A DNA stretch of 64,000 nucleotides, taken from NCBI RefSeq assembly GCF_921293095.1, contig NC_060248.1, forward strand, positions 138,272,972 through 138,336,971. Reading direction: 5' to 3'. Positions 1-64,000 of the stretch are shown here, in pieces; the stretch's first letter is position 1, and each line of letters opens with the position of its first letter. Origin of the DNA: Ischnura elegans (Eukaryota > Arthropoda > Insecta > Odonata > Coenagrionidae). The position numbers and the translations under genes are program-made. The notes beneath the pieces are model-generated. The model did no database searches and was not told the DNA's origin. It worked only from the letters and a program-made list of their open reading frames with translations.

Positions 1-1030
1 AGGGTACCCCGCTTCAAACTCGTAACTGTTTCGCCGTTATTCGTTAAGGTGCGGCTTCACCGCCCAGGGGTGTTAGAAGCCCCAAAGTTCAATGGGCGGC
101 TTCACAGTTTATAGTAAAGGGCGGCTCTGCCGCCCGAGGGTTACTGACGCCCCCGTGCCTACGCCAGTTAGTTCTCGTAACGGCCGTCGCCGTCTAATTT
201 TTTGGGTGTTTGAAGAATTTTATAAGAGTAATCTGACCGCGAAGTGCTTGTACAGAGGGGAGGGAAGCGGACCCTTGGATGCGTCACGACCGCCATTCCC
301 GGTTAACTCCTCGTAACAGCTTTGCTGTTCATCGAACGTCTGCCCACTAAGTCCTCGGGTACTCTAGGGCTCGAATCCACTTCGCGGCCAGCTTGGTCGG
401 TCGCCTCCCCGAGCCGCTTCGCCGTTCCCTGCCGCGGTCGGTGGGAGGGGAGAGTCGCTACCCGCGGTTGTACCGCGGCTTCGCCGATCCTCGTTTCAGG
501 GATAGCTTCGCCGCCCAGGGACAAGGGAGTCCCCTAGAGCTACAATACTCAGACCTCAACACAGCGTGGTCATTCCTTGTTGGGGGCGCCACGCGCCACG
601 ATTAAGGGAGTCCTACCGCGGCTGCCGCTCCCATTCCTCGGAATGGCTTTGCCGTTCCTCGTTAAGAGGTGGCTTCGCCGCCCAGGGGAAGAGTATGCCC
701 CCCCAGGGGTACTCCGCTCAGTCCTCGGAGAGGCATCGACTTTGCCATTCCTCTACAGGGATTGGCTTTGCCGCCTAGAGGGCAGTGACAGTTCAGAATA
801 TTTCAGAACTGAAAAGGGGGTGGAGGAAGCCACCAGCGGCTGTGCCGCTTGTTCCTTGGGTCGGCTTTACCGTTTCTAGTAAAGGGCGACATCGCCGCCA
901 AAAGGTTACTTACGCCCCCTAGCTTCGCCAGTTCGTTGAAGGGCGGCTTCGCCGCCTCGGTGGTGAGGAGGCCCCCCCGCTGCTGCTCCACTTAGCCCCC
1001 ATTACGGGTCTCCTCCTCCGAGGGGGGCTC
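1..1030. repeat. GC-rich hairpin block A
   Basis: This is a GC-rich block of short perfect or near-perfect palindromes with a central triloop, mostly GGCTTCGCC flanked by complementary stems, for example GGGCGGC/GCCGCCC around 944-960. The segment 20-320 is closely similar to 21895-22215, including the shared phrase GCCGTCTAATTTT. The right edge passes into the R1 array through a boundary also seen at 25035-25130. Open frames here in many phases reflect GC content and repetition, not genes. Confidence 0.8.
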
Positions 1031-2010
1031 CAGTGGGATGCAGGGGTTTTATTGTGTGTGATTCATGAGGTCAACGATAATCCACATTGATTCTGTAATG
1101 GTGACTGAAAAGGGTAGGGCAATGCGACGTAATTGCGGCGACAAGTACCCATAAAAGAAAACCTAATGACAAATTTCAATTTTTAGGTTTGTGTAATTGG
1201 GGAGGTTTCAAAAAAATACTGTGGGTGTCATATTTGTGTTCAACCAGGGGTCACAAATTGATCTCATTAATTCCGTGCCGATAGTCGTAGGGATCCGGAA
1301 CAGTGGCGGAATTCTGACGATAAATAAAAAACCTTTCAGAAAATAATATTTTGGGAAGTTTCAAGGGTTGTCGGGGGTTTTAATAACTCATAGGGTTGGG
1401 GAACACGGGCTGAATGGTGACGAAAACTACCCGGAAAGGCGACCTTAAAAAAATTAATTTTTCTGGGAGGTTCCAGAATGCGATCGGGGGTTTTCAGGTT
1501 TTATCCCGTATGGTTTACGGTGGCCCGCCATTAGCAAATATTCCATATCTAGGGCTGTGAGGGGACGGGCAGTGCGGCGTAATATCGGCCAGAAAGTCCC
1601 AAAATGGAGAGTTAATGTCACATATTACATTTTTGAGGGGTTTCAGGGGGATGCCTGGGGTTTATATGGGTGTACTGCTAGTTGTCACTAGTCGTTCACA
1701 TGAATTCCGTAGGGATGAGTCGTGGGGGTAGGGATCAGCGGTGGAATTGTGACAAAAAGTACCCAAAAAGTAGACTTCCAAATGCAAAATTCAATTTTTT
1801 TGGGGGTGTATTGGGATTAATAGGTTTCCACTGCCAGTGGTCACCAATCGTGGACATCATTTCCGTGGCGATGAGTGGTAGGGGTTGGAAAAGTTGAGGA
1901 ATAGTGACGATAAGTACCCGAAAAGGAGACTTATATGCATAATTTAATCTTTTGAGGGTGTTTCAGCGGGTTTGAAGATGACGGTATTATATGGTCCCAT
2001 TTATTTACTA
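1031..2010. repeat. R1 tandem array, copy 1
   Basis: About six diverged units, spaced roughly 106-172 bp, share a GTGACGA-AAGTACCC-AAAAGG-GAC segment followed by A/T and then G-runs (GGGGnnTTTC). Unit marks fall near 1146, 1318, 1424, 1590, 1757 and 1911. The same array recurs at 4900-5530 and 25096-26040. It is satellite-like and I see no coding content. Confidence 0.7.
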
Positions 2011-3420
2011 TCATATCTAACTGAGGTCACCCCTATGACATCCATATTTTGAGAATAATACAGTAAAAAGTAAGACATTCGCGGGAAACAAATGAGTAGT
2101 GTCCACACTTTTTTTTCTCCATATTTTAACTTTTTCTGAGTAATCAAGGACGTTGAAAGAAACTTAACTTCTATTCGTATAACATGTTATGAGCATATAT
2201 AAATATCATTTTCGTTATCCTACACCTGATATTACGTCACTGGGATTAGGAGTTATGAAAGTTTTCCAGTAAAGAGGTGTTCATTGGTTTCTCATAGTCC
2301 TTCTTGGGCTCATGAGTCCCTGGAATGTGCCATGAGTCATTTAAATAAGAAATACATGTAAATTTAATGTTGATTGCCTGCAGACGTCTTTGCTTTTCGG
2401 TATTATGATTACTGATAATGGTCTCATTAAGCTAAGCCACGTATCATTTGAAAGAAAAAGAATTGCACTTTCTTATTCCTGCAGTTCCATTTCGTTTTAT
2501 ACCTTATTTACACTGAATTTATAAATAAATATCCAAAAAAGGTTCAAAAAACCATTCAGTTTGTTTGTATTGGCTAAGGATGGATTTACTATAAATACCG
2601 TACACTTCATCGCACTAATAGAGAAAAATTTCGGGCAGGTCATGTCCCATGAGTCAATTCCATAAGAAATACATGAAAATTAAATTTTCAATGCCTACAA
2701 ACGTATTTGTTTTTGCATATTAAATTTAGTGATAATGGTCTCATTAAGTTAAGCCACGTATCATTTGAAAGAAAAAGAATTGCACTTTCTTATTCCTGCA
2801 GTACCATTTCGTTTTCTATCTGATTTACACTTAATTTAGAAATAAACATCCATTAAATGTTCAATTTTATCGTGTTTCGCTTACTGTCCCCTTGACGACC
2901 GTCAATATTGTTTATGCCGTTTGAAATATCTTTCTATCACACTAAATTATAAATGGCATGTTTCAAGGAGATGTATTACTACCACTTTCTAGCGAAACTA
3001 AAATCTGTTCTAGAAAATTTTCCCTTACATTTGATAAAACAAATAATGCACTGTTAAAAAATCTTTGGGACTACGAACCTCCGCTGAAACAAAAACACCG
3101 CCTCCCCAAATGTGCCCTCAACCCTTCCCATATCCCTATCCCCTTATTCCCTGTCCAGTATTATTATGCCATGACTCTTTTAATCTGTTAAACGTGATCA
3201 ACTAATCTGCCTGCAAGATTACTAAACGAAACGCCCAGGAGACAGCTGCAAAGCTGGGAACTGCGGAAAACAATAACGAGAAAAATACTTGGACTTGGAC
3301 CTACTACTACCACGAATCCATATTATTCCGACAGATGTGCCAATTGAATAAACACGGGTTCAATTTCTAATTAAATTGGCAATCGCAATGTAAATAAATC
3401 TGAAGGAATCTTAGGAATGC
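2011..3420. repeat. AT-rich module S2
   Basis: This segment is collinear with 26041-26960 and 27700-28430, for example the phrase CTTGACGACCGTCAATATTG at about 2892, 26751 and 28209. A partial internal duplication is visible (2330-2540 against 2640-2860). No protein similarity is recognised; the short open frame at 2958-3191 lies inside repeat sequence. Confidence 0.6.
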
Positions 3421-4536
3421 ACACTTTGATCGTTTATTACTTCGACTATATTCAGGCGAGAGGTGGCAATCGGAACGCGAAAAATCCAGACAGAAATTTA
3501 AACCTTAAAAATTTTAATTCAAAACCATTTTCATAACCGTGATTTGAAATATTGTGGTCCACTTTGGTTGTTCGGCATTGTTGTCTCTATCATTATCCAT
3601 AAAAATTTAAATTCCAAAACATATACATCACTGCAAGAGCAGTGTTAGTTAGACCAAACCCGCAACCACTCACTGAAGATTTTTTCATAAACATTTTCCA
3701 CATAAATTTACATTCAAAACCACATTCACCACTGCTGCGTGGGATATTGTACCAGAAAAGCAAAGCAATATACATGGGTGCGACAACCAGGAGGGCTTTT
3801 TTATCTACAACATTAACAATAACAATTTTAATTCAAAACCATTTTCATCACCGTAACGCGGATTATTGTGGTCCAAATTGGTCGTTTGGACTTTCTGTTA
3901 TGTAGTAATGCGTGGAATAAATACGCAGTTATTCCGGTTGGAACAACAATAGAGTGCACATTTCATTTAAATCAGTGTGTTATTAAACTACTTAATTTGA
4001 ATTAAGTTATTTAAACTCCCCTCGAAAAGTTTAATCGCTACTTCAAAACCGCTTTCACTTCCACTCCATGGTAAAAATCGAGCGCTTGCCTGAGAGTAGA
4101 GGTAGAGTCAACGGAGAGCTCCATACATTTCATGTGTCTTCATTGATAATCGGTTCACTCTCCGAAATTCCTGTACCCCAAACACTCGTCCCTAACTCCT
4201 ACGCGTGAGTGCACGGAGGGTACCTTTCAGCACCGCTGACGCTTTCCAGATTGGCAGTTTTGCATTGTTGCTATGAAGTAAGGCGTTACATAAATAAACA
4301 GTTATTCGGGACGGGACAACAATAGAGTGCACATTGCATTGAATTCAGTGTGTTATTTAGCTCTTTTATTTTAATTGAATGATTAAAACTCCCCTAAGAT
4401 CTCTGAAGTATATATTAGGAGAATATATTGAAAACAGTACATAGTTGCATTCATATCTTTCCTAGTTCAGCATATCTTTGGATCTAATCTTTCATTTGCC
4501 GAGATTCATCATATTTATTAATCGCATGATTTATGG
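3421..4536. repeat. AT-rich module S3
   Basis: This segment is similar in direct orientation to 23421-24419. Shared landmarks are AATAGAGTGCACATT (3950, 4321; also about 24205 and 27551) and the stretch around 4180-4250 mirrored at 24050-24120. It contains no recognisable gene. Confidence 0.6.
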
Positions 4537-4845
4537 CAGGGGATAGCTAGGAATTAAGGCTAGGGGGGGTTTCAGGCACAGTTTATGCTGGGGGGCTTGG
4601 TGGTATTGCATACCCGCAGGGTTAGCGGGAGGTGCGTAGGCCTTCCGGCCGTCTCCGCCGGAAAAAATTAAGATAAATGGTTCGAATTGGCGATTTTTAC
4701 GCCCTTCCGAGGGATAGTTTCTTATTTGTCACACTATTCTATCAGCAATATTAATCCAATTAAGTAAAATAGATTAAATTTAAACATTTCTGTGAGCTCC
4801 GGGGTGGGGGATGTTATCCCCCAAAACCACCTCGCTGCGCCTCTG
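4537..4845. mobile_element. hAT-like MITE, copy 1
   Basis: The element begins CAGGGGATAGC and ends GCTGCGCCTCTG, a degraded inverted pair of the CAGNGGCGCAGC type seen at ends of hAT-derived miniature elements. A related copy lies at 24420-24714 with better preserved ends. The flanking 8-mers ATTTATGG and ATCGGTGG agree only in part. It is non-coding. Confidence 0.5.
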
Positions 4846-5530
4846 ATCGGTGGCACTCCTTGGCAGTGGTATACTGCACTTAATATGCATAAAATAGTAT
4901 TAGGTACAGTAGTCCACATTTATTCTATAGTGATTATTGGAAAGGGTAGGGCCATGCAGCGTAATGTCGTTGATAAGTACACATAAAAGAAGACCTAATG
5001 GCAAATTTCATTTTTATTGGGGGTTTCAACGGAATACCGGGGGTTTTATATTTGTGATCAACCAGTGGTCACCAATCGTTCTCATATATTCCGTGCCGAT
5101 AAGTCGTAGGGATCTGGAACAGTGGGGGAATTCTGACGATAAATACCGAAATAGGCGAGCTTTCAGAAAATAATCTTTTTGGGAAGTTTCACGGGGTCAT
5201 CGTGGGTTCTAATAACTCGAAGGTTTAAGGAACAAGGCCTGAATGGTGACGAAAACTACCCGGAAAGGAGAACTTAATAAATTTTATTTTTCTGGAAGGT
5301 CCCGGAGGTGATCGAGTGTTTTCAGGTTTTTTTTTCCCGCATGGTTTACAGTGGCCCGCTATTAGCAAATATTCCATATCTAGAACTGTGAGGGGACGGG
5401 CAATGCGGCGTAATGTCGGCCAGAATGTCCTAAAAAGGAGAGTAAATATCACATTTTACATTTTTTAGGGGTTTTAGGGGGATGCCTGGGGTTTATATGG
5501 GTGTACTGCTAGCGGTCATCAGTCGTTCAT
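4846..5530. repeat. R1 tandem array, copy 2
   Basis: Four R1 units, with marks near 4976, 5142, 5256 and 5425, match copy 1 in order and spacing. No gene is seen. Confidence 0.65.
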
Positions 5531-5800
5531 TATGAGCATATATAAATGCAAATATTCGTTATCCTAAACCTGATATTACGTCGCGGGGATAGGGAGATAT
5601 GAAATTTTCCAGTAAAGAAGACTTGATTGGTTTCTTATTGACCTTCTTGGGCTCATGATTTCCTGGAAGTTCCAAGGAGATTTTTTACTACCACGAATCC
5701 CTATTATTCCGACAGATGTGCCAATTGAATACATATGGGATCAATTTCTAATTAGATTGGCATTCGCTATGTCAATAAAAAGGACCAAAATACGTCTGTT
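5531..5800. repeat. S2 fragment
   Basis: This is a shortened piece of module S2 (compare 2190-2330 and 3300-3400). Shared phrases are CCTGATATTACGTC and TTCCGACAGATGTGCC. Non-coding. Confidence 0.5.
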
Positions 5801-7010
5801 TGTGGCTTAGATATTGGAAAAAGATAACAGAAATCTTATATCACAATTCACGTTCTATCATAAAAATTTCAAAATGGCACGCCCAATAACAAAGGATAAA
5901 ATGAGACCTATCGATATTATTTTATTTCGATATATCTTCATTATGAATCATTACTCATTGAAATATTTCACATGTGAGTATAGAACGTGGCTGTATAAGC
6001 GAATAATTAAAAATTTTATCCCCGTATCTATGTAAATAAGTTGAAAAAGACATGTATCGAATGCACACTTTGATAGGTAATACCTTCGCCTCTAATTATT
6101 TGATCCGCTTGATTTTACTTTTGTCTGATTAAAAACGTCAATTTTAGTATTGTATTTTTATTTTATATTCATACCATGAATAACAAAAAAGTTATTAGCG
6201 AAGAAAGCGTAACCAAGAAGATTGTTATCGATATAACTCTCACATGAATCGATCGAGTGGAATGGTTATCATTGAAAAAGTTGTCCTTTTTGATTATAGT
6301 ATTACCCTGAAAATTTCATTCATCTAACTTGAACGGTTGCCAAGTTATTCAAGATCGTGTGCTTGTGAGGAAACTTGTATAAAACGATTTAGATATATCC
6401 CCATTTACTTTACATTGAAAATATATTTCGGCATAAAGTTGAAACTATGGTTGCCATGGAGACCAAAATATAACAGAAATCTTATATCACCAATCACGTA
6501 CTATCCTAAAAATTTCGGACATCTACGGTCAATAACAAAGGAGAAAATTAGACCTATCGAAATTATTTCATTTCGATATATCTTCCAAAGGAATCATTAC
6601 TCAACAAAATATTTTACATGTACGTATAGTACGTTGCTGTCCAAGCAAATAATTAAAAATTTTATCCCCGTAACTATGTAAACAAGTCTGAAAAAGACAT
6701 ATATCGAATGCACCATTGGATCGATTATAACTTCGCTTCTAGTTATTCGATCCACTTGATTTAACTTTTGACAGATTAAACACGTCAATTTTAGTATTAC
6801 ATTTGAATTTCGTATTCATACTTCGAATAACGAGAAAGTTATTAGCGAATAAAGCGTATCCAAGGAGATTGGTATCGATATAACTCTCACATGAATCGAT
6901 CGAGTGGAATGGTTATCATTTGAAAAGTTGTCTTTTTTGATAATAGTATTACCCTGAAAATTTCATTCCTCTAACTTGAACGGTTGCCAAGTTATTCAAG
7001 ATCGTGTGCT
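5801..7010. repeat. S6 tandem repeat, 647-bp period
   Basis: Two roughly 647-bp units lie in tandem: the phrase around 6285 recurs at 6932. The same tandem pair with the same period occurs at 28990-30305. Open frames of 73-114 codons within each unit persist together with surrounding non-coding identity, so they are not evidence of a gene. Confidence 0.7.
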
Positions 7011-7735
7011 TCACAAAATAATGGCGACAATGATTTTCTCACGTGCAGGATATTTTTCGGAATTTTATTATGAATTAACCAAGAGGGTTATCGGAAAAAC
7101 AGGGTAGGGCGTGAGGGTACGGAGTACCCTCTAAGGGTTTTCACGGAGATTCCAAATTTTCATATGCCGAAGTCTCAAAGCCGAAATCCGAAATTTAATA
7201 TTCGTCTCCTCGACAATGGAAAATCGAAAATCGTTTATTCCTCGGAATTCTTTCGACTTGTGAATATTCCAAGATAGCCAAAAAATCAAGCAAAAAATCT
7301 AGTATCTTGCGTTTCAAGGAATTTGTCCTACGATTATTGCAAGTTGGTCAAAAAAAAATCCAAAGTTAGTCCCGTAAGAAAAGCATTGGAAATTTTAAAA
7401 AAAATGATAAAAAATAGTAAATATAAATACACCGTTATGACAACCGTACCAAAAAATCAATCAAAAAATCTAGTTTACGTCCATTGAATATCATGTTCCT
7501 ACCACGTTTCAAAATACGAAATAAAAGCAAAAAACTTTTAGTCCCATAAGGCTCCCATGTTAATTCAAGTCGATATATCTCGAAAACTAATCGACTTTTT
7601 CGAGTTTTCAGATTTTTCCTCCCGATGAATTTTTTTTTACTTTTACGTCCAATAAGTCAAATGTCCACATCTATCACAGTTTTGGCTGTGAATTTGTATC
7701 CATGAGTGAGTGAGTATGTCACACATCCCGCTGTA
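7011..7735. repeat. S7 module
   Basis: This stretch is almost identical to 30306-30650 over its first 340 bp. It then becomes a run of related units built on CAAAAAATCTAGT, AAGAAAAGCATTGGAAATTT and CGATATATCTCGAAAACTAA. It ends in a TGAGTGAGTGAG stretch directly before a GC hairpin block, the same junction as at 31000-31080. Confidence 0.65.
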
Positions 7736-8619
7736 TATATACGGGACTCGCTGTAGCTCGCTAGGGGGCTCCGCCCCCTTAGAACCCCCGGATCCGGCTT
7801 TGCCGTCTAATTTTGTGTGTGTTTGGTGAATTTTTTTTACGAATAATCTCACCGCGAATGAAGAACGAGAGCCAACCCTCGGCTACGCCACTGCCGGTTT
7901 CGGCGTCGCAATCTTCGCAACGGCCTCTTGATTCGTCGAAGTTCTTTCCATTTAGTTCAAAAACCCTTTTCCGTCCAGGGGGAACGTTAGCTCCCGCTTG
8001 AGCCGCCGTCGTAAGGACTCGGTCGGCCGAAAGTACGATATATGTTTTCCGAATCTTTTATTTATCGAAATTTATGTGATTTTTGGAATTGTTCTGCTTA
8101 CATCTCTGTAGCAAAGGGAGATTAAAACAATCTGTTGCCAACATCCGGTTGAAGATATTGCCAGCATGTATGGTAATCATTTTCATTATTCAACCCACGA
8201 AAATAAGTCGAGGGCAATGGAACGTATTCTTTTTTTCCGTAAAAGGTATTCACAAACGGATTATCTGCCGGCTTCGCAGAAACACCACTTGGAAGCTCAG
8301 TTCCCAAAATTACCGGGTTAGAGAAGGGCGTGGGTAAGGAAAACGCACCCTCTACAACGCTACGGTCTGCTTCACCGGCAATTTCTTCGGAACGGCTTTG
8401 TCATTCCTCGAATCTCTGTGCACAAAGTCCTCGGGGCCGTATTCGCCGTCCAGTGAGGAAGGATAGCGCACACCGACCCACCTTCTCCTGCACACTCCTT
8501 GGAACGGATCGCCGTTCCTTGTATCTTGTCCATATAGTTCTAGGTACCGGATCCGCCGGCCATTGGGTAGGGTTAGCACCCGCCACGTCCGTCGTGGCCA
8601 GCGAACTCCTAGTAACGGC
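7736..8619. repeat. GC-rich hairpin block B (left of the insertion)
   Basis: The block begins with the palindrome GGGGGCTCCGCCCCC (about 7764) and continues with CGGCTTTGCCG-type hairpins. A less structured stretch (8000-8330) separates two GC-rich parts. It ends at AACGGC, half of a hairpin whose other half (TTCGCCGTT) resumes at 21194. Confidence 0.65.
8614..8619. repeat. Target site duplication, left copy
   Basis: AACGGC lies immediately outside the left arm of the long inverted repeat and is identical to 21188-21193. Confidence 0.75.
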
Positions 8620-9215
8620 AGTAGTTAGCTTTTGTATGTTTTGCAACAATTGAGGTCAATTATCCATTAAAGGAATCATTAATTACGATATCACCAGACG
8701 AACTTTCGCTGACCCCCTTCCCCCCCCCCCCCTCCCCTCCAGCCCGCGAAAGATTTCCAACCTCCCCTCCTCATAAGAAATCTTCATCTGAAAATGATCT
8801 CATAGGAGCACAATATGAATTCCAAAGCCGTTGAATTACGAAGAGTCCCCACGGCTCGATAAGGCAATTATTACCTCCGGGTAAAAAAGTCAGCAAGACG
8901 GTGATACAACAGCATAATTACCCCCGCGATCTATTGAAGGTTGTCGATACTGATTTCGTGCTGTCCGCTTCCAAAAGGCATACTATTGTGTTTTTAGTCA
9001 TCAGAATAGACAATTTAACGTAGTTGGGGGTGAGAGTGAAATTATCCGGCTTTGAAGACGAGAATGGAAGAGTGGAACGAGCACCGGCATCCACCTCCCT
9101 CTCCCGCCTTTCCTTACCTCCGACCCACATCCCTCTTCCGAGACACGTACGGATGTCACATAGTCGGCTCAAGAAGGAAGAATTTTATGAGCGTCGAGCA
9201 CTGTGCCTGTGACAT

Positions 9216-9556
9216 ACTAATGTTTAATCTGTTATATATGTAAGAATCAGCGATATGAATGGACGCATAACTGAGTAATGGTAAATTAATGTCCACTAAT
9301 ACCTTCCGTTGAGTGACAGCGTCGCGGTGTGAAATTACTAAGGATTGCAGCTTCTGTAACTTGGATATTAGGTACAATTCACGGAATATATCAGCGTAGT
9401 TCCAATTACTAATGTTTATTCTGCTATATATGCAAAAATCAGCGATACCAATGGATGCATAACTAGTAATGGTAATTACAATCCACTCATACCTTCCGTA
9501 GAGTGACAGCGTCGCGGTGTGAAAATACTATGGATTGCAGTTCCTGTAACTTGGAT
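9216..9556. repeat. 192-bp tandem duplication (left arm)
   Basis: Two copies, starting at 9216 and 9408, share the phrase GAGTGACAGCGTCGCGGTGT. The pair is mirrored in the right arm at 20250-20590. Confidence 0.7.
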
Positions 9557-9780
9557 CGATGCGACACCATTTTTTCATTTTAGCGTGGTGGTTTTACGAA
9601 GTAAAAAAATTCGAAACGGAAAGGTTGTAATATGATTTAATTAACAGAACATTACTGAAAATTCATGTTCTGGGGGGAGGTTAGTTCTTCCACATCTCAA
9701 TAGATAAATGTTTGCTTTGAACGGTATAGCTGTTATTATCCTTCGAATGAGTCAAATTTTCTAAGACTCATTGCGGGTAT

Positions 9781-10069
9781 GGTATTTGGAGGAGGCGACC
9801 GACAGCTGAGGTCATTTTCGCCATGAGGGAAGGGTAGGTAAGGAAGGGTGGAGAGAAACCCGACGTCGGCATTAGCTTGCTCTGAACGAAAGGCGCCAAG
9901 GGGACAAACGGCTTAACGTCCCATCCGACGGACGCTCAAAATGTCCTCCACACAACATTCAAGCAGGGATTGGACAGACTCTGAAAATTCTCTGCCGCTG
10001 CCGGGATTATGAACCCGGGCCCGCCGGGTGGGAAGCCAACACTCTAGCCACCGCGACAACCCGATCCCC
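9781..10069 (-). mobile_element. tRNA-derived SINE (left arm)
   Basis: On the minus strand the head carries an A box-like segment (GTGGCTAGAGTG) and a B box-like segment (GGTTCATAATCCC). A conserved body follows with GACGTTAAGCCG and GTCCCCTTGGCGCC. It has the layout of an arthropod tRNA-derived SINE transcribed by RNA polymerase III. It is the mirror of 19737-20025. Confidence 0.75.
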
Positions 10070-10433
10070 AAGTTATTCAGGGTCCATTGTAATGGTACAC
10101 TGATATCCTTATTCAAAGATTTTTGACAATTATTACAAAAACAATGTTCCTCCTTCAACGTAATACACGAATCAATGATTAATGTCATTTTCATTTCGAT
10201 CGGAAAGGTCTGTTATGCATGTAAGATATTTTCTATTCATATGTTTTGATCATTGTATTTGTTTTTAATCCTACAATTAGATATTTCTAGGGTGTAATTA
10301 AGTCAAACCACATTTTATTGTGTGATATATATTTTTTTATTCTACTAAGTACATAAATTTTAAGTTTTCATTATGTTATATACAAGTTTTCCTTGAAAAC
10401 AGCCCCGCAAATGTTTTTATTTAACCATTCTAC

Positions 10434-10661
10434 CTATCCTACTTTTAAAATTAAATATTTTGGTAGTTTAATCCATCTTTTCTTCTCCTTATGACTAATA
10501 TACGCAGTTTGTTCTCCTCTTGCTCTCCCTACTCGTACCACAAAATAATTTTCACTTTCAGCCAACTCCCTTGATTGTAAGAATGTTCCCTTCCTCTGCA
10601 AATTCATGAGTCGACACATCACCTCTTCTGAAAATATCCATAATACTTTAAAAGAAGTCAT
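10434..10661 (-). CDS. Unrecognised 75-codon frame (left arm)
   Basis: The frame is rich in Arg, Lys and Glu and ends in a short segment with the pattern KLPKYLIL. It sits just downstream, on the same strand, of the dUTPase remnant and is mirrored exactly at 19145-19372. I do not recognise a family. It could be the eroded end of a longer gene belonging to the element, or chance. No splice sites or promoter were identified. Confidence 0.25.
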   Translation of the reverse strand: MTSFKVLWIFSEEVMCRLMNLQRKGTFLQSRELAESENYFVVRVGRARGEQTAYISHKEKKRWIKLPKYLILKVG

Positions 10662-10732
10662 AAAGTTTAATTTAAATATTCAAGTATGTTTTAACAACAC
10701 ATGAAATATTTTCAACTCACATTTGGATTATT

Positions 10733-11166
10733 CTAACCTTTATCGCTTCTTCTAAAACCAGCAGTATTTCGACTAGCCTGTGAGACTTCCTCGTTGATAA
10801 CTACAAACTGTACGTCTTCAGCTATATTTTCAAAACTTATTTGACATAGACGAGCACCAGGAGATGATCCTCATCCGAATGATTGTATAATATTATCTTT
10901 ACTTCGCCTCGATAACACTTCCTCCAACCTCTACACCATATTTCAAACTCATTCCTGATCGACTGGCATTTCGATCGTAATATCCCTTTTTGATCTCGAG
11001 AGAGAATCAATCTTCTCACAAGACTTCTCCCCCGTTTAAGAATAATGTTTGAATCTATTACACTATTGTCATATCCCGCTGAACAATCATATGTCGCTTT
11101 TGGAACCATTGCAAGTGGACGCATTTTTTTCGAAGATTTACATTTTAATATAGTTTTAAACATCAA
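10733..11166 (-). pseudogene. Decayed dUTPase (left arm)
   Basis: dUTPase hydrolyses dUTP to dUMP and is common in large DNA viruses as well as in cells. This copy is the mirror of 18640-19073, where the motifs are described. It has the SAGYD motif, an SRSG motif, YRGEVKIILYNHSDED and a C-terminal RNTAGF, but they lie in three different reading frames, so no working enzyme can be made. It lies on the strand reading outward from the spacer. Confidence 0.7.
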
Positions 11167-11887
11167 TTTCGAGACTTTTAAGTTGTCTTAATGTATTTAT
11201 ACTTAACTCTACAGAAGGCGTAGGACGCAGGCAATGGAATTTTACACAATGGTACATCGCTATTTTCCAACGGGAAATGTTTCAGTAATATTCTCAGCAT
11301 ATGGATTTTCATTTTATTTGCCTTGATCCCAATGTAAAGATAAGGTTTTAATTTTAAGACAAGATATTCATTGTATGGGCTGCTTTGTTGCTCACTGTGA
11401 CATTTTGCAAGTTTTTTTTTTTATTATAGTCATTGTTTTGAGCGACCTTTTTACTGGTGGATTATTCGGAATTGAATCTGGACTTAGCCCATGGTATGGA
11501 TTCGATTCGAAGAATAAATTGTAATGACATGCGTGATTTTCGATGACAGGAGTCACGAAGAATAGCTTATGTTAAGCTAATAGTAACAAAACTTGTTTAT
11601 GGAGTTTTAAATTTTTACTCTAACATGAATAGCAAGATAGCCTGGCATAGGGAATCAAAATCATGAAAGGAAAAACAATACAAACGGAGATTGGTTAATT
11701 AATACATCAATGAGGGTTTCTGAGTGGGAATTCCCTTAAGAGATACAGGTTGGATCTTTATTCACAACCTTTAAACAAAAGATATTAGCTTATTGAGGAC
11801 GGATGGCGTATGTGAGGAGATGCATATCATATTGTTTGATGATAATAATGACCTATTGTAATAGATGGTCAATAAAATCATCAAACA

Positions 11888-12139
11888 TTATACATACACG
11901 AAAACAGAAAAAGAAGCACCAATTTTCTTCCGAAAAGTGTGTATCTCGTGTGACATGCCATTAATAACGCTTGTTTGTACGCAAAAGTCCATTATAAGAA
12001 CCAAATACCTCAGTGCTTCAATCACGACAACTTCCAATATGTGATTACAGCGTTCCACTTCATAGCCCTCAACGACGGGCCTCTTGAAGTCTCTACTGAA
12101 CTCCAAAATGTCGGATGTGGAGATAATTATTTCATCCAA
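11888..12139 (-). CDS. Unrecognised open frame (left arm)
   Basis: This 83-codon frame opens with a TTG start and has an in-frame stop two codons upstream. It contains a hydrophobic middle (ALRYLVLIMDF) and the phrase SHEIHTF. The mirrored right-arm copy (17667-17918) differs by one residue, Arg to Trp. No family is recognised and it may be chance or a pseudogene piece. Confidence 0.2.
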   Translation of the reverse strand: MDEIIISTSDILEFSRDFKRPVVEGYEVERCNHILEVVVIEALRYLVLIMDFCVQTSVINGMSHEIHTFRKKIGASFSVFVYV

Positions 12140-12312
12140 AATTCACAACTGAGATATGCATCAGTATTCGCTTCACAAAATTGCTGAAAACACACCCGTT
12201 TCGCTCACCGCCAGGCTGAAGCACTAGTAAACAAACCGACCGATCACCTCTGTCTCATTTCTGAAATTGACCACCAGATGTCGACTACTTTGATTCCTAT
12301 TGTCAATAGGAA

Positions 12313-12981
12313 ATTGTACCGTATCTTCAGCCACAAATGGTATTGTATACTTTATGTGGAAGGGCAGCCCTCTTAGTTTCACGTCGTAATCGATTATTTA
12401 GTTCCCTATGCATTCTTTAGCCCTGTTCTGTGTCCACATCATTCCACTTCCTTCTTTCCACCATTTCTTTTACAATTGTCTCCGTAACCCAAGGCTTCTT
12501 TATCCTTCTGCTGACAACGTAGGCAATTGACTTCTCCACCGCATTGGCTATTCCCGTTTTAATATCATCTCATCTTTCCTCAACAGACTTCGTACTTTCA
12601 ATCTCCCGTACACTGATGCCCACTAGTTCCTGATATTCTCTCCGCCTATACACACCACGTACCTACTTACCTCCTCCCCCAACAATCCTTTCACACCCAT
12701 GATTGAGAAGCATTCATTCGTTAGGAATTCATACACCACCACCCACCTTCCTTTCTAGCATCTTCCTATTCCCCCTCTTCCTTCCGAGAGGATACGACTG
12801 TTTGCTGCGTGAGTACCCGCGTTAGTTGGAGTAGGAGGAGGTAGGAAAACATTTTTCACTGGCACCGCTACGACGAAGATGTTTAGGATCCTTGGACTGA
12901 GATTCATTACTTACTATACTGCCTCACTGCCCTTCCACATAAAGTAAACAATACCGTTTGTGGCTGAAGATACGGAACAAT
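12313..12981. mobile_element. Nested 669-bp inverted-repeat element (left arm)
   Basis: About 55-bp inverted ends (12313-12367 and 12927-12981; core CCGTATCTTCAGCCACAAA) enclose a fragment of the RTE LINE and about 280 bp of unrelated sequence. It looks like a small MITE-type or fold-back element that holds LINE sequence. It is mirrored at 16825-17493. No clear target duplication was found. Confidence 0.55.
12368..12644 (-). pseudogene. RTE LINE ORF2 fragment (left arm)
   Basis: The minus strand matches the endonuclease/RT linker of the RTE LINE at 40960-44286 (about 42765-43045 there). It reads EYQELVG-like, then VEERRKW and NNRLRRE phrases. It has an in-frame stop after EQG. Where the full copy has a stop after KSIG, this copy has sense codons (KSIAYV), which suggests that stop is a private mutation of the full copy. 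Confidence 0.8.
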
Positions 12982-13322
12982 AGGAGGCAACACTCAAAAT
13001 TAGAAATTGAATTTCGTTATTTTAAACCAAATATATATGAATGAAAATCACAATCGCAAAATTTCAGAACTCAAATTCGATTTTTAACTGAGATAAGTAG
13101 CATCATGAGTCCGCTAGGAGCTTTGGCCACGCCCACGACGCGAAACGTATTTCTATTGGCTGACGCCGTGTGACGTGTGAACCTCATGAATGTCGCGAGA
13201 TTAACGCTTGAAGAAGCCGTAATCACATTGGATTCGTGGAAATAGTGACCTAAAGTGTATCATCATGGTGAAAAAAAACGTTAATTTTGTTCTGGCTGAT
13301 AATCGAAATGTACTGACATTAT

Positions 13323-16300
13323 CAACTGAGGCACGGTGAACAATTTTTTTGTCTTAAAACGAATCATTTCATTGAAATGAAACTTCTTAAGATGAAATGT
13401 TTAAATTTTTGATAGAGACAGTAATCATTGCAATAGAGTATGTGCACATTTTTGGCAAGTGATCTTAAAAAAAATGTACACCTCAATTAGGCTAAATTCC
13501 GAGTCTGAGAATAGAGAAGTACTTTTTAAGTGAGATATTAATTATTAAAATTTTCAAAATTAATGATGCGCTGAAAAACCAGTCGGCCATATTCTCAAGG
13601 CTGTGACGTCATTTTGTTCGATGTGTTCTCAGGCATACCTTGTTCTTTAGGGTGAGTCCCTCTCCAGCCTATACTGAGTTTTGAAAGAAGCCATGGAATG
13701 GCTTGTGAACTACCTTAAAAGTGTTGACATGCCATCATCTACATCTTTTAATTCATTTATTTCTGGGTTACGCTGACGACAAGGCTATCAACTTTTCTAC
13801 CTTGAACTACCTAATCGTATTTCTTACTCCTCGGTTCTCGCATTTGCGTTCGTTTGCAGATTTATAGTGACATTGAAATTAAGAGAAACTTAAACAGTGA
13901 TGATCCTTGAAAATAGTACGACTTAATTCGTGAAAACTAAGTCACTAATTAGTAACTAACTTAGTAACAGTCCCCGTTCTACTAACTAAAAACGGAAAAT
14001 TAATTTTTGATAAAAAGTGATAGTTTGGGTACTCAAAATGTTTTTAATTTATTTCCAAACATAGTGATGCTAATATTTTCCAAATCGGATGTGAAATAAG
14101 CTCATTATTACGTATCACAAGTCGGGACTACTTTTTGGAAATGCACCGCACGCAGGGATTCCTCGCTTAATGGATAGTCATAACAAGACACTTAAACCCT
14201 GAAAACAAATGAACTTATGCTGTGAAGAAATGTAAAATGAATCAAATTTTAAATAATGCTAACAAATGCTTCGAGAAGCATATTGAAACCGAATGAATGA
14301 AAAGTAATCGTCTGATCTAACTATCAAACATTTGATTTCCAGCCCGAGAGATTTCCATCATTCATCCGGACGAAGTTTTCAATAACAAATTTTTAGATAT
14401 ACCTCACAAATGCTATTCATAAACCTCAACCAAGCAAATGTATATCTGACTGACATATCTCTGTTAGCGAAATGAAAATAACTTGTAGAAACATTGAGAT
14501 AATCAGAACTCTGCCTTTGACTACATTAATTCTACGAAAGAACAAATACGTCGATAAAAAGTGCGTTTTTTTTAAGAAATTAAGATCAGATTACTGCTTA
14601 AACTGGACCAAAATGTAACTTCAGTTATTTGTGCTTACGTTTCAAACCTTAAATAGCCCAGAAGAAGAAGAACCCAGCTCAGTAGCGGCAATTAAATAAT
14701 GAACTATGGATATTCATCCAGTCACCACGGGCCATAACAGAATATGAAAAATTATTTTTCGCGAGTCAATAGTTAAATAATAATAGAATAGAAAATAGTT
14801 AAATAGATAAATTAAATTATGATTGGTATTTGAAATGATAATAATACAAATATCGATAGTTATCTACGTACCGGCACTTTTACTTCCGTAAACCTTCGAA
14901 TCGTGCTTACAAACTTTTGGCCAATTGCCTACTGTAAACAATCTTACTTAATTCACTTATGTTAGACCTAATTGCTGATGAGGTTTCCCATCGATTGCTC
15001 TTTATTATGAATGACGCAACACTACAAAAAAGCTCCAGTTCAACATTAAAACTTCGTTCCGAGGCATGTAGGTATAGTCCAACATAATCAGCACGGTCAA
15101 TCATTGAAGCATCCACCTCCGGGATATTATTTGAAGAAACCTTCACGAAACCTAATTCCATGAAAAGCACTTTAACGTATTTCCCTTTACACAGATCAGA
15201 TCTACCAACTTTTTCTAATGCACACGTAGTTTATTGTGTCATAAACACGATCATAACACGATAAACACCTTGCACGCTAATGAGATTGAACAGAATGACG
15301 TCACATACCGAGGAGTCAATAGATGAGCGTTTTCGTCTGCCCTATATCGTTGCGAAAACAATGCATGTTAAATATTAATTATTAAACAAACTAAGCAACA
15401 ATTAATGCTGTTAATCGAAAGTAATTATGTTTACGATACACTTTATCGAATAAACTGCATTTCAATCGTATTCCTCCCGGGTGCACATACTCTATTATAG
15501 TGGATGCTTTAATTTTTGGACATATCATCGTAAATTCCTTTACTTATTAATGGTTTTTAGTTTCCGGAAGTAACTTATGAAATAAAAAAAAAATGTCCTA
15601 TAGTTATAGCTGTTTTCTTGCTCTCTAAATCGAGGAAGTTCGGGGTTCTCTCCGTTTCTTTTAGGATTAGCATACAAATTTCGTTGGAACAGCATTTTCA
15701 AGCCAGAGGCCTCGCTTTGGTAAACTGTGCTCCTGACAATTCTTTAAGTAAGTTTCGTTCTATAAAAAATAGTAAGCAGTTGTCATCAAAATGATAGAGT
15801 AACTCCGAGATGGGGATTTTTACATGAAAATATCCGTAAGTTTGCACTTATATTTACATCAGAGTTACACGTACAGTCACTTTCAAAAGGTTTAGGACAA
15901 AGATTGTTGCACCACTTCTGCTTCTCAAGAAAATTTAGTATCCTGTACTACTTTCGTAGTTTTCTGCTGTGCTCCACTAACATTCCGCTTGTGAGTTTAT
16001 ATATATTTGCACTCAAAGGGATAAATTATTTTATACTGCAAATTTTTCATTCCGCTTCTATTTATGCAGGATGTAATGATTATTTCGTATGCATTTACTG
16101 CATACTTGAACCGGTTTTCACACTTACTTTTTATAATACGTACTTTTTGAGTAATTTTATGTTACCAAGGCGGGCAAGTGGTCATCGATTTGAACTGTGC
16201 TAGTAAAGGTTGAGGAATCGGGACTGTCTTTCATAATGTTTTCAGCTTTTTCTCCCGTTTTCTTTCTTATTTTCAGGTTTTTTGTATTCGTAATTTCGCT

Positions 16301-16483
16301 GTCATTGCTAATACGCTTTCATTGAAGCTAATGCAATTTTTTTAAATTAAGAAAAAAAATGGTTGATAAAATCATGACGTAGGCATTACCGTACAGTTTG
16401 AAGTCTAGCGAGAAGAGTCACACATTACATTGTATAATTTGATTAATATTCTTTTTAGATTGATGATAGTCAAACTATTTCCT
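13323..16483. other. Spacer of the long inverted repeat
   Basis: This unique 3161 bp between the arms is AT-rich. It contains one protein-like minus-strand frame (14907-15251) and otherwise nothing I recognise. No polymerase, integrase, transposase, capsid or ATPase motif was found on either strand. Both arms read into the spacer from a shared short ATG frame (MVKKNV...) that ends soon after each junction. Confidence 0.6.
14907..15251 (-). CDS. Unrecognised protein-like open frame in the spacer
   Basis: The minus frame stays open for about 114 codons. It runs from just after a stop at about 15252, through an internal ATG at about 15161, to a stop at 14907. Its composition is protein-like, with segments such as KYVKVLFMELGFVKV and RADYVGLYLHASER. 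I do not recognise a family. Because it lacks an ATG at the open start it may be an exon or a broken gene. It is the best coding candidate in the spacer. Confidence 0.35.
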
Positions 16484-16824
16484 ATAATGTCAGTACATTT
16501 CGATTATCAGCCAGAACAAAATTAACGTTTTTTTTCACCATGATGATACACTTTAGGCCACTATTTCCACGAATCCAATGTGATTACGGCTTCTTCAAGC
16601 GTTAATCTCGCGACATTCATGAGGTTCACACGTCACACGGCGTCAGCCAATAGAAATACGTTTCGCGTCGTGGGCGTGGCCAAAGCTCCTAGCGGACTCA
16701 TGATGCTACTTATCTCGGTTAAAAATCGAATTTGAGTTCTGAAATTTTGCGATTGTGATTTTCATTCATATATATTTGGTTTAAAATAACGAAATTCAAT
16801 TTCTAATTTTGAGTGTTGCCTCCT

Positions 16825-17493
16825 ATTGTTCCGTATCTTCAGCCACAAACGGTATTGTTTACTTTATGTGGAAGGGCAGTGAGGCAGTATAGTAAGTAAT
16901 GAATCTCAGTCCAAGGATCCTAAACATCTTCGTCGTAGCGGTGCCAGTGAAAAATGTTTTCCTACCTCCTCCTACTCCAACTAACGCGGGTACTCACGCA
17001 GCAAACAGTCGTATCCTCTCGGAAGGAAGAGGGGGAATAGGAAGATGCTAGAAAGGAAGGTGGGTGGTGGTGTATGAATTCCTAACGAATGAATGCTTCT
17101 CAATCATGGGTGTGAAAGGATTGTTGGGGGAGGAGGTAAGTAGGTACGTGGTGTGTATAGGCGGAGAGAATATCAGGAACTAGTGGGCATCAGTGTACGG
17201 GAGATTGAAAGTACGAAGTCTGTTGAGGAAAGATGAGATGATATTAAAACGGGAATAGCCAATGCGGTGGAGAAGTCAATTGCCTACGTTGTCAGCAGAA
17301 GGATAAAGAAGCCTTGGGTTACGGAGACAATTGTAAAAGAAATGGTGGAAAGAAGGAAGTGGAATGACGTGGACACAGAACAGGGCTAAAGAATGCATAG
17401 GGAACTAAATAATCGATTACGACGTGAAACTAAGAGGGCTGCCCTTCCACATAAAGTATACAATACCGTTTGTGGCTGAAGATACGGTACAAT
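16825..17493. mobile_element. Nested 669-bp inverted-repeat element (right arm)
   Basis: Mirror of 12313-12981, with ends at 16825-16879 and 17439-17493 and the same enclosed RTE fragment. Confidence 0.55.
17162..17438 (+). pseudogene. RTE LINE ORF2 fragment (right arm)
   Basis: Mirror of 12368-12644, in plus orientation here. It spans the EYQEL to NNRLRRE region of the RTE ORF2 and carries a TGA-type break and a TAA after EQG. It has no independent coding potential. Confidence 0.8.
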
Positions 17494-17666
17494 TTCCTAT
17501 TGACAATAGGAATCAAAGTAGTCGACATCTGGTGGTCAATTTCAGAAATGAGACAGAGGTGATCGGTCGGTTTGTTTACTAGTGCTTCAGCCTGGCGGTG
17601 AGCGAAACGGGTGTGTTTTCAGCAATTTTGTGAAGCGAATACTGATGCATATCTCAGTTGTGAATT

Positions 17667-17918
17667 TTGGATGAAATAATTATCTCCACATCCGACATTT
17701 TGGAGTTCAGTAGAGACTTCAAGAGGCCCGTCGTTGAGGGCTATGAAGTGGAACGCTGTAATCACATATTGGAAGTTGTCGTGATTGAAGCACTGAGGTA
17801 TTTGGTTCTTATAATGGACTTTTGCGTACAAACAAGCGTTATTAATGGCATGTCACACGAGATACACACTTTTTGGAAGAAAATTGGTGCTTCTTTTTCT
17901 GTTTTCGTGTATGTATAA
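17667..17918 (+). CDS. Unrecognised open frame (right arm)
   Basis: Mirror of 11888-12139 with one substitution (Trp instead of Arg in the HTF-x-KKIG phrase). It has no recognised domain and starts at TTG. Low support. Confidence 0.2.
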   Translation: MDEIIISTSDILEFSRDFKRPVVEGYEVERCNHILEVVVIEALRYLVLIMDFCVQTSVINGMSHEIHTFWKKIGASFSVFVYV

Positions 17919-18639
17919 TGTTTGATGATTTTATTGACCATCTATTACAATAGGTCATTATTATCATCAAACAATATGATATGCATCTCCTCACATACGC
18001 CATCCGTCCTCAATAAGCTAATATCTTTTGTTTAAAGGTTGTGAATAAAGATCCAACCTGTATCTCTTAAGGGAATTCCCACTCAGAAACCCTCATTGAT
18101 GTATTAATTAACCAATCTCCGTTTGTATTGTTTTTCCTTTCATGATTTTGATTCCCTATGCCAGGCTATCTTGCTATTCATGTTAGAGTAAAAATTTAAA
18201 ACTCCATAAACAAGTTTTGTTACTATTAGCTTAACATAAGCTATTCTTCGTGACTCCTGTCATCGAAAATCACGCATGTCATTACAATTTATTCTTCGAA
18301 TCGAATCCATACCATGGGCTAAGTCCAGATTCAATTCCGAATAATCCACCAGTAAAAAGGTCGCTCAAAACAATGACTATAATAAAAAAAAAAACTTGCA
18401 AAATGTCACAGTGAGCAACAAAGCAGCCCATACAATGAATATCTTGTCTTAAAATTAAAACCTTATCTTTACATTGGGATCAAGGCAAATAAAATGAAAA
18501 TCCATATGCTGAGAATATTACTGAAACATTTCCCGTTGGAAAATAGCGATGTACCATTGTGTAAAACTCCATTGCCTGCGTCCTACGCCTTCTGTAGAGT
18601 TAAGTATAAATACATTAAGACAACTTAAAAGTCTCGAAA

Positions 18640-19073
18640 TTGATGTTTAAAACTATATTAAAATGTAAATCTTCGAAAAAAATGCGTCCACTTGCAATGG
18701 TTCCAAAAGCGACATATGATTGTTCAGCGGGATATGACAATAGTGTAATAGATTCAAACATTATTCTTAAACGGGGGAGAAGTCTTGTGAGAAGATTGAT
18801 TCTCTCTCGAGATCAAAAAGGGATATTACGATCGAAATGCCAGTCGATCAGGAATGAGTTTGAAATATGGTGTAGAGGTTGGAGGAAGTGTTATCGAGGC
18901 GAAGTAAAGATAATATTATACAATCATTCGGATGAGGATCATCTCCTGGTGCTCGTCTATGTCAAATAAGTTTTGAAAATATAGCTGAAGACGTACAGTT
19001 TGTAGTTATCAACGAGGAAGTCTCACAGGCTAGTCGAAATACTGCTGGTTTTAGAAGAAGCGATAAAGGTTAG
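18640..19073 (+). pseudogene. Decayed dUTPase (right arm)
   Basis: The 109-codon frame from 18640 shows SAGYD (residues 29-33), matching dUTPase motif 1 (AGYDLYS). It also shows YRGEVKIILYNHSDED (85-100), matching the segment that normally follows motif 3. The intervening motif 2/3 region is seen only in the +1 frame (SRSG at 18842-18853, then KYGVEVGG). The C-terminal region, ending with an RNTAGF version of the RGxGGFGSTG motif 5, is in the +2 frame and stops at 19071-19073. The gene is thus broken by at least three frameshifts and lacks the usual LYS and GST residues. The order and spacing of all motifs make a dUTPase origin convincing. Whether it came from a virus or mobile element or from the host gene cannot be decided by eye. 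It lies 72 bp upstream of the 19145 frame. Confidence 0.75.
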
Positions 19074-19144
19074 AATAATCCAAATGTGAGTTGAAAATAT
19101 TTCATGTGTTGTTAAAACATACTTGAATATTTAAATTAAACTTT

Positions 19145-19372
19145 ATGACTTCTTTTAAAGTATTATGGATATTTTCAGAAGAGGTGATGTGTCGACTCAT
19201 GAATTTGCAGAGGAAGGGAACATTCTTACAATCAAGGGAGTTGGCTGAAAGTGAAAATTATTTTGTGGTACGAGTAGGGAGAGCAAGAGGAGAACAAACT
19301 GCGTATATTAGTCATAAGGAGAAGAAAAGATGGATTAAACTACCAAAATATTTAATTTTAAAAGTAGGATAG
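19145..19372 (+). CDS. Unrecognised 75-codon frame (right arm)
   Basis: Identical mirror of 10434-10661, starting 72 bp after the dUTPase stop on the same strand. It is basic and ends ...KLPKYLILKVG. It may be part of the same ancestral gene cluster as the dUTPase, but I cannot assign a family. Confidence 0.25.
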   Translation: MTSFKVLWIFSEEVMCRLMNLQRKGTFLQSRELAESENYFVVRVGRARGEQTAYISHKEKKRWIKLPKYLILKVG

Positions 19373-19611
19373 GTAGAATGGTTAAATAAAAACATTTGCG
19401 GGGCTGTTTTCAAGGAAAACTTGTATATAACATAATGAAAACTTAAAATTTATGTACTTAGTAGAATAAAAAAATATATATCACACAATAAAATGTGGTT
19501 TGACTTAATTACACCCTAGAAATATCTAATTGTAGGATTAAAAACAAATACAATGATCAAAACATATGAATAGAAAATATCTTACATGCATAACAGACCT
19601 TTCCGATCGAA

Positions 19612-19736
19612 ATGAAAATGACATTAATCATTGATTCGTGTATTACGTTGAAGGAGGAACATTGTTTTTGTAATAATTGTCAAAAATCTTTGAATAAGGA
19701 TATCAGTGTACCATTACAATGGACCCTGAATAACTT
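19612..19736 (+). pseudogene. Open-frame remnant with a CxC/CxxC pair, cut by a SINE
   Basis: An ATG frame reads about 42 residues including CFCNNCQKSL, a possible zinc-binding cysteine cluster. It then runs straight into the SINE head at 19737, so its original end is lost. The mirror is at 10070-10194. It may be a real truncated gene or coincidence. Confidence 0.2.
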
Positions 19737-20025
19737 GGGGATCGGGTTGTCGCGGTGGCTAGAGTGTTGGCTTCCCACCCGGCGGGCCCGGGTTCATAAT
19801 CCCGGCAGCGGCAGAGAATTTTCAGAGTCTGTCCAATCCCTGCTTGAATGTTGTGTGGAGGACATTTTGAGCGTCCGTCGGATGGGACGTTAAGCCGTTT
19901 GTCCCCTTGGCGCCTTTCGTTCAGAGCAAGCTAATGCCGACGTCGGGTTTCTCTCCACCCTTCCTTACCTACCCTTCCCTCATGGCGAAAATGACCTCAG
20001 CTGTCGGTCGCCTCCTCCAAATACC
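19737..20025 (+). mobile_element. tRNA-derived SINE (right arm)
   Basis: The A box-like segment GTGGCTAGAGTG (about 19754) and B box-like GGTTCATAATCCC (about 19791) are followed by a conserved body up to the CAGCTGTCGGTCGCCTCC phrase. Mirror of 9781-10069. Confidence 0.75.
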
Positions 20026-20249
20026 ATACCCACAATGAGTCTTAGAAAATTTGACTCATTCGAAGGATAATAACAGCTATACCGTTCAAAGCAAACATTT
20101 ATCTATTGAGATGTGGAAGAACTAACCTCCCCCCAGAACATGAATTTTCAGTAATGTTCTGTTAATTAAATCATATTACAACCTTTCCGTTTCGAATTTT
20201 TTTACTTCGTAAAACCACCACGCTAAAATGAAAAAATGGTGTCGCATCG

Positions 20250-20590
20250 ATCCAAGTTACAGGAACTGCAATCCATAGTATTTTCACACCGCGACGCTGT
20301 CACTCTACGGAAGGTATGAGTGGATTGTAATTACCATTACTAGTTATGCATCCATTGGTATCGCTGATTTTTGCATATATAGCAGAATAAACATTAGTAA
20401 TTGGAACTACGCTGATATATTCCGTGAATTGTACCTAATATCCAAGTTACAGAAGCTGCAATCCTTAGTAATTTCACACCGCGACGCTGTCACTCAACGG
20501 AAGGTATTAGTGGACATTAATTTACCATTACTCAGTTATGCGTCCATTCATATCGCTGATTCTTACATATATAACAGATTAAACATTAGT
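20250..20590. repeat. 192-bp tandem duplication (right arm)
   Basis: Mirror of 9216-9556, two units sharing ACACCGCGACGCTGTCACTC. Confidence 0.7.
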
Positions 20591-21187
20591 ATGTCACAGG
20601 CACAGTGCTCGACGCTCATAAAATTCTTCCTTCTTGAGCCGACTATGTGACATCCGTACGTGTCTCGGAAGAGGGATGTGGGTCGGAGGTAAGGAAAGGC
20701 GGGAGAGGGAGGTGGATGCCGGTGCTCGTTCCACTCTTCCATTCTCGTCTTCAAAGCCGGATAATTTCACTCTCACCCCCAACTACGTTAAATTGTCTAT
20801 TCTGATGACTAAAAACACAATAGTATGCCTTTTGGAAGCGGACAGCACGAAATCAGTATCGACAACCTTCAATAGATCGCGGGGGTAATTATGCTGTTGT
20901 ATCACCGTCTTGCTGACTTTTTTACCCGGAGGTAATAATTGCCTTATCGAGCCGTGGGGACTCTTCGTAATTCAACGGCTTTGGAATTCATATTGTGCTC
21001 CTATGAGATCATTTTCAGATGAAGATTTCTTATGAGGAGGGGAGGTTGGAAATCTTTCGCGGGCTGGAGGGGAGGGGGGGGGGGGGGAAGGGGGTCAGCG
21101 AAAGTTCGTCTGGTGATATCGTAATTAATGATTCCTTTAATGGATAATTGACCTCAATTGTTGCAAAACATACAAAAGCTAACTACT

Positions 21188-21193
21188 AACGGC
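21188..21193. repeat. Target site duplication, right copy
   Basis: AACGGC is directly outside the right arm and identical to 8614-8619. It continues into TTCGCCGTT, the second half of a hairpin unit. Confidence 0.75.
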
Positions 21194-22320
21194 TTCGCCG
21201 TTTCCTGATCCTCCGCTCCCAAATCCCCGCTGATCAGAGCGGAAGGGGGAGGGGCGCGGCTAAGTTGACTTATTCCGAACTGTAATGCATACTTTCATGT
21301 AACTGTAAGCTTTGTAAGAGATCGGTCGTACGATAGGCGTCAATTTTTAATATAGAATCCCCTTGTTCGGCTTCGCCGTCTTAGTTGGTGGTTGTCCGAA
21401 GAATTTCTATTCGAATAATATGACCAAAAATTGAGAGGCACCGTCTTCGCCGGCCAGGGGGTAGGGGAGCGGACCCTTGGCTGCTTCACCACAGGCATCG
21501 TCGGCAAAGTCTTCGGAACGTTATCGCTCATTCTCCTACCGCTGTCCACAAAGTCCTCAGGGGATATAGGGCTCGAACCTGAAGAACCCACTTCGCGGCC
21601 AGCTTGGTCGGCCGCCTTCCCGAACGGCTTCACCGTTCCCTGCCACGGTCAGTCGGAGGGAAGAGTCGTTAACCGCGGCTGCGCTTCGTAAGGAATCCCC
21701 CAAAGCTGCGCTGCCTAGACCTCTAGACGGCTTCGGCATTCCTCATTGTGGGCACCACGCCGCCCGGAGATTAAAGCAGTCTAACCGGGGCTGCCGCGCT
21801 CATTCCCCTGGACAGGTTCGCAGTTCCTCGCTTAGTGGGGGCTTCGCCACACCCGGGGGTTGAGCGTGCCCCCCCCGGGTGTACCCCGATTAGTCATCGT
21901 AACTGTTTCGCCGTTATTCGTTAAGAAGCGGCTTCGCCGCCCAGGGGGGGTAGAAGCCCCCACCGGTGCGCCACTTCTTCTTCCGGATGCCTTCGCAGTT
22001 TCTAGTAAAGGGTGGCTTCGCCGCCCGGGGGTTACTGACGCCCCCCGCGCCCACCTCTGTTAGTCCTCGTAACGGCCGTCGCCGTCTAATTTTGTGGGTG
22101 TTTGAAGAATTTTCATACGAGTAATGTGACCGAAAAGTGCTTGTGCAGAGGGGAGGGAAGCGGACCCTTGGATGTGCCACGACCGCCATCGACGGTGAAC
22201 TCCTCGGAACGCCGTTCCTCGTACGTCTATCCACTAAGTCCCAGGGACCAATTTTACCGGCCAGGGGAAAGTAAAGCGCCCGCCGCAGCCAGCTTCGCCA
22301 GCACACTCCGAAATGACGTA
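21194..22320. repeat. GC-rich hairpin block C (right of the insertion)
   Basis: This continues block B after the insertion. It has many GGCTTCGCC-type hairpins (for example about 21928-21944 and 22014-22030) and a part closely similar to block A (21895-22215 against 20-320). Long frames on both strands are by-products of composition. Confidence 0.75.
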
Positions 22321-23420
22321 TAGTAGTACGCGGTACAAAATGCGTGAAATGAAATATTTCGTGAATTATAATAATGTCTGGATAGTATTATACTGCGTTA
22401 CGTTAAATTGTAAGTTATCCAAACAATGATCATAGTGTACATACACGGAATTGCCGTTCTTGGAACGTAAAGTATGGCTTAAGTGTTTGTATTTAAAATG
22501 CGGGTTTAACGCAAGATTCCAAATACAAATATACGTAAATAGAAGGTGATAAGAGTTATTCATTTAATGAAAGCTGTACAGTGATTCCGAAAACGTTGGT
22601 GTTCTTTTACCTCAAAAATGCGACTAAACATGACAATATAGAGAAATACTGCATTTTCTCCCGTTATGTGTACGATTCGAAAGCTTTTCGAAATGACTTA
22701 CTTAAAAAACGAGTAAAGTAAATTGAAGAGAGCCTGAAAACATTCATTAACTTTCCTAGTAAACTGTAACCACCCGTATAGTATCCCAAGGTCGGGAGTA
22801 TGAAATTAATAGCATGCGTATTTTCGGAAAATAGTAAAATTCAAAGATGGTTTAATTCTTTTCACTGGAACAAAGGTTGACGGAAAGAAATCGTTATTCA
22901 TGTTAAGTGGAGAACATTTTAGGAATGCATAAGGTATTACTTTACTTCGTCTTACTGTCACAAGTACGAGGAAGGGAGCACAAAGTATTGTAAAAAGTAC
23001 AAATTCTGCGTTTGAATGATGCTATGTAAATTAATTTTCTGTCTAATTGCATAATTTTATAGGCCGTAATAACTTCAATTCCATTTCCATGACAGATTAA
23101 CTTCCACAGATGTATTTGATTATGCAGCCTACTATTTGGCTATAGGAACGCGGAATAAAGTGAAACAGAAATATCACCAGACCAGTAAGTTTAATGTTTT
23201 CTAACATCTTTAAAATTAGCAATTCTAAAACTTTTTCTTCTACGTTATGCGAGACATGGCAATAGGAACGCGACTTATCGAGACAAAAAAACTATCACCA
23301 GGCATGTAAGTTATTTTCATTAACATTATAAACAAAAATAGGTATTCTGAAATATGTTTTTATTTCTTACGGGATGCATGGCTTCACGAACGCAAATCAG
23401 CGTTAGACTTTAGTAACAAC
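22321..23420. other. AT-rich sequence, no gene seen
   Basis: I see no coding or RNA gene. Near 23130-23400 there are three loosely related roughly 110-bp units (GGCTATAGGAACGCG, GGCAATAGGAACGCG) related to 3460-3500. Confidence 0.5.
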
Positions 23421-24419
23421 CAGTTGCGCAAGGTATTTTCACTATTATTATCCATAAAAATTTAAATTCCAAAACATGTTCATTACTGTTACGCGAGAGA
23501 GGGCAACATTAAGGAAAATCAGGGTTAGATGACACCCATAACCACTAACTAAAGATTTTTCACAAACATTTTCCGCATAAATTTACATTCAAAACAACAT
23601 TCATCACTGCTACGCGAGATATTGTGCCAGGAAGGTAAAGCAAAGTACATGGGTGCGACAACCAGGAGGGTTATTTTTCTACAATATTAACAATTATAAT
23701 TTTAATTCAAACCATTTTCATCGCCGCAGCGTGAAATATTGTGATCGAAATTGGTCGCTTAGGCTTTCTGTTATGTAATAATGCGTGAAATAAATAGGCA
23801 GTTATTCTGGTTGAAACAAAAGAGTGCATATTGCATTGAAATCAGTGTGTTATTTACCTACTTTAGTTGAATTAAGTTATTTAAACTCACCTCGAAAAGT
23901 TACATCGCTACATCAAAGTCGCTTTCACTTCCACTCCATGTTGAAATCGATCGCTTGCCTGAGCGTAGAGGTACCGTCAACAAAGAACACCATACGTTTC
24001 CTGTGGCTCCATTGATAATCGGTTCAGTCTCCGGGATTCCTGTACCCCAAACACTCTTCCCTAACTCCTACGCATGAGTGCACGGAGGGTACCTTTCACC
24101 ACCGCTTACGCTTTCCAGATTGGTCATTTTGCATTGTTGCTATGAAGTAAGGCGTTGCATAAATAAATAAAAATAAATAAACAGTTATTCGGGACGGAAC
24201 AACAATAGAGTGCAAATTGCATTGAATTCAGTGTGTTATTCAACTCTTTTATTTTAATTGAGTTATTAAAACTCCCCTAAGATCCCTTAAGTATATATTT
24301 TGAGAATGTATTGAAAATAGTACATGCTTGCATTCGTATCTTTCCTTGTTTACTATAGCTGTCGATCTGATCTTTCATCTGCCGAGATTCGCCATATTCA
24401 TTAACCGTATAATTGGTGG
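23421..24419. repeat. S3 module, copy 2
   Basis: Direct-orientation relative of 3580-4536, followed as there by the hAT-like MITE. It has a short TAAATAAATAAA run near 24158-24180. No gene. Confidence 0.6.
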
Positions 24420-24714
24420 CAGGGGCGCAGCTACGAAATAAGGCTAGGAGGGGTTTCAGGCACAACTAATACTGGGGGGTTTGGAGGTATATTGCATTAC
24501 CACCAGGGTAAGCGGGAGGTGCGGAGGCCTTCCGCCGGAAAAAAAATTAAGGTAAAAGGCTCAAAATGGTGATTTTTACGGCTTTGTGAGGGATATTTTT
24601 ATTAATTCTAGCACTATTCCGAAAGTTATATTAACCCAAGTAAGTAAAATATATTTAACTTATTTAGAGCCTTGAACCTATCCCACATAACCTCTCCCCC
24701 TCGCTGCGCCACTG
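24420..24714. mobile_element. hAT-like MITE, copy 2
   Basis: Ends CAGGGGCGCAGC and GCTGCGCCACTG form a roughly 12-bp inverted repeat with one mismatch. The interior resembles 4537-4845. No clear 8-bp duplication. Non-coding. Confidence 0.6.
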
Positions 24715-25095
24715 GCATTCATAGCAGTACATATTTGCATTCATATCTTTCCCTGTACAATATAGCTTTTGATCTTATCTTTCTTTTGCCTAGATTCGTC
24801 AAAATGGAACCCAGTAAAGAAGAGTTCACTGGTTTCTCATTGCCCTTCTTGGGCCTATGAGGCCCTGGAAAGGGTCTGGAGTCGTTTCCATAAGAAATGC
24901 AGATAAAGCTACTTTTTAATACCTGCAGACGTTTTTACTTTTGCATATTTCGAAACGAGATTCGGCGAAGCCACGGCGCAACCGCGGGTAGCGACTCTCC
25001 CCTACGATCGACCTCGTCAAGTCAAATCTCTTAGTAATGGTTGAGGGGCGGCTTCGCCTCCTCGGTGGTAAGACGGGTCTCCTCCTCCGACAGGG
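24715..25095. repeat. S2 scrap and short GC-block remnant
   Basis: 24780-24950 resembles S2 (TTCTTGGGC...GGAAAGGGT). 24958-25095 is a GC-block piece (GGCGGCTTCGCC, then CTCCTCCGA...GGGGCTCC) that joins R1 at the same boundary as block A. Confidence 0.5.
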
Positions 25096-26040
25096 GCTCC
25101 AGAGGAATGTAGGGGTTTTAATGTGTGTTATACGTGCGGATAACAAAAATCCACATTAATTCTGTTGCGATGATTGGAAAGGGTAGGGCAATGTGGCGTA
25201 GTGGCGGCGACAAGTACCCATCAAAGAAAAACCTATTTGGAAATTTTAATTTTTAAGGGGAGGTTTCAACAAAATACCGGGGGTTTCATATTTGTGGTCA
25301 ACCAGTGGTAATAAATCGATCTCATAAATTCCGTGCCGATAGTCGTGGGGATCCGGAACAGTGGCGGAATTCTGGAGATAAATACCCAAATAGGCGACCT
25401 TTACTAAAATTATTTTTTGGGAAGTTTAACGGGGTTGTCGGGGGTTTTAATAACTCGTAGGTTTAGGGAACACTGATGAATGGTGAGGAAAACTACCCGT
25501 AAAGGCGACCTTAAAAAATTAAAATTTCCTGGGGGGTTCCAGGAGGTCATCGAGGGTTTTCAGGTTTTTTCCCCGTATGGTTTACGGTGGCCCTTTTTTG
25601 GAAAATATTCCATATCTAGAGCTGTGATGGGACGGGCAGTGCGGCGTAATGTCGGCCAGAAAGTACCAAAAAGGAGAGTTAATGTCACATTTTACATTTT
25701 TGAGAGTTTCAGGGGGATACCTGGGGTTTATATGGGTGTACTGCTTGCGGTCACCAGTATTTCACGTGACCTCCGTAGGGATGATTCGTGGGGGTAGGGA
25801 TCAGCGGCGAAATTGTGACGAAAAGTACCCAAAAAGTAGACTTCAAAATGAAAAATTCAACTTTTTTCGGGGTGTATTGGGGAAACGGTGTCACCAATCG
25901 TCCACATAATTTCCGTGACATGGTAGGGGTTGGAAAATTGGGGTAATTGTAACGAAAAGTACCCGAAAAGGAGACATATATGCATGATTTAATTTTTGTT
26001 GGTGTTTCCGGGGTTCGAAGATATATGGTCACATTTATTT
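25096..26040. repeat. R1 tandem array, copy 3
   Basis: Six units, with marks near 25213, 25380, 25492, 25660, 25823 and 25962, follow the same irregular spacing as copy 1. The two arrays were therefore duplicated as a block. Confidence 0.7.
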
Positions 26041-28980
26041 ACTATCATATGTAAGAGAGGATGCCCATATGGCATTCATATTTTGAGAGTAATACAGTAA
26101 AAAGTAAGACATTCCCGGGAAACAAATGAGTAGTGTCCACCATTTTTATTTTTTCGCGGATATATCGATTGAAATATTTCTGAAACGATTGCCTTTCCTA
26201 AAATCATATGCATAGTTGTATATTATTGAAAAGTTTGAACTATATAGCCAGGAATAAGTTCAGGAAATCTTGTGTTAATCCTTTGTAAATCGTAATTTTC
26301 TGTGATTTTCGGAATATTTTAATTTTTTCTGAGTAATCAACGACGTTGAAAGAAACTGTTAACTTCATTTCGTAGAACATGTTATGAGGAAATATCATTT
26401 TCGTTATCCTTCACCTGATATTACGTAATGGGGATCGGGAGTTATGATTAAGAAGAGTTGATTGGTTTCTTATTGAGCTTCTTGGGCTCATGAGTCCCTG
26501 GAATGTGCCATGAGTCATTTCCATAAGAAATACATGTAAATTAAATTTTTAATGCCTGCAGACGTTTTTGTGTTTGCACATTAAAATTAGTGGAAATGGT
26601 CACATTAAGTTAAGCCACATATCATTCGAAAGGAAAAGAATTGCACCTTGTTAATGCTGCAGAATTATTTCGTTTTATACCTGATTTACACTGAATTTAG
26701 AAATAAACATCCAAAAAAGGTTCAAGTTTAGTGTGTTTCGCTTACTGTCCCCTTGACGACCGTCAATATTGTTTATGCCGTTTGAAATATCTTTCTATCA
26801 CACAAAATTATAAATGGCATGTTCCAAGGAAATATGTTACTACCACGAATCCCTATTATTCCGACAGATGTGCCGATTGAATACATACGGGTTCAATTTC
26901 TAATTAGATTGGCAATCGCAATGACAATAAATAAGACCAAAGTATGTCTGTTTGTGGCTTAGATATTGGAAAACTTTGTTTTTCACGCAGACACAATTTT
27001 ACGTGGCATGTTTTATCGCGTGCGGTATAACATCCAGTTTATTTGTGTTGGCTAGAGATTGAATTACTATAAATATCGTACATTTCATCGCACTAATAGA
27101 CAAAAATTTCGGTCAGGTACGGTTTATATGGAAGGAGAAAATGTCACCGACTGATATAACTTCATATCGATACATCTTGATAACAGGATGTAGTTCTGCT
27201 AAATACTTAATTTGTATGAATACTACCTTGCCTTCAATCATACCATTAAAAGCCTTATCGCAGCAAATACAGTTACAGGTCTGCAAAAGCGATGTATAAA
27301 ACGCACAATTTTTTCGATTAAAACTTCAACTGTAACTGCTGCATTACTTTTCTTTAACTTTTATCTCGTTTTGTACCTTATTTTTATCTACCAATTAGAG
27401 TTTCAGTCCCTAACCTAAATTAATAAAACAGATATAAGGGAGAAATACCTGCTGTGTATCTATTAATCTTATTCATAGCCCTGATTATTATTTAAAATAA
27501 TTCGAAACGTTGGCTATAACTTGGTCACATAAATAGGCTGTTATTCTGGTCGGAACGACAATAGAGTGCACATTTCATTTAAATGAGTGTGTTATTTAAC
27601 TACTTTATTTGAATTAAGTTAATTAAACTCCCCGCGAAGAGTTATATCGTTGATACAAAGTCACTTTCACTCCCGCTCGATGGTAAAAATCGAACGCTTG
27701 GTCAGGAATAGTTTTACGAAATGTTGTGTTAATCCTTTGTAAATTGTAATTTTCTGTGATTTTCGGAATATTTTAATTTTTTCTGAGTAATCAACGACGT
27801 TGAAAGAAACTGTTAACTTCATTTCGTAGAACATGTTATGAGGAAATATCATTTTCCTTATCCTTCACCTGATATTACGTAACGGGGATCGGGAGTTATG
27901 ATTAAGAAGAGTTGATTGGTTTCTTATTGAGCTTCTTGGGCTCATGAGTCCCTGGAATGTGCCATGAGTCATTTCCATAAGAAATACATGTAAATCAAAT
28001 TTTTAATGCCTGCAGACGTATTTGTATTTGCACATTAAAATTAGTGGAAATGGTCACATTAAGTTAAGCCATATATCATTCGAAAGGAAAAGAATTGCAC
28101 CTTCTCAATGCTGCAGATCCATTTCGTTTTATACCTGATTTACACTGAATTTAGAATATAAACATCCAAAAAAAGGTTCAAGTTTAGCGTGTTTCGCTTA
28201 CCTTTCCCTTGACGACCGTCAATATTGTTTATGCCGTTTGAAATATTTTCCCATCACACTAAGATATAAATAGCATGTTCCAAGGAGATGTATTACTGCC
28301 ACGAATCCCTATTATTCCGACAGATGTGCCAAATGAATACATACGGGTTCAATTTCTAATTAGATTGGCAATCGCAATGACAATAAATAAGACCAAAGTA
28401 TGTCTGTTTGTGGCTTAAATATGCGAAAACCGTGTTTTTTACAACGAAACAATTTTACGTGACATCTTTTATCGCGTGAGTAAACCATCCAGTTTTGTTT
28501 CTGTTGGCTGAAGATGGCCTTAATATAAATACCGTACTAAAAGACGAAAATATGGGGTAGGTACGGTTAATATGGTAGGAGAAAATGACACTTATCGATA
28601 TAATTTCATATCGACATATCTTGAAAAGGGGATGTACTTCTGCAAAATATTTTATATGTATGAATCGTAAGTTACCTTCTAGCATACCGTTAAAAGTCTT
28701 ATCCCAGCAACTATAGTAAAAGGTCTGCAAAAGGAATCTCTACAGTACACAATTTTATCGAACATAACGTCAACTATAACGACTGCATTAGTTTATTGAA
28801 ACTTTTATCTTGTTTTGTACCTTTCTTTATCTACCGGTAAGAGTTTAAGTCCCTTTCATAATTAAATAAAAAAATATGTAAGCGACAAATCGAATTCCAG
28901 CATTTTAGATTCGATTTTTCTTGTTGGAAAACGGGTAGAGCGGGATGTTCATCATTGCTAAATGTGACCTCTATGGTAAG
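26041..28980. repeat. S2 modules in a roughly 1.45-kb tandem duplication
   Basis: The stretch 26280-27420 recurs at 27730-28860. The phrase GAGTAATCAACGACGTTGAA lies at about 26333 and 27784, and the later ATCTACC phrase at about 27386 and 28832. 27420-27700 contains an S3 piece (AATAGAGTGCACATT). No gene. Confidence 0.6.
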
Positions 28981-30305
28981 GATCATGTCCCTATATTTTT
29001 ATTAATCTCGCAAAAGAGGAAACTTGTATAAAACGATATCGATATATCCCCATTTACTTAACATTGAAAATATATTTCGCCATAAAGTTAAAACTATGGT
29101 TTTCCACGGAGACCAAAAGATAACAGAAATCTTATATCACCAATCACGTACTATCCTAAAAATTTCAGACATCTACATTCAATAACAAAGGAGAAAATGA
29201 GGCATATCGATATTATTTCATTTCGATATATCTTCATTATGAATCATTACTCATCAAAATATGTTACATGTACGTATAGTACGTTGCTGTCTAAGCAAAT
29301 AATTAAAAATTTTATCCCCGTAACTATGTAAACAAGTCTGAAAAAGACATGTATCGAATGCACCCTTGGATCGATTATAACTTCGCTTCTAATTATTCGA
29401 TCCGCCTGATTTAACTTTTGCCAGATTGAGCACGTCAACTTTGGTATTGCATTTGAATTACGATTTCATATCTTGAATAACAAAATAGGTATTAGCGAAG
29501 AAAGCGTATCCAAGGAGATTGGTATCGATATAACTCACACATTAATCTATCGAGAGAATTGGTTATCATTGCAAAAGTTGTCCTTTTTGATATTAGTATT
29601 ACCCTGAAAATTTCGTTTGTCTAACTTGAACGGTTGCCAAGTTATTCAAGATCGTGTGCTTGTGAGGATATTTGTATAAAACGATTTTGATATATCCCCA
29701 TTTACTTTACTTTGAAAATATATTTCGGCATAAAGTTGAAACTATGGTTGCCATGGAGACCAAAAGATAACAGAAATCTTATATCACCAATCACGTACTA
29801 TCCTAAAAATTTCAGACATCTACATTCAATAACAAAGGAGAAAATGAGGCATATCGATATTATTTCATTTCGATATATCTTCATTATGAATCATTACTCA
29901 TCAAAATATGTTACATGTACGTATAGTACGTTGCTGTCTAAGCAAATAATTAAAAATTTTATCCCCGTAACTATGTAAACAAGTCTGAAAAAGACATGTA
30001 TCGAATGCACCCTTGGATCGATTATAACATCGCTTATAATAATTCGATCCGCTTGATTTAACTTTTGGCAGATTAAGCGTGTCAACTTTAGTATTACATT
30101 TGAATTTCGTATTCATACTTCGAATAACGAGAAAGTTATTAGCGAATAAAGCGTATCCAAGGAGATTGGTATCGATATAACTCTCACATGAATCTATCGA
30201 GTGAATTGGTTATCATTGCAAAAGTTGTCCTTTTTGATATTAGTATTACCCTGAAAATTTCGTTTGTCTAACTTGAACGGTTGCTAAGTTATTCAAGATC
30301 GTGTG
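28981..30305. repeat. S6 tandem repeat, 647-bp period, copy 2
   Basis: Two units in tandem: CCTTTTTGATATTAGTATTA starts at 29582 and 30229. Same period and same right neighbour (S7) as at 5801-7010. The 88-codon frame at 29712-29978 is copied with the repeat and is not taken as a gene. Confidence 0.7.
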
Positions 30306-31030
30306 CTTCGCAAAACAATGGCGACAATGATTTTCTCACGTGCAGGATATTTTTCGGAATTTTATTATGAATTAACCAAGAGGGTTATCGGAAAAACAGG
30401 GTAGGGCGTGAGGGTACGGAGTACCCTCTAAGGGTTTTCACGGAGATTCCAAATTTTCATATGCCGAAGTCTCAAAGCCGAAATCCGAAATTTAATATTC
30501 GTCTCCTCGACAATGGAAAATCGAAAATCGTTTATTCCTCGGAATTCTTTCGACTTGTGAATATTCCAAGATAGCCAAAAAATCAAGCAAAAAATCTAGT
30601 ATCTTGCGTTTCAAGGAATTTGTCTTACGATTATTGCAAGTTGGTCAAAAAAAATTCCAAAGATAGGCCCGTAAGAAAAGCATAGGAAATTTTCAAAAAA
30701 TCATAAAAAATACATTTTATCAAAATATCGCAATGGCAATCACATCGAAAAATTGAACAAAAAATCTAGTTTTCGTCACAGGAATCTCATATTCCTGAAA
30801 CATTAACAAATACGGAATAATTGGGAAAAAGTTTTAGTCCCATAAGGCTCCCATGTTAATTCAAGTCGATATATCTCGAAAACTAATCGAATTTTTCGAG
30901 TTTTCGGAATTTTCCTCCCGATGAATATTTTTTCTCCACCTGTGCAACAAATTTCAGCTCTCCAGCTTTTCTGGAAGTGGTCGGGAATTAGTATACATGA
31001 GTGAGTGAGTGGTTACACATGCGATGTTAT
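30306..31030. repeat. S7 module, copy 2
   Basis: Nearly identical to 7011-7350 at its start. It ends in TGAGTGAGTGAG and then the GC block, as in copy 1. Confidence 0.65.
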
Positions 31031-32090
31031 ATATAAGGAGAAGACTCGCCGCGCTGCGCGCGCTCGTTAGGGGGCTACGCCCCCTAAAACCCCCCGCATC
31101 CGGCTTCGCCGGCTGCCCCCACCGGACGGCTTCGCCGTCCACCCCGTGACTACTCGGAACGGCTTCGCCGTTCCTCGCCGAGGGGTCATCTTCGCCGCCC
31201 ATATATTTAGGCAGCCCTCCGACAGACAGCAGCTGGTTCCTCGGAACGGCTTCGCCGTTCATCGTGTGAGATCGGCTTCGCCGCACAAGGGTTACCCGAG
31301 TCCCCCCTAGGCGTGGACTCCTGGGAACGGCATCGCCCTTCCTCGTGCCGGGGCGGCTTCGCCGCCCAAGGTTTACCGGTGTTCCCCCGAGACTGCGACA
31401 ACTCGGAACGGAACGCCGTTCCTCGCCGCCCCCACCGGACGGCTTCGCCGTCCCACCTGTGACTCCTCGGAACGGCTTCGCCGTTTCTCGTTGTGGGTCG
31501 GCTTCGCCGCCCATATATTGAGGCAGCCCTCCTACAGACGCCAGCTGGTACCTCGGAACGGCTTCGCCGTTCATTGTGTTGGAGCGGCTTCGCCGCCCAA
31601 GGGTTACCCGAGTCCCCCCGAGGCGTGGACTCCTGGGAACGGCATCGCCCTTCCTCGTGGCGGGGCGGCTTCGCCGCCCAAGGTTTACCGGTGTTCCCCC
31701 GCGCCTTCGACAACTCGGAACGGCTGCGCCGTTCCTCGCCTGTGGGCGGCTTCACCGCCCAATGGTTATCTCGTCGTAATGGGGCGGCTTTGCCTCCCAA
31801 GGTTTACCTATTTCCCCGAGCCATCGCCTCCTGGGAACGGCTGCGCCGTTCCTCGCGTGAGAGCGGCTTCGCCGCCCAAGGGTTATCGGCGCCCTCCCTC
31901 GTAAGCTTCCTCGTAATGGGGTGGGTTCGCCGCCCAGGGTTTACCCGTGTTCCCCCGAGGCGTCGACTCCTGGGAACGGCGTCGCCCTTCCACGTGATAG
32001 GGCGGCTTCGCCGCCCAAGGTTTACTGTGTCCCCCCGAGCCGTCGACTCCTCGGAACGGCTTCGCGAAGTGGTAAACGGTGTCACCCGTT
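31031..32090. repeat. GC-rich hairpin block D (best preserved)
   Basis: About fifteen exact GGCTTCGCC cores, plus loop variants (GGCATCGCC, GGCTGCGCC), sit in complementary stems of different sequence: CCGG, GGAC/GTCC, GGAAC/GTTCC, GGGC/GCCC. Hairpins alternate between a GGAACGGC-type and a GGGCGGC-type. A roughly 305-311-bp higher-order repeat is visible (31132 and 31437; 31316 and 31627). Frames of up to 206 codons exist in several phases on both strands only because stops are rare here. Confidence 0.8.
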
Positions 32091-33000
32091 AAAATTAAAT
32101 ATTCTGCGTTCTCCTGGTAGCGGCGCGTAGGGGCACGAGAAAGACGTCAATCACCTGAATTTAGTGTCCGTACCACGTCGGGAAGTGGTAAAAAAAAAAT
32201 CGGAAAAATTTAAAATCGTGTGTTGAGGGAATGCAAACTTCACGGCGGATGTGTTGTAAGTTACCAAACGTTGTAGGAGTCGCAATTTCAATGGAAATAC
32301 ATAATCGTTAATTACTCGTAAATCGTTCGTCTTATGGATACATAAAGATAGCCAAAAAATTGAGAAAAAAATCTAGTATTTTGTATTTGAAGGAATTTGT
32401 CCTACGATTATTGCAAATAGGTGAAAAAAATTCGGAAATTCGGCCCATAAGAAAAGCATTGGAAATTTTAAATTGTTAAAAAAAATACTTTTAATCAAAA
32501 TATTGCAAAGGCAACCACATCAAAAAATCAACCGAAAAATCTTGTATCTCATACGTTAAGGAATTATTCCTACAACGATTTAAAGTTGGTTTAAAAAAAA
32601 TCCAAAGATAGGCCCATAAGAAAAGCATTGGAAATTTAAAAAAATTATAAAAAATACTTATAAACAAAATATGGCAAAATGTTTCACATCAAAAAATCGG
32701 CCAAAAAATCTAGTTTCCGTCAGTGAAATTTCACGTTCCCGTGACGTTTGCAAGTAGGCGAAGAATGGAAAAAGTTTTAGTCCCATAAGGCTCCAATGTT
32801 AATTCGGATCGATATATCTCGAAAACCGATCGACTTTTTCGATTTTTCGGATTTTTCCCGCCGATGAATATTTTTTCTCCACGACCTGTAAAAATGTCGT
32901 CTTCCCAGCACGTCCGGAAGCGGTCGGGAATTTGTATACGTGAATGAGTCAGTGAGCTATCTGTCACACATCGGGTTGTATATAATATAGATACCAATTA
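32091..33000. repeat. S7-like units after block D
   Basis: Repeated phrases CCAAAAAATC, AAGAAAAGCATTGGAAATTT and CGATATATCTCGAAAAC mark several diverged roughly 160-180-bp units, ending in GAATGAGTCAGTGAG near 32940. Non-coding. Confidence 0.6.
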
Positions 33001-33318
33001 TATTTTAATAAATGCACCTTAATGAATAAAAGAAACAGTAATTCCAAAAAGTCTTTTCTATTTAATCCCTAATATGACCATATCTATTACATATTTATAG
33101 GTTGAATGACTACGAAAAAAGCGTAGTAAGTGGAGGAGAAGGCGATTACGTTTTAATAATATTTTATAAATGCATCATATTATATAGAGCAATAGGTGTA
33201 TGATGCCCCTTCTTCTGTCTAATCTCTCGCCATTCAGTTAATATAAAATATCCTCACAGGAATGTATCGCCAATCGGAAATTGGGAGAGTTAATACGAGA
33301 GAAAGATAATGCCGGGGA
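33001..33318. other. AT-rich sequence, nothing recognised
   Basis: No gene, RNA or repeat family recognised. Confidence 0.4.
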
Positions 33319-33566
33319 AAATAATAATAATAATAATATCGTTTATTTTCGTAGGCACTGGGGCCCATGAGAAAATATAAGTACAGCTTTCTACATTTCA
33401 CATTGAGATAGATAGATAAAAGAAAAAAAGTAAATAAATATATATACATATACAGACAAATGTGAACAGTGCATATCGCCTAGTGCATAAAAAAAAACAA
33501 TACAATATTTTCGACAAAAAAAAATAATCGCACTTAGATATAACACACTAATTACAAAATTTAAGG

Positions 33567-33730
33567 TGACAAACAAAAGAAATATGAACAAGAGACATGA
33601 ACATAAGAATGTGAATATAAACAAGAAATATGAACATAAGAAAGTGAATATAAACAAGAAATATGAACATAAGACAGTGAATATAAACAATAAATATGAA
33701 CATAAGAAAGTGATCATAAACAAAAGAAAT
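33567..33730. repeat. 33-bp tandem repeat in the LINE 3' region
   Basis: About 4.5 units of 33 bp, built on GAACATAAGAAAGTGAATAT, lie just after the ORF2 stop on the LINE strand. The lysine/asparagine-rich plus-strand frame across it is a by-product. Confidence 0.8.
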
Positions 33731-36511
33731 TTAACTTGGGGAAAAGGAGGCATTCTTCAGAAACCCATATGTGCTGTGTTTAAACCTATTGATGTTTGTA
33801 CTGCTTCTTATTTGGGCTGGGAGAGAGTTCCATATTCGTGAGGCGGTTACTATGAATGATTTGTTCATATGAGGCGTGTGATATTTTGGAATATGGAGGT
33901 CAATGTTATGATTACGGGTAGGTATATTATGAACCTCAGATTTTCTAACGAATTTCTCGTACAAGTATGGCGGGTAACCGGTCGTTAAGACACTAAAGGC
34001 TAGAGTTATTATGTGAAGGGTGCGACGCTCTTTATACTTAAGCCAGTTAAGGCGGTTGTAATAGTTACTAATATGGTCCCATTTTTTTAAATCGTAAATA
34101 AATCTTACTGCTGAATTCATGGGCAATTGGAGTCTGTTATTGTGTGCGTCGTCTTGGTTAGTGAATAAGGCTGTACAATAATCCAAGTGAGGGAAGACTA
34201 GTGTTTTAACTAATGAAATTCGTATGTCGGGTGTGAGTATTTCTCTGGCTCTGACAAGTTGATCCAGTGATCCCAAAAATTTACGCCTCGCATAATTTGT
34301 TTGAGGCTTCCAGCTAAGGGTCCGATCGAATATGACTCCAAGGTTTTTTACCGTTTCCTCATAAGGTATATTGTGGCTACCAAGTCTTATTTTTGGTAGA
34401 TTTTCATGGTCTAATTGGGAAAAGAAATAATTGCTCCCTATAATTATTGCTGTTGCTTTTTTTGTCATTGAGAACCAAATGATTGGCCTGCGCCCAACTG
34501 TTAATTCTCTCGATGTCCTCATTGATAAGTGCTATTGAATTAATAATATTGGACGGCGATGAATGACGATAAATTTGAAAAACATCGGCGTAAAGGTGGT
34601 AGTCACAATGCATGAGGACATCAGGGAGGTCGTTTATAAAGAGAGAAAAAAGAAGTGGGCTAAGAACTGAGCCTTGTACCATCCCCACGGGATTAGGGAT
34701 CCAGTTTGACTGTAGGTTACTACTGACCACCACTGCTTGAGTGCGACCGCTGAGGTAAGATCTAAGCCAGTCAACAGCACTCTTTGAGAAATTTAGGGTA
34801 CTCAGCTTGCGGAGGAGCAATTCATGGCAAACGGAGTCGAAAGCCTTGGTGAAATCGAATAATACTAAGATCGTCACCTGGCGTTTGTCCATTGCCTCAC
34901 GAATGTCCTCGGTAATTTTTAAGAGTGCAGTTTGAGTGCTATGTCGACCACGGAAGCCAGACTGCAAGGGGTTTAGTAAGTTAGCAGTGGATGTATATGA
35001 GCTTATTTGCTGAAATACAATCCGCTCAAATATCTTGGCAAAAGCACATAAAATTCCTATCGGTCTGAAGTCATCAGGTGTAGAGGGGGCATTTAGCAAT
35101 TGGGTGTATAAGGGAGTGCTTCCAGGTCGCAGGATAGTGTGCCGTTTGAAGTGAGGCATCTATTATATTTAGGAGCGAGGGCAAAATGACAGGTAGAGCC
35201 TTCTTAATGTAAGAAATGGGAATTTTATCATGTCCTTTGGCATTGGAGGTGTTTTTTTTGCATGCGCTAAAAACTGAGGACGATGAGACATGTGAGAAGA
35301 AGAACTGATTATGATTCGCTGGAGTTGGGATATGAGGTTCGAGGGAGATTTGCGGTTCACTTTTGACAAATTGATTATTGAGGACATCTGGATGGATATT
35401 TAAGGTATGGATGTTTTAGGAGGTAAGATTCCAAGATTACGAATGGATTTCCACATAGATTTAGGATTGCCCTTTTTTCCTAGAGTGCGTTTGAAATAAT
35501 TTTTTTTGCATCGCGTATCATACTCTTCACTTGGTTACGTAGGGTTTTGTATCTAGTGAGAGTAGCCGGATCTTTATATCGCCGAAACATTGCTCGAGTA
35601 ATATTTCTTTCTTTTATCCTCAGTTTTATTTCCGGTGTGAGCCATGGTGTCGGGGGATGGTTTACACGTACACTTTGGATTGGAGCATGCGATTCCAGTG
35701 TGTTGAGTAGGAGGGAGTTTAACTCGTTAACTTTGTCGTCCACAGAAATCAGTCTGCTGATAGAAGACCAGTTAATCTGGCATAGATCGGTGATGAACTT
35801 TTCTTCGTCAAAATTTTTGAAGTCTCTGAAGGTTACAATTTTTGGCGTAAATGATGGAATTAACATTTTGTAAGTAACAAAGACTTGGTCGTGGCATGAG
35901 AGTGGCGAATCTGGTGTTTGACCAGAGGACGTAATTTTATTAAGGTCATCAACACAGATAATATCTAGGAGAGAGCTGCAGCTCTTTGCATGACAGGTTG
36001 GCATAGTTGGTACAATATTCAAACCACACACTTGTAATAGGTTAAGGAGGGCATCTTTATCAGCTGTTTCTTTTAAAAGATTGATGTTGAAGTCACCCAT
36101 GACTACTCGATTTACATAACTAGGAACAGTATTAACAAGAAAATTTTCGAGTTCGGGCAACCCGTTTGTCTTTGGTGGTCTGTATACAACAGTCGCTAAT
36201 AATTTTGAATATGGACAGCTAATTTCAAGAGAGATATACTCCAGTTGATTATCAATTACATTAGCAGATCGACCCAAATCTTTGACTTTTAATGATGAGT
36301 GTACATATATACCGACCCCTCCTCCTCGTTTTCCTTCACGATCATTTCGGTATAGTACAAATCCTGGTAAGGAAACCATTACAGAGTCAATCGATTCGTT
36401 TAACCACGTTTCACTCACACCGATTACATGAAAAGTGTTTGTACAATAGTAATGTCTGAAATCATCGATGTGAGCAATCAATGACTGGGCGTTGACATGA
36501 GAAATTCTCAT
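33731..36511 (-). pseudogene. CR1-like LINE ORF2 (endonuclease-reverse transcriptase), broken
   Basis: The N-terminal 343 codons (36511-35480) are an AP-type endonuclease: NAQSL near residue 9, the SETWL segment, GDFN at about residue 141, and SCHDQ. The reverse transcriptase follows in pieces: a linker piece (35387-35169), then 35159-34404 with DFRPI, FDFTKAFDSV, a QGSVLSPLLF motif and the active-site box. The box reads YADV instead of YADD, which removes a catalytic aspartate. The last piece (34522-33731) contains the thumb/C-terminal RIWNSLP region. At least three frameshifts separate the pieces, so this copy cannot retrotranspose on its own. It starts 56 bp after ORF1. Confidence 0.85.
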
Positions 36512-36567
36512 TTCCTCATGCGAGGTGGATGTTACTGGTAATTGTACTGGTACCCTTATTTGAGTAT

Positions 36568-37518
36568 CTATAAAAAATGATCAAGATCTTCCTCTTTACA
36601 AATAACTTTTGCGGGGGATCCCGTCTCTTTCCTTGCCAGAATATTCCCACCCCTAACCCAGGCAAACTTGATTTTTCCAGCTTTCTTCAAATCTCTCGTC
36701 AACGCAAACAGCTTTTTTTTTACCATTGTGAGTGGCTCATCTACGTATATTGGGCTGGAGGAGTCCATGCCAAGGTCTCGGGTATTGAGATCCCTGCGTG
36801 TTCGTCGCTTGTTTATTAACTCATCTCTAACAAGTTGTCTTGTGAAACGAACAGCAATAGGTGGGATTCTAGTGAGACCTTCCGGATTGTGAGAGGGGCG
36901 CGGTCTGAAAACTTGGTCGATATCTTCAGGTTTCATTTGGACACCTAATACCGACCCTAGCTTTAGGATTGTACCGGTTAAACTGTCACCGGTGTTGACC
37001 GGGACGCCACGAATTTCAAGAACGTCTTTTACAGTCTTGTTCGTTTTTGTCAATTTTAACTTCAAGGTCACATATTTTTTTTGGAGGCGTCTATTCTCGG
37101 CTTCCACTGTTTCTAGTTTATTACTCATCACTGATAGTTCCTTCTGGACCGACTCTAAGCGCTTCGACTGGTCGCTTAAGGAGGCACTGTTAGCACTCAC
37201 CAGATTAATTAATTCCTATTGCTTGCCCTGCAAAGCGTTTATGCGATCGAGGACTTCTTGCAGCATCGTGCGCACAAGTTGACTATCGGAAGAGGTGCCC
37301 TCAGAAGACTCAGGTCTCGGTGCAGCTACCCCAGGATGACCCGGCGTTTTGGTACGACACGCGTCACAGAACCATTGTCGGCACTTCTCACTAAGTAACT
37401 CGAAGTCATCATCGGATATTGAGAGACATACTGGATGATAGAAGTCACCACATTCACCGCAAGTGAGCGATTTTTGGTCTCGCTTAATGGGTTTCACGCA
37501 AGCACTACAGTTAGGCAT
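36568..37518 (-). pseudogene. CR1-like LINE ORF1 with one amber stop
   Basis: The single frame encodes about 316 residues and is interrupted once, by TAG at 37216-37218 (after GKQ), probably from CAG. Residues 1-55 form a PHD-type zinc finger (CSACVKPI, CGEC, FYHPVCL, WFCDAC). A Ser/Thr-rich linker follows, then a coiled coil (KRLESVQKELSVMSNKLETV). The C-terminal domain is similar to baculovirus FP25-type proteins (LEIRGVP, PIAVRFT, YVDEPLT). Such ORF1 proteins bind the element RNA. The start at 37518 gives the complete PHD finger. Confidence 0.8.
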
Positions 37519-37600
37519 TTCGCAAGAGCTTTCACGAGCAAGAGAGACATACAGCGATCCGCACTGCTCGAAGGCTGGACTGAGACTGAATGAAAAATGA

Positions 37601-39469
37601 GTGAATTAGTAAGGTATTCCTAGCACGAGAGAAAATGACGTTTCGTTTTCATTGTGGAATCGTACTTGGAGAAGAGAGGGGTAAAAAAGAAGGGGTTTGT
37701 AACCGTTGATGTGTAGGGGTGGGAGGAGGAGAAGGGGGTGTAACGGATGGGGGTGGAGGGGAGGTAGGTGGCACCCCCTTCTTCAGAGATCGATGTTTGT
37801 GTTGGGACGTGGGCCTGTGCTCTACGGAGGAAGGCATTGACTGTCGAGGGGGGCGTAGCCGCTGGGGGAAGGAGGTGGGACTCCCTCAACGTGAATGCGG
37901 GAAGCTCCGCGCGAGCAAAATGTATTCTGGCATGGAAGGGTCTCCCTTTTGAAGGATCCCTCCCTGCCGAATTGATGTCTCGTAAGTTTCCATCGGGTCA
38001 GGCACGTTTCGGTGACTTACTCTTTTGTGAAATTTTGAATTTTATGTATTTCTGTCGGGTTTGCACCCAGGCTATAGGCCTCATAGTTTCCACGAGATAT
38101 AACGTTTCGGTGACCTCATCTGACGCTTGTTTCTTTGTCAATTGCATTTGTTTCTCTACGGTTTTCAGCCGTGTTTAAGGGATTATCGTTTATTCGTTGT
38201 TAGGTCCGCATAGTCTGATTCGCTGACATGCTCAGAGAGGTTTTTATCACGAGTTTTCATCCTAGTTATAGGCCTTATACGTAGTGTCCCCATACTTTGT
38301 TTGATAAGAGCATCGCTTAAGTCTTTAAGGAAAACCATACTGGACTGAATTGAAAGCTTTCAACAATTTTTCTTTAATATTAGTTTAAGGAATGTGCTAG
38401 GGCATTCCCAGGATCAAAACTAGGGGGGGGGGGGGGCAAGCCACAGTTGTTCAAGTAGTAGGTAAGATTTAAGCATGGAAAAGGCGAATGAAATCAACAT
38501 TTTAAGGAAACTGTAGCAGATCTTTATTGATTTAAAAAATTAATTGCTTGAAAAAATATTATTTTCCTTAAAAGCATTTGCGATTTTTGCTCCTTGGAGG
38601 GGTAGCCGCCCCCTCCTTTCCCTCGCTGGGTACGTCCATGGGCATGTGACTTAAATGTTTTTTAAGCGAATAATTTTAAAAACTAATAAAGTGATGTTAT
38701 AATTGTCTTAAAATGTTGGTTTCATTGGGGGAGTAGTGACGCAGAGAGGGGGGATTTTGGGGGATAAAAGCCCCCCACAGAACTCAGATAATTTTGAAAA
38801 TTCAATCCCATTATCTCATAGGGTAACTATTACTTTTAGAATAGTGTCAGAATTATTAAAATATATCTCAGAAAGTCGTAAAATTCACCATTTTCAACCA
38901 TGTATGTTAAAATTTTCTGGATCAGCGCAGCCGCTTCTCTCGTATTCCATACCACCAGTATTAGTAGCTCCTAAAACCCCCATAGCCTGGTTAATTAGAT
39001 ATTAATAAACAACATCAGCGATTTTTGTGAATCATATGATGCTGTCATCGGTTAGGAAGCACTGAACTAGTTGCATTAACGACATTTCACTTAGCCACAA
39101 ACCGAGAAATTTTGCGAATTAATTTCTCACCCCGAAACACTTTTACCATGTCCTTGAATTCAACTTAAAAATATCCAGTAGCACCTTGTGAGGTATCGGA
39201 TGCTGACGGCATTTAAGTCTGTAATGTGTATTTGATATAGCTTTTATTCATATAAATTTTCCAGCGGTGGTATTTGATGATATCTCTATGAAGATAGAGA
39301 AATGGCAAACAATATCAAACGTGCAATTCGTCATTGATCACCTCGATCATGTAGACAAAAAATAGGAGCGTTTATTGTAGGTGAGGGTGTACATATAGGT
39401 AAAAAGAACTTAGAGGGTACATCTTAGAAATAATAATAACCCCTACGATAACTCTATTTATTAATTTAT
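37601..39469. other. No gene recognised
   Basis: 37620-37950 is GC-rich with overlapping frames on both strands and could be LINE 5' region. 38395-38650 has a G-run (38424-38436) and ends resembling a degraded MITE (GGACGTACCCAGCGAGGG on minus). 38725-38790 resembles one end of another such element. Nothing else is supported. Confidence 0.4.
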
Positions 39470-39645
39470 TTTTAACTACCCCGCAAACAGCACGTTACAA
39501 TGGCCCTTTCAACGGAGGCATTTAAAAATCACGACAAAAACATCCATTCCATGGATAGGGACCTCCTACCCAGGTGGGACTCGAACCCGCGACCTACGGT
39601 TTGGCAGGCCAGGACTTCACCCCACCGTCACCGAGGCCGACGATA
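39470..39645 (-). mobile_element. tRNA-derived SINE
   Basis: On the minus strand the head (39642 downward) carries GGTTCGAGTCCCACC, a near-perfect B box, preceded by GGCCTCGGTGACGG and CCTGCCAAACCG, the layout of a tRNA gene body. The body with CCATGGAATGG follows. It is a different family from the SINE in the inverted repeat. Not a functional tRNA. Confidence 0.7.
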
Positions 39646-40252
39646 AGTAATTACTTATCATTTAGATGGAGAATATATTCTTGAGTGAGGAAAGAGACAA
39701 TTATTTTTCTTCTAATATCATTATGGAAAATTCTCTGGGAATCAGAGTCGTTATGATTTTGTATTAGTTCTATTAAGTGAGTCTAAAAGTTTTTTGAAGA
39801 TATTTTTAGACCACAGAAAAAAGAATTTATGTGTACTAGGACTAGCCTCGTTGATAACTATTCACGGGAGTACCCCGCAGTGCACAAATGGTGCAAAACT
39901 TCCACAGAGAAAAAATCCCGGGATCCCGGTCAAGGCGAATGATTTTTTCTCTATGGATATTTCGCACACTGAAAAAAGGGCCATTCTTTACTTTACATAT
40001 GATGAATTATTGAGTGGTCGTTTTCTTTTCAAAGTATATGGTTTTATAGCATCCCGTTAGTTACTTAATATTTTTCTTGACTCGTGAGAGAATGCATTCT
40101 GAATTTTCAAGAATTTTTTACCCAGGGAGGGGCAGGGAGGCAGCCGCCCCTATAGAAGCAAAAATCGCAAAAGTCTTTTAGCAAAATCAGCGCCCTAATA
40201 GGGTAGTTTCCTTCATCAAAGAAAACGAAAGGCATTCATTGCGATTGGTTAC
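39646..40252. other. No gene recognised
   Basis: AT-rich; the 88-codon plus frame at 39794-40060 has no recognisable domain. Confidence 0.4.
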
Positions 40253-40622
40253 CCACCATTAGTGTATTCACAGTATACAAATTATTTGGTTTTAGAAATA
40301 CCGGTTTAACAAATGGCAAGGTTCAGTTTTATCCTCATTTGAAGTAGGCCAGATTGGCGCTCAAGTTGTCCACCATTAGTGTATTCATAATATAAAAATT
40401 ATTTGGTTTTAGAAATAACGGTTCGGACGAATGGCAATTGTCAATTTTAACCCCTTTTGAAAAAGGCCGGATTGGCGCCCATGCGATGCCACTCCACGTG
40501 ACGTCACAGGGACCTAGTTTTTGTACGAGTAGGTAGGAGTTTTACATCGTCTGAGATTACCAATGCATGCGTGAGGCACATAGCTCTGGGAAACATGTCT
40601 TAATAATCACCCATTAAAACTG
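40253..40622 (-). repeat. Dispersed repeat with 117-bp internal duplication
   Basis: CCACCATTAGTGTATTCA occurs at 40253 and 40370. The stretch 40370-40622 matches 61372-61600 in reverse (shared TCTCAGACGATGTAAAACTCCT). It directly abuts the truncated gag at 40623. Probably a MITE-like family. Confidence 0.65.
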
Positions 40623-40948
40623 TCTAAGGTTGGAAATTTTCTTTCGCTTCTTTGCCAATTTTCCGAAGCCGTGTTGCATAGTTTGCTACTGTTTCCAGAG
40701 GCTGCTGAGTGCAGCTGGAAAATAAGCGCTCGAGAGACAGAGGTGAAATGCGGGCAGAAAATCTCTGTTTTAAATACTAAGGAAATCACTGAAGCTTTTG
40801 ACTACGTGTGGATTAGCCGACACATATTCAGCAGCGGAACCTGCCAAGCGTAAGCGCGTGACACATAGCGTTTGATGTTCCGTCCAAGCACTCAAATTAC
40901 GAATCAAATCAAATTTTTCGAAAAAGGATTCTATCGATACGTCGTCAT

Positions 40949-40959
40949 CTCCACTGAAT
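40949..40959. repeat. Target site duplication of the RTE LINE, 3' side
   Basis: CTCCACTGAAT, identical to 44287-44297. It lies directly next to the LINE (AAT)n tail. Confidence 0.85.
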
Positions 40960-43900
40960 TATTATTATTATAGTATTCTACCGATTAAGGTAGGTTTCCA
41001 TGGAGTACGCAAGAAGTGATCTGGGAGCCTCCCTTTCCTTCCAGCACTGCCTTCTTTAACTCACAGTAAGGCCTACTCTCTTTCAATCTATCTAAACATC
41101 CTATTCTTCTCCTTCCCCTCCCTCGTTTCCCTAACATTCTACCCTCTAGCACCTTTTTCAACATCCCCTCACCACTAAGCACTAACTCCATCCATACCTT
41201 CTGTCTCCTCCGTATCTCATCTAAAAGCCTGCCACTCCTCGCCAACCATATCCAGCACTTCGTCGTTCCTTTTCCTCTCCGTCCATTTCACCCTCTCCAT
41301 TCTTCTCCATACCCACATCTCGAATGCCTCCAATCTTCTCTCGTCTTCTTTCCTCAGTGTCCACGTTTCCGCACCGTAGAGAGCTACACTCCAGATCAAA
41401 CTCTTCACTAACCTTTTCTTTAAACTCTTACATAACGATCCTCTTAGAAGCTCCTTCCGGTTCATGAACGCCTCCTTCGCTAATGCAATTCTCTTCCTAA
41501 TGTCCTTACTACTGTATCCGTTTTCCTCTAACGTACTGCCTAAATAGTTGAATTGCTCAACCTGCTCAAGTTTTTCACCACCCATCTTTATCTTAAGTCT
41601 CACATTCCTCGCTCGTGATGCTTTACAAAACCGCATTACCTTAGTTTTCTTGTGATTAATCCTCATCCCATATTCCTCGCAACGCTCGTATAACGCATCC
41701 ACTAGAGCCTGAAGCCCCCTTGCTGACTGGCTAATCAGCGCCTGATCATCCGCGAATCTCACTGATTTGAACATCATTCCTCCCACTTTTATTCCAGCTT
41801 CTAACTCATCCCATGCTTCCCTTACCATCTCTTCAGCGTACACGTTAAAGAGCATCGGCGATAGAGGACAGCCTTGCCTCACACCTCGGCCAATGCTTGC
41901 CCACCCGGATTCTCCGTCCGCTACCCTCACTTGCGCAGTCTGGGCCATATACAGATTACGAATCAGTCGTCTATCCCTCCAATATACACCTATTCTCTTC
42001 AGAATATCCATTAACTTTACCCAGTTCACTCTATCAAACGCTTTTTCAAAATCCACGAAACACGCATATACGTCCTGGTCGTATTCTAGGTTACTCTCCA
42101 CAAGGGACCTCATTATTGCTATTGCATCACGAGTTGACTTCCCCTTTCTGAAACCAAATTGATCTTCGCCCAAATACTCGTTTGCCCTCGCCTCCATTCG
42201 TCTGTTCAATATCCTCAGCACCACTTTCGCCGCATGCGATATTAAGCTGATAGTCCTATAATCTCCGCATTCCACAGATTTCTTCTTTTTCGGAAGCGGA
42301 ATTAAAACCGTCTTCACGAAATCTTCCGGCCAGCATCCCTCCTCATAGATCCTGCGCACTAGTTCGAAAAACCTATTCTTACCTTCCTTCCCTAGATTCT
42401 TCAGAAGCTCACACGGGATATTGTCCACGCCTACTGCTTTCCTAGCCTTCATATCACGAAGTGCTCTCTCTATTTCCGAATCTAATATCCCCGGCCCAAG
42501 ATTATCCTCCTCCACTGCACTTTCCTCCTCTAGAGTCAATCTCTCTGGTCTGTTCATTCCGTCATACAGGTCATCCACGTATTCCTTCCATCTACTCTGT
42601 ACCTCTTCTCGCTCGGTTAGCATCCTCCCATCTTTAGCCTTAATTTTAGACATGGCTTGTCCTCTTTTGCCGCCCGATAGCGACTTAACTTAGGCGTACA
42701 ACGCGCCTATTTCTCCATCCTTCTGGAACTTTTCCATTTCCTCACACTGTCTTTTCCACCAAGCCTCCCTTGCCCTCTTACATTCACGTCGTAATCGATT
42801 ATTCAGTTCCCTATACATTCTTTTTCCCTGTTCCGTGTCCACGTTCTTCCACTTCCTCCTCTCCTCCATTTCATTTACCATTGCCTCCGTTATCCACGGC
42901 TTCCTTATCCTTCTACTGTCAACTTAACCAATTGACTTCTCCGCCGCTTTGACTATTCCCGTTTTAATATTATCCCATCTTTCCTCAACAGTCTTAGTAC
43001 TTTCAATCTCCCGTATACTAATGTCCACTAGTTCCTGATATTCTCTCCTTATACTCCCCTTCAGGGTTTCTACGTTCCATTTCTTCGCCTTCCTAACTTT
43101 CATAAGTCTTTTGAATCTTACATTGCATTTCATGAGTACTAGATTGTGGTCCGAATCCGCATCCGCTGCGGGGAAGCTGCGCGAGTTTTTCACACTATTC
43201 CTAAACCTCTGTCTTACCATAATGTAGTCTATTTGATATCTCCCCACATCCCCTGGACTTTTCCACGTGTACCTTCGCCCTTTGTGATGATTGAACCACG
43301 TGTTAGTGATGAATAATTTGTTTCTCCTACAAAATTCTGCTGCTTTCTCTCCCCTGTCGTTTCGTATTCCTAGACCAAAATCTCCTATTTCGTGCCCATC
43401 CCTCCCTTCCCCCACTGAGGCATTCCAGTCCCCCATCACTACCAGATTGTTCTTACCCGGTGTGTCTCTAATTATTTCCTCGAGCTGTTCATACACCTCA
43501 TCTACTTCTTCTTCCCTATGATTGCTAGTGGGCATGTAAACTTGGACCACCACCAGGTTGGTGGGCCGCTCCTCAATTTCTACCACCAGAATCCTATCGC
43601 TTACCTGGTATATACCTACCACACGCTTACCCATCTTCCCGTTTAATAATAAAGCTAACCCTCGCTGACTCTCTTCCCCTCCACTATATATAACCCTATA
43701 CTCATCACTCCAATAGTCCCCGCCATCCCTCCACCTCACCTCGCATAATCCTAAGATATCTATCCTCCCTTTATCCATTTCCCTTTTGATATTTTCTAAC
43801 TTCCCCGCCCTCATCATAGTCCTCACATTCCACGTCCCCACATTTATAGCCGACTTCTTCTTTTCCATCTTCTTGGTCTTCTTTTCTTCCTTCTTCATTG

Positions 43901-44286
43901 CTGCTTCAGCTGATGATGATGATGATAAGTCTCTGCAAGGATTTCGCACGTTGGCGACCCCGAGGACCTTGCCGACCTCGCTGCCGTGCCCGACACCCGC
44001 CCTTTGCGGACGGGTCCCGGGCGATGAGATTCCGAGGTTCATTTGGTTGTACTCCATGTTTTCAGGGAAAAGATAGTTGGTAGGGTTTCCCACTTCCATT
44101 CCAACAGTGTTTTTTACGTGACACCATCACGTGGACTACCTTTCGTCTGGCTCCTACCCTTCGACCTATCTGGCATGGGTGGCACTACCGGGAATAATTT
44201 AGAATTAATCCCGCCAGTGCAGCTCTAGGGGTCATAGGAACGCGCAAGCCTTTCCACCGCGACAAGGTTGTAGCCCAAGGGAAAGG
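40960..44286 (-). mobile_element. Near-full-length RTE-clade LINE
   Basis: This 3.3-kb minus-strand element has a roughly 190-bp 5' region, one long ORF2, a very short 3' region and an (AAT)n tail (40960-40973). It is bounded by an 11-bp target duplication. RTE elements characteristically have a single main ORF and a short repetitive tail. A fragment of the same family lies in both arms of the long inverted repeat. Confidence 0.9.
40985..44099 (-). pseudogene. RTE ORF2: endonuclease-reverse transcriptase, two stops and one frameshift
   Basis: The frame from 44099 encodes an AP endonuclease of the type often annotated as craniofacial development protein 2-like: GTWNVRTM, LGLCEVRW, MGDWNAS and DSDHNL. 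A linker and a reverse transcriptase follow (FVDFEKAFDRV, GVRQGCPLSPMLFNVY, and the catalytic box RFADDQ, intact). The C-terminal part has YGAETWTL and WVWRRM. The three pieces 44099-42924, 42881-42690 and 42653-41217 are all in one frame, interrupted only by TAA at 42924-42926 and a second stop at 42690-42692. One frameshift near 41230 precedes the basic C-terminal end (RGRGRRRIGCLDRLKE). Total about 1037 codons. Only a few mutations from intact, so a young copy. Confidence 0.9.
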
Positions 44287-44297
44287 CTCCACTGAAT
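44287..44297. repeat. Target site duplication of the RTE LINE, 5' side
   Basis: CTCCACTGAAT, identical to 40949-40959. Together they mark the LINE boundaries inside gag. Confidence 0.85.
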
Positions 44298-44649
44298 AAC
44301 GGAATAAAATACACTTGTCCCCCAAGAGTGTGAGGGATTGCGGAGTTAGGTGTAGGGAATGGCGGATGAGGTAAATTCTCTGAATCATTTGGGGTTATGG
44401 TATTAACGGATGGACAAAAATCAATTAAATCCGAGCTATGCTCCTGCCGAAATAATGGATTCGAGTTTCGTTCGAAAGGAAAATTTTCCTGCGGCCAGGC
44501 CATACTGAAGTAATATCAAAATTAAAACACACGCAAAAATAAAACAAAATAACGAAAATAACAAAAAAATCGGAGTAAATATCCTTTAGATTATTCACTG
44601 CAAAGCAAACCCCCGAAAAATAAAATGAATTTTGGATAAATTAATTTTT

Positions 44650-44661
44650 CACCTGACACCA
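44650..44661 (-). promoter_or_regulatory. Primer-binding site of the LTR element
   Basis: TGGTGTCAGGTG lies three bases after the LTR end. It starts with TGG as expected for annealing to a tRNA 3' CCA end, and resembles TGGTGTCA sites of gypsy-type elements. Confidence 0.6.
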
Positions 44662-44664
44662 AAA

Positions 44665-45246
44665 TGTCGCGACGGGACGACACTCCTACCAACTAGTAGG
44701 TCTTCTGCCTCGATAAGGTCCCGATGGGAGAGCGAATAAAATACTCATTCGGAGTAACTAACACATCTCTTATTTTTCTTGATATTCCGTCCTTACACTT
44801 GCACGGGGGGGCTATATTTGAGGCTGGCGCGCACGGAGGTGGAATATTCGGGTAGAGAACGTACGTGTCGGCGAGTAGAGAGAGGCGATGCTGATGGTCG
44901 TGGACTTGGTCGTGCCCGGTTCGCGTCCCACACGAGTCGTCGTTCGAGAACCACCGCAGCTCCCGCGTCAAAGTCCTAGAACGACGAACTCGTCCAACCC
45001 AGGCACTAGCAAACGCACTCACTGTACTGCCAAACTAAAAACTGTCCACGCGGGGCAGATTTTCTGCCCCATATATCTCTACTTCCCGGGGGTGCGGGTG
45101 AGGGGAAAGGGGTCGCAGCTAGGGTAGAGTACCCTAGTGCATGGTCCAAATTCTCGGAAATGCTCCTTGGACCCACGCACTCTTAGGCGGGAAAAGTAGC
45201 ATCACGCCTCCTTTCCCGCCACTTAGAGTATCTTCCGATCACCACA
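44665..45246 (-). repeat. LTR (582 bp)
   Basis: On the minus strand it begins TGTGGTGATCGG and ends CCGTCGCGACA, with TG...CA ends. It is followed by TTT and TGGTGTCAGGTG. A TATA-like GAGATATATGGGGC lies on the minus strand near 45075. The outer end is inferred from the TG dinucleotide and cannot be confirmed without the second LTR. Confidence 0.6.
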
Positions 45247-45825
45247 GTTTGATAAGTAAGGTATTAATAATCCATATCTAAGCCAAGTGCTTCCAGCTAG
45301 CAGGGTACTCTGCTACCTGCAAGCATCCTGTGTCGTATCAGCGCTCAAAGCCTCGCCCCAAGGTCACCTCACTTGCGGTAGCGGGAACCAGAACGACGTC
45401 ACATGGAGATTTCCCGGCATTCTTACTTACCCGTTGCGTTTTCGCGCGCTTGAAAATTTTATCTTCATTTCATCGCAAAAATAGATATCGTCATTTAAAA
45501 ATCTAAAAGCGTGAAATACGTACTACAGGAGTAATAATTTTTCGATTTAGGCAATAAAAAAAATAAAAGGAAACCACTCTATTCTCCAAAAGAATAGAAG
45601 AGAAAGAAGAGAATTTGACAGCGACGGAATGAATCGGCATACTTAAACTAATGGCTCATGAATATGAATCCTCTGTATGTGATGGTATCATTTATATATG
45701 TACCAGGAATGTCCTCCCTCCATTATATTTTTTCCTTTTTTCTTTTTCTGTATTTGGCTAAGAACGAAGATATTTTCTGCATTGGCTAAAGAATATACAT
45801 ATGTTAGATAGTGCATGTTTGAGAG
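45247..45825. other. No gene recognised
   Basis: Flank of the LTR element; AT-rich after 45430. No ORF with recognisable content. Confidence 0.4.
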
Positions 45826-46155
45826 ATAGATTTTAGAATAGACAGATTCAAAATGTCATTTCTTCCACGATCAATAAGAGGTTATAACGGTGCGATAGAA
45901 CTCATAAATAGATTGCATGACTTGTGGTGAAGCCAACTAACCTATGTATAACTTAATGCATGTTTCTTAATTTTATTATTATTTCTAACAGCATAAAGTA
46001 GTATAATTTGTTAGTATGCGTGACGCTTTGTGGACCGTGTGGTGTGCATGTTGGAGTCCAATTGCATGCTGCATGCTGGTGATCGATCACCCCCTGCCAA
46101 ACACCCTAGAGGTGGCTCGCAGGGTATTATGTAGCTGGAGATATATATTGGAAAA
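45826..46155 (+). mobile_element. 3' end of a LINE (family as at 58844)
   Basis: The last codons of ORF2 (DRFKMSFLPRSIRGYNG) are followed by the family's 3' region with GATCACCCCCTGCCAAACACC and GGTGGCTCGCAGGGTATTATG. It matches 60240-60545. Severely 5' truncated. Confidence 0.8.
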
Positions 46156-46507
46156 GCCAAAGGATTGCCTCTGCAAGAGTAAGCTCAATCTTTTTATGAG
46201 GATCGAATTGTATTTTTATCCATGCAATCATAACGAAATAGTTTAGCAATTTGTTGTATTTTTATTCAGAATTTTCCATTTTTATTTTGTGACTAATCAC
46301 CAACGTACTATAGCTGAAACTGGATAAAAGGTTAACTTATTTATTTATTTATTTCAAAAGCCCACATGCAGCAATTATTGCTAATTTACAGTGGCGCAAT
46401 AACAAGATATATATATTTTTTTTATATGAAAATAAATATTTTTATTGCTCCGTTACAGCGTGAGTCTAAATGTTTTTTCTTCCTCTCGCACAAAGCAGTG
46501 AGTCTCA

Positions 46508-46600
46508 GGGTGCCTTCATAGCTCGGCGTTGCGTCCTTGGGGGCGGAGCTAACTCATCGCAGCAGGTTGGAGCCCTTCACAGATCTGCGTTGCGTAAACA
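46508..46600. repeat. Harbinger left TIR and subterminal repeat
   Basis: The TIR (46508-46534) is followed about 35 bp inward by a related direct copy (GCCCTTCACAGATCTGCGTT at about 46572). Such subterminal copies are plausible extra transposase-binding sites. The right side has a weaker match near 53780 on the minus strand. Confidence 0.6.
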
Positions 46601-46742
46601 AATGAAAGGCGAAATGCGTGGGCGTCCAAAATTTCGCGCCAGTGCTTACACAACGCTCTTCTGAAGTCTTTGACGGTTATCGGTGCTCGTGTGCTTGCTA
46701 TTACTTTGCCACTTTTGCCTTTTTCATTTTAGTTGGGTTGGG

Positions 46743-47130
46743 AGTAGGTTTATCTAGTTAATTAATTAAAAATTCGTTCAATTACAGGGTAGTTATTGCA
46801 TTATTTTATAGAATTTAGTAACGTAGATATTTCGTTGTAATTGTTTGTACGTTAAGGTAGGAGTAAAGTTAATCTAGTTAATTAATTAAAAATTCGTTCA
46901 ATTATAGGGTAGTTATTGCATTATTTTATATAATTTAGTAACGTAGTAATTTCGTTTTAATTGTTTGTACGTTATGGTAGGAGTAAGTGCATTATTTTAT
47001 AGAATTTAGTAACTTAGAAATTCCGTTGTGGTTAGTTGTACGTTAAGGTAGGAGTAAGTTTATCTAGTTCATTAAGTTAAAATTGTGTTCAGTTGAAGGC
47101 TAGTAAGTGTATTAGTTTATATACCTTTTT
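46743..47130. repeat. 120-bp tandem repeat upstream of the transposase gene
   Basis: Two full 120-bp units (phrase TAATTAATTAAAAATTCGTT at about 46758 and 46878) are followed by two partial ones, one with an internal deletion. It lies between the left TIR and the transposase start, within its promoter or 5' UTR. Confidence 0.75.
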
Positions 47131-47426
47131 CAATTAACTAGGGTATTTTGTTTTCATCAGCTGTAGAGTAAGGATAGGCTTAGTGTATTAACGATTGCAA
47201 TAAATTTTACGGCGTAGAAATAAAGATTTTGATTAAATTTTAATTTAGGTGTAACTTATTTAACTGTTATCTCCCATTACATTTCATAGCGATTAAATTA
47301 ACGTAGCAATAAATATTTATAGTAGGTTCGTAGTATTCTAGATTAGTGTCCAGACTTGCCATACCTTAGTTATTACATTTATTCAAATTAGAGAAACAGG
47401 TTATTGCATTTTTTTATTGTACTGAA

Positions 47427-48910
47427 ATGGATTATGAATGGGAGATGTATCGTAGGCGCGTGGGAATTGTAGCGTTGCTGATGGAGGGACGGGAAGGCAG
47501 GAGGGTGAGGCGATGGCAGGTGCACCCTGTGTGTCGGGAGCGGTCGCGCCAGGGAGACTATTGTAACCTCATTCGAGAGATGAGATTGGGTGACGAGGTG
47601 AAATATCTCAACTTCCTGCGAATGCGACCGTGGATGTTCCAGCGGTTGCTGGAGAAGGTGGGGCCTTTGCTGCAGAAAGCAGTACTCAGGAGGGATTACC
47701 TTTCTCCTCCCCATCGCTTGGCTCTCACATTGAGGTAATCATAAATACTATAAATATAAAATAAACATAAATGCATACACCAATGCTCACCTAAAATACT
47801 ATCTTTTCGAAGACATCTTCATTTGTAGCCTCACAACACATGTCATTCCTTTTTCCAGGTACCTTGCATCAGGGGACTCAATGACGTCCATTCACTACAG
47901 TTTCCGTGTTGGGCTGTCCACGGTGTCAAGCATTATTAGGGAGACCTGTTCGGCTTTATGGGAAGTCTGCAGAGGGGATTTCTTAGCTCCAACAGAGGAG
48001 AATTGGAGGAGATTGGCCCATGACTTTGAGGAGAGGTGGAAGTTTCCCCACTGCATTGGGGCTATAGATGGGAAGCATGTCGTCATTCAAGTAAGTAATA
48101 TGGACGTAGGAATGAGGAAAAACAATGCATCAATAAAAAATTCCTAATTTCTATTTCCATCCTACAGGCTTTCGAAAACTCAGGATCTGAGTATTATAAC
48201 TATAAAGGCCAGCACAGCCTAGTGCTCCTGGGAGTTTGTGATGCCCAAAATAAATTCACTGTAGTGGACATAGGGGCACAAGGCCGCCACAGTGATGGAG
48301 GCATCTTCGCTAACTCCATTATGGGGTGGAATTTTCAGGCGGGACAAATGAATCTGCCGCCTCCAGATAAATTCCACCAAAATTATGAGGAATGCCCATA
48401 TTTTATGGTGGGTGATGAGGCGTTCGGCTTGACCGAGTACTTGTTAAGGCCTTATCCGGGCAGAAATAGGGGACGATTGACGTACGAGCAGCAGGTTTTT
48501 AATTATCGGTAAGTTTCTATTCACACACTCAAGTGCCTCAAATTGAATTAAAGAAATGGATTAGTGATGAACCTTGTCATTCCAGGCTGTCATTGGCGAG
48601 GAAAACCATAGAGTGTACCTTCGGTATGCTGGCGCAAAGGTGGAGGATACTTAGGAAGCCAATAATAGCAGCGGAAGAGACAGTGGACGGTATTGTGAAG
48701 GCTGCAGTAGTACTACATAATTTCCTAAGGGATTTAGAAGAGGAAAGGGGCGAGAGAAACTATCTAGCTGTGGGCGATGAAGATGGGGAGGGAATGCCAG
48801 ATGTGGCAAACGCAGGGATAGGGAATCATACCAGGAGGGCGGCAAGGGTTAGGGATATTATGAAAAGTTACTTTTGTAATGAAGGTGCAGTACCTTGGCA
48901 ACCGCAATAA
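47427..48910 (+). CDS. Harbinger transposase (HARBI1-like, DDE_Tnp_4 type), 4 exons
   Basis: The exons 47427-47734, 47859-48090, 48168-48508 and 48586-48910 join to 1206 nt (401 residues). All introns are GT...AG and short (77-124 bp), and the reading phase is kept throughout. The nuclease carries AIDGKH (Asp about 173), VVDIGAQGRHSDGG (Asp about 214 and 223) and ARKTIECTFGMLAQRWRIL (Glu about 303), the expected DDE set. The N-terminal third contains the helical region with YLASGDSM, typical of the family. The enzyme cuts and rejoins the element ends, working with the MADF protein from the opposite gene, which in related elements aids nuclear import and DNA binding. The stop codon overlaps an AATAAA signal (48906-48911). 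Length fits the family. Confidence 0.92.
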
Positions 48911-49968
48911 ACTGCTTGGAAAGTTTACATTGAGTTTCTATGAATTCCTTTATTCCAGGTAAACTAACTATGAGATAGTACCTAGTGTATTCAATATAAT
49001 CAAGTGCTCAGAAGGTAAGGTATGTTGCATTGTGTGGAAGGGTTTTACCTTCATTAAGTTACTGGGAAAGGCTGATGAGGTAATGTAAATGGAATAGATA
49101 AAATAATACCTATTGGGAAGTGGGCTCACCCTCACTCTTAAAGGGGTTAAAAACCTCCCATGTATGTATGATCATAATGCCAAAGAAGGTATTCATTGAA
49201 GGAATTGAAGGTAATAACAGTACGGTCATCTTACTTGTGGAAAACTACCCGGCCCACCCAATAATTGACCTGAGGGTCATGATACTAGTCTTCCTGCCAA
49301 CAATGCAACTTTCTTACTACAGCCACGTTTTTATGCAAAAAGTACTCATGCGACAAGAGTAGAGAGAATTTTCAATACCTCAGAGGACATTTTTCATTAC
49401 TAATTCAAATCCTCCTGCCTTCAATGAACTGATTTTCACTAACGTTGGATTCAAAAAGTAGAACTTGATTTTTTTTAACTTCTGGAGGCACAACCCTCCT
49501 CGGAAACCCCTTTCATTGGAATACTGCGCTGCAAACATTATGAAAATGAAATTATTAGGGACCGCCAAGGAAACATTTGTACTATTTCAACCCTACATTG
49601 AAGGATGAAAACTACCAAGTTTTATTCAAGTCAGTGTTGGTGGGTGTCATGCCTGTATGAATTGAAATGGGAAAAAAAAACCCTTAATTTCAACCAGAAT
49701 ATTGCCAGTAATGCTTAAATGAAAGAGGTGTATGGAGGAAATTCAAAGTGGCCACATCAGTTGTGCAATCTGTGTCTCTCCAATGGATTAGTGCTCTTAC
49801 TGTCGGCTTAAGCTGAGACGAAATGATGAATAATTCACTCACAACATGCAACAAATTTTCAGTCCAACTTACCATGTCCTTGTTTACTTGCCTATGGTGA
49901 TAGTTATATTTTCACAACATTGTGGGCCAAGGGTATAAACTCAATAAACCAGACTTCAAAATAAAAAT
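48911..49968. other. Intergenic region between the convergent Harbinger genes
   Basis: About 1.06 kb without a supported gene. Short frames (49120-49362, 49690-49875) have no recognisable content. Confidence 0.5.
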
Positions 49969-52900
49969 TTATTTCAGAATTTCTAAAATCTGAATTTGTA
50001 GGGCCACCAAGTCCTCCCTCTTCTTTTGCCGCAGCAGATCTGCCACTGCCATGCAGAAGTGGTGGATACCGTCATTTTCTTTGGGCTTTGTGTCCCTCAA
50101 CTCCTGCAGAATCCTCTCAGTGAATTCTCCTCGTTGAGCTGAAATCCAAATGCCAATGATAAGTTATGTGGCTGTGCAAAGGAATGCAGGCAGAGAAATA
50201 AATGCAGTGTAATAATATATTGATGGCCTTTTTGAGGTAGGTCTTAATGCATGTAGCTCCTAAGTAGGATGGCATTGATTCTAATTGAGCACATTTGAGA
50301 TCCATAAAGAAGTATGCATTTAAAATTGCGGAGTAATATCTTAAATAGGCATCAACATGATGCTGTGAAACTGCTACCACAAATGAATCAGACATATTAA
50401 AGATGCAAAGAATTTGGAAGCATCAATGAGAAACTTTACCACTTAACACAATTCTAAGGAGCAAATTGTAGAAATAAAAGTAAAAAAAGAAGACCATGAC
50501 GACAAGACTTACAAGACTTGGGGGATGGGGATGATAAAGGAACTGCTCCCGAGCCAACAGTTGGAGTGAAACGTGCTCCATTCCCCTCATCCAGGCTGCA
50601 TGATGTCCTATAAGAACAGATATTAATTAAAGCACATCCTCTGTCATCTCAATAAAATGTACAGGTAATTATTTGTGAAGCTCACACGAAAAAAGCCATG
50701 GACAGACGACACTTACTTTTTGTATTTTATACAACTGTTAAGGTATGTCAGAGAGTCGAAGTGCACCCACTTCTTCCTCTTCAGTGCCCCTGATCCACTG
50801 GGTGGGTGCACATTCTTCTCCCTGACATACCTGTCCCTCAGGCTTTTGAATTTTGAGGGGAGCTCTGCCTCCGGGATTTTTCCTGCAATGATTGGTTATG
50901 TATAGAACTTTAACTTAAGCTGCCAGAGTAATAACAAGAGAAACACTTGGGAAAGTTTGTCAATGCATACCATCTAAGGCCAAGTATACCTCCCTCCACA
51001 ACATTGCCTTCCTCTCAGGAGTCCTCTCTTTGAGAGGAAGGCGAATGTCGAATAGTGGTGGTCGCTGCTGCACCTCCATAATGAGGGCCTCAATGAGGCA
51101 GTCGTCCTCTGAAAAATGAATTGATACATAGTCATTTGTTGCAAACGTAAACGTAATGTGCAAGGAAATAGTTTCTCAGTGGAATAACTCACCAATAGTC
51201 TCCCCACTGCTGCTTGTTGAGGGCCCTGCAAGTAATACAAGGAGGCTGTTTTCATTCATCACAGCAACCAACCGCACTGTATAATAACTAGAATTCTTAC
51301 TTAAAGGCTTATGAAATACTTCTAGGTTAAACACAAAGGAACCATTACTTAAGAAAATAATACTCGCATTTTACATTATGTTTACGAGTGTTCTTACATT
51401 ACTCACACTACATTATTTAAGAATACTGATACTCACATCACCATTTTGATATTGTATGTGAATCAAGGCTCTACATATCCACGGGTTTCACTTACAGTTA
51501 ATACCAGCTAATGATAATGCAAGGAATGACACTGCTTACTCTCAACTGAAGCTGCTACAAACTACCTTACCCAACATTTGTATAAAAACTACATGCACTT
51601 GTAAATATAGTCACTCACCAGGTTCTACCAAATTGCCCTTGTGGCACACTTGGTCCGTATATATTTGATCGGTGACGATAACTGAAAGAAAGGACAGATA
51701 TTAGATACCGCTGATGAGTTTCTTTTCAAGAACACGTGCAATCAATCCCAAAAATGATATTAATGCCTGATCAGGCCAAAACTTACTCTCTCCCGATCGA
51801 TATATCTTCCCCTGCAATTGATCCACATGAGTGAGATTCAGGAAGCATTCATGGTTGCCAATAGCATCCCGAGGCACCTTGCCCGAGCAGTGGCCACAGA
51901 TGTACTAATGGGAAAGTTAAGAAGCCATACTTAAGGGAACCAGATTGAAGTAAAAGAAAGTGTATCATGCATATGTCACTGCCAATGAAAAAGCAGACTG
52001 CTATATTGAAAAAGAAGTGATAACTCTGAACACCCTGGCTACATTCATCTATCGCTTGGACTTCAACTGAGAAAGCAAGTTAAAGGTGAGAACATAAGAA
52101 CTTAGAACAATCATGAATTACAATTAAAGCATACAAAATGTTGGGGTTAATTAACCGAATGTGCAGATTAAAAAAGTTGGAATTGCTGATCACTTCTCTA
52201 TGCTACCTTGGTTACATACGTTTTGGAATATGGTACGGTGTCCTCCTTCCATGGTACGGTCATGGAAGAAGGGTATGGTTATTGGGAACCCATATTATGA
52301 TACCCACATGCATACTCTGGAAAGTGAGAAAATGAAATGTCTTAAATTACTTGACCATAAATCTTAAGAAAATGCCACAGGACTCAACATTTCTGCACAA
52401 CATTTGCATTTGTACACTCTTTCAATTCGTAAAAGGCATATTGGAATGCTCTTCCTTAATGATAATAACATTAAATCCCCTGATTTATAGACCTTGCTAA
52501 CTTATAAGTTTCCAAAATTTCCCAATTCTAAACATCCGTACGAGAAATTCGACCCCTTGCTATTTTCGTTACCAGCCATCCAACTACACCAAAAATATGA
52601 TTACTTACAGAACAATAATTGATTGTAGCTTATAGTGGTATGACTTTGATTTTTTTCATTCTTTTTCCTCAAGTTCAAAAAGTGCGCATTAAATAAAGTA
52701 ACAATGTGATACCATAATGTATGTTATCATAAATGAAAACTCCTCTGAACACCTAGATATTTTATACACACCTTTTAAATCTGAATTTGATGATAATCTA
52801 ATCAAATTAATTGAACGGCTTTCCTGTGTATTACTTAGTAATTTCTGTAAATATGTATATCTATTCCTAATGAAGTGCGGTGATGTCCCTAGAGTAATTA

Positions 52901-53703
52901 CGTTACTTCATTAACCTTTTATTTTGATTACTGTCTTTGAAACACTAAAATTTTATAGTGCAAGTGGAACTGCAGGTTTCCTAATTACATGGAATTGCCA
53001 ATGTTAATAACGTTCTTGAACGTGCAGTAGTCACTAAAGCATCGTACCAATGTAAACGCATTGCCCATGCATTAATTTCATCACATAATTTGCAATAAAG
53101 AAAGAATACACCCCGCTAACAAACACGTTTTAACTCCGAATGAGATTCGTGTGCACATTAATGAATGAATTCATTACCCGTAAATTAAAATTTTCAAACA
53201 CTAGAAATACTTAACAAGAGTAGTGCGGAATTTTAACCTTATAAAAGGAATAATATGCAAGCCTATCGATGATGAATTGGAAGGGTTCGAGACAGACGAA
53301 TAAAATATTTTTAAATGAACTGTGGCTAGCCTGGGAATAACATGTAATGAGTCATCGTCGGAAGCACATGTGCAACGGCGTTACCTCAACACGTTATGTA
53401 TTAAAAACTCATCAATACAAACAGGTAAGCAGCATTTTAAAACAAGTGCACTACAATGAAATATTATAGTAACCCTCACGACGTCATAGGGACTTATAAA
53501 ACTTATAAAATAATTTTCGACGTCGAGGATGGACTACTACCGATTCATCCGCGATGAAATAAACGTAAATGACAGAAAAACCCGCAAATAATACAAATGG
53601 AAAGTCAAATATAACACAATACAAAGCCATATATCGCATTCTGTCGTCGTTCATAAGATAAAACCTCCAAAATGTGAATTTATCTGCTTACCTCACTCTC
53701 CAT
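49969..53703 (-). CDS. Harbinger accessory protein: zinc finger, MADF, BESS; 8 exons
   Basis: I place exons on the minus strand at 53692-53703 (ATGGAGAGTGAG), 51787-51904, 51619-51681, 51193-51225, 50971-51108, 50717-50882, 50513-50607 and 49969-50138. All have GT...AG borders, and the summed 795 nt keep phase to a single stop (264 residues). Exon 2 encodes a small Cys/His finger (YICGHCSGK...NHECF). Exons 5-6 encode a MADF domain (CLIEALIMEVQQRPPLF, WREVYLAL, FKSLRDRYVREK, KKWVHF). Exon 8 encodes a BESS-like helix pair (FCMAVADLLRQKKREDL, then IQILEIL). MADF proteins of PIF elements bind the element ends and recruit the transposase. The first intron is long (1.8 kb) and less certain than the others. 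The stop overlaps AATAAA. Confidence 0.82.
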
Positions 53704-53879
53704 GTTTTTCGTAGTCCCCGGTCAAAGTGCTGCGTACGCGCCAGGAAATCCAACAGGTTCAGTTTTTCTGCGACGACGCAGCGAGCTGGAGACGTGACGT
53801 CATCAATTCTCAAAGTCGGGCTCTGATTGGCTCGCTAGCCGCGGCGTCAACGCAACGCCGAACTGTGAAGGCCCCCTCA

Positions 53880-54250
53880 CGCTCCTGAACCACTACCCTC
53901 CCTCCATCCCCTTCTCCTCTCTCCCCATTCTGCAAACACACCCGCCTTCTTTTACGGGGTCTCGGCCGCAGTCGACAGTCGAGGCCATGCCTTCGAACCC
54001 GTCGGATGTGAGTTTCTCTCGGGCAGTTCGCTCCGCTTTCCGTGTGTTTCTTTCGCGTGTACCCTCCACTTCTTCCTCGCGCGTCGTCCGAACCGGGAAT
54101 CCGCGTGTCCCTCCAACAACTACAGAGGAAAGTTAAGCCTTTTCTCTCGCACAGTGATACTTCCCCTTTCTTGGAGTTCGATGAATATAGACTATGCTTT
54201 TCCCGCATCGTGAATAGAGTTTAAAGGATTTACACCAGCATAAACCGTGA
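53880..54250 (+). promoter_or_regulatory. GC-rich promoter-like stretch with a candidate first exon
   Basis: Next to the Harbinger right end lies a GC- and CpG-rich stretch. It contains ATG in good context (GAGGCCATGC) at 53987, a 21-nt frame (MPSNPSD) and a consensus donor GTGAGT at 54008. It could be the start of a host gene continuing to the right. No later exon was recognised, so support is weak. Confidence 0.3.
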
Positions 54251-56043
54251 TTTGTGGGGGTCGTGTGTTTCGTGGGACAATATCATCACTCCCAGTGATT
54301 GTGTGAGGTTTGCAGGGCACATGAACTCTTTCCATATAATCGTATCCTGTGGCTATGACACAATTTTCTCGAGTTCTCTTACAGGAGTGTAAATCTATGC
54401 TGCATCTGATATTTATTATGATTTTTCCCTTAATTGCGGACTTGGGATGTGTCATTGCCTCGGTAATCACTGTTAATCCATCAAATCCCAGCTCTTCGTT
54501 GCCCCCGAGTGTTGTGTTATGGAAACTGAGTGCGCGTGGGTAACAGTAAATTTTACCTGGATATTGTAAGGCTGATTATCACCATGATGAAGGCACAACG
54601 GAAGGCCAAAGGATATATTGGGACCTTTAGCTTGAGATTTCTTCGCGCCCTGGATATATTGGAATTATCCACGCGTCAATGTATCTCTAGTGTTGTGTGC
54701 CAAGTACTTGCAAAGCGGATTCGTAGTTGAGGTAGATCTAATCCCAAAGAACAAAGTGCTTACCTTTTCCCCCCTTAATATTCGCTGACCTTAGGATGAG
54801 TGCATTCAGTTCTGAAAAATATATCTAGATAATCCCCAGTGTGATTTCGATCGGATAAGAGTAATCCCAGTAAACCGCTATTGCAGAATAGGATCAGGAT
54901 TTACGTACACACGAGAGTAGACGGTGAATGGAAGATGATTCCTGGAAACTATACCCCATTCGTGTGACTCATGTTCCCTCCGCTCATTGGCCAACCGCAT
55001 GTCGCCAGTGTCGAGCTTTGGTCTTCTCAGTGTTTTGTGTCGCCGAGTCGTCTGCCCAAGCCGCTGTTACTCCCGAGAAAAAAGTGGCATGTTTTTGAGG
55101 CCGCGGTGAAAGTCGGAACTAATGGCAGCACCTGTCCTTAACCCTGGCAGACGTCGTTAGGGCATTGAAACCCGTGTAAATTAAGGAAAGATTTGTGGAG
55201 AATATGTTGGATTCCAGAGATATAAAGCCAAATCTTATTATATTAAATTAAATAACCATTCTTTATTGTAAACTGTATGAGCTTACGCAGGGATTCTAAC
55301 ACTCCTGTACATTAATATTGCGAATTATATGCCGGTATGTCTCTCCCTTAGGCTACGAACTTGTAACTGCAAAGTACGCCTTGAAGCAATGGAATAAATA
55401 CTGGAGATTATCTACGACATTAGCGAACGGATTCTCATCACGGTAAGGTGATGTTTACGTAAATGACGCGATACATTACCTAAATATTTGTCACAACAGA
55501 GGAATAGTACAAATTTCTCAATTAGGTAATGGAAGAGAGTTATACTAAAAATAAATTCATTATATCTATCTTATTAAAGGTTTGGTTCAAAATGAAAAGA
55601 AGTAAATACCCTCTGCATTTAAGTAATTTATTCAGGTTTGGAGATACCTTTGAAACATGTGTAGATATAGATTGAACAAATAAAAAGAACAATGTGACCT
55701 TCTCAATACTGGGAAGTGGTAAACTCCATAAAAGGGTTCAGTATGTATGTATTGCGATGACCTCGTCCCTTAAAAGTTTATCTGCACATTCATTGTGGCT
55801 AAGTTTCCAATTCACGACATAAAAATCTTCCAATCTGAGTCATTACTGGCACCTATCAAAGAACATCACTGCCACACGAAAACTTATATCCAATAATTTT
55901 CTCCACAGATGAACCGTCTTAATATAACACCACTTTGGCACCGAAAACATACTGAAGTCATATTCTTAACAGATATTGCTGATAAACAGATGAATCTGTA
56001 AATAGGGAACATTCAAACATCAGTCAATCACAAGGCAATAAAA
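54251..56043. other. No gene recognised
   Basis: Moderate GC to about 55150, then AT-rich. Possible introns or 3' region of the THAP gene. The 66-codon frame at 54530-54730 has no known domain. Confidence 0.35.
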
Positions 56044-56538
56044 TTACATGTTACGGGTTTCTCCCTTGACTGAGCCCCTTGATGCAAAGACCGCTAATGG
56101 CTGAGTGTATGAGTCCAACAGGGGCTGGAACATAAGCACGAGAGCAGAGTTGAGTGGACAACCCGGAAATAGCACAGGAATAGCGTCATCAGTCAATTTA
56201 GAACATCTAAATTCCACTTATAATGAAATCTCGAAATAACCCATTAAATGAATTCGTTGATACTAATGAAATTATTTTATTTAAGCTGGGCCTTTACTTA
56301 CCTCCTTGACGACTTTGCCATTGCCATCTTTCAACTGCTTCTTCCTGACGATGTCGTGGGGCATGAAATGCCTTTCACACAGTACCTGCCCTGCCTTCAA
56401 CTCAAAGTTTACCCTTGGTATTGCAGCTTGCCATTTACTCCTCTTAACAGGATCTTTGGGAGCAGAGAAAAATGAGAAGGTAGACTTTTTAGAGCCATAC
56501 CCCTCAGTACACCCTGGTGCGACACAGCTTCGTGGCAT
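56044..56538 (-). CDS. THAP-domain protein, two exon candidates
   Basis: The minus frame from 56538 (MPRSCVAPGC...) is a full THAP zinc finger. It has Cys5 and Cys10, Trp36, and Cys54-x2-His57 (VLCERHF), about 65 residues, then a Lys-rich linker. THAP domains bind DNA and occur in host regulators and in P-element-type transposases. A donor GTAAGT follows KVVKE (about 56303). A second open stretch, 56199-56044, reads KLTDDAIPVLFPGCP and stops. That phrase is typical of the segment following THAP domains, but the phase of the obvious acceptor does not fit, so the join is unresolved. No transposase domain is visible. It may be a short host gene, a recently domesticated piece or a decayed P-like element. 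Confidence 0.6.
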
Positions 56539-56938
56539 TTCAAATATCGCCGAAAATTAAGCGAACTAGCTCCTCCCTCACCCGTGAAATCCACACAGTG
56601 AATTACTTTAGCGTTTAGAATTACAAAAAAACGCTGAAGAACTCAATTAAATATTTTTCAAGTGCAAATAACTCGCTTAAACGCACGTGAACTTACCGAG
56701 CCACATACAAAGCATGGGTAGACGACAAGTAGCGCTTGTAGTTCGTTAAAATTCCGCAGCCTCAAAAACCTGCCACCAAAATTGTACGGCGGGCATAGGA
56801 AGTTGCACTGGTGTGCGTCTGCCCGTCAAAACAAGAGAAGAGCAGCCAGCGGGGACCACTTGCGATTATACTTTCGTCTTGATGATGGGCTGACTTTTTC
56901 TCTTGCGGAGAGTCCATCGTAGTAGCCTTTTGAGGCGA

Positions 56939-56955
56939 ATGGCGGAGGAAGGAAA
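56939..56955 (+). CDS. Candidate first exon, divergent from the THAP gene
   Basis: ATGGCGGAGGAAGGAAA (MAEEG plus two bases) is followed by a perfect donor GTAAGT at 56956. It lies 400 bp from the THAP start on the other strand, so a shared bidirectional promoter is possible. No second exon was identified in the window. Confidence 0.25.
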
Positions 56956-57159
56956 GTAAGTACCTATCTTGTTGTTCGCCTTTCGCTATTAGATCATATA
57001 TTCTGCAAGATTAGGGTAAGAGAATCACCCTGGTCTTAAGTACATATAGAGTGAATCTCCATGGCTCATGCAATCCTACCTAGTTCACAGGAATCGACTT
57101 GGTTAACCGATGGGATGAAAATTTGGATATCGGTTTCATCATCATCAGTGAAAATTCAT

Positions 57160-57870
57160 AAAATTGGTTAGACGCGGCTCTTCATTCCTCTCTCCTATCT
57201 GCACGCCTTTTCATAGCGACGTTTCCTTCTCTTTCACACCCTTAATAACCAGACACATTTTATGCTCTCGGGGCCGTCCCTTGCCCTTCTTCCCTCCCAC
57301 CCGTACTTCTAAGATTGTCTTCATCAGACCATCGTGCCTCAAAATATGGCCAACTAAGTTGTACCTTCTTCTGCTAAATGTTTTTAGAAGGCTTCTGTTT
57401 TCTTCCAGTGTTCTTTGCGCTTCCTCGTTACTTACCCGGTCGATCCATTCTCTCTTCATCATTCTTCGGTAGCACCACGTTTTGAATGCTCCCACTCTTG
57501 ACTAATCCGCTGCTGTCAACGTCCAAGCCTCGCTTCCTTAGGGAAACATTCCCTATATGTAGCATCTGTTGAATTGTTTCCTCACTTCTATGCTCGTATC
57601 CTCAGCGGGAAGTAGATTCATCTCCTTATAGAAATCTCTCTTTGCCTGCGCTATTCTACTGGATATTTCTTTCTTGCTTCGTCCATCGTTTGGTAATTTG
57701 GCTCCCCAGGTATGAAAACTCTTTCACCTTTTCAAGCTTTTGATTTCCTAGGTTAATTAATGCTTGTCTAAGCTTCCTCTCTCTTGCTGCATACTAATAT
57801 CATAGCCTTCTTTTTGTTGATTTTCACCTGATATCTGGCCAATGCCCTTTCTATATCTGTAAAAATAGAA
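57160..57870 (-). pseudogene. LINE reverse transcriptase C-terminal fragment
   Basis: The minus strand from about 57860 shows, across several frames, INKKKAM and FSYLG-like phrases of an RT C-terminus. The 57495-57211 frame then has WCYRRMMKREWIDRVSNEE and GKKGKGRPR, the typical basic tail of RTE/I-type elements. It is a decayed, 5'-truncated copy different from the RTE at 40960. Confidence 0.65.
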
Positions 57871-58744
57871 ACAAATAGTTATTAATTATCCGCAGGGGTT
57901 ACTTAGCTAAAGATTATGGAACCCATTATCAAATAGAGGCATTAATAGAAAAAATATTGCAGAATATTATGAAATTAGCGCGAAAATAAGCTTGGCGTTT
58001 GATCGATTTTGAATAATTTGGAACATGAGCGAGGGACTCTTGAGCGCGCAGAACCGTATTCATTTCTTTTCCACGTTCTATGCATTTATATTTTGTATAA
58101 CCTTGAATCGCGGCAGGGGGCACCTCATAGTAAAGATAACGTGGATATTAAATGAAGTTGAGAGGTATAATTGAGAGAATACATTGATGCGGCTAAGAAA
58201 GTACTAAACTCAAATCCAATACTTTTTGTGCCGAGGTTTGCTGTTATAGTTACGCAAAGGAATAGATGGCACTACGCGATCCGCTGATTTTTCCGTAAAC
58301 TCTACGGACCTCTGAAGATAACATTGCATTGAGTTCTTATTTATATCTTACTAGCTGAACAGGCGAACTTCGTACCGCCTATTAATCACTCAACAGTTAG
58401 GTTACACCATTTGTTAATGAAGAGAGGACTGTACTGATTTTAAGGATAATACCATAGCTGTAATAAAATAATAAAACAATTAAAAAGCATCACAATGGAT
58501 TGTAAGAAATATATTTTCTTTTTATTCAAACTTCACTGGGGTAGAAGACAAATACATGTACATGCGGGTTGTTTTCAATGAATTTTCTAATTTATTTTTG
58601 TTTTAACTTATGAAACTTATGACACTTTCGCCTTATAAAGCAATTATTAATGTCTAACCCGTTTTGGAGCAAGTTTACGCCTTGCTAGACCGATACTTGA
58701 CTGACGCTCAAAATCTCGTAAAAATAGCCCCCGGAGAGCAGCAT
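57871..58744. other. No gene recognised
   Basis: AT-rich. The phrase CTGAACAGGCGAACTTCGTA at 58355 resembles a motif common in arthropod repeats, but no element borders are visible. Confidence 0.35.
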
Positions 58745-58843
58745 AAATTGCCTAAAGGCCGTTTTACACGGTACACGGAATTGCGCAGGTTAGAGCTGCA
58801 TTAATTTCTAAAATGGCGTGTAATTGCGCGAATGCATGAACGA
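58745..58843 (+). repeat. 98-bp direct repeat, left of the LINE
   Basis: This stretch (containing TACACGGAATTGCGCAGGTT) recurs at 60547-60644 with about three mismatches. The two copies bracket the truncated LINE precisely. Confidence 0.8.
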
Positions 58844-60546
58844 TTTAAATGATTGGGTTTAAGAATCATCCGAAAAATGCTTTCCCCGAGTTTCAAGAAT
58901 CATTATTAAAGTTAAATGTAGAGAATACTTGGAAAGCTTTTCTTTCGCTCGTAACTTCGGGAATAAATAGTTACATCCCTAGTAAAACAGTAAAAGAAGG
59001 CAGCGAACCGAGATGGTACGACGCGGAAGTGAGAAAATCATTGAGGCGACAGAGAGCGTGTCATGCTAAAATGAAAAAGTCAGTAATGATTTATCCGCTA
59101 ATGAACGCGAGCTAACAATTAAAAAATATAGGATGACTTAAGCCGCCACGAAGGAAGCGTTCAGGAATGCGTACACGAATTTTAAAAGAAAAACACTAGT
59201 AGAGCAGTTACAGGATAACCCAAAAGCATTTTGGTCATATGTTAGGGAAGTTCAAGGTAAACGATCTACCGTATGTTCGCTGAGAAACGACAATGGAGAT
59301 GTGTTGACAAGCAGTTACGATAAAGCCAATTTATTAAATTCCTACTTTAAGAGCGTTTTCACGGAGCCTTCCAAAAACTCACCCGAGACCGACGAAAATC
59401 CTTGTATACATAAGATGCCAGCTATTGACATTAGTACGCTCGGAAGAGAAAATATATTGAAATCGCTTAGTCCAAATAAATCACCTGGTCCAGACGAAAT
59501 CTCTTCTCGCGTATATAAAGAACGACATTGGCGAAGTAGTGCAGAGTAAGTTACGATTATTTGCAGACGACGCTGTAGTTTACCGAGAAATCCGTTCCAG
59601 CAAAGATATAGATGAACTAACGAATGACCTTGCTGCTATCCAAGCTTGGTGCGATGCTTGGCAGTTAGAATTAAATTTAGAAAATGCGTCGTAATGAATT
59701 TCTGGAAGAAGAATAACTCCCTACAGCGTAACTATATTATTCGGGGCACCCAGTTAAAGGCAGTTGAATCCGTGAAATATCAAGGGGTTAGACTCAATAA
59801 TGATCTATCGTGGAATAAACATATTCGAGAAATAACCGGTCAAGCTAATCGTAATATGGGTTTTGTTAAAAGAATATTAGGAAAGTGCGACGACAAAGTG
59901 AGAGAAATTAGCTACTTTTCCCTCGTTAGACCACATTTGGAATACGCTGCCAGTGTTTGGGACCCTCATGAAAAAGGCTTAATAACAGAGTTAGAACGCG
60001 TGCAAAGAAGAGCTGCCAGGTATGTGAAAGGTCGTTACGATAGTCTTGTTAGTGTAACTGACCTCTTAGATAAACTCGGATGGGAATCTCTGTCGGACCG
60101 TAGATTGAAAAATATACTAAACCTTTTAGATAAATTCAAGAGCAGTGTCTTTTCTGACGAAGTTAACCATATCTTGCGGATGCCAACGTACTGCGGAAGA
60201 TCAGATCATATAAATAAAATAAGAGAGATAGATTGCAGAACAGACAGATTCCGAATGTCATTTTTTCCTCGATCAATAAGAGATTATAACGGCAGCAATA
60301 GACTTCGTAAATAGATTGCATGACTTGTAGTGTAGCCTACTAACCTATGTAAAACTTAAAGCATGTTTCTGAATTTCTATTCCATATTCTATTTCTAACA
60401 GCATGTAGTAGTATAGTTTGTTATTATACGGGACGTTCTTTGGACGGTGTGGTGTGCATGTGGGAGTCCAAATGCATGCTGGTGATTGATCACCCCCTGT
60501 CAAACACCCTAGAGGTGGCTCGCAGGGTATTATGTAGATGTAGATA
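58844..60546 (+). pseudogene. LINE ORF2, 5'-truncated and internally deleted
   Basis: The frames 58849-59115, 59301-59549 and 59646-60314 plus linking sequence encode the linker and reverse transcriptase of a LINE (AFWSYVREVQGK, SPNKSPGPDEI). The coding text then jumps at about 59515 straight to RLFADDAVVY, so the RT fingers and palm start are deleted. The end is TDRFRMSFFPRSIRDYNG. The 3' region has GATCACCCCCTGTCAAACACC and a TGTAGATGTAGATA tail. The missing RT piece of the same family survives on minus at 61600-61965. L2/CR1/Jockey-like; the clade is not decided. Confidence 0.8.
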
Positions 60547-60644
60547 AATATGCCTAAAAGTCGTTTTACACGGTACACGGAATTGCGCAGGTTAGAGCTG
60601 CATTAATTTCTAAAATGGCGTGGAATTGCGCGAATGCATGAACG
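60547..60644 (+). repeat. 98-bp direct repeat, right of the LINE
   Basis: Near-identical to 58745-58843. It begins directly after the LINE tail and may be an unusually long target site duplication or a pre-existing repeat. Confidence 0.8.
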
Positions 60645-61371
60645 AAATTAGTACTGGCTATTTTGCCGTCTCGTATCCTCGCATTGTCGCATGTGTTCTA
60701 GCAATTCTCCGCTTTACACGACGCAATTTTGATTGCGTCTTCAAAGCCGAAATATATATAGCAAAGCGAAGGAAGAGATTAAGCGTATGGTTTACCTGCT
60801 CGTGAACATAGTACGTATAAAATCTTGGGTTTTTCAAGAGCATATTAGCACAAACACTGAAAGATCGACCTTGTGATTTGCTAATCATCATCATGAATGC
60901 ACCACGAACTGAAATTCGTACAAGCTCAAAAGGGCATATATGTTGGGATCATGGAATCTTTGGAATGAGAACTTCCTCATCTTTGAATTTACCTTTGAGT
61001 ACAATCGGTTGAATCATATTCATTTTTTGTTTATTATATTTTTAATTTTTGGGAACAGCCCGCAAAAGCAGAACCGTTTTTTTCCTAATCCTATTACATA
61101 TCGAATTTAAAATTTAACCTGTTAGAAATCCGGATGGCCTGTATTGGAATACTTGGAGTTCTACGGTATTATTCTGAATGCCAAGTATACGTTTATTAAT
61201 GAAGATACTACTCTTAGATCTTAGGCTGGATGAGCTTTAGGTTATCTAGCCTAAGCAAGCTAGCTTAAGAATCTTTAACTTCACTAAAGGACATATACAC
61301 ACTATCTGAAATAATAAATAACCCCTCTGAAAAAATTGTATAAACCTGTTTCAAAATTTTATACAATTTTT
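60645..61371. other. No gene recognised
   Basis: AT-rich; no frame or repeat with recognisable identity. Confidence 0.4.
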
Positions 61372-61600
61372 TAGTTTTAATTAGTGATTATTAAGAAATG
61401 TTTCCCCGAGCTCTGTGCCTCATGCATAGATTGGTCATCTCAGACGATGTAAAACTCCTATCTAGTCGTATGGAAACTAGGTCATTATGACCTCACGTGA
61501 AGTTGCAACGCATGGGAGCCAATCTGGCCTTTTACAAATGAGGTTAAAAGTAGCCATTGCCATTCGTCAAAACCGGTATTTCTACAACCAAATAATTGGT
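61372..61600 (+). repeat. Dispersed repeat, second copy
   Basis: Reverse-orientation relative of 40370-40622, sharing GATGTAAAACTCCTA and GCCATTGCCATTCGTC. It joins directly to LINE sequence at its right. Confidence 0.7.
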
Positions 61601-61965
61601 ACTTTATCAAATGCCTTTTTGAAATCAAGAAAAATCGCGTCTACTGGAATGTTGTCTTCCCCGGGGACTAAAATATCGTGGGCGAAAAGCGCTAACTGAG
61701 TTTCGCACTATCTGCTTTTCCTGAATCCATGTTGATTTCCCATTAATAAGTTTTGCGCGTCTAGGTGTTTCATAACAGAGCTGACTACGATGTGTTCAAG
61801 GACTTTGCAAGAGATGGACGTTAAAGATATCGGCCTGTAATTAGATGGCTGTTCCTTGTCTCCATTTTTAAATATTGGCGTTACATTAGCGATTTTCCAG
61901 TCATTAGGTACTTCGTGTTGCTTGATGGATTTACTGAATATTAACTGAGACTGTTCAGGCAGCAT
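61601..61965 (-). pseudogene. LINE reverse transcriptase fragment (fingers/palm)
   Basis: The minus strand reads VPNDWKIANVTPIFKNGDK, YRPISLTSISCKVLE and QHGFRKSR, then after a stop AIFLDFKKAFDKV. These are the RT motifs preceding the catalytic box, the segment missing from 58844-60546. Same LINE family. Confidence 0.8.
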
Positions 61966-62149
61966 TAGAACTCACAAATAGATGACATGAGTTGTATTGT
62001 AGCTTACTAACTTATGTAAACATTAATGCATGTTTCTAAATTTCCAAGACGGCATAAAATGCTTGGAAAAATACTTGACAAATTTATATTGCTAAAAGAA
62101 TACTGTAATGAAAATATAAAACAATTGACCCAGTATAATTTGTTTTTAT
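61966..62149 (+). mobile_element. LINE 3' region scrap
   Basis: 61966-62045 matches the 3' region just after ORF2 of the same LINE family (AACTCACAAATAGATGACAT, then GCATGTTTCTAAATTTC). The rest is AT-rich. Confidence 0.6.
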
Positions 62150-62701
62150 AAATTTTTCTAAAAACTTATTGAATGACCCTCGTATCTCACTTTGTCGTCG
62201 CACTTTCCTAGTAATATTTTAACAAAACCCAATTTACCATCGGCTTAACCTGTTATTTCCCGAATATGTTTATTCCACGATAGATAATTATTGAGGTTTC
62301 CCATGATCTACTTTTCCTGAATCCATGTTGATCTCTCATTAACAATTTTTGCGCGTCTAGGTGTTTCATTACTAAGCTGAATACGATGTGTTAATCTACA
62401 TCTACATAATAACCTGCGAGCCACCTCTATGGTGTTTGGCAGGGGGTGATCAATCACCAGCATGCATTAAGTTTTACATAGGTTAGTAGGCTACACTACA
62501 AGTCATTTAATCTACTTATGAATCTATCGCTGCCGTTGTAATCTCTTATAATCGTGGAAAAAATCGATCGTTTTACATTCAACCTCCCGGACATATAACC
62601 AAAATGCTCTTGGGTTATCCCATAACTGCTCTATTAGTGTTTTTCTTTTAAAATTCGTGAATGCATTCCTGAACGCCTCCTTCGTGGCGGCTTGGGACAA
62701 C
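62150..62701 (-). pseudogene. Rearranged LINE fragments
   Basis: Four pieces of the same LINE on the minus strand are shuffled: a thumb piece (NNYLSWNKHIREITG, 62300-62190), a fingers piece (HIVFSLVMKHLDAQ, 62395-62310), the 3' region with GGTGATTGATCACCCCCTGC (62560-62395) and a linker piece (AATKEAFRNAFTNFKRKTL, 62700-62580). Their order is not that of an element. At about 62155-62190 a mariner-like end (GAGGGTCATTCAATAAGTTT on minus) is also present. Confidence 0.65.
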
Positions 62702-64000
62702 TATAGGGTAAAGGGGGGGTGAATCGGACCAGCGGGTGAATAGGAACGCTTTTCAAAAAGTGCGCTCAGACCCGAAACGGTATCACAGAAGAATGACTAC
62801 GCTTCAGGCATTGCTTCTTTGTAATATTGTCCTTCTACCAGAGTGAAAACGAGAACTCGACGACTGAATATAAGCATATGATACTCAGTCGAATGGAAGC
62901 CTGCCATAAGAGAGAGGTGTGAAATTGGATATTTAGAAAACCTCGTATATGTTCAAAGTAAGGTGACATAGTAGCACTTACTCAGATTTCAAGTTTTTCT
63001 TTCCTGAAAGGAAATTTAATACCATAGCTCCGACATTAGGTTAGTTTTTTGAGCCTTGTATGAATATCGGAGTTACCAAAAATGATACAAAATCATATTA
63101 CTCAGTCGGGTGAAAAAGACCAGCACGCGCAGTGGTTCAGTTCCAAGCCGCTGGTCAAGGGTGAAGCATCGAAACAGATATACTCAACAGGCATTTGGAA
63201 AACCTCCTTCTGCTACCGAAAAGTAAGTAGATATACAACTAATATTGATAAATTTCTTAATTAAACTTAATGTTTTACATTAATAACATCAAATGTTTTT
63301 AAGAATGTTCGAGGGAAAGTGGCTAAAAAAATATTTTTAGGCCATACTCTATTATTGAAGTATTATTAGAAGTTTAATGGAACAAACCTATTATAATGAC
63401 ATTCTATATCACGTTATAGATATTTACTACGTAAAACGAGGAGGGGGAAGAGATTTTCCCCGTCATAGAGGGGAATTATTACTGCGAGGAGCACGATTTA
63501 CAGGCTGAGCGAGAGGTAAGCTACCTTCGTTTGATGTAACATTTGTAGTGTAGTGCTCCATATATTTTAACCAATTATTCGCTGAAACAATATTACAAAA
63601 CATACGCATTTCGTGATGGAAATTTATAGTTAATAATTCACATTTCTCTAACTACATTCATTCTACATTACTCAGTGGTCTATGGTTAATCTGAAAGAAA
63701 GGGAGGTGATATAATGTACGTGATAGAGGGATTGCCAGAGTATTAAATATTATATATGGCAACCGGATTAGTTGTGGAACGCCTTACAACCTCTTTTTGA
63801 TAGCGTAACATTAGCAAAATTTAATTTAAAACGTATTTATGAAAGTGATAATTTTCGCTTACCGTTAATGATTTTCCTTTTGGATTAAGATGGGGAAGTA
63901 CCGGCGAAAAACGGAACAGACATGGTCAGAGGAGGATATGAGAATGGCGCTGAAAGCTTTCAGAGAGGGAAGAAGCATGAGGCATTCCGCCGAGCTTTCC
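62702..64000 (+). mobile_element. pogo/Tigger-like DNA transposon, 5' part
   Basis: It begins at a TATA dinucleotide stretch with TAGGGTAAAGGGGGGGTGAA, a G-rich end interrupting LINE sequence. At 63890 an HTH protein of the matching kind starts. The element continues past the window, so its right TIR and TA duplication cannot be checked. Confidence 0.55.
63890..64000 (+). CDS. psq/CENP-B-type HTH protein start (Tigger/Jerky-like transposase), partial
   Basis: ATG at 63890 opens MGKYRRKTEQTWSEEDMRMA and continues with KAFREGRSMRHSAEL to the window edge. This is the start of a pipsqueak-type helix-turn-helix: basic lead, W-(S/T)-EEDM helix 1, then GRS-x-R-x-(A/S)-A helix 2. This DNA-binding module opens pogo/Tigger transposases and domesticated CENP-B/Jerky proteins. 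Only 37 residues are visible, so the DDE domain cannot be judged. Its place inside a transposon-like unit (from 62702) favours a transposase. Sequence just upstream is AT-rich 5' UTR or intron. Confidence 0.75.
   Translation, partial: MGKYRRKTEQTWSEEDMRMALKAFREGRSMRHSAELS

What the first reader, a model, noticed from the sequence alone, without database searches (positions are those of the whole stretch)
8620..21187. A mobile element made almost entirely of two 4.7-kb inverted arms, with a 6-bp target duplication
Seen: arms of 4703 and 4704 bp, a 3161-bp spacer, abrupt arm ends, and AACGGC duplicated exactly outside both ends. Known: a 6-bp duplication and a 5'-AG terminus fit Polinton/Maverick elements (IS3EU and Dada types also make about 6 bp), but TIRs of this length with no replication genes are not typical. 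Inference: a non-autonomous or eroded relative of Polinton/virus-like elements, or an undescribed giant fold-back type.
Basis: partly seen in the sequence, partly recalled or inferred. Interest (0 to 1): 0.92.

Follow-up and report, generated by a model that had tools for sequence, protein, structure and literature searches.

The report
Giant fold-back relative of Polintons
This is a gene-less piece of mobile DNA built mostly of two long mirror-image arms; it has the same ends as gene-bearing, virus-like Polinton transposons in the same genome and was probably spread by them, and its copies record how such long mirror arms arise.

Summary
Confirmed. The element at 8620-21187 has arms of 4703 and 4704 bp (7 substitutions, 1 indel), a 3161-bp spacer and AACGGC at both ends. 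The joined flanks with one AACGGC occur elsewhere in the genome, in 40 of 40 scored places of 250 candidates: a clean insertion.

Sixteen elements in the 1.72-Gb genome have both ends of this type: ten fold-backs and six 17.4-kb elements, each of the six with an open Polinton-type integrase frame. All 16 have exact 6-bp duplications. In the one long copy scanned there are also an ATPase-like frame, polymerase motifs and a dUTPase. The fold-back arm carries a dead dUTPase at the same distance from the end.

Best reading: a non-autonomous Polinton. Arms are 99.83-99.97% alike within 8 of 9 copies but 0.05-3.5% apart between copies, and derived copies show left-end or right-end duplication. A hypervariable tip pentamer is equal at both ends in 16 of 16. 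Against: the long Polintons' own ends differ by 0-4%, the arm's direct parent was not found, and mobilisation in trans is inferred.

The parts
8614..8619 (.). left target-site duplication AACGGC
   Evidence: empty site with one AACGGC elsewhere in the genome
8620..13322 (+). left arm (4703 bp terminal inverted repeat), 5' tip AGTAGTTAGC
   Evidence: tip elsewhere in the genome
8642..8646 (+). hypervariable pentamer of the left tip (TGCAA here)
8812..9080 (+). remnant matching residues 5-95 of the 191-aa left-end ORF of the long Polinton (arm 193-461), spread over more than one frame
   Evidence: tblastn; DNA 78-80% to the long Polinton left end
10745..11079 (-). eroded dUTPase remnant in the left arm, broken by frame shifts
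   Evidence: tblastn with the long Polinton's dUTPase, E 1.5e-13; Pfam 0.0087, below cutoff; 12 of 14 PDB matches bear a dUTPase name
12313..12981 (.). nested block with 55-bp inverted ends holding a 277-bp stretch 87% alike to the LINE at 42772-43048; shared by both arms
13323..16483 (.). spacer (3161 bp)
13431..15505 (.). separate dispersed repeat (about 2.09 kb, ends AATAGAGTATGTGCAC) nested in the spacer
   Evidence: 391 candidate places, 40 scored; boundaries from L050 and L051
16484..21187 (-). right arm (4704 bp), 99.83% to the left arm
16825..17493 (.). right-arm copy of the nested 55-bp-ended block
18727..19061 (+). eroded dUTPase remnant in the right arm
20726..20994 (-). right-arm copy of the left-end ORF remnant
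21161..21165 (-). hypervariable pentamer of the right tip, same as the left
21188..21193 (.). right target-site duplication AACGGC

Best explanation
A non-autonomous (satellite-like) Polinton. Shown: it has the tips, the 6-bp target duplication and remnants of end genes of gene-bearing 17.4-kb Polintons in the same genome; the family sits at ten places as fold-back units with exact duplications; this copy codes for nothing recognisable. Inferred: it is replicated as linear DNA by the Polinton's polymerase and inserted by the Polinton's retrovirus-type integrase, both supplied in trans. Its giant arms arose because, during replication of a linear molecule, synthesis switched template and copied one terminus onto the other end; this happened at least twice in the family with different breakpoints. 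From time to time the two ends are made alike from one end (as by pairing of the end repeats of a displaced strand), so arms are near-identical in recent insertions and drift apart afterwards.
For: Insertion: empty site with one AACGGC at 40 of 40 scored places; 16 of 16 two-ended elements have exact 6-bp duplications, 10 fold-backs and 6 long elements; among 500-bp flanks of 14 loci the only match between loci was one 54-bp piece at 78%. Helper: all six long elements carry an integrase frame without stops, 98-100% alike; in the one scanned: rve 1.7e-12 plus chromodomain, a frame with Walker A motif and dUTPase 4e-33, polymerase motifs, a protease-like motif. Kinship: the dUTPase part of the arm is collinear with the long element's right end (arm 2033-2529 against 2041-2562 from the right end, E 4e-19); left-end ORF remnant; fold-back C2-43 carries 586 bp of long-Polinton left end at 99.5-99.7% at both its ends. 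End copying: left and right arms 99.83-99.97% alike in 8 of 9 copies while copies differ by 0.05-3.5%; pentamer equal at both ends in 16 of 16 (9 of the 16 are TGCAA; 200,000 re-pairings gave at most 13 equal, mean 5.6). Arm growth: copies C2-43, C5-33, C14 and, with most of its right arm missing, C5-133 share the order arm4703-spacer-X482-arm; window, C19 and C1-96 have X replaced by the left arm; C2-68 has about 5.13 kb of the right end copied to the left with a 3-bp overlap. The most divergent copy, C5-133, has arm pieces only 95.4-98.1% alike.
Against: The long Polintons' own inverted ends differ left to right (96.8%, 96.0%, 98.0% and 100% over 193-224 bp in four copies), although equal over the first 75 bases, and the two near-identical copies C1-58 and C7-116.05 both show it: so ends are not fully equalised in every cycle. 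Copy C5-67 has unlike arms (97.8%). At E below 1e-4 the arm matches the long Polinton only at 1-151, 168-461, 977-1129 and 2033-2529, so the direct parent was not found; the genome search for it did not complete (last try). No movement was observed; alike arms alone would also follow from recent insertion. The polymerase has no Pfam or PDB match and was recognised by motifs recalled from memory; in C1-58 the polymerase frame is interrupted. Capsid genes were not shown. My confidence was lowered from 0.8 to 0.75 on re-reading.
Confidence: 0.75

Rival explanations
1. The arms are kept alike after insertion by gene conversion inside the palindrome, and arm growth is host repair at fixed loci; Polinton enzymes supply only the insertions.
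For: Long palindromes convert readily (established knowledge). Copy C5-67 mixes a type-I left arm (0.05% from C1-96) with a right arm 2% off. The short ends of long Polintons are not fully equal, which fits conversion acting on long arms better than end copying in every cycle.
Against: The grown-arm form (type I) sits at three loci with different duplications and flanks, so it moved after it was made; tips agree at both ends in 16 of 16, long Polintons included, although some closely related fold-backs differ by 13-30% there; the most divergent two-ended copy has arm pieces 95.4-98.1% alike.
Confidence: 0.18
2. A fold-back class of its own with its own transposase (IS3EU, Dada or an unknown DDE family), whose tips only resemble those of Polintons.
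Against: The same tip and a 6-bp duplication are on six elements that carry an rve integrase frame; 586 bp of such an element form the ends of a fold-back; the arms hold remnants of that element's genes.
Confidence: 0.04
3. An assembly or long-read fold-back artefact, or a plain segmental inversion.
For: Fold-back chimaeras are a known long-read artefact (title and start of abstract of PMC12870357 seen in a search listing).
Against: Arms carry 7 substitutions and an indel; exact duplications at both ends; the empty site lies elsewhere; ten copies at separate loci with different internal layouts.
Confidence: 0.01

Closest known systems
Polinton/Maverick self-synthesising transposons (polintoviruses)
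   Same: AG tips (recalled as typical), 6-bp duplication, terminal inverted repeats; remnants of end genes of a gene-bearing Polinton in the same genome, whose six same-ended copies are 17.4 kb with an rve integrase frame.
   Different: This element has no recognisable working genes, is 12.6 kb and is 75% arms; the long relatives have inverted ends of about 193-224 bp.
Polinton-like viruses with long inverted ends in protists (PMC12220804, passages read)
   Same: The passages report inverted ends of hundreds to thousands of bp, about 4-6 bp duplications, and a search for ends up to 8 kb.
   Different: The passages seen concern complete, capsid-coding elements; the terms truncated, defective and non-autonomous do not occur in its main text.
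Fold-back DNA transposons of Drosophila (FB, Galileo, Tetris; recalled, Tetris paper PMC4079207 seen only in a listing)
   Same: Element made mostly of long inverted arms around a short middle, often non-autonomous, variable arm length (recalled).
   Different: Other transposase families and other duplication lengths (recalled); arm ends here come from a Polinton.
Defective genomes of protein-primed linear DNA viruses with one end duplicated (adenovirus; recalled)
   Same: Both termini derived from one end; end repeats alike; dependence on a helper genome (for this element inferred).
   Different: Here the molecules are fixed in chromosomes as transposon copies and form a lasting lineage.

Membership tests
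Polinton/Maverick | 6-bp target-site duplication | tested here: met
   16 of 16 two-ended elements and the empty site
Polinton/Maverick | Terminal inverted repeats with 5'-AG ends | tested here: met
   the tips listed begin AGTAG, also in a second Polinton subfamily on C8; the AG rule itself is recalled
Polinton/Maverick | Retrovirus-type (rve) integrase | tested here: not met
   not found in the window element; present in the six same-ended long relatives. So a derivative, not an autonomous member
[quoted passage not shown]
   not found in the window element; the long relative has a frame of over 1200 aa in two pieces with DANNLYG, YMSNSLYG and YSDTDS (recalled as polymerase motifs) but no Pfam polymerase match and no PDB match of the larger piece
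Polinton/Maverick | Packaging ATPase | tested here: inconclusive
   long relative: GPSGCGKT motif and weak matches incl. Pox_A32 0.003, all below cutoffs; not found in the window element
Polinton/Maverick | Adenovirus-type protease | tested here: inconclusive
   168-aa ORF with GSHW and ICGEYC (motif recalled); no Pfam or NCBIfam match
Polinton/Maverick | Double jelly-roll major capsid and penton proteins | tested here: inconclusive
   431- and 361-aa ORFs as candidates by size only; no Pfam match; the 431-aa ORF had one chance-level PDB match (0.87), the 361-aa ORF was not searched there; structure prediction not run
IS3EU / Dada | their DDE transposase on a same-ended element | tested here: not met
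   the six same-ended long elements carry an rve integrase frame instead; other frames were scanned in one of the six only
Drosophila FB fold-backs | arms made of short tandem repeats, about 9-bp duplication (recalled) | tested here: not met
   6-bp duplication; repeat searches show one 152-bp direct pair and one 55-bp inverted pair per arm, not arrays; the tandem-repeat finder was not run

The most novel reading that the evidence does not exclude
The fold-backs are a lasting lineage of satellite parasites of Polinton viruses, formed like defective interfering genomes by copying one terminus onto the other. They stay mobile by repeatedly taking up the terminal cassette (about the first 30 bp, once 586 bp) of whichever Polinton is active. 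The hypervariable tip would then be the recognition label by which helper enzymes choose their templates, changed at both ends in one replication cycle.
Probability: 0.3. Interest if true: 0.88.

Novelty: new variant of a known kind. Interest (0 to 1): 0.73.

Why it matters
How Polintons replicate has, to my knowledge, been argued from their genes and not shown. A family whose copies keep a record of end-to-end copying (alike arms, equal hypervariable tips, one-end duplications with mapped breakpoints, an end shared with a gene-bearing Polinton) is genomic evidence for linear, end-initiated replication with exchange between the two ends, and makes it testable by comparing copies. It also gives a source for very long palindromes in eukaryotic genomes, and suggests that Polintons carry satellites as viruses do.

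Tried and rejected
Plain inversion and artefact: rejected by the empty site and by ten separate copies. Other transposase families: rejected because the same-ended long elements carry rve integrase. Structured RNA: none in the window at Rfam's gathering scores. A viral-contig copy of the tip: none; close relatives of the polymerase piece and the 431-aa ORF in viral contigs: 3 and 1 pattern matches, none confirmed. Spacer as cargo of interest: about two thirds of it is an unrelated dispersed repeat. First idea that the arm is simply the right end of the present-day Polinton: only partly true, since most of the arm does not align and its tip segment with the ORF remnant matches the left end. Equal ends in every cycle: weakened, since long Polintons keep unequal end repeats. 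Not done: structure prediction and fold search (fetched whole-genome loci are not on the tool's list of allowed sources, so nothing was sent); the search for the arm's closest relative (window 10600-11400) did not complete.

Dropped rows and limits: the left arm of C1-68 (partial, 979 bp) was left out of the distance table, and C5-133 has no right arm there; one search compares nine copies over 1,451-4,704 bp, mostly the outer 2.6-3.7 kb of the arms, plus three short pieces (107-159 bp) of C5-133. Many of the 52 matches were not fetched, among them the fragments or diverged places on C3:118912099, C8, C9, C10 and C96. Six of 38 tip matches had no partner and are not in the 16 pairs; for C7-6.25 and C16-2.18 the second end was looked for and not found in the stretch fetched. 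One search compared eight pairs of copies, of which three pairs (0.05%, 0.28% and 2.13% apart inside) differ by 0%, 0% and 6.7% in the tip. Only the C7-116.05 copy was scanned for gene families, and frames were listed for it and C1-58.
Full report
What is there. The window is C3:138272972-138336971 of a 1.72-Gb assembly in 110 contigs. At 8620-21187 lies an element of 12,568 bp: arm 8620-13322, spacer 13323-16483, inverted arm 16484-21187. The arms differ by 7 substitutions and one indel. AACGGC flanks it on both sides.

It is an insertion. The flanking DNA belongs to a high-copy repeat. Joining 120 bp of each flank with one AACGGC gives a 240-bp sequence for which 250 candidate places were found and 40 scored; all 40 match over 1-240 (39) or 2-240 (1), at 99-100% as printed, 9 of them at the top score of 434 bits. 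The target is the left half of a recurring small hairpin, AACGGC-TTC-GCCGTT. This excludes a plain inversion and makes an assembly artefact very unlikely.

It has relatives with the same ends. The pattern TTTGTATGTTTNNNNNCAATTGAGGTCAA, just inside the tip, occurs 38 times in the genome and its reversed control 0 times. Sixteen elements have both ends, six places have one. In 16 of 16 the six bases outside the two ends agree exactly (window aacggc; C19 gattct, C1-96 gtggtt, C5-67 gccaat, C2-68 tcggtg, C5-33 caagtt, C2-43 gtcatt, C1-58 attatg, C7-116.05 cacgtg; C14 ctcatg, C1-68 cacttt, C5-133 ctcatc, C6-97 atgttg, C4-27 tacgtt, C15-7.85 aactac, C7-116.6 ggtgga). Ten are fold-backs; six (C1-58, C7-116.05, C7-116.6, C15, C6, C4) are 17.37-17.39 kb long. 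Not every fold-back was read to its last base.

The long relatives are Polintons. Each of the six carries a 414-aa integrase match without stops. In the copy scanned (C7-116.05, L026/L027) it matches rve at 1.7e-12 with a C-terminal chromodomain. The same copy has a 216-aa frame with a Walker A motif and weak A32-type matches below cutoff, a 168-aa frame with an adenovirus-protease-like motif, a polymerase frame in two pieces with the motifs DANNLYG, YMSNSLYG and YSDTDS (motifs recalled) and an endonuclease VII domain, and a dUTPase (4e-33). The polymerase has no Pfam or PDB match; in C1-58, otherwise 99.7-99.97% identical, its frame is interrupted. No library named capsid proteins. [quoted passage not shown] section 10 of PMC6431247). 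Integrase relatives are very common here: 2548 candidates, of which the best 101 were scored, 97 of the 101 without a stop. A second subfamily (C8:70794384-70809373) has an AGTAGTCAGG tip, a 166-bp terminal repeat and duplication GTGGTC.

The fold-back is derived from a Polinton. At E below 1e-4 the window arm matches the long Polinton at 1-151 (both ends), 168-461 (left end), 977-1129 (61%) and 2033-2529 (right end, same distance from the tip; 58%, E 4e-19). The 2033-2529 part holds the dUTPase remnant, broken by frame shifts; of 14 PDB matches of one piece, 12 bear a dUTPase name, one is uncharacterised and one is a Drosophila CG number. The 168-461 part is the start of the 191-aa left-end frame; the match stops at residue 95 in 9 of the 10 sequences searched and at 97-99 in C5-133. 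Fold-back C2-43 carries 586 bp of long-Polinton left end at 99.5-99.7% at both of its ends, while the rest of its arms is 96-99% like the window's. So a gene-bearing Polinton and a fold-back have exchanged ends.

How the giant arms arose. C2-43, C5-33 and C14 (with about 2.9 kb of other DNA in its right arm) have the layout arm 1-4703, spacer 1-3161, X (482 bp), arm 3732-1, that is, shared inverted ends of 3.73 kb; C5-133 has the same order with a 714-bp insert and most of its right arm missing. C5-133 is the most divergent copy by arms and spacer, so this layout is probably ancestral. Its inner boundary lies in a 55-bp inverted repeat of the arm. In the window, C19 and C1-96, X is replaced by an inverted copy of arm 3733-4703, so that the left end now makes up both ends. 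In C2-68 the reverse happened: the right end, through X and into the spacer to position 2238, was copied to the left and joined to arm 4584 at a 3-bp overlap, giving arms of about 5.13 kb. C1-68 is a 5.6-kb deletion form joined at a 3-bp overlap. C5-67 is a chimaera of a type-I left part and an ancestral-type right part with 563 bp of other DNA. The type-I junction shows at most 1 bp of overlap. Both ends from one end, with scattered breakpoints and short overlaps, is what template switching on linear replicating DNA would leave; this step is inferred.

The two ends are copied from each other. Left and right arms within a copy are 99.83-99.97% alike in eight of nine copies over 1,451-4,704 bp, although copies differ from one another by 0.05-3.5%. 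The exception is C5-67 (97.8%). The most divergent two-ended fold-back, C5-133, has arm pieces 95.4-98.1% alike over three short stretches, which suggests that likeness is set at or near insertion and then lost. A result against a strict form of this: the inverted ends of the long Polintons differ left to right (96.8% C1-58, 96.0% C7-116.05, 98.0% C4, 100% C6), and two near-identical copies share such a difference, so equalising does not happen, or not fully, in every cycle. The tip shows sharing most clearly: the bases at 6-11 and 23-27 vary between copies yet are the same at both ends of the same element, 16 of 16 pairs for the pentamer, with eight pentamers among the 38 ends and TGCAA in 9 of the 16 pairs. 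Of eight pairs of fold-backs compared, four close pairs (0.32-0.79% apart inside) differ by 13-30% of the first 30 bases; two type-I pairs differ by 0%, and two more distant pairs (1.65% and 2.13%) by 13.3% and 6.7%. Re-pairing the ends at random 200,000 times gave a mean of 5.6 and a maximum of 13 equal pairs. TGCAA and CAGGA occur in both fold-backs and long Polintons. The tips listed begin AGTAG, often AGTAGT; a repeated first motif is what protein-primed systems use to restore their ends by sliding or jumping back (passages of PMC3480470); applying this to Polintons is my inference.

Mechanism, with what is shown and inferred. Shown: insertion with exact 6-bp duplications at many loci, lack of recognisable working genes in this copy, ends shared with gene-bearing Polintons, exchange of ends, growth of arms by end duplication, alike arms and equal tips per copy. 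Inferred: replication by Polinton polymerase and insertion by Polinton integrase in trans; end repair through paired inverted ends. No transposition was observed.

Novelty. Full-text searches for six phrasings of non-autonomous Polinton/Maverick found 0 papers. A two-of-five search with Polinton, nonautonomous, palindrom, adintovirus and foldback returned 286 papers, of which 25 were listed and seen as titles and abstract starts; Polinton with terminal inverted repeats returned 82, 20 listed; a Maverick/insect/long-inverted-repeat search returned 164, 15 listed. None of the listed titles or abstract starts describes such a family; I did not read those papers except the passages cited here. Most subscription papers and the founding Polinton paper are not held, and Repbase/Dfam entries could not be searched. 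Long inverted ends of up to thousands of bases are already reported for protist Polinton-like viruses (PMC12220804, passages). Hence: a new variant of a known kind, with unusually clear evidence on how its arms form.

Noticed in passing
tips of same-ended elements, e.g. 8620-8649 and 21158-21187: Bases 6-11 and the pentamer at 23-27 of the tip vary strongly between some close copies, yet the pentamer is identical at both ends in 16 of 16; cause unknown.
   Followed up: partly
whole genome G000: Polinton integrase has 2548 candidate places; 97 of the best 101 scored have no stop and 18 share one score and identity, so Polintons look young and abundant here.
   Followed up: partly
L027:5443-5814: A dUTPase gene with an open frame inside a Polinton, about 2.1 kb from its right end. 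A Polinton+dUTPase paper search listed 11 papers; none was opened for this question.
   Followed up: partly
8200-8619, 21194-22300, 31100-32065: The target is a GC-rich high-copy repeat with a recurring small hairpin AACGGCTTCGCCGTT; the left (1-8600) and right (21400-31100) surroundings match each other in pieces at about 67-93%, a long complex repeat array.
   Followed up: partly
13431-15505: A 2.09-kb dispersed repeat with AATAGAGTATGTGCAC ends sits in the spacer and at many other loci (391 candidates, 40 scored).
   Followed up: partly
33394-37518 and 41220-44099: Two LINEs on the minus strand with reverse transcriptase and endonuclease; the first also has PHD and Baculo_FP domains.
   Followed up: no
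C14:12188299 and C14:12243793: Two fold-back copies with the same 16 bases of left flank and a 2.7-kb inner stretch at 100%, apparently one insertion duplicated with its surroundings about 55 kb apart.
   Followed up: partly
9215-9366 and 9407-9556: An imperfect direct repeat of about 150 bp (88%) in each arm, of unknown meaning.
   Followed up: no
L024-L027, L031-L034 (ends of long Polintons): The inverted ends of long Polintons differ left to right by 0-4% and near-identical copies share the difference, unlike the fold-back arms.
   Followed up: partly
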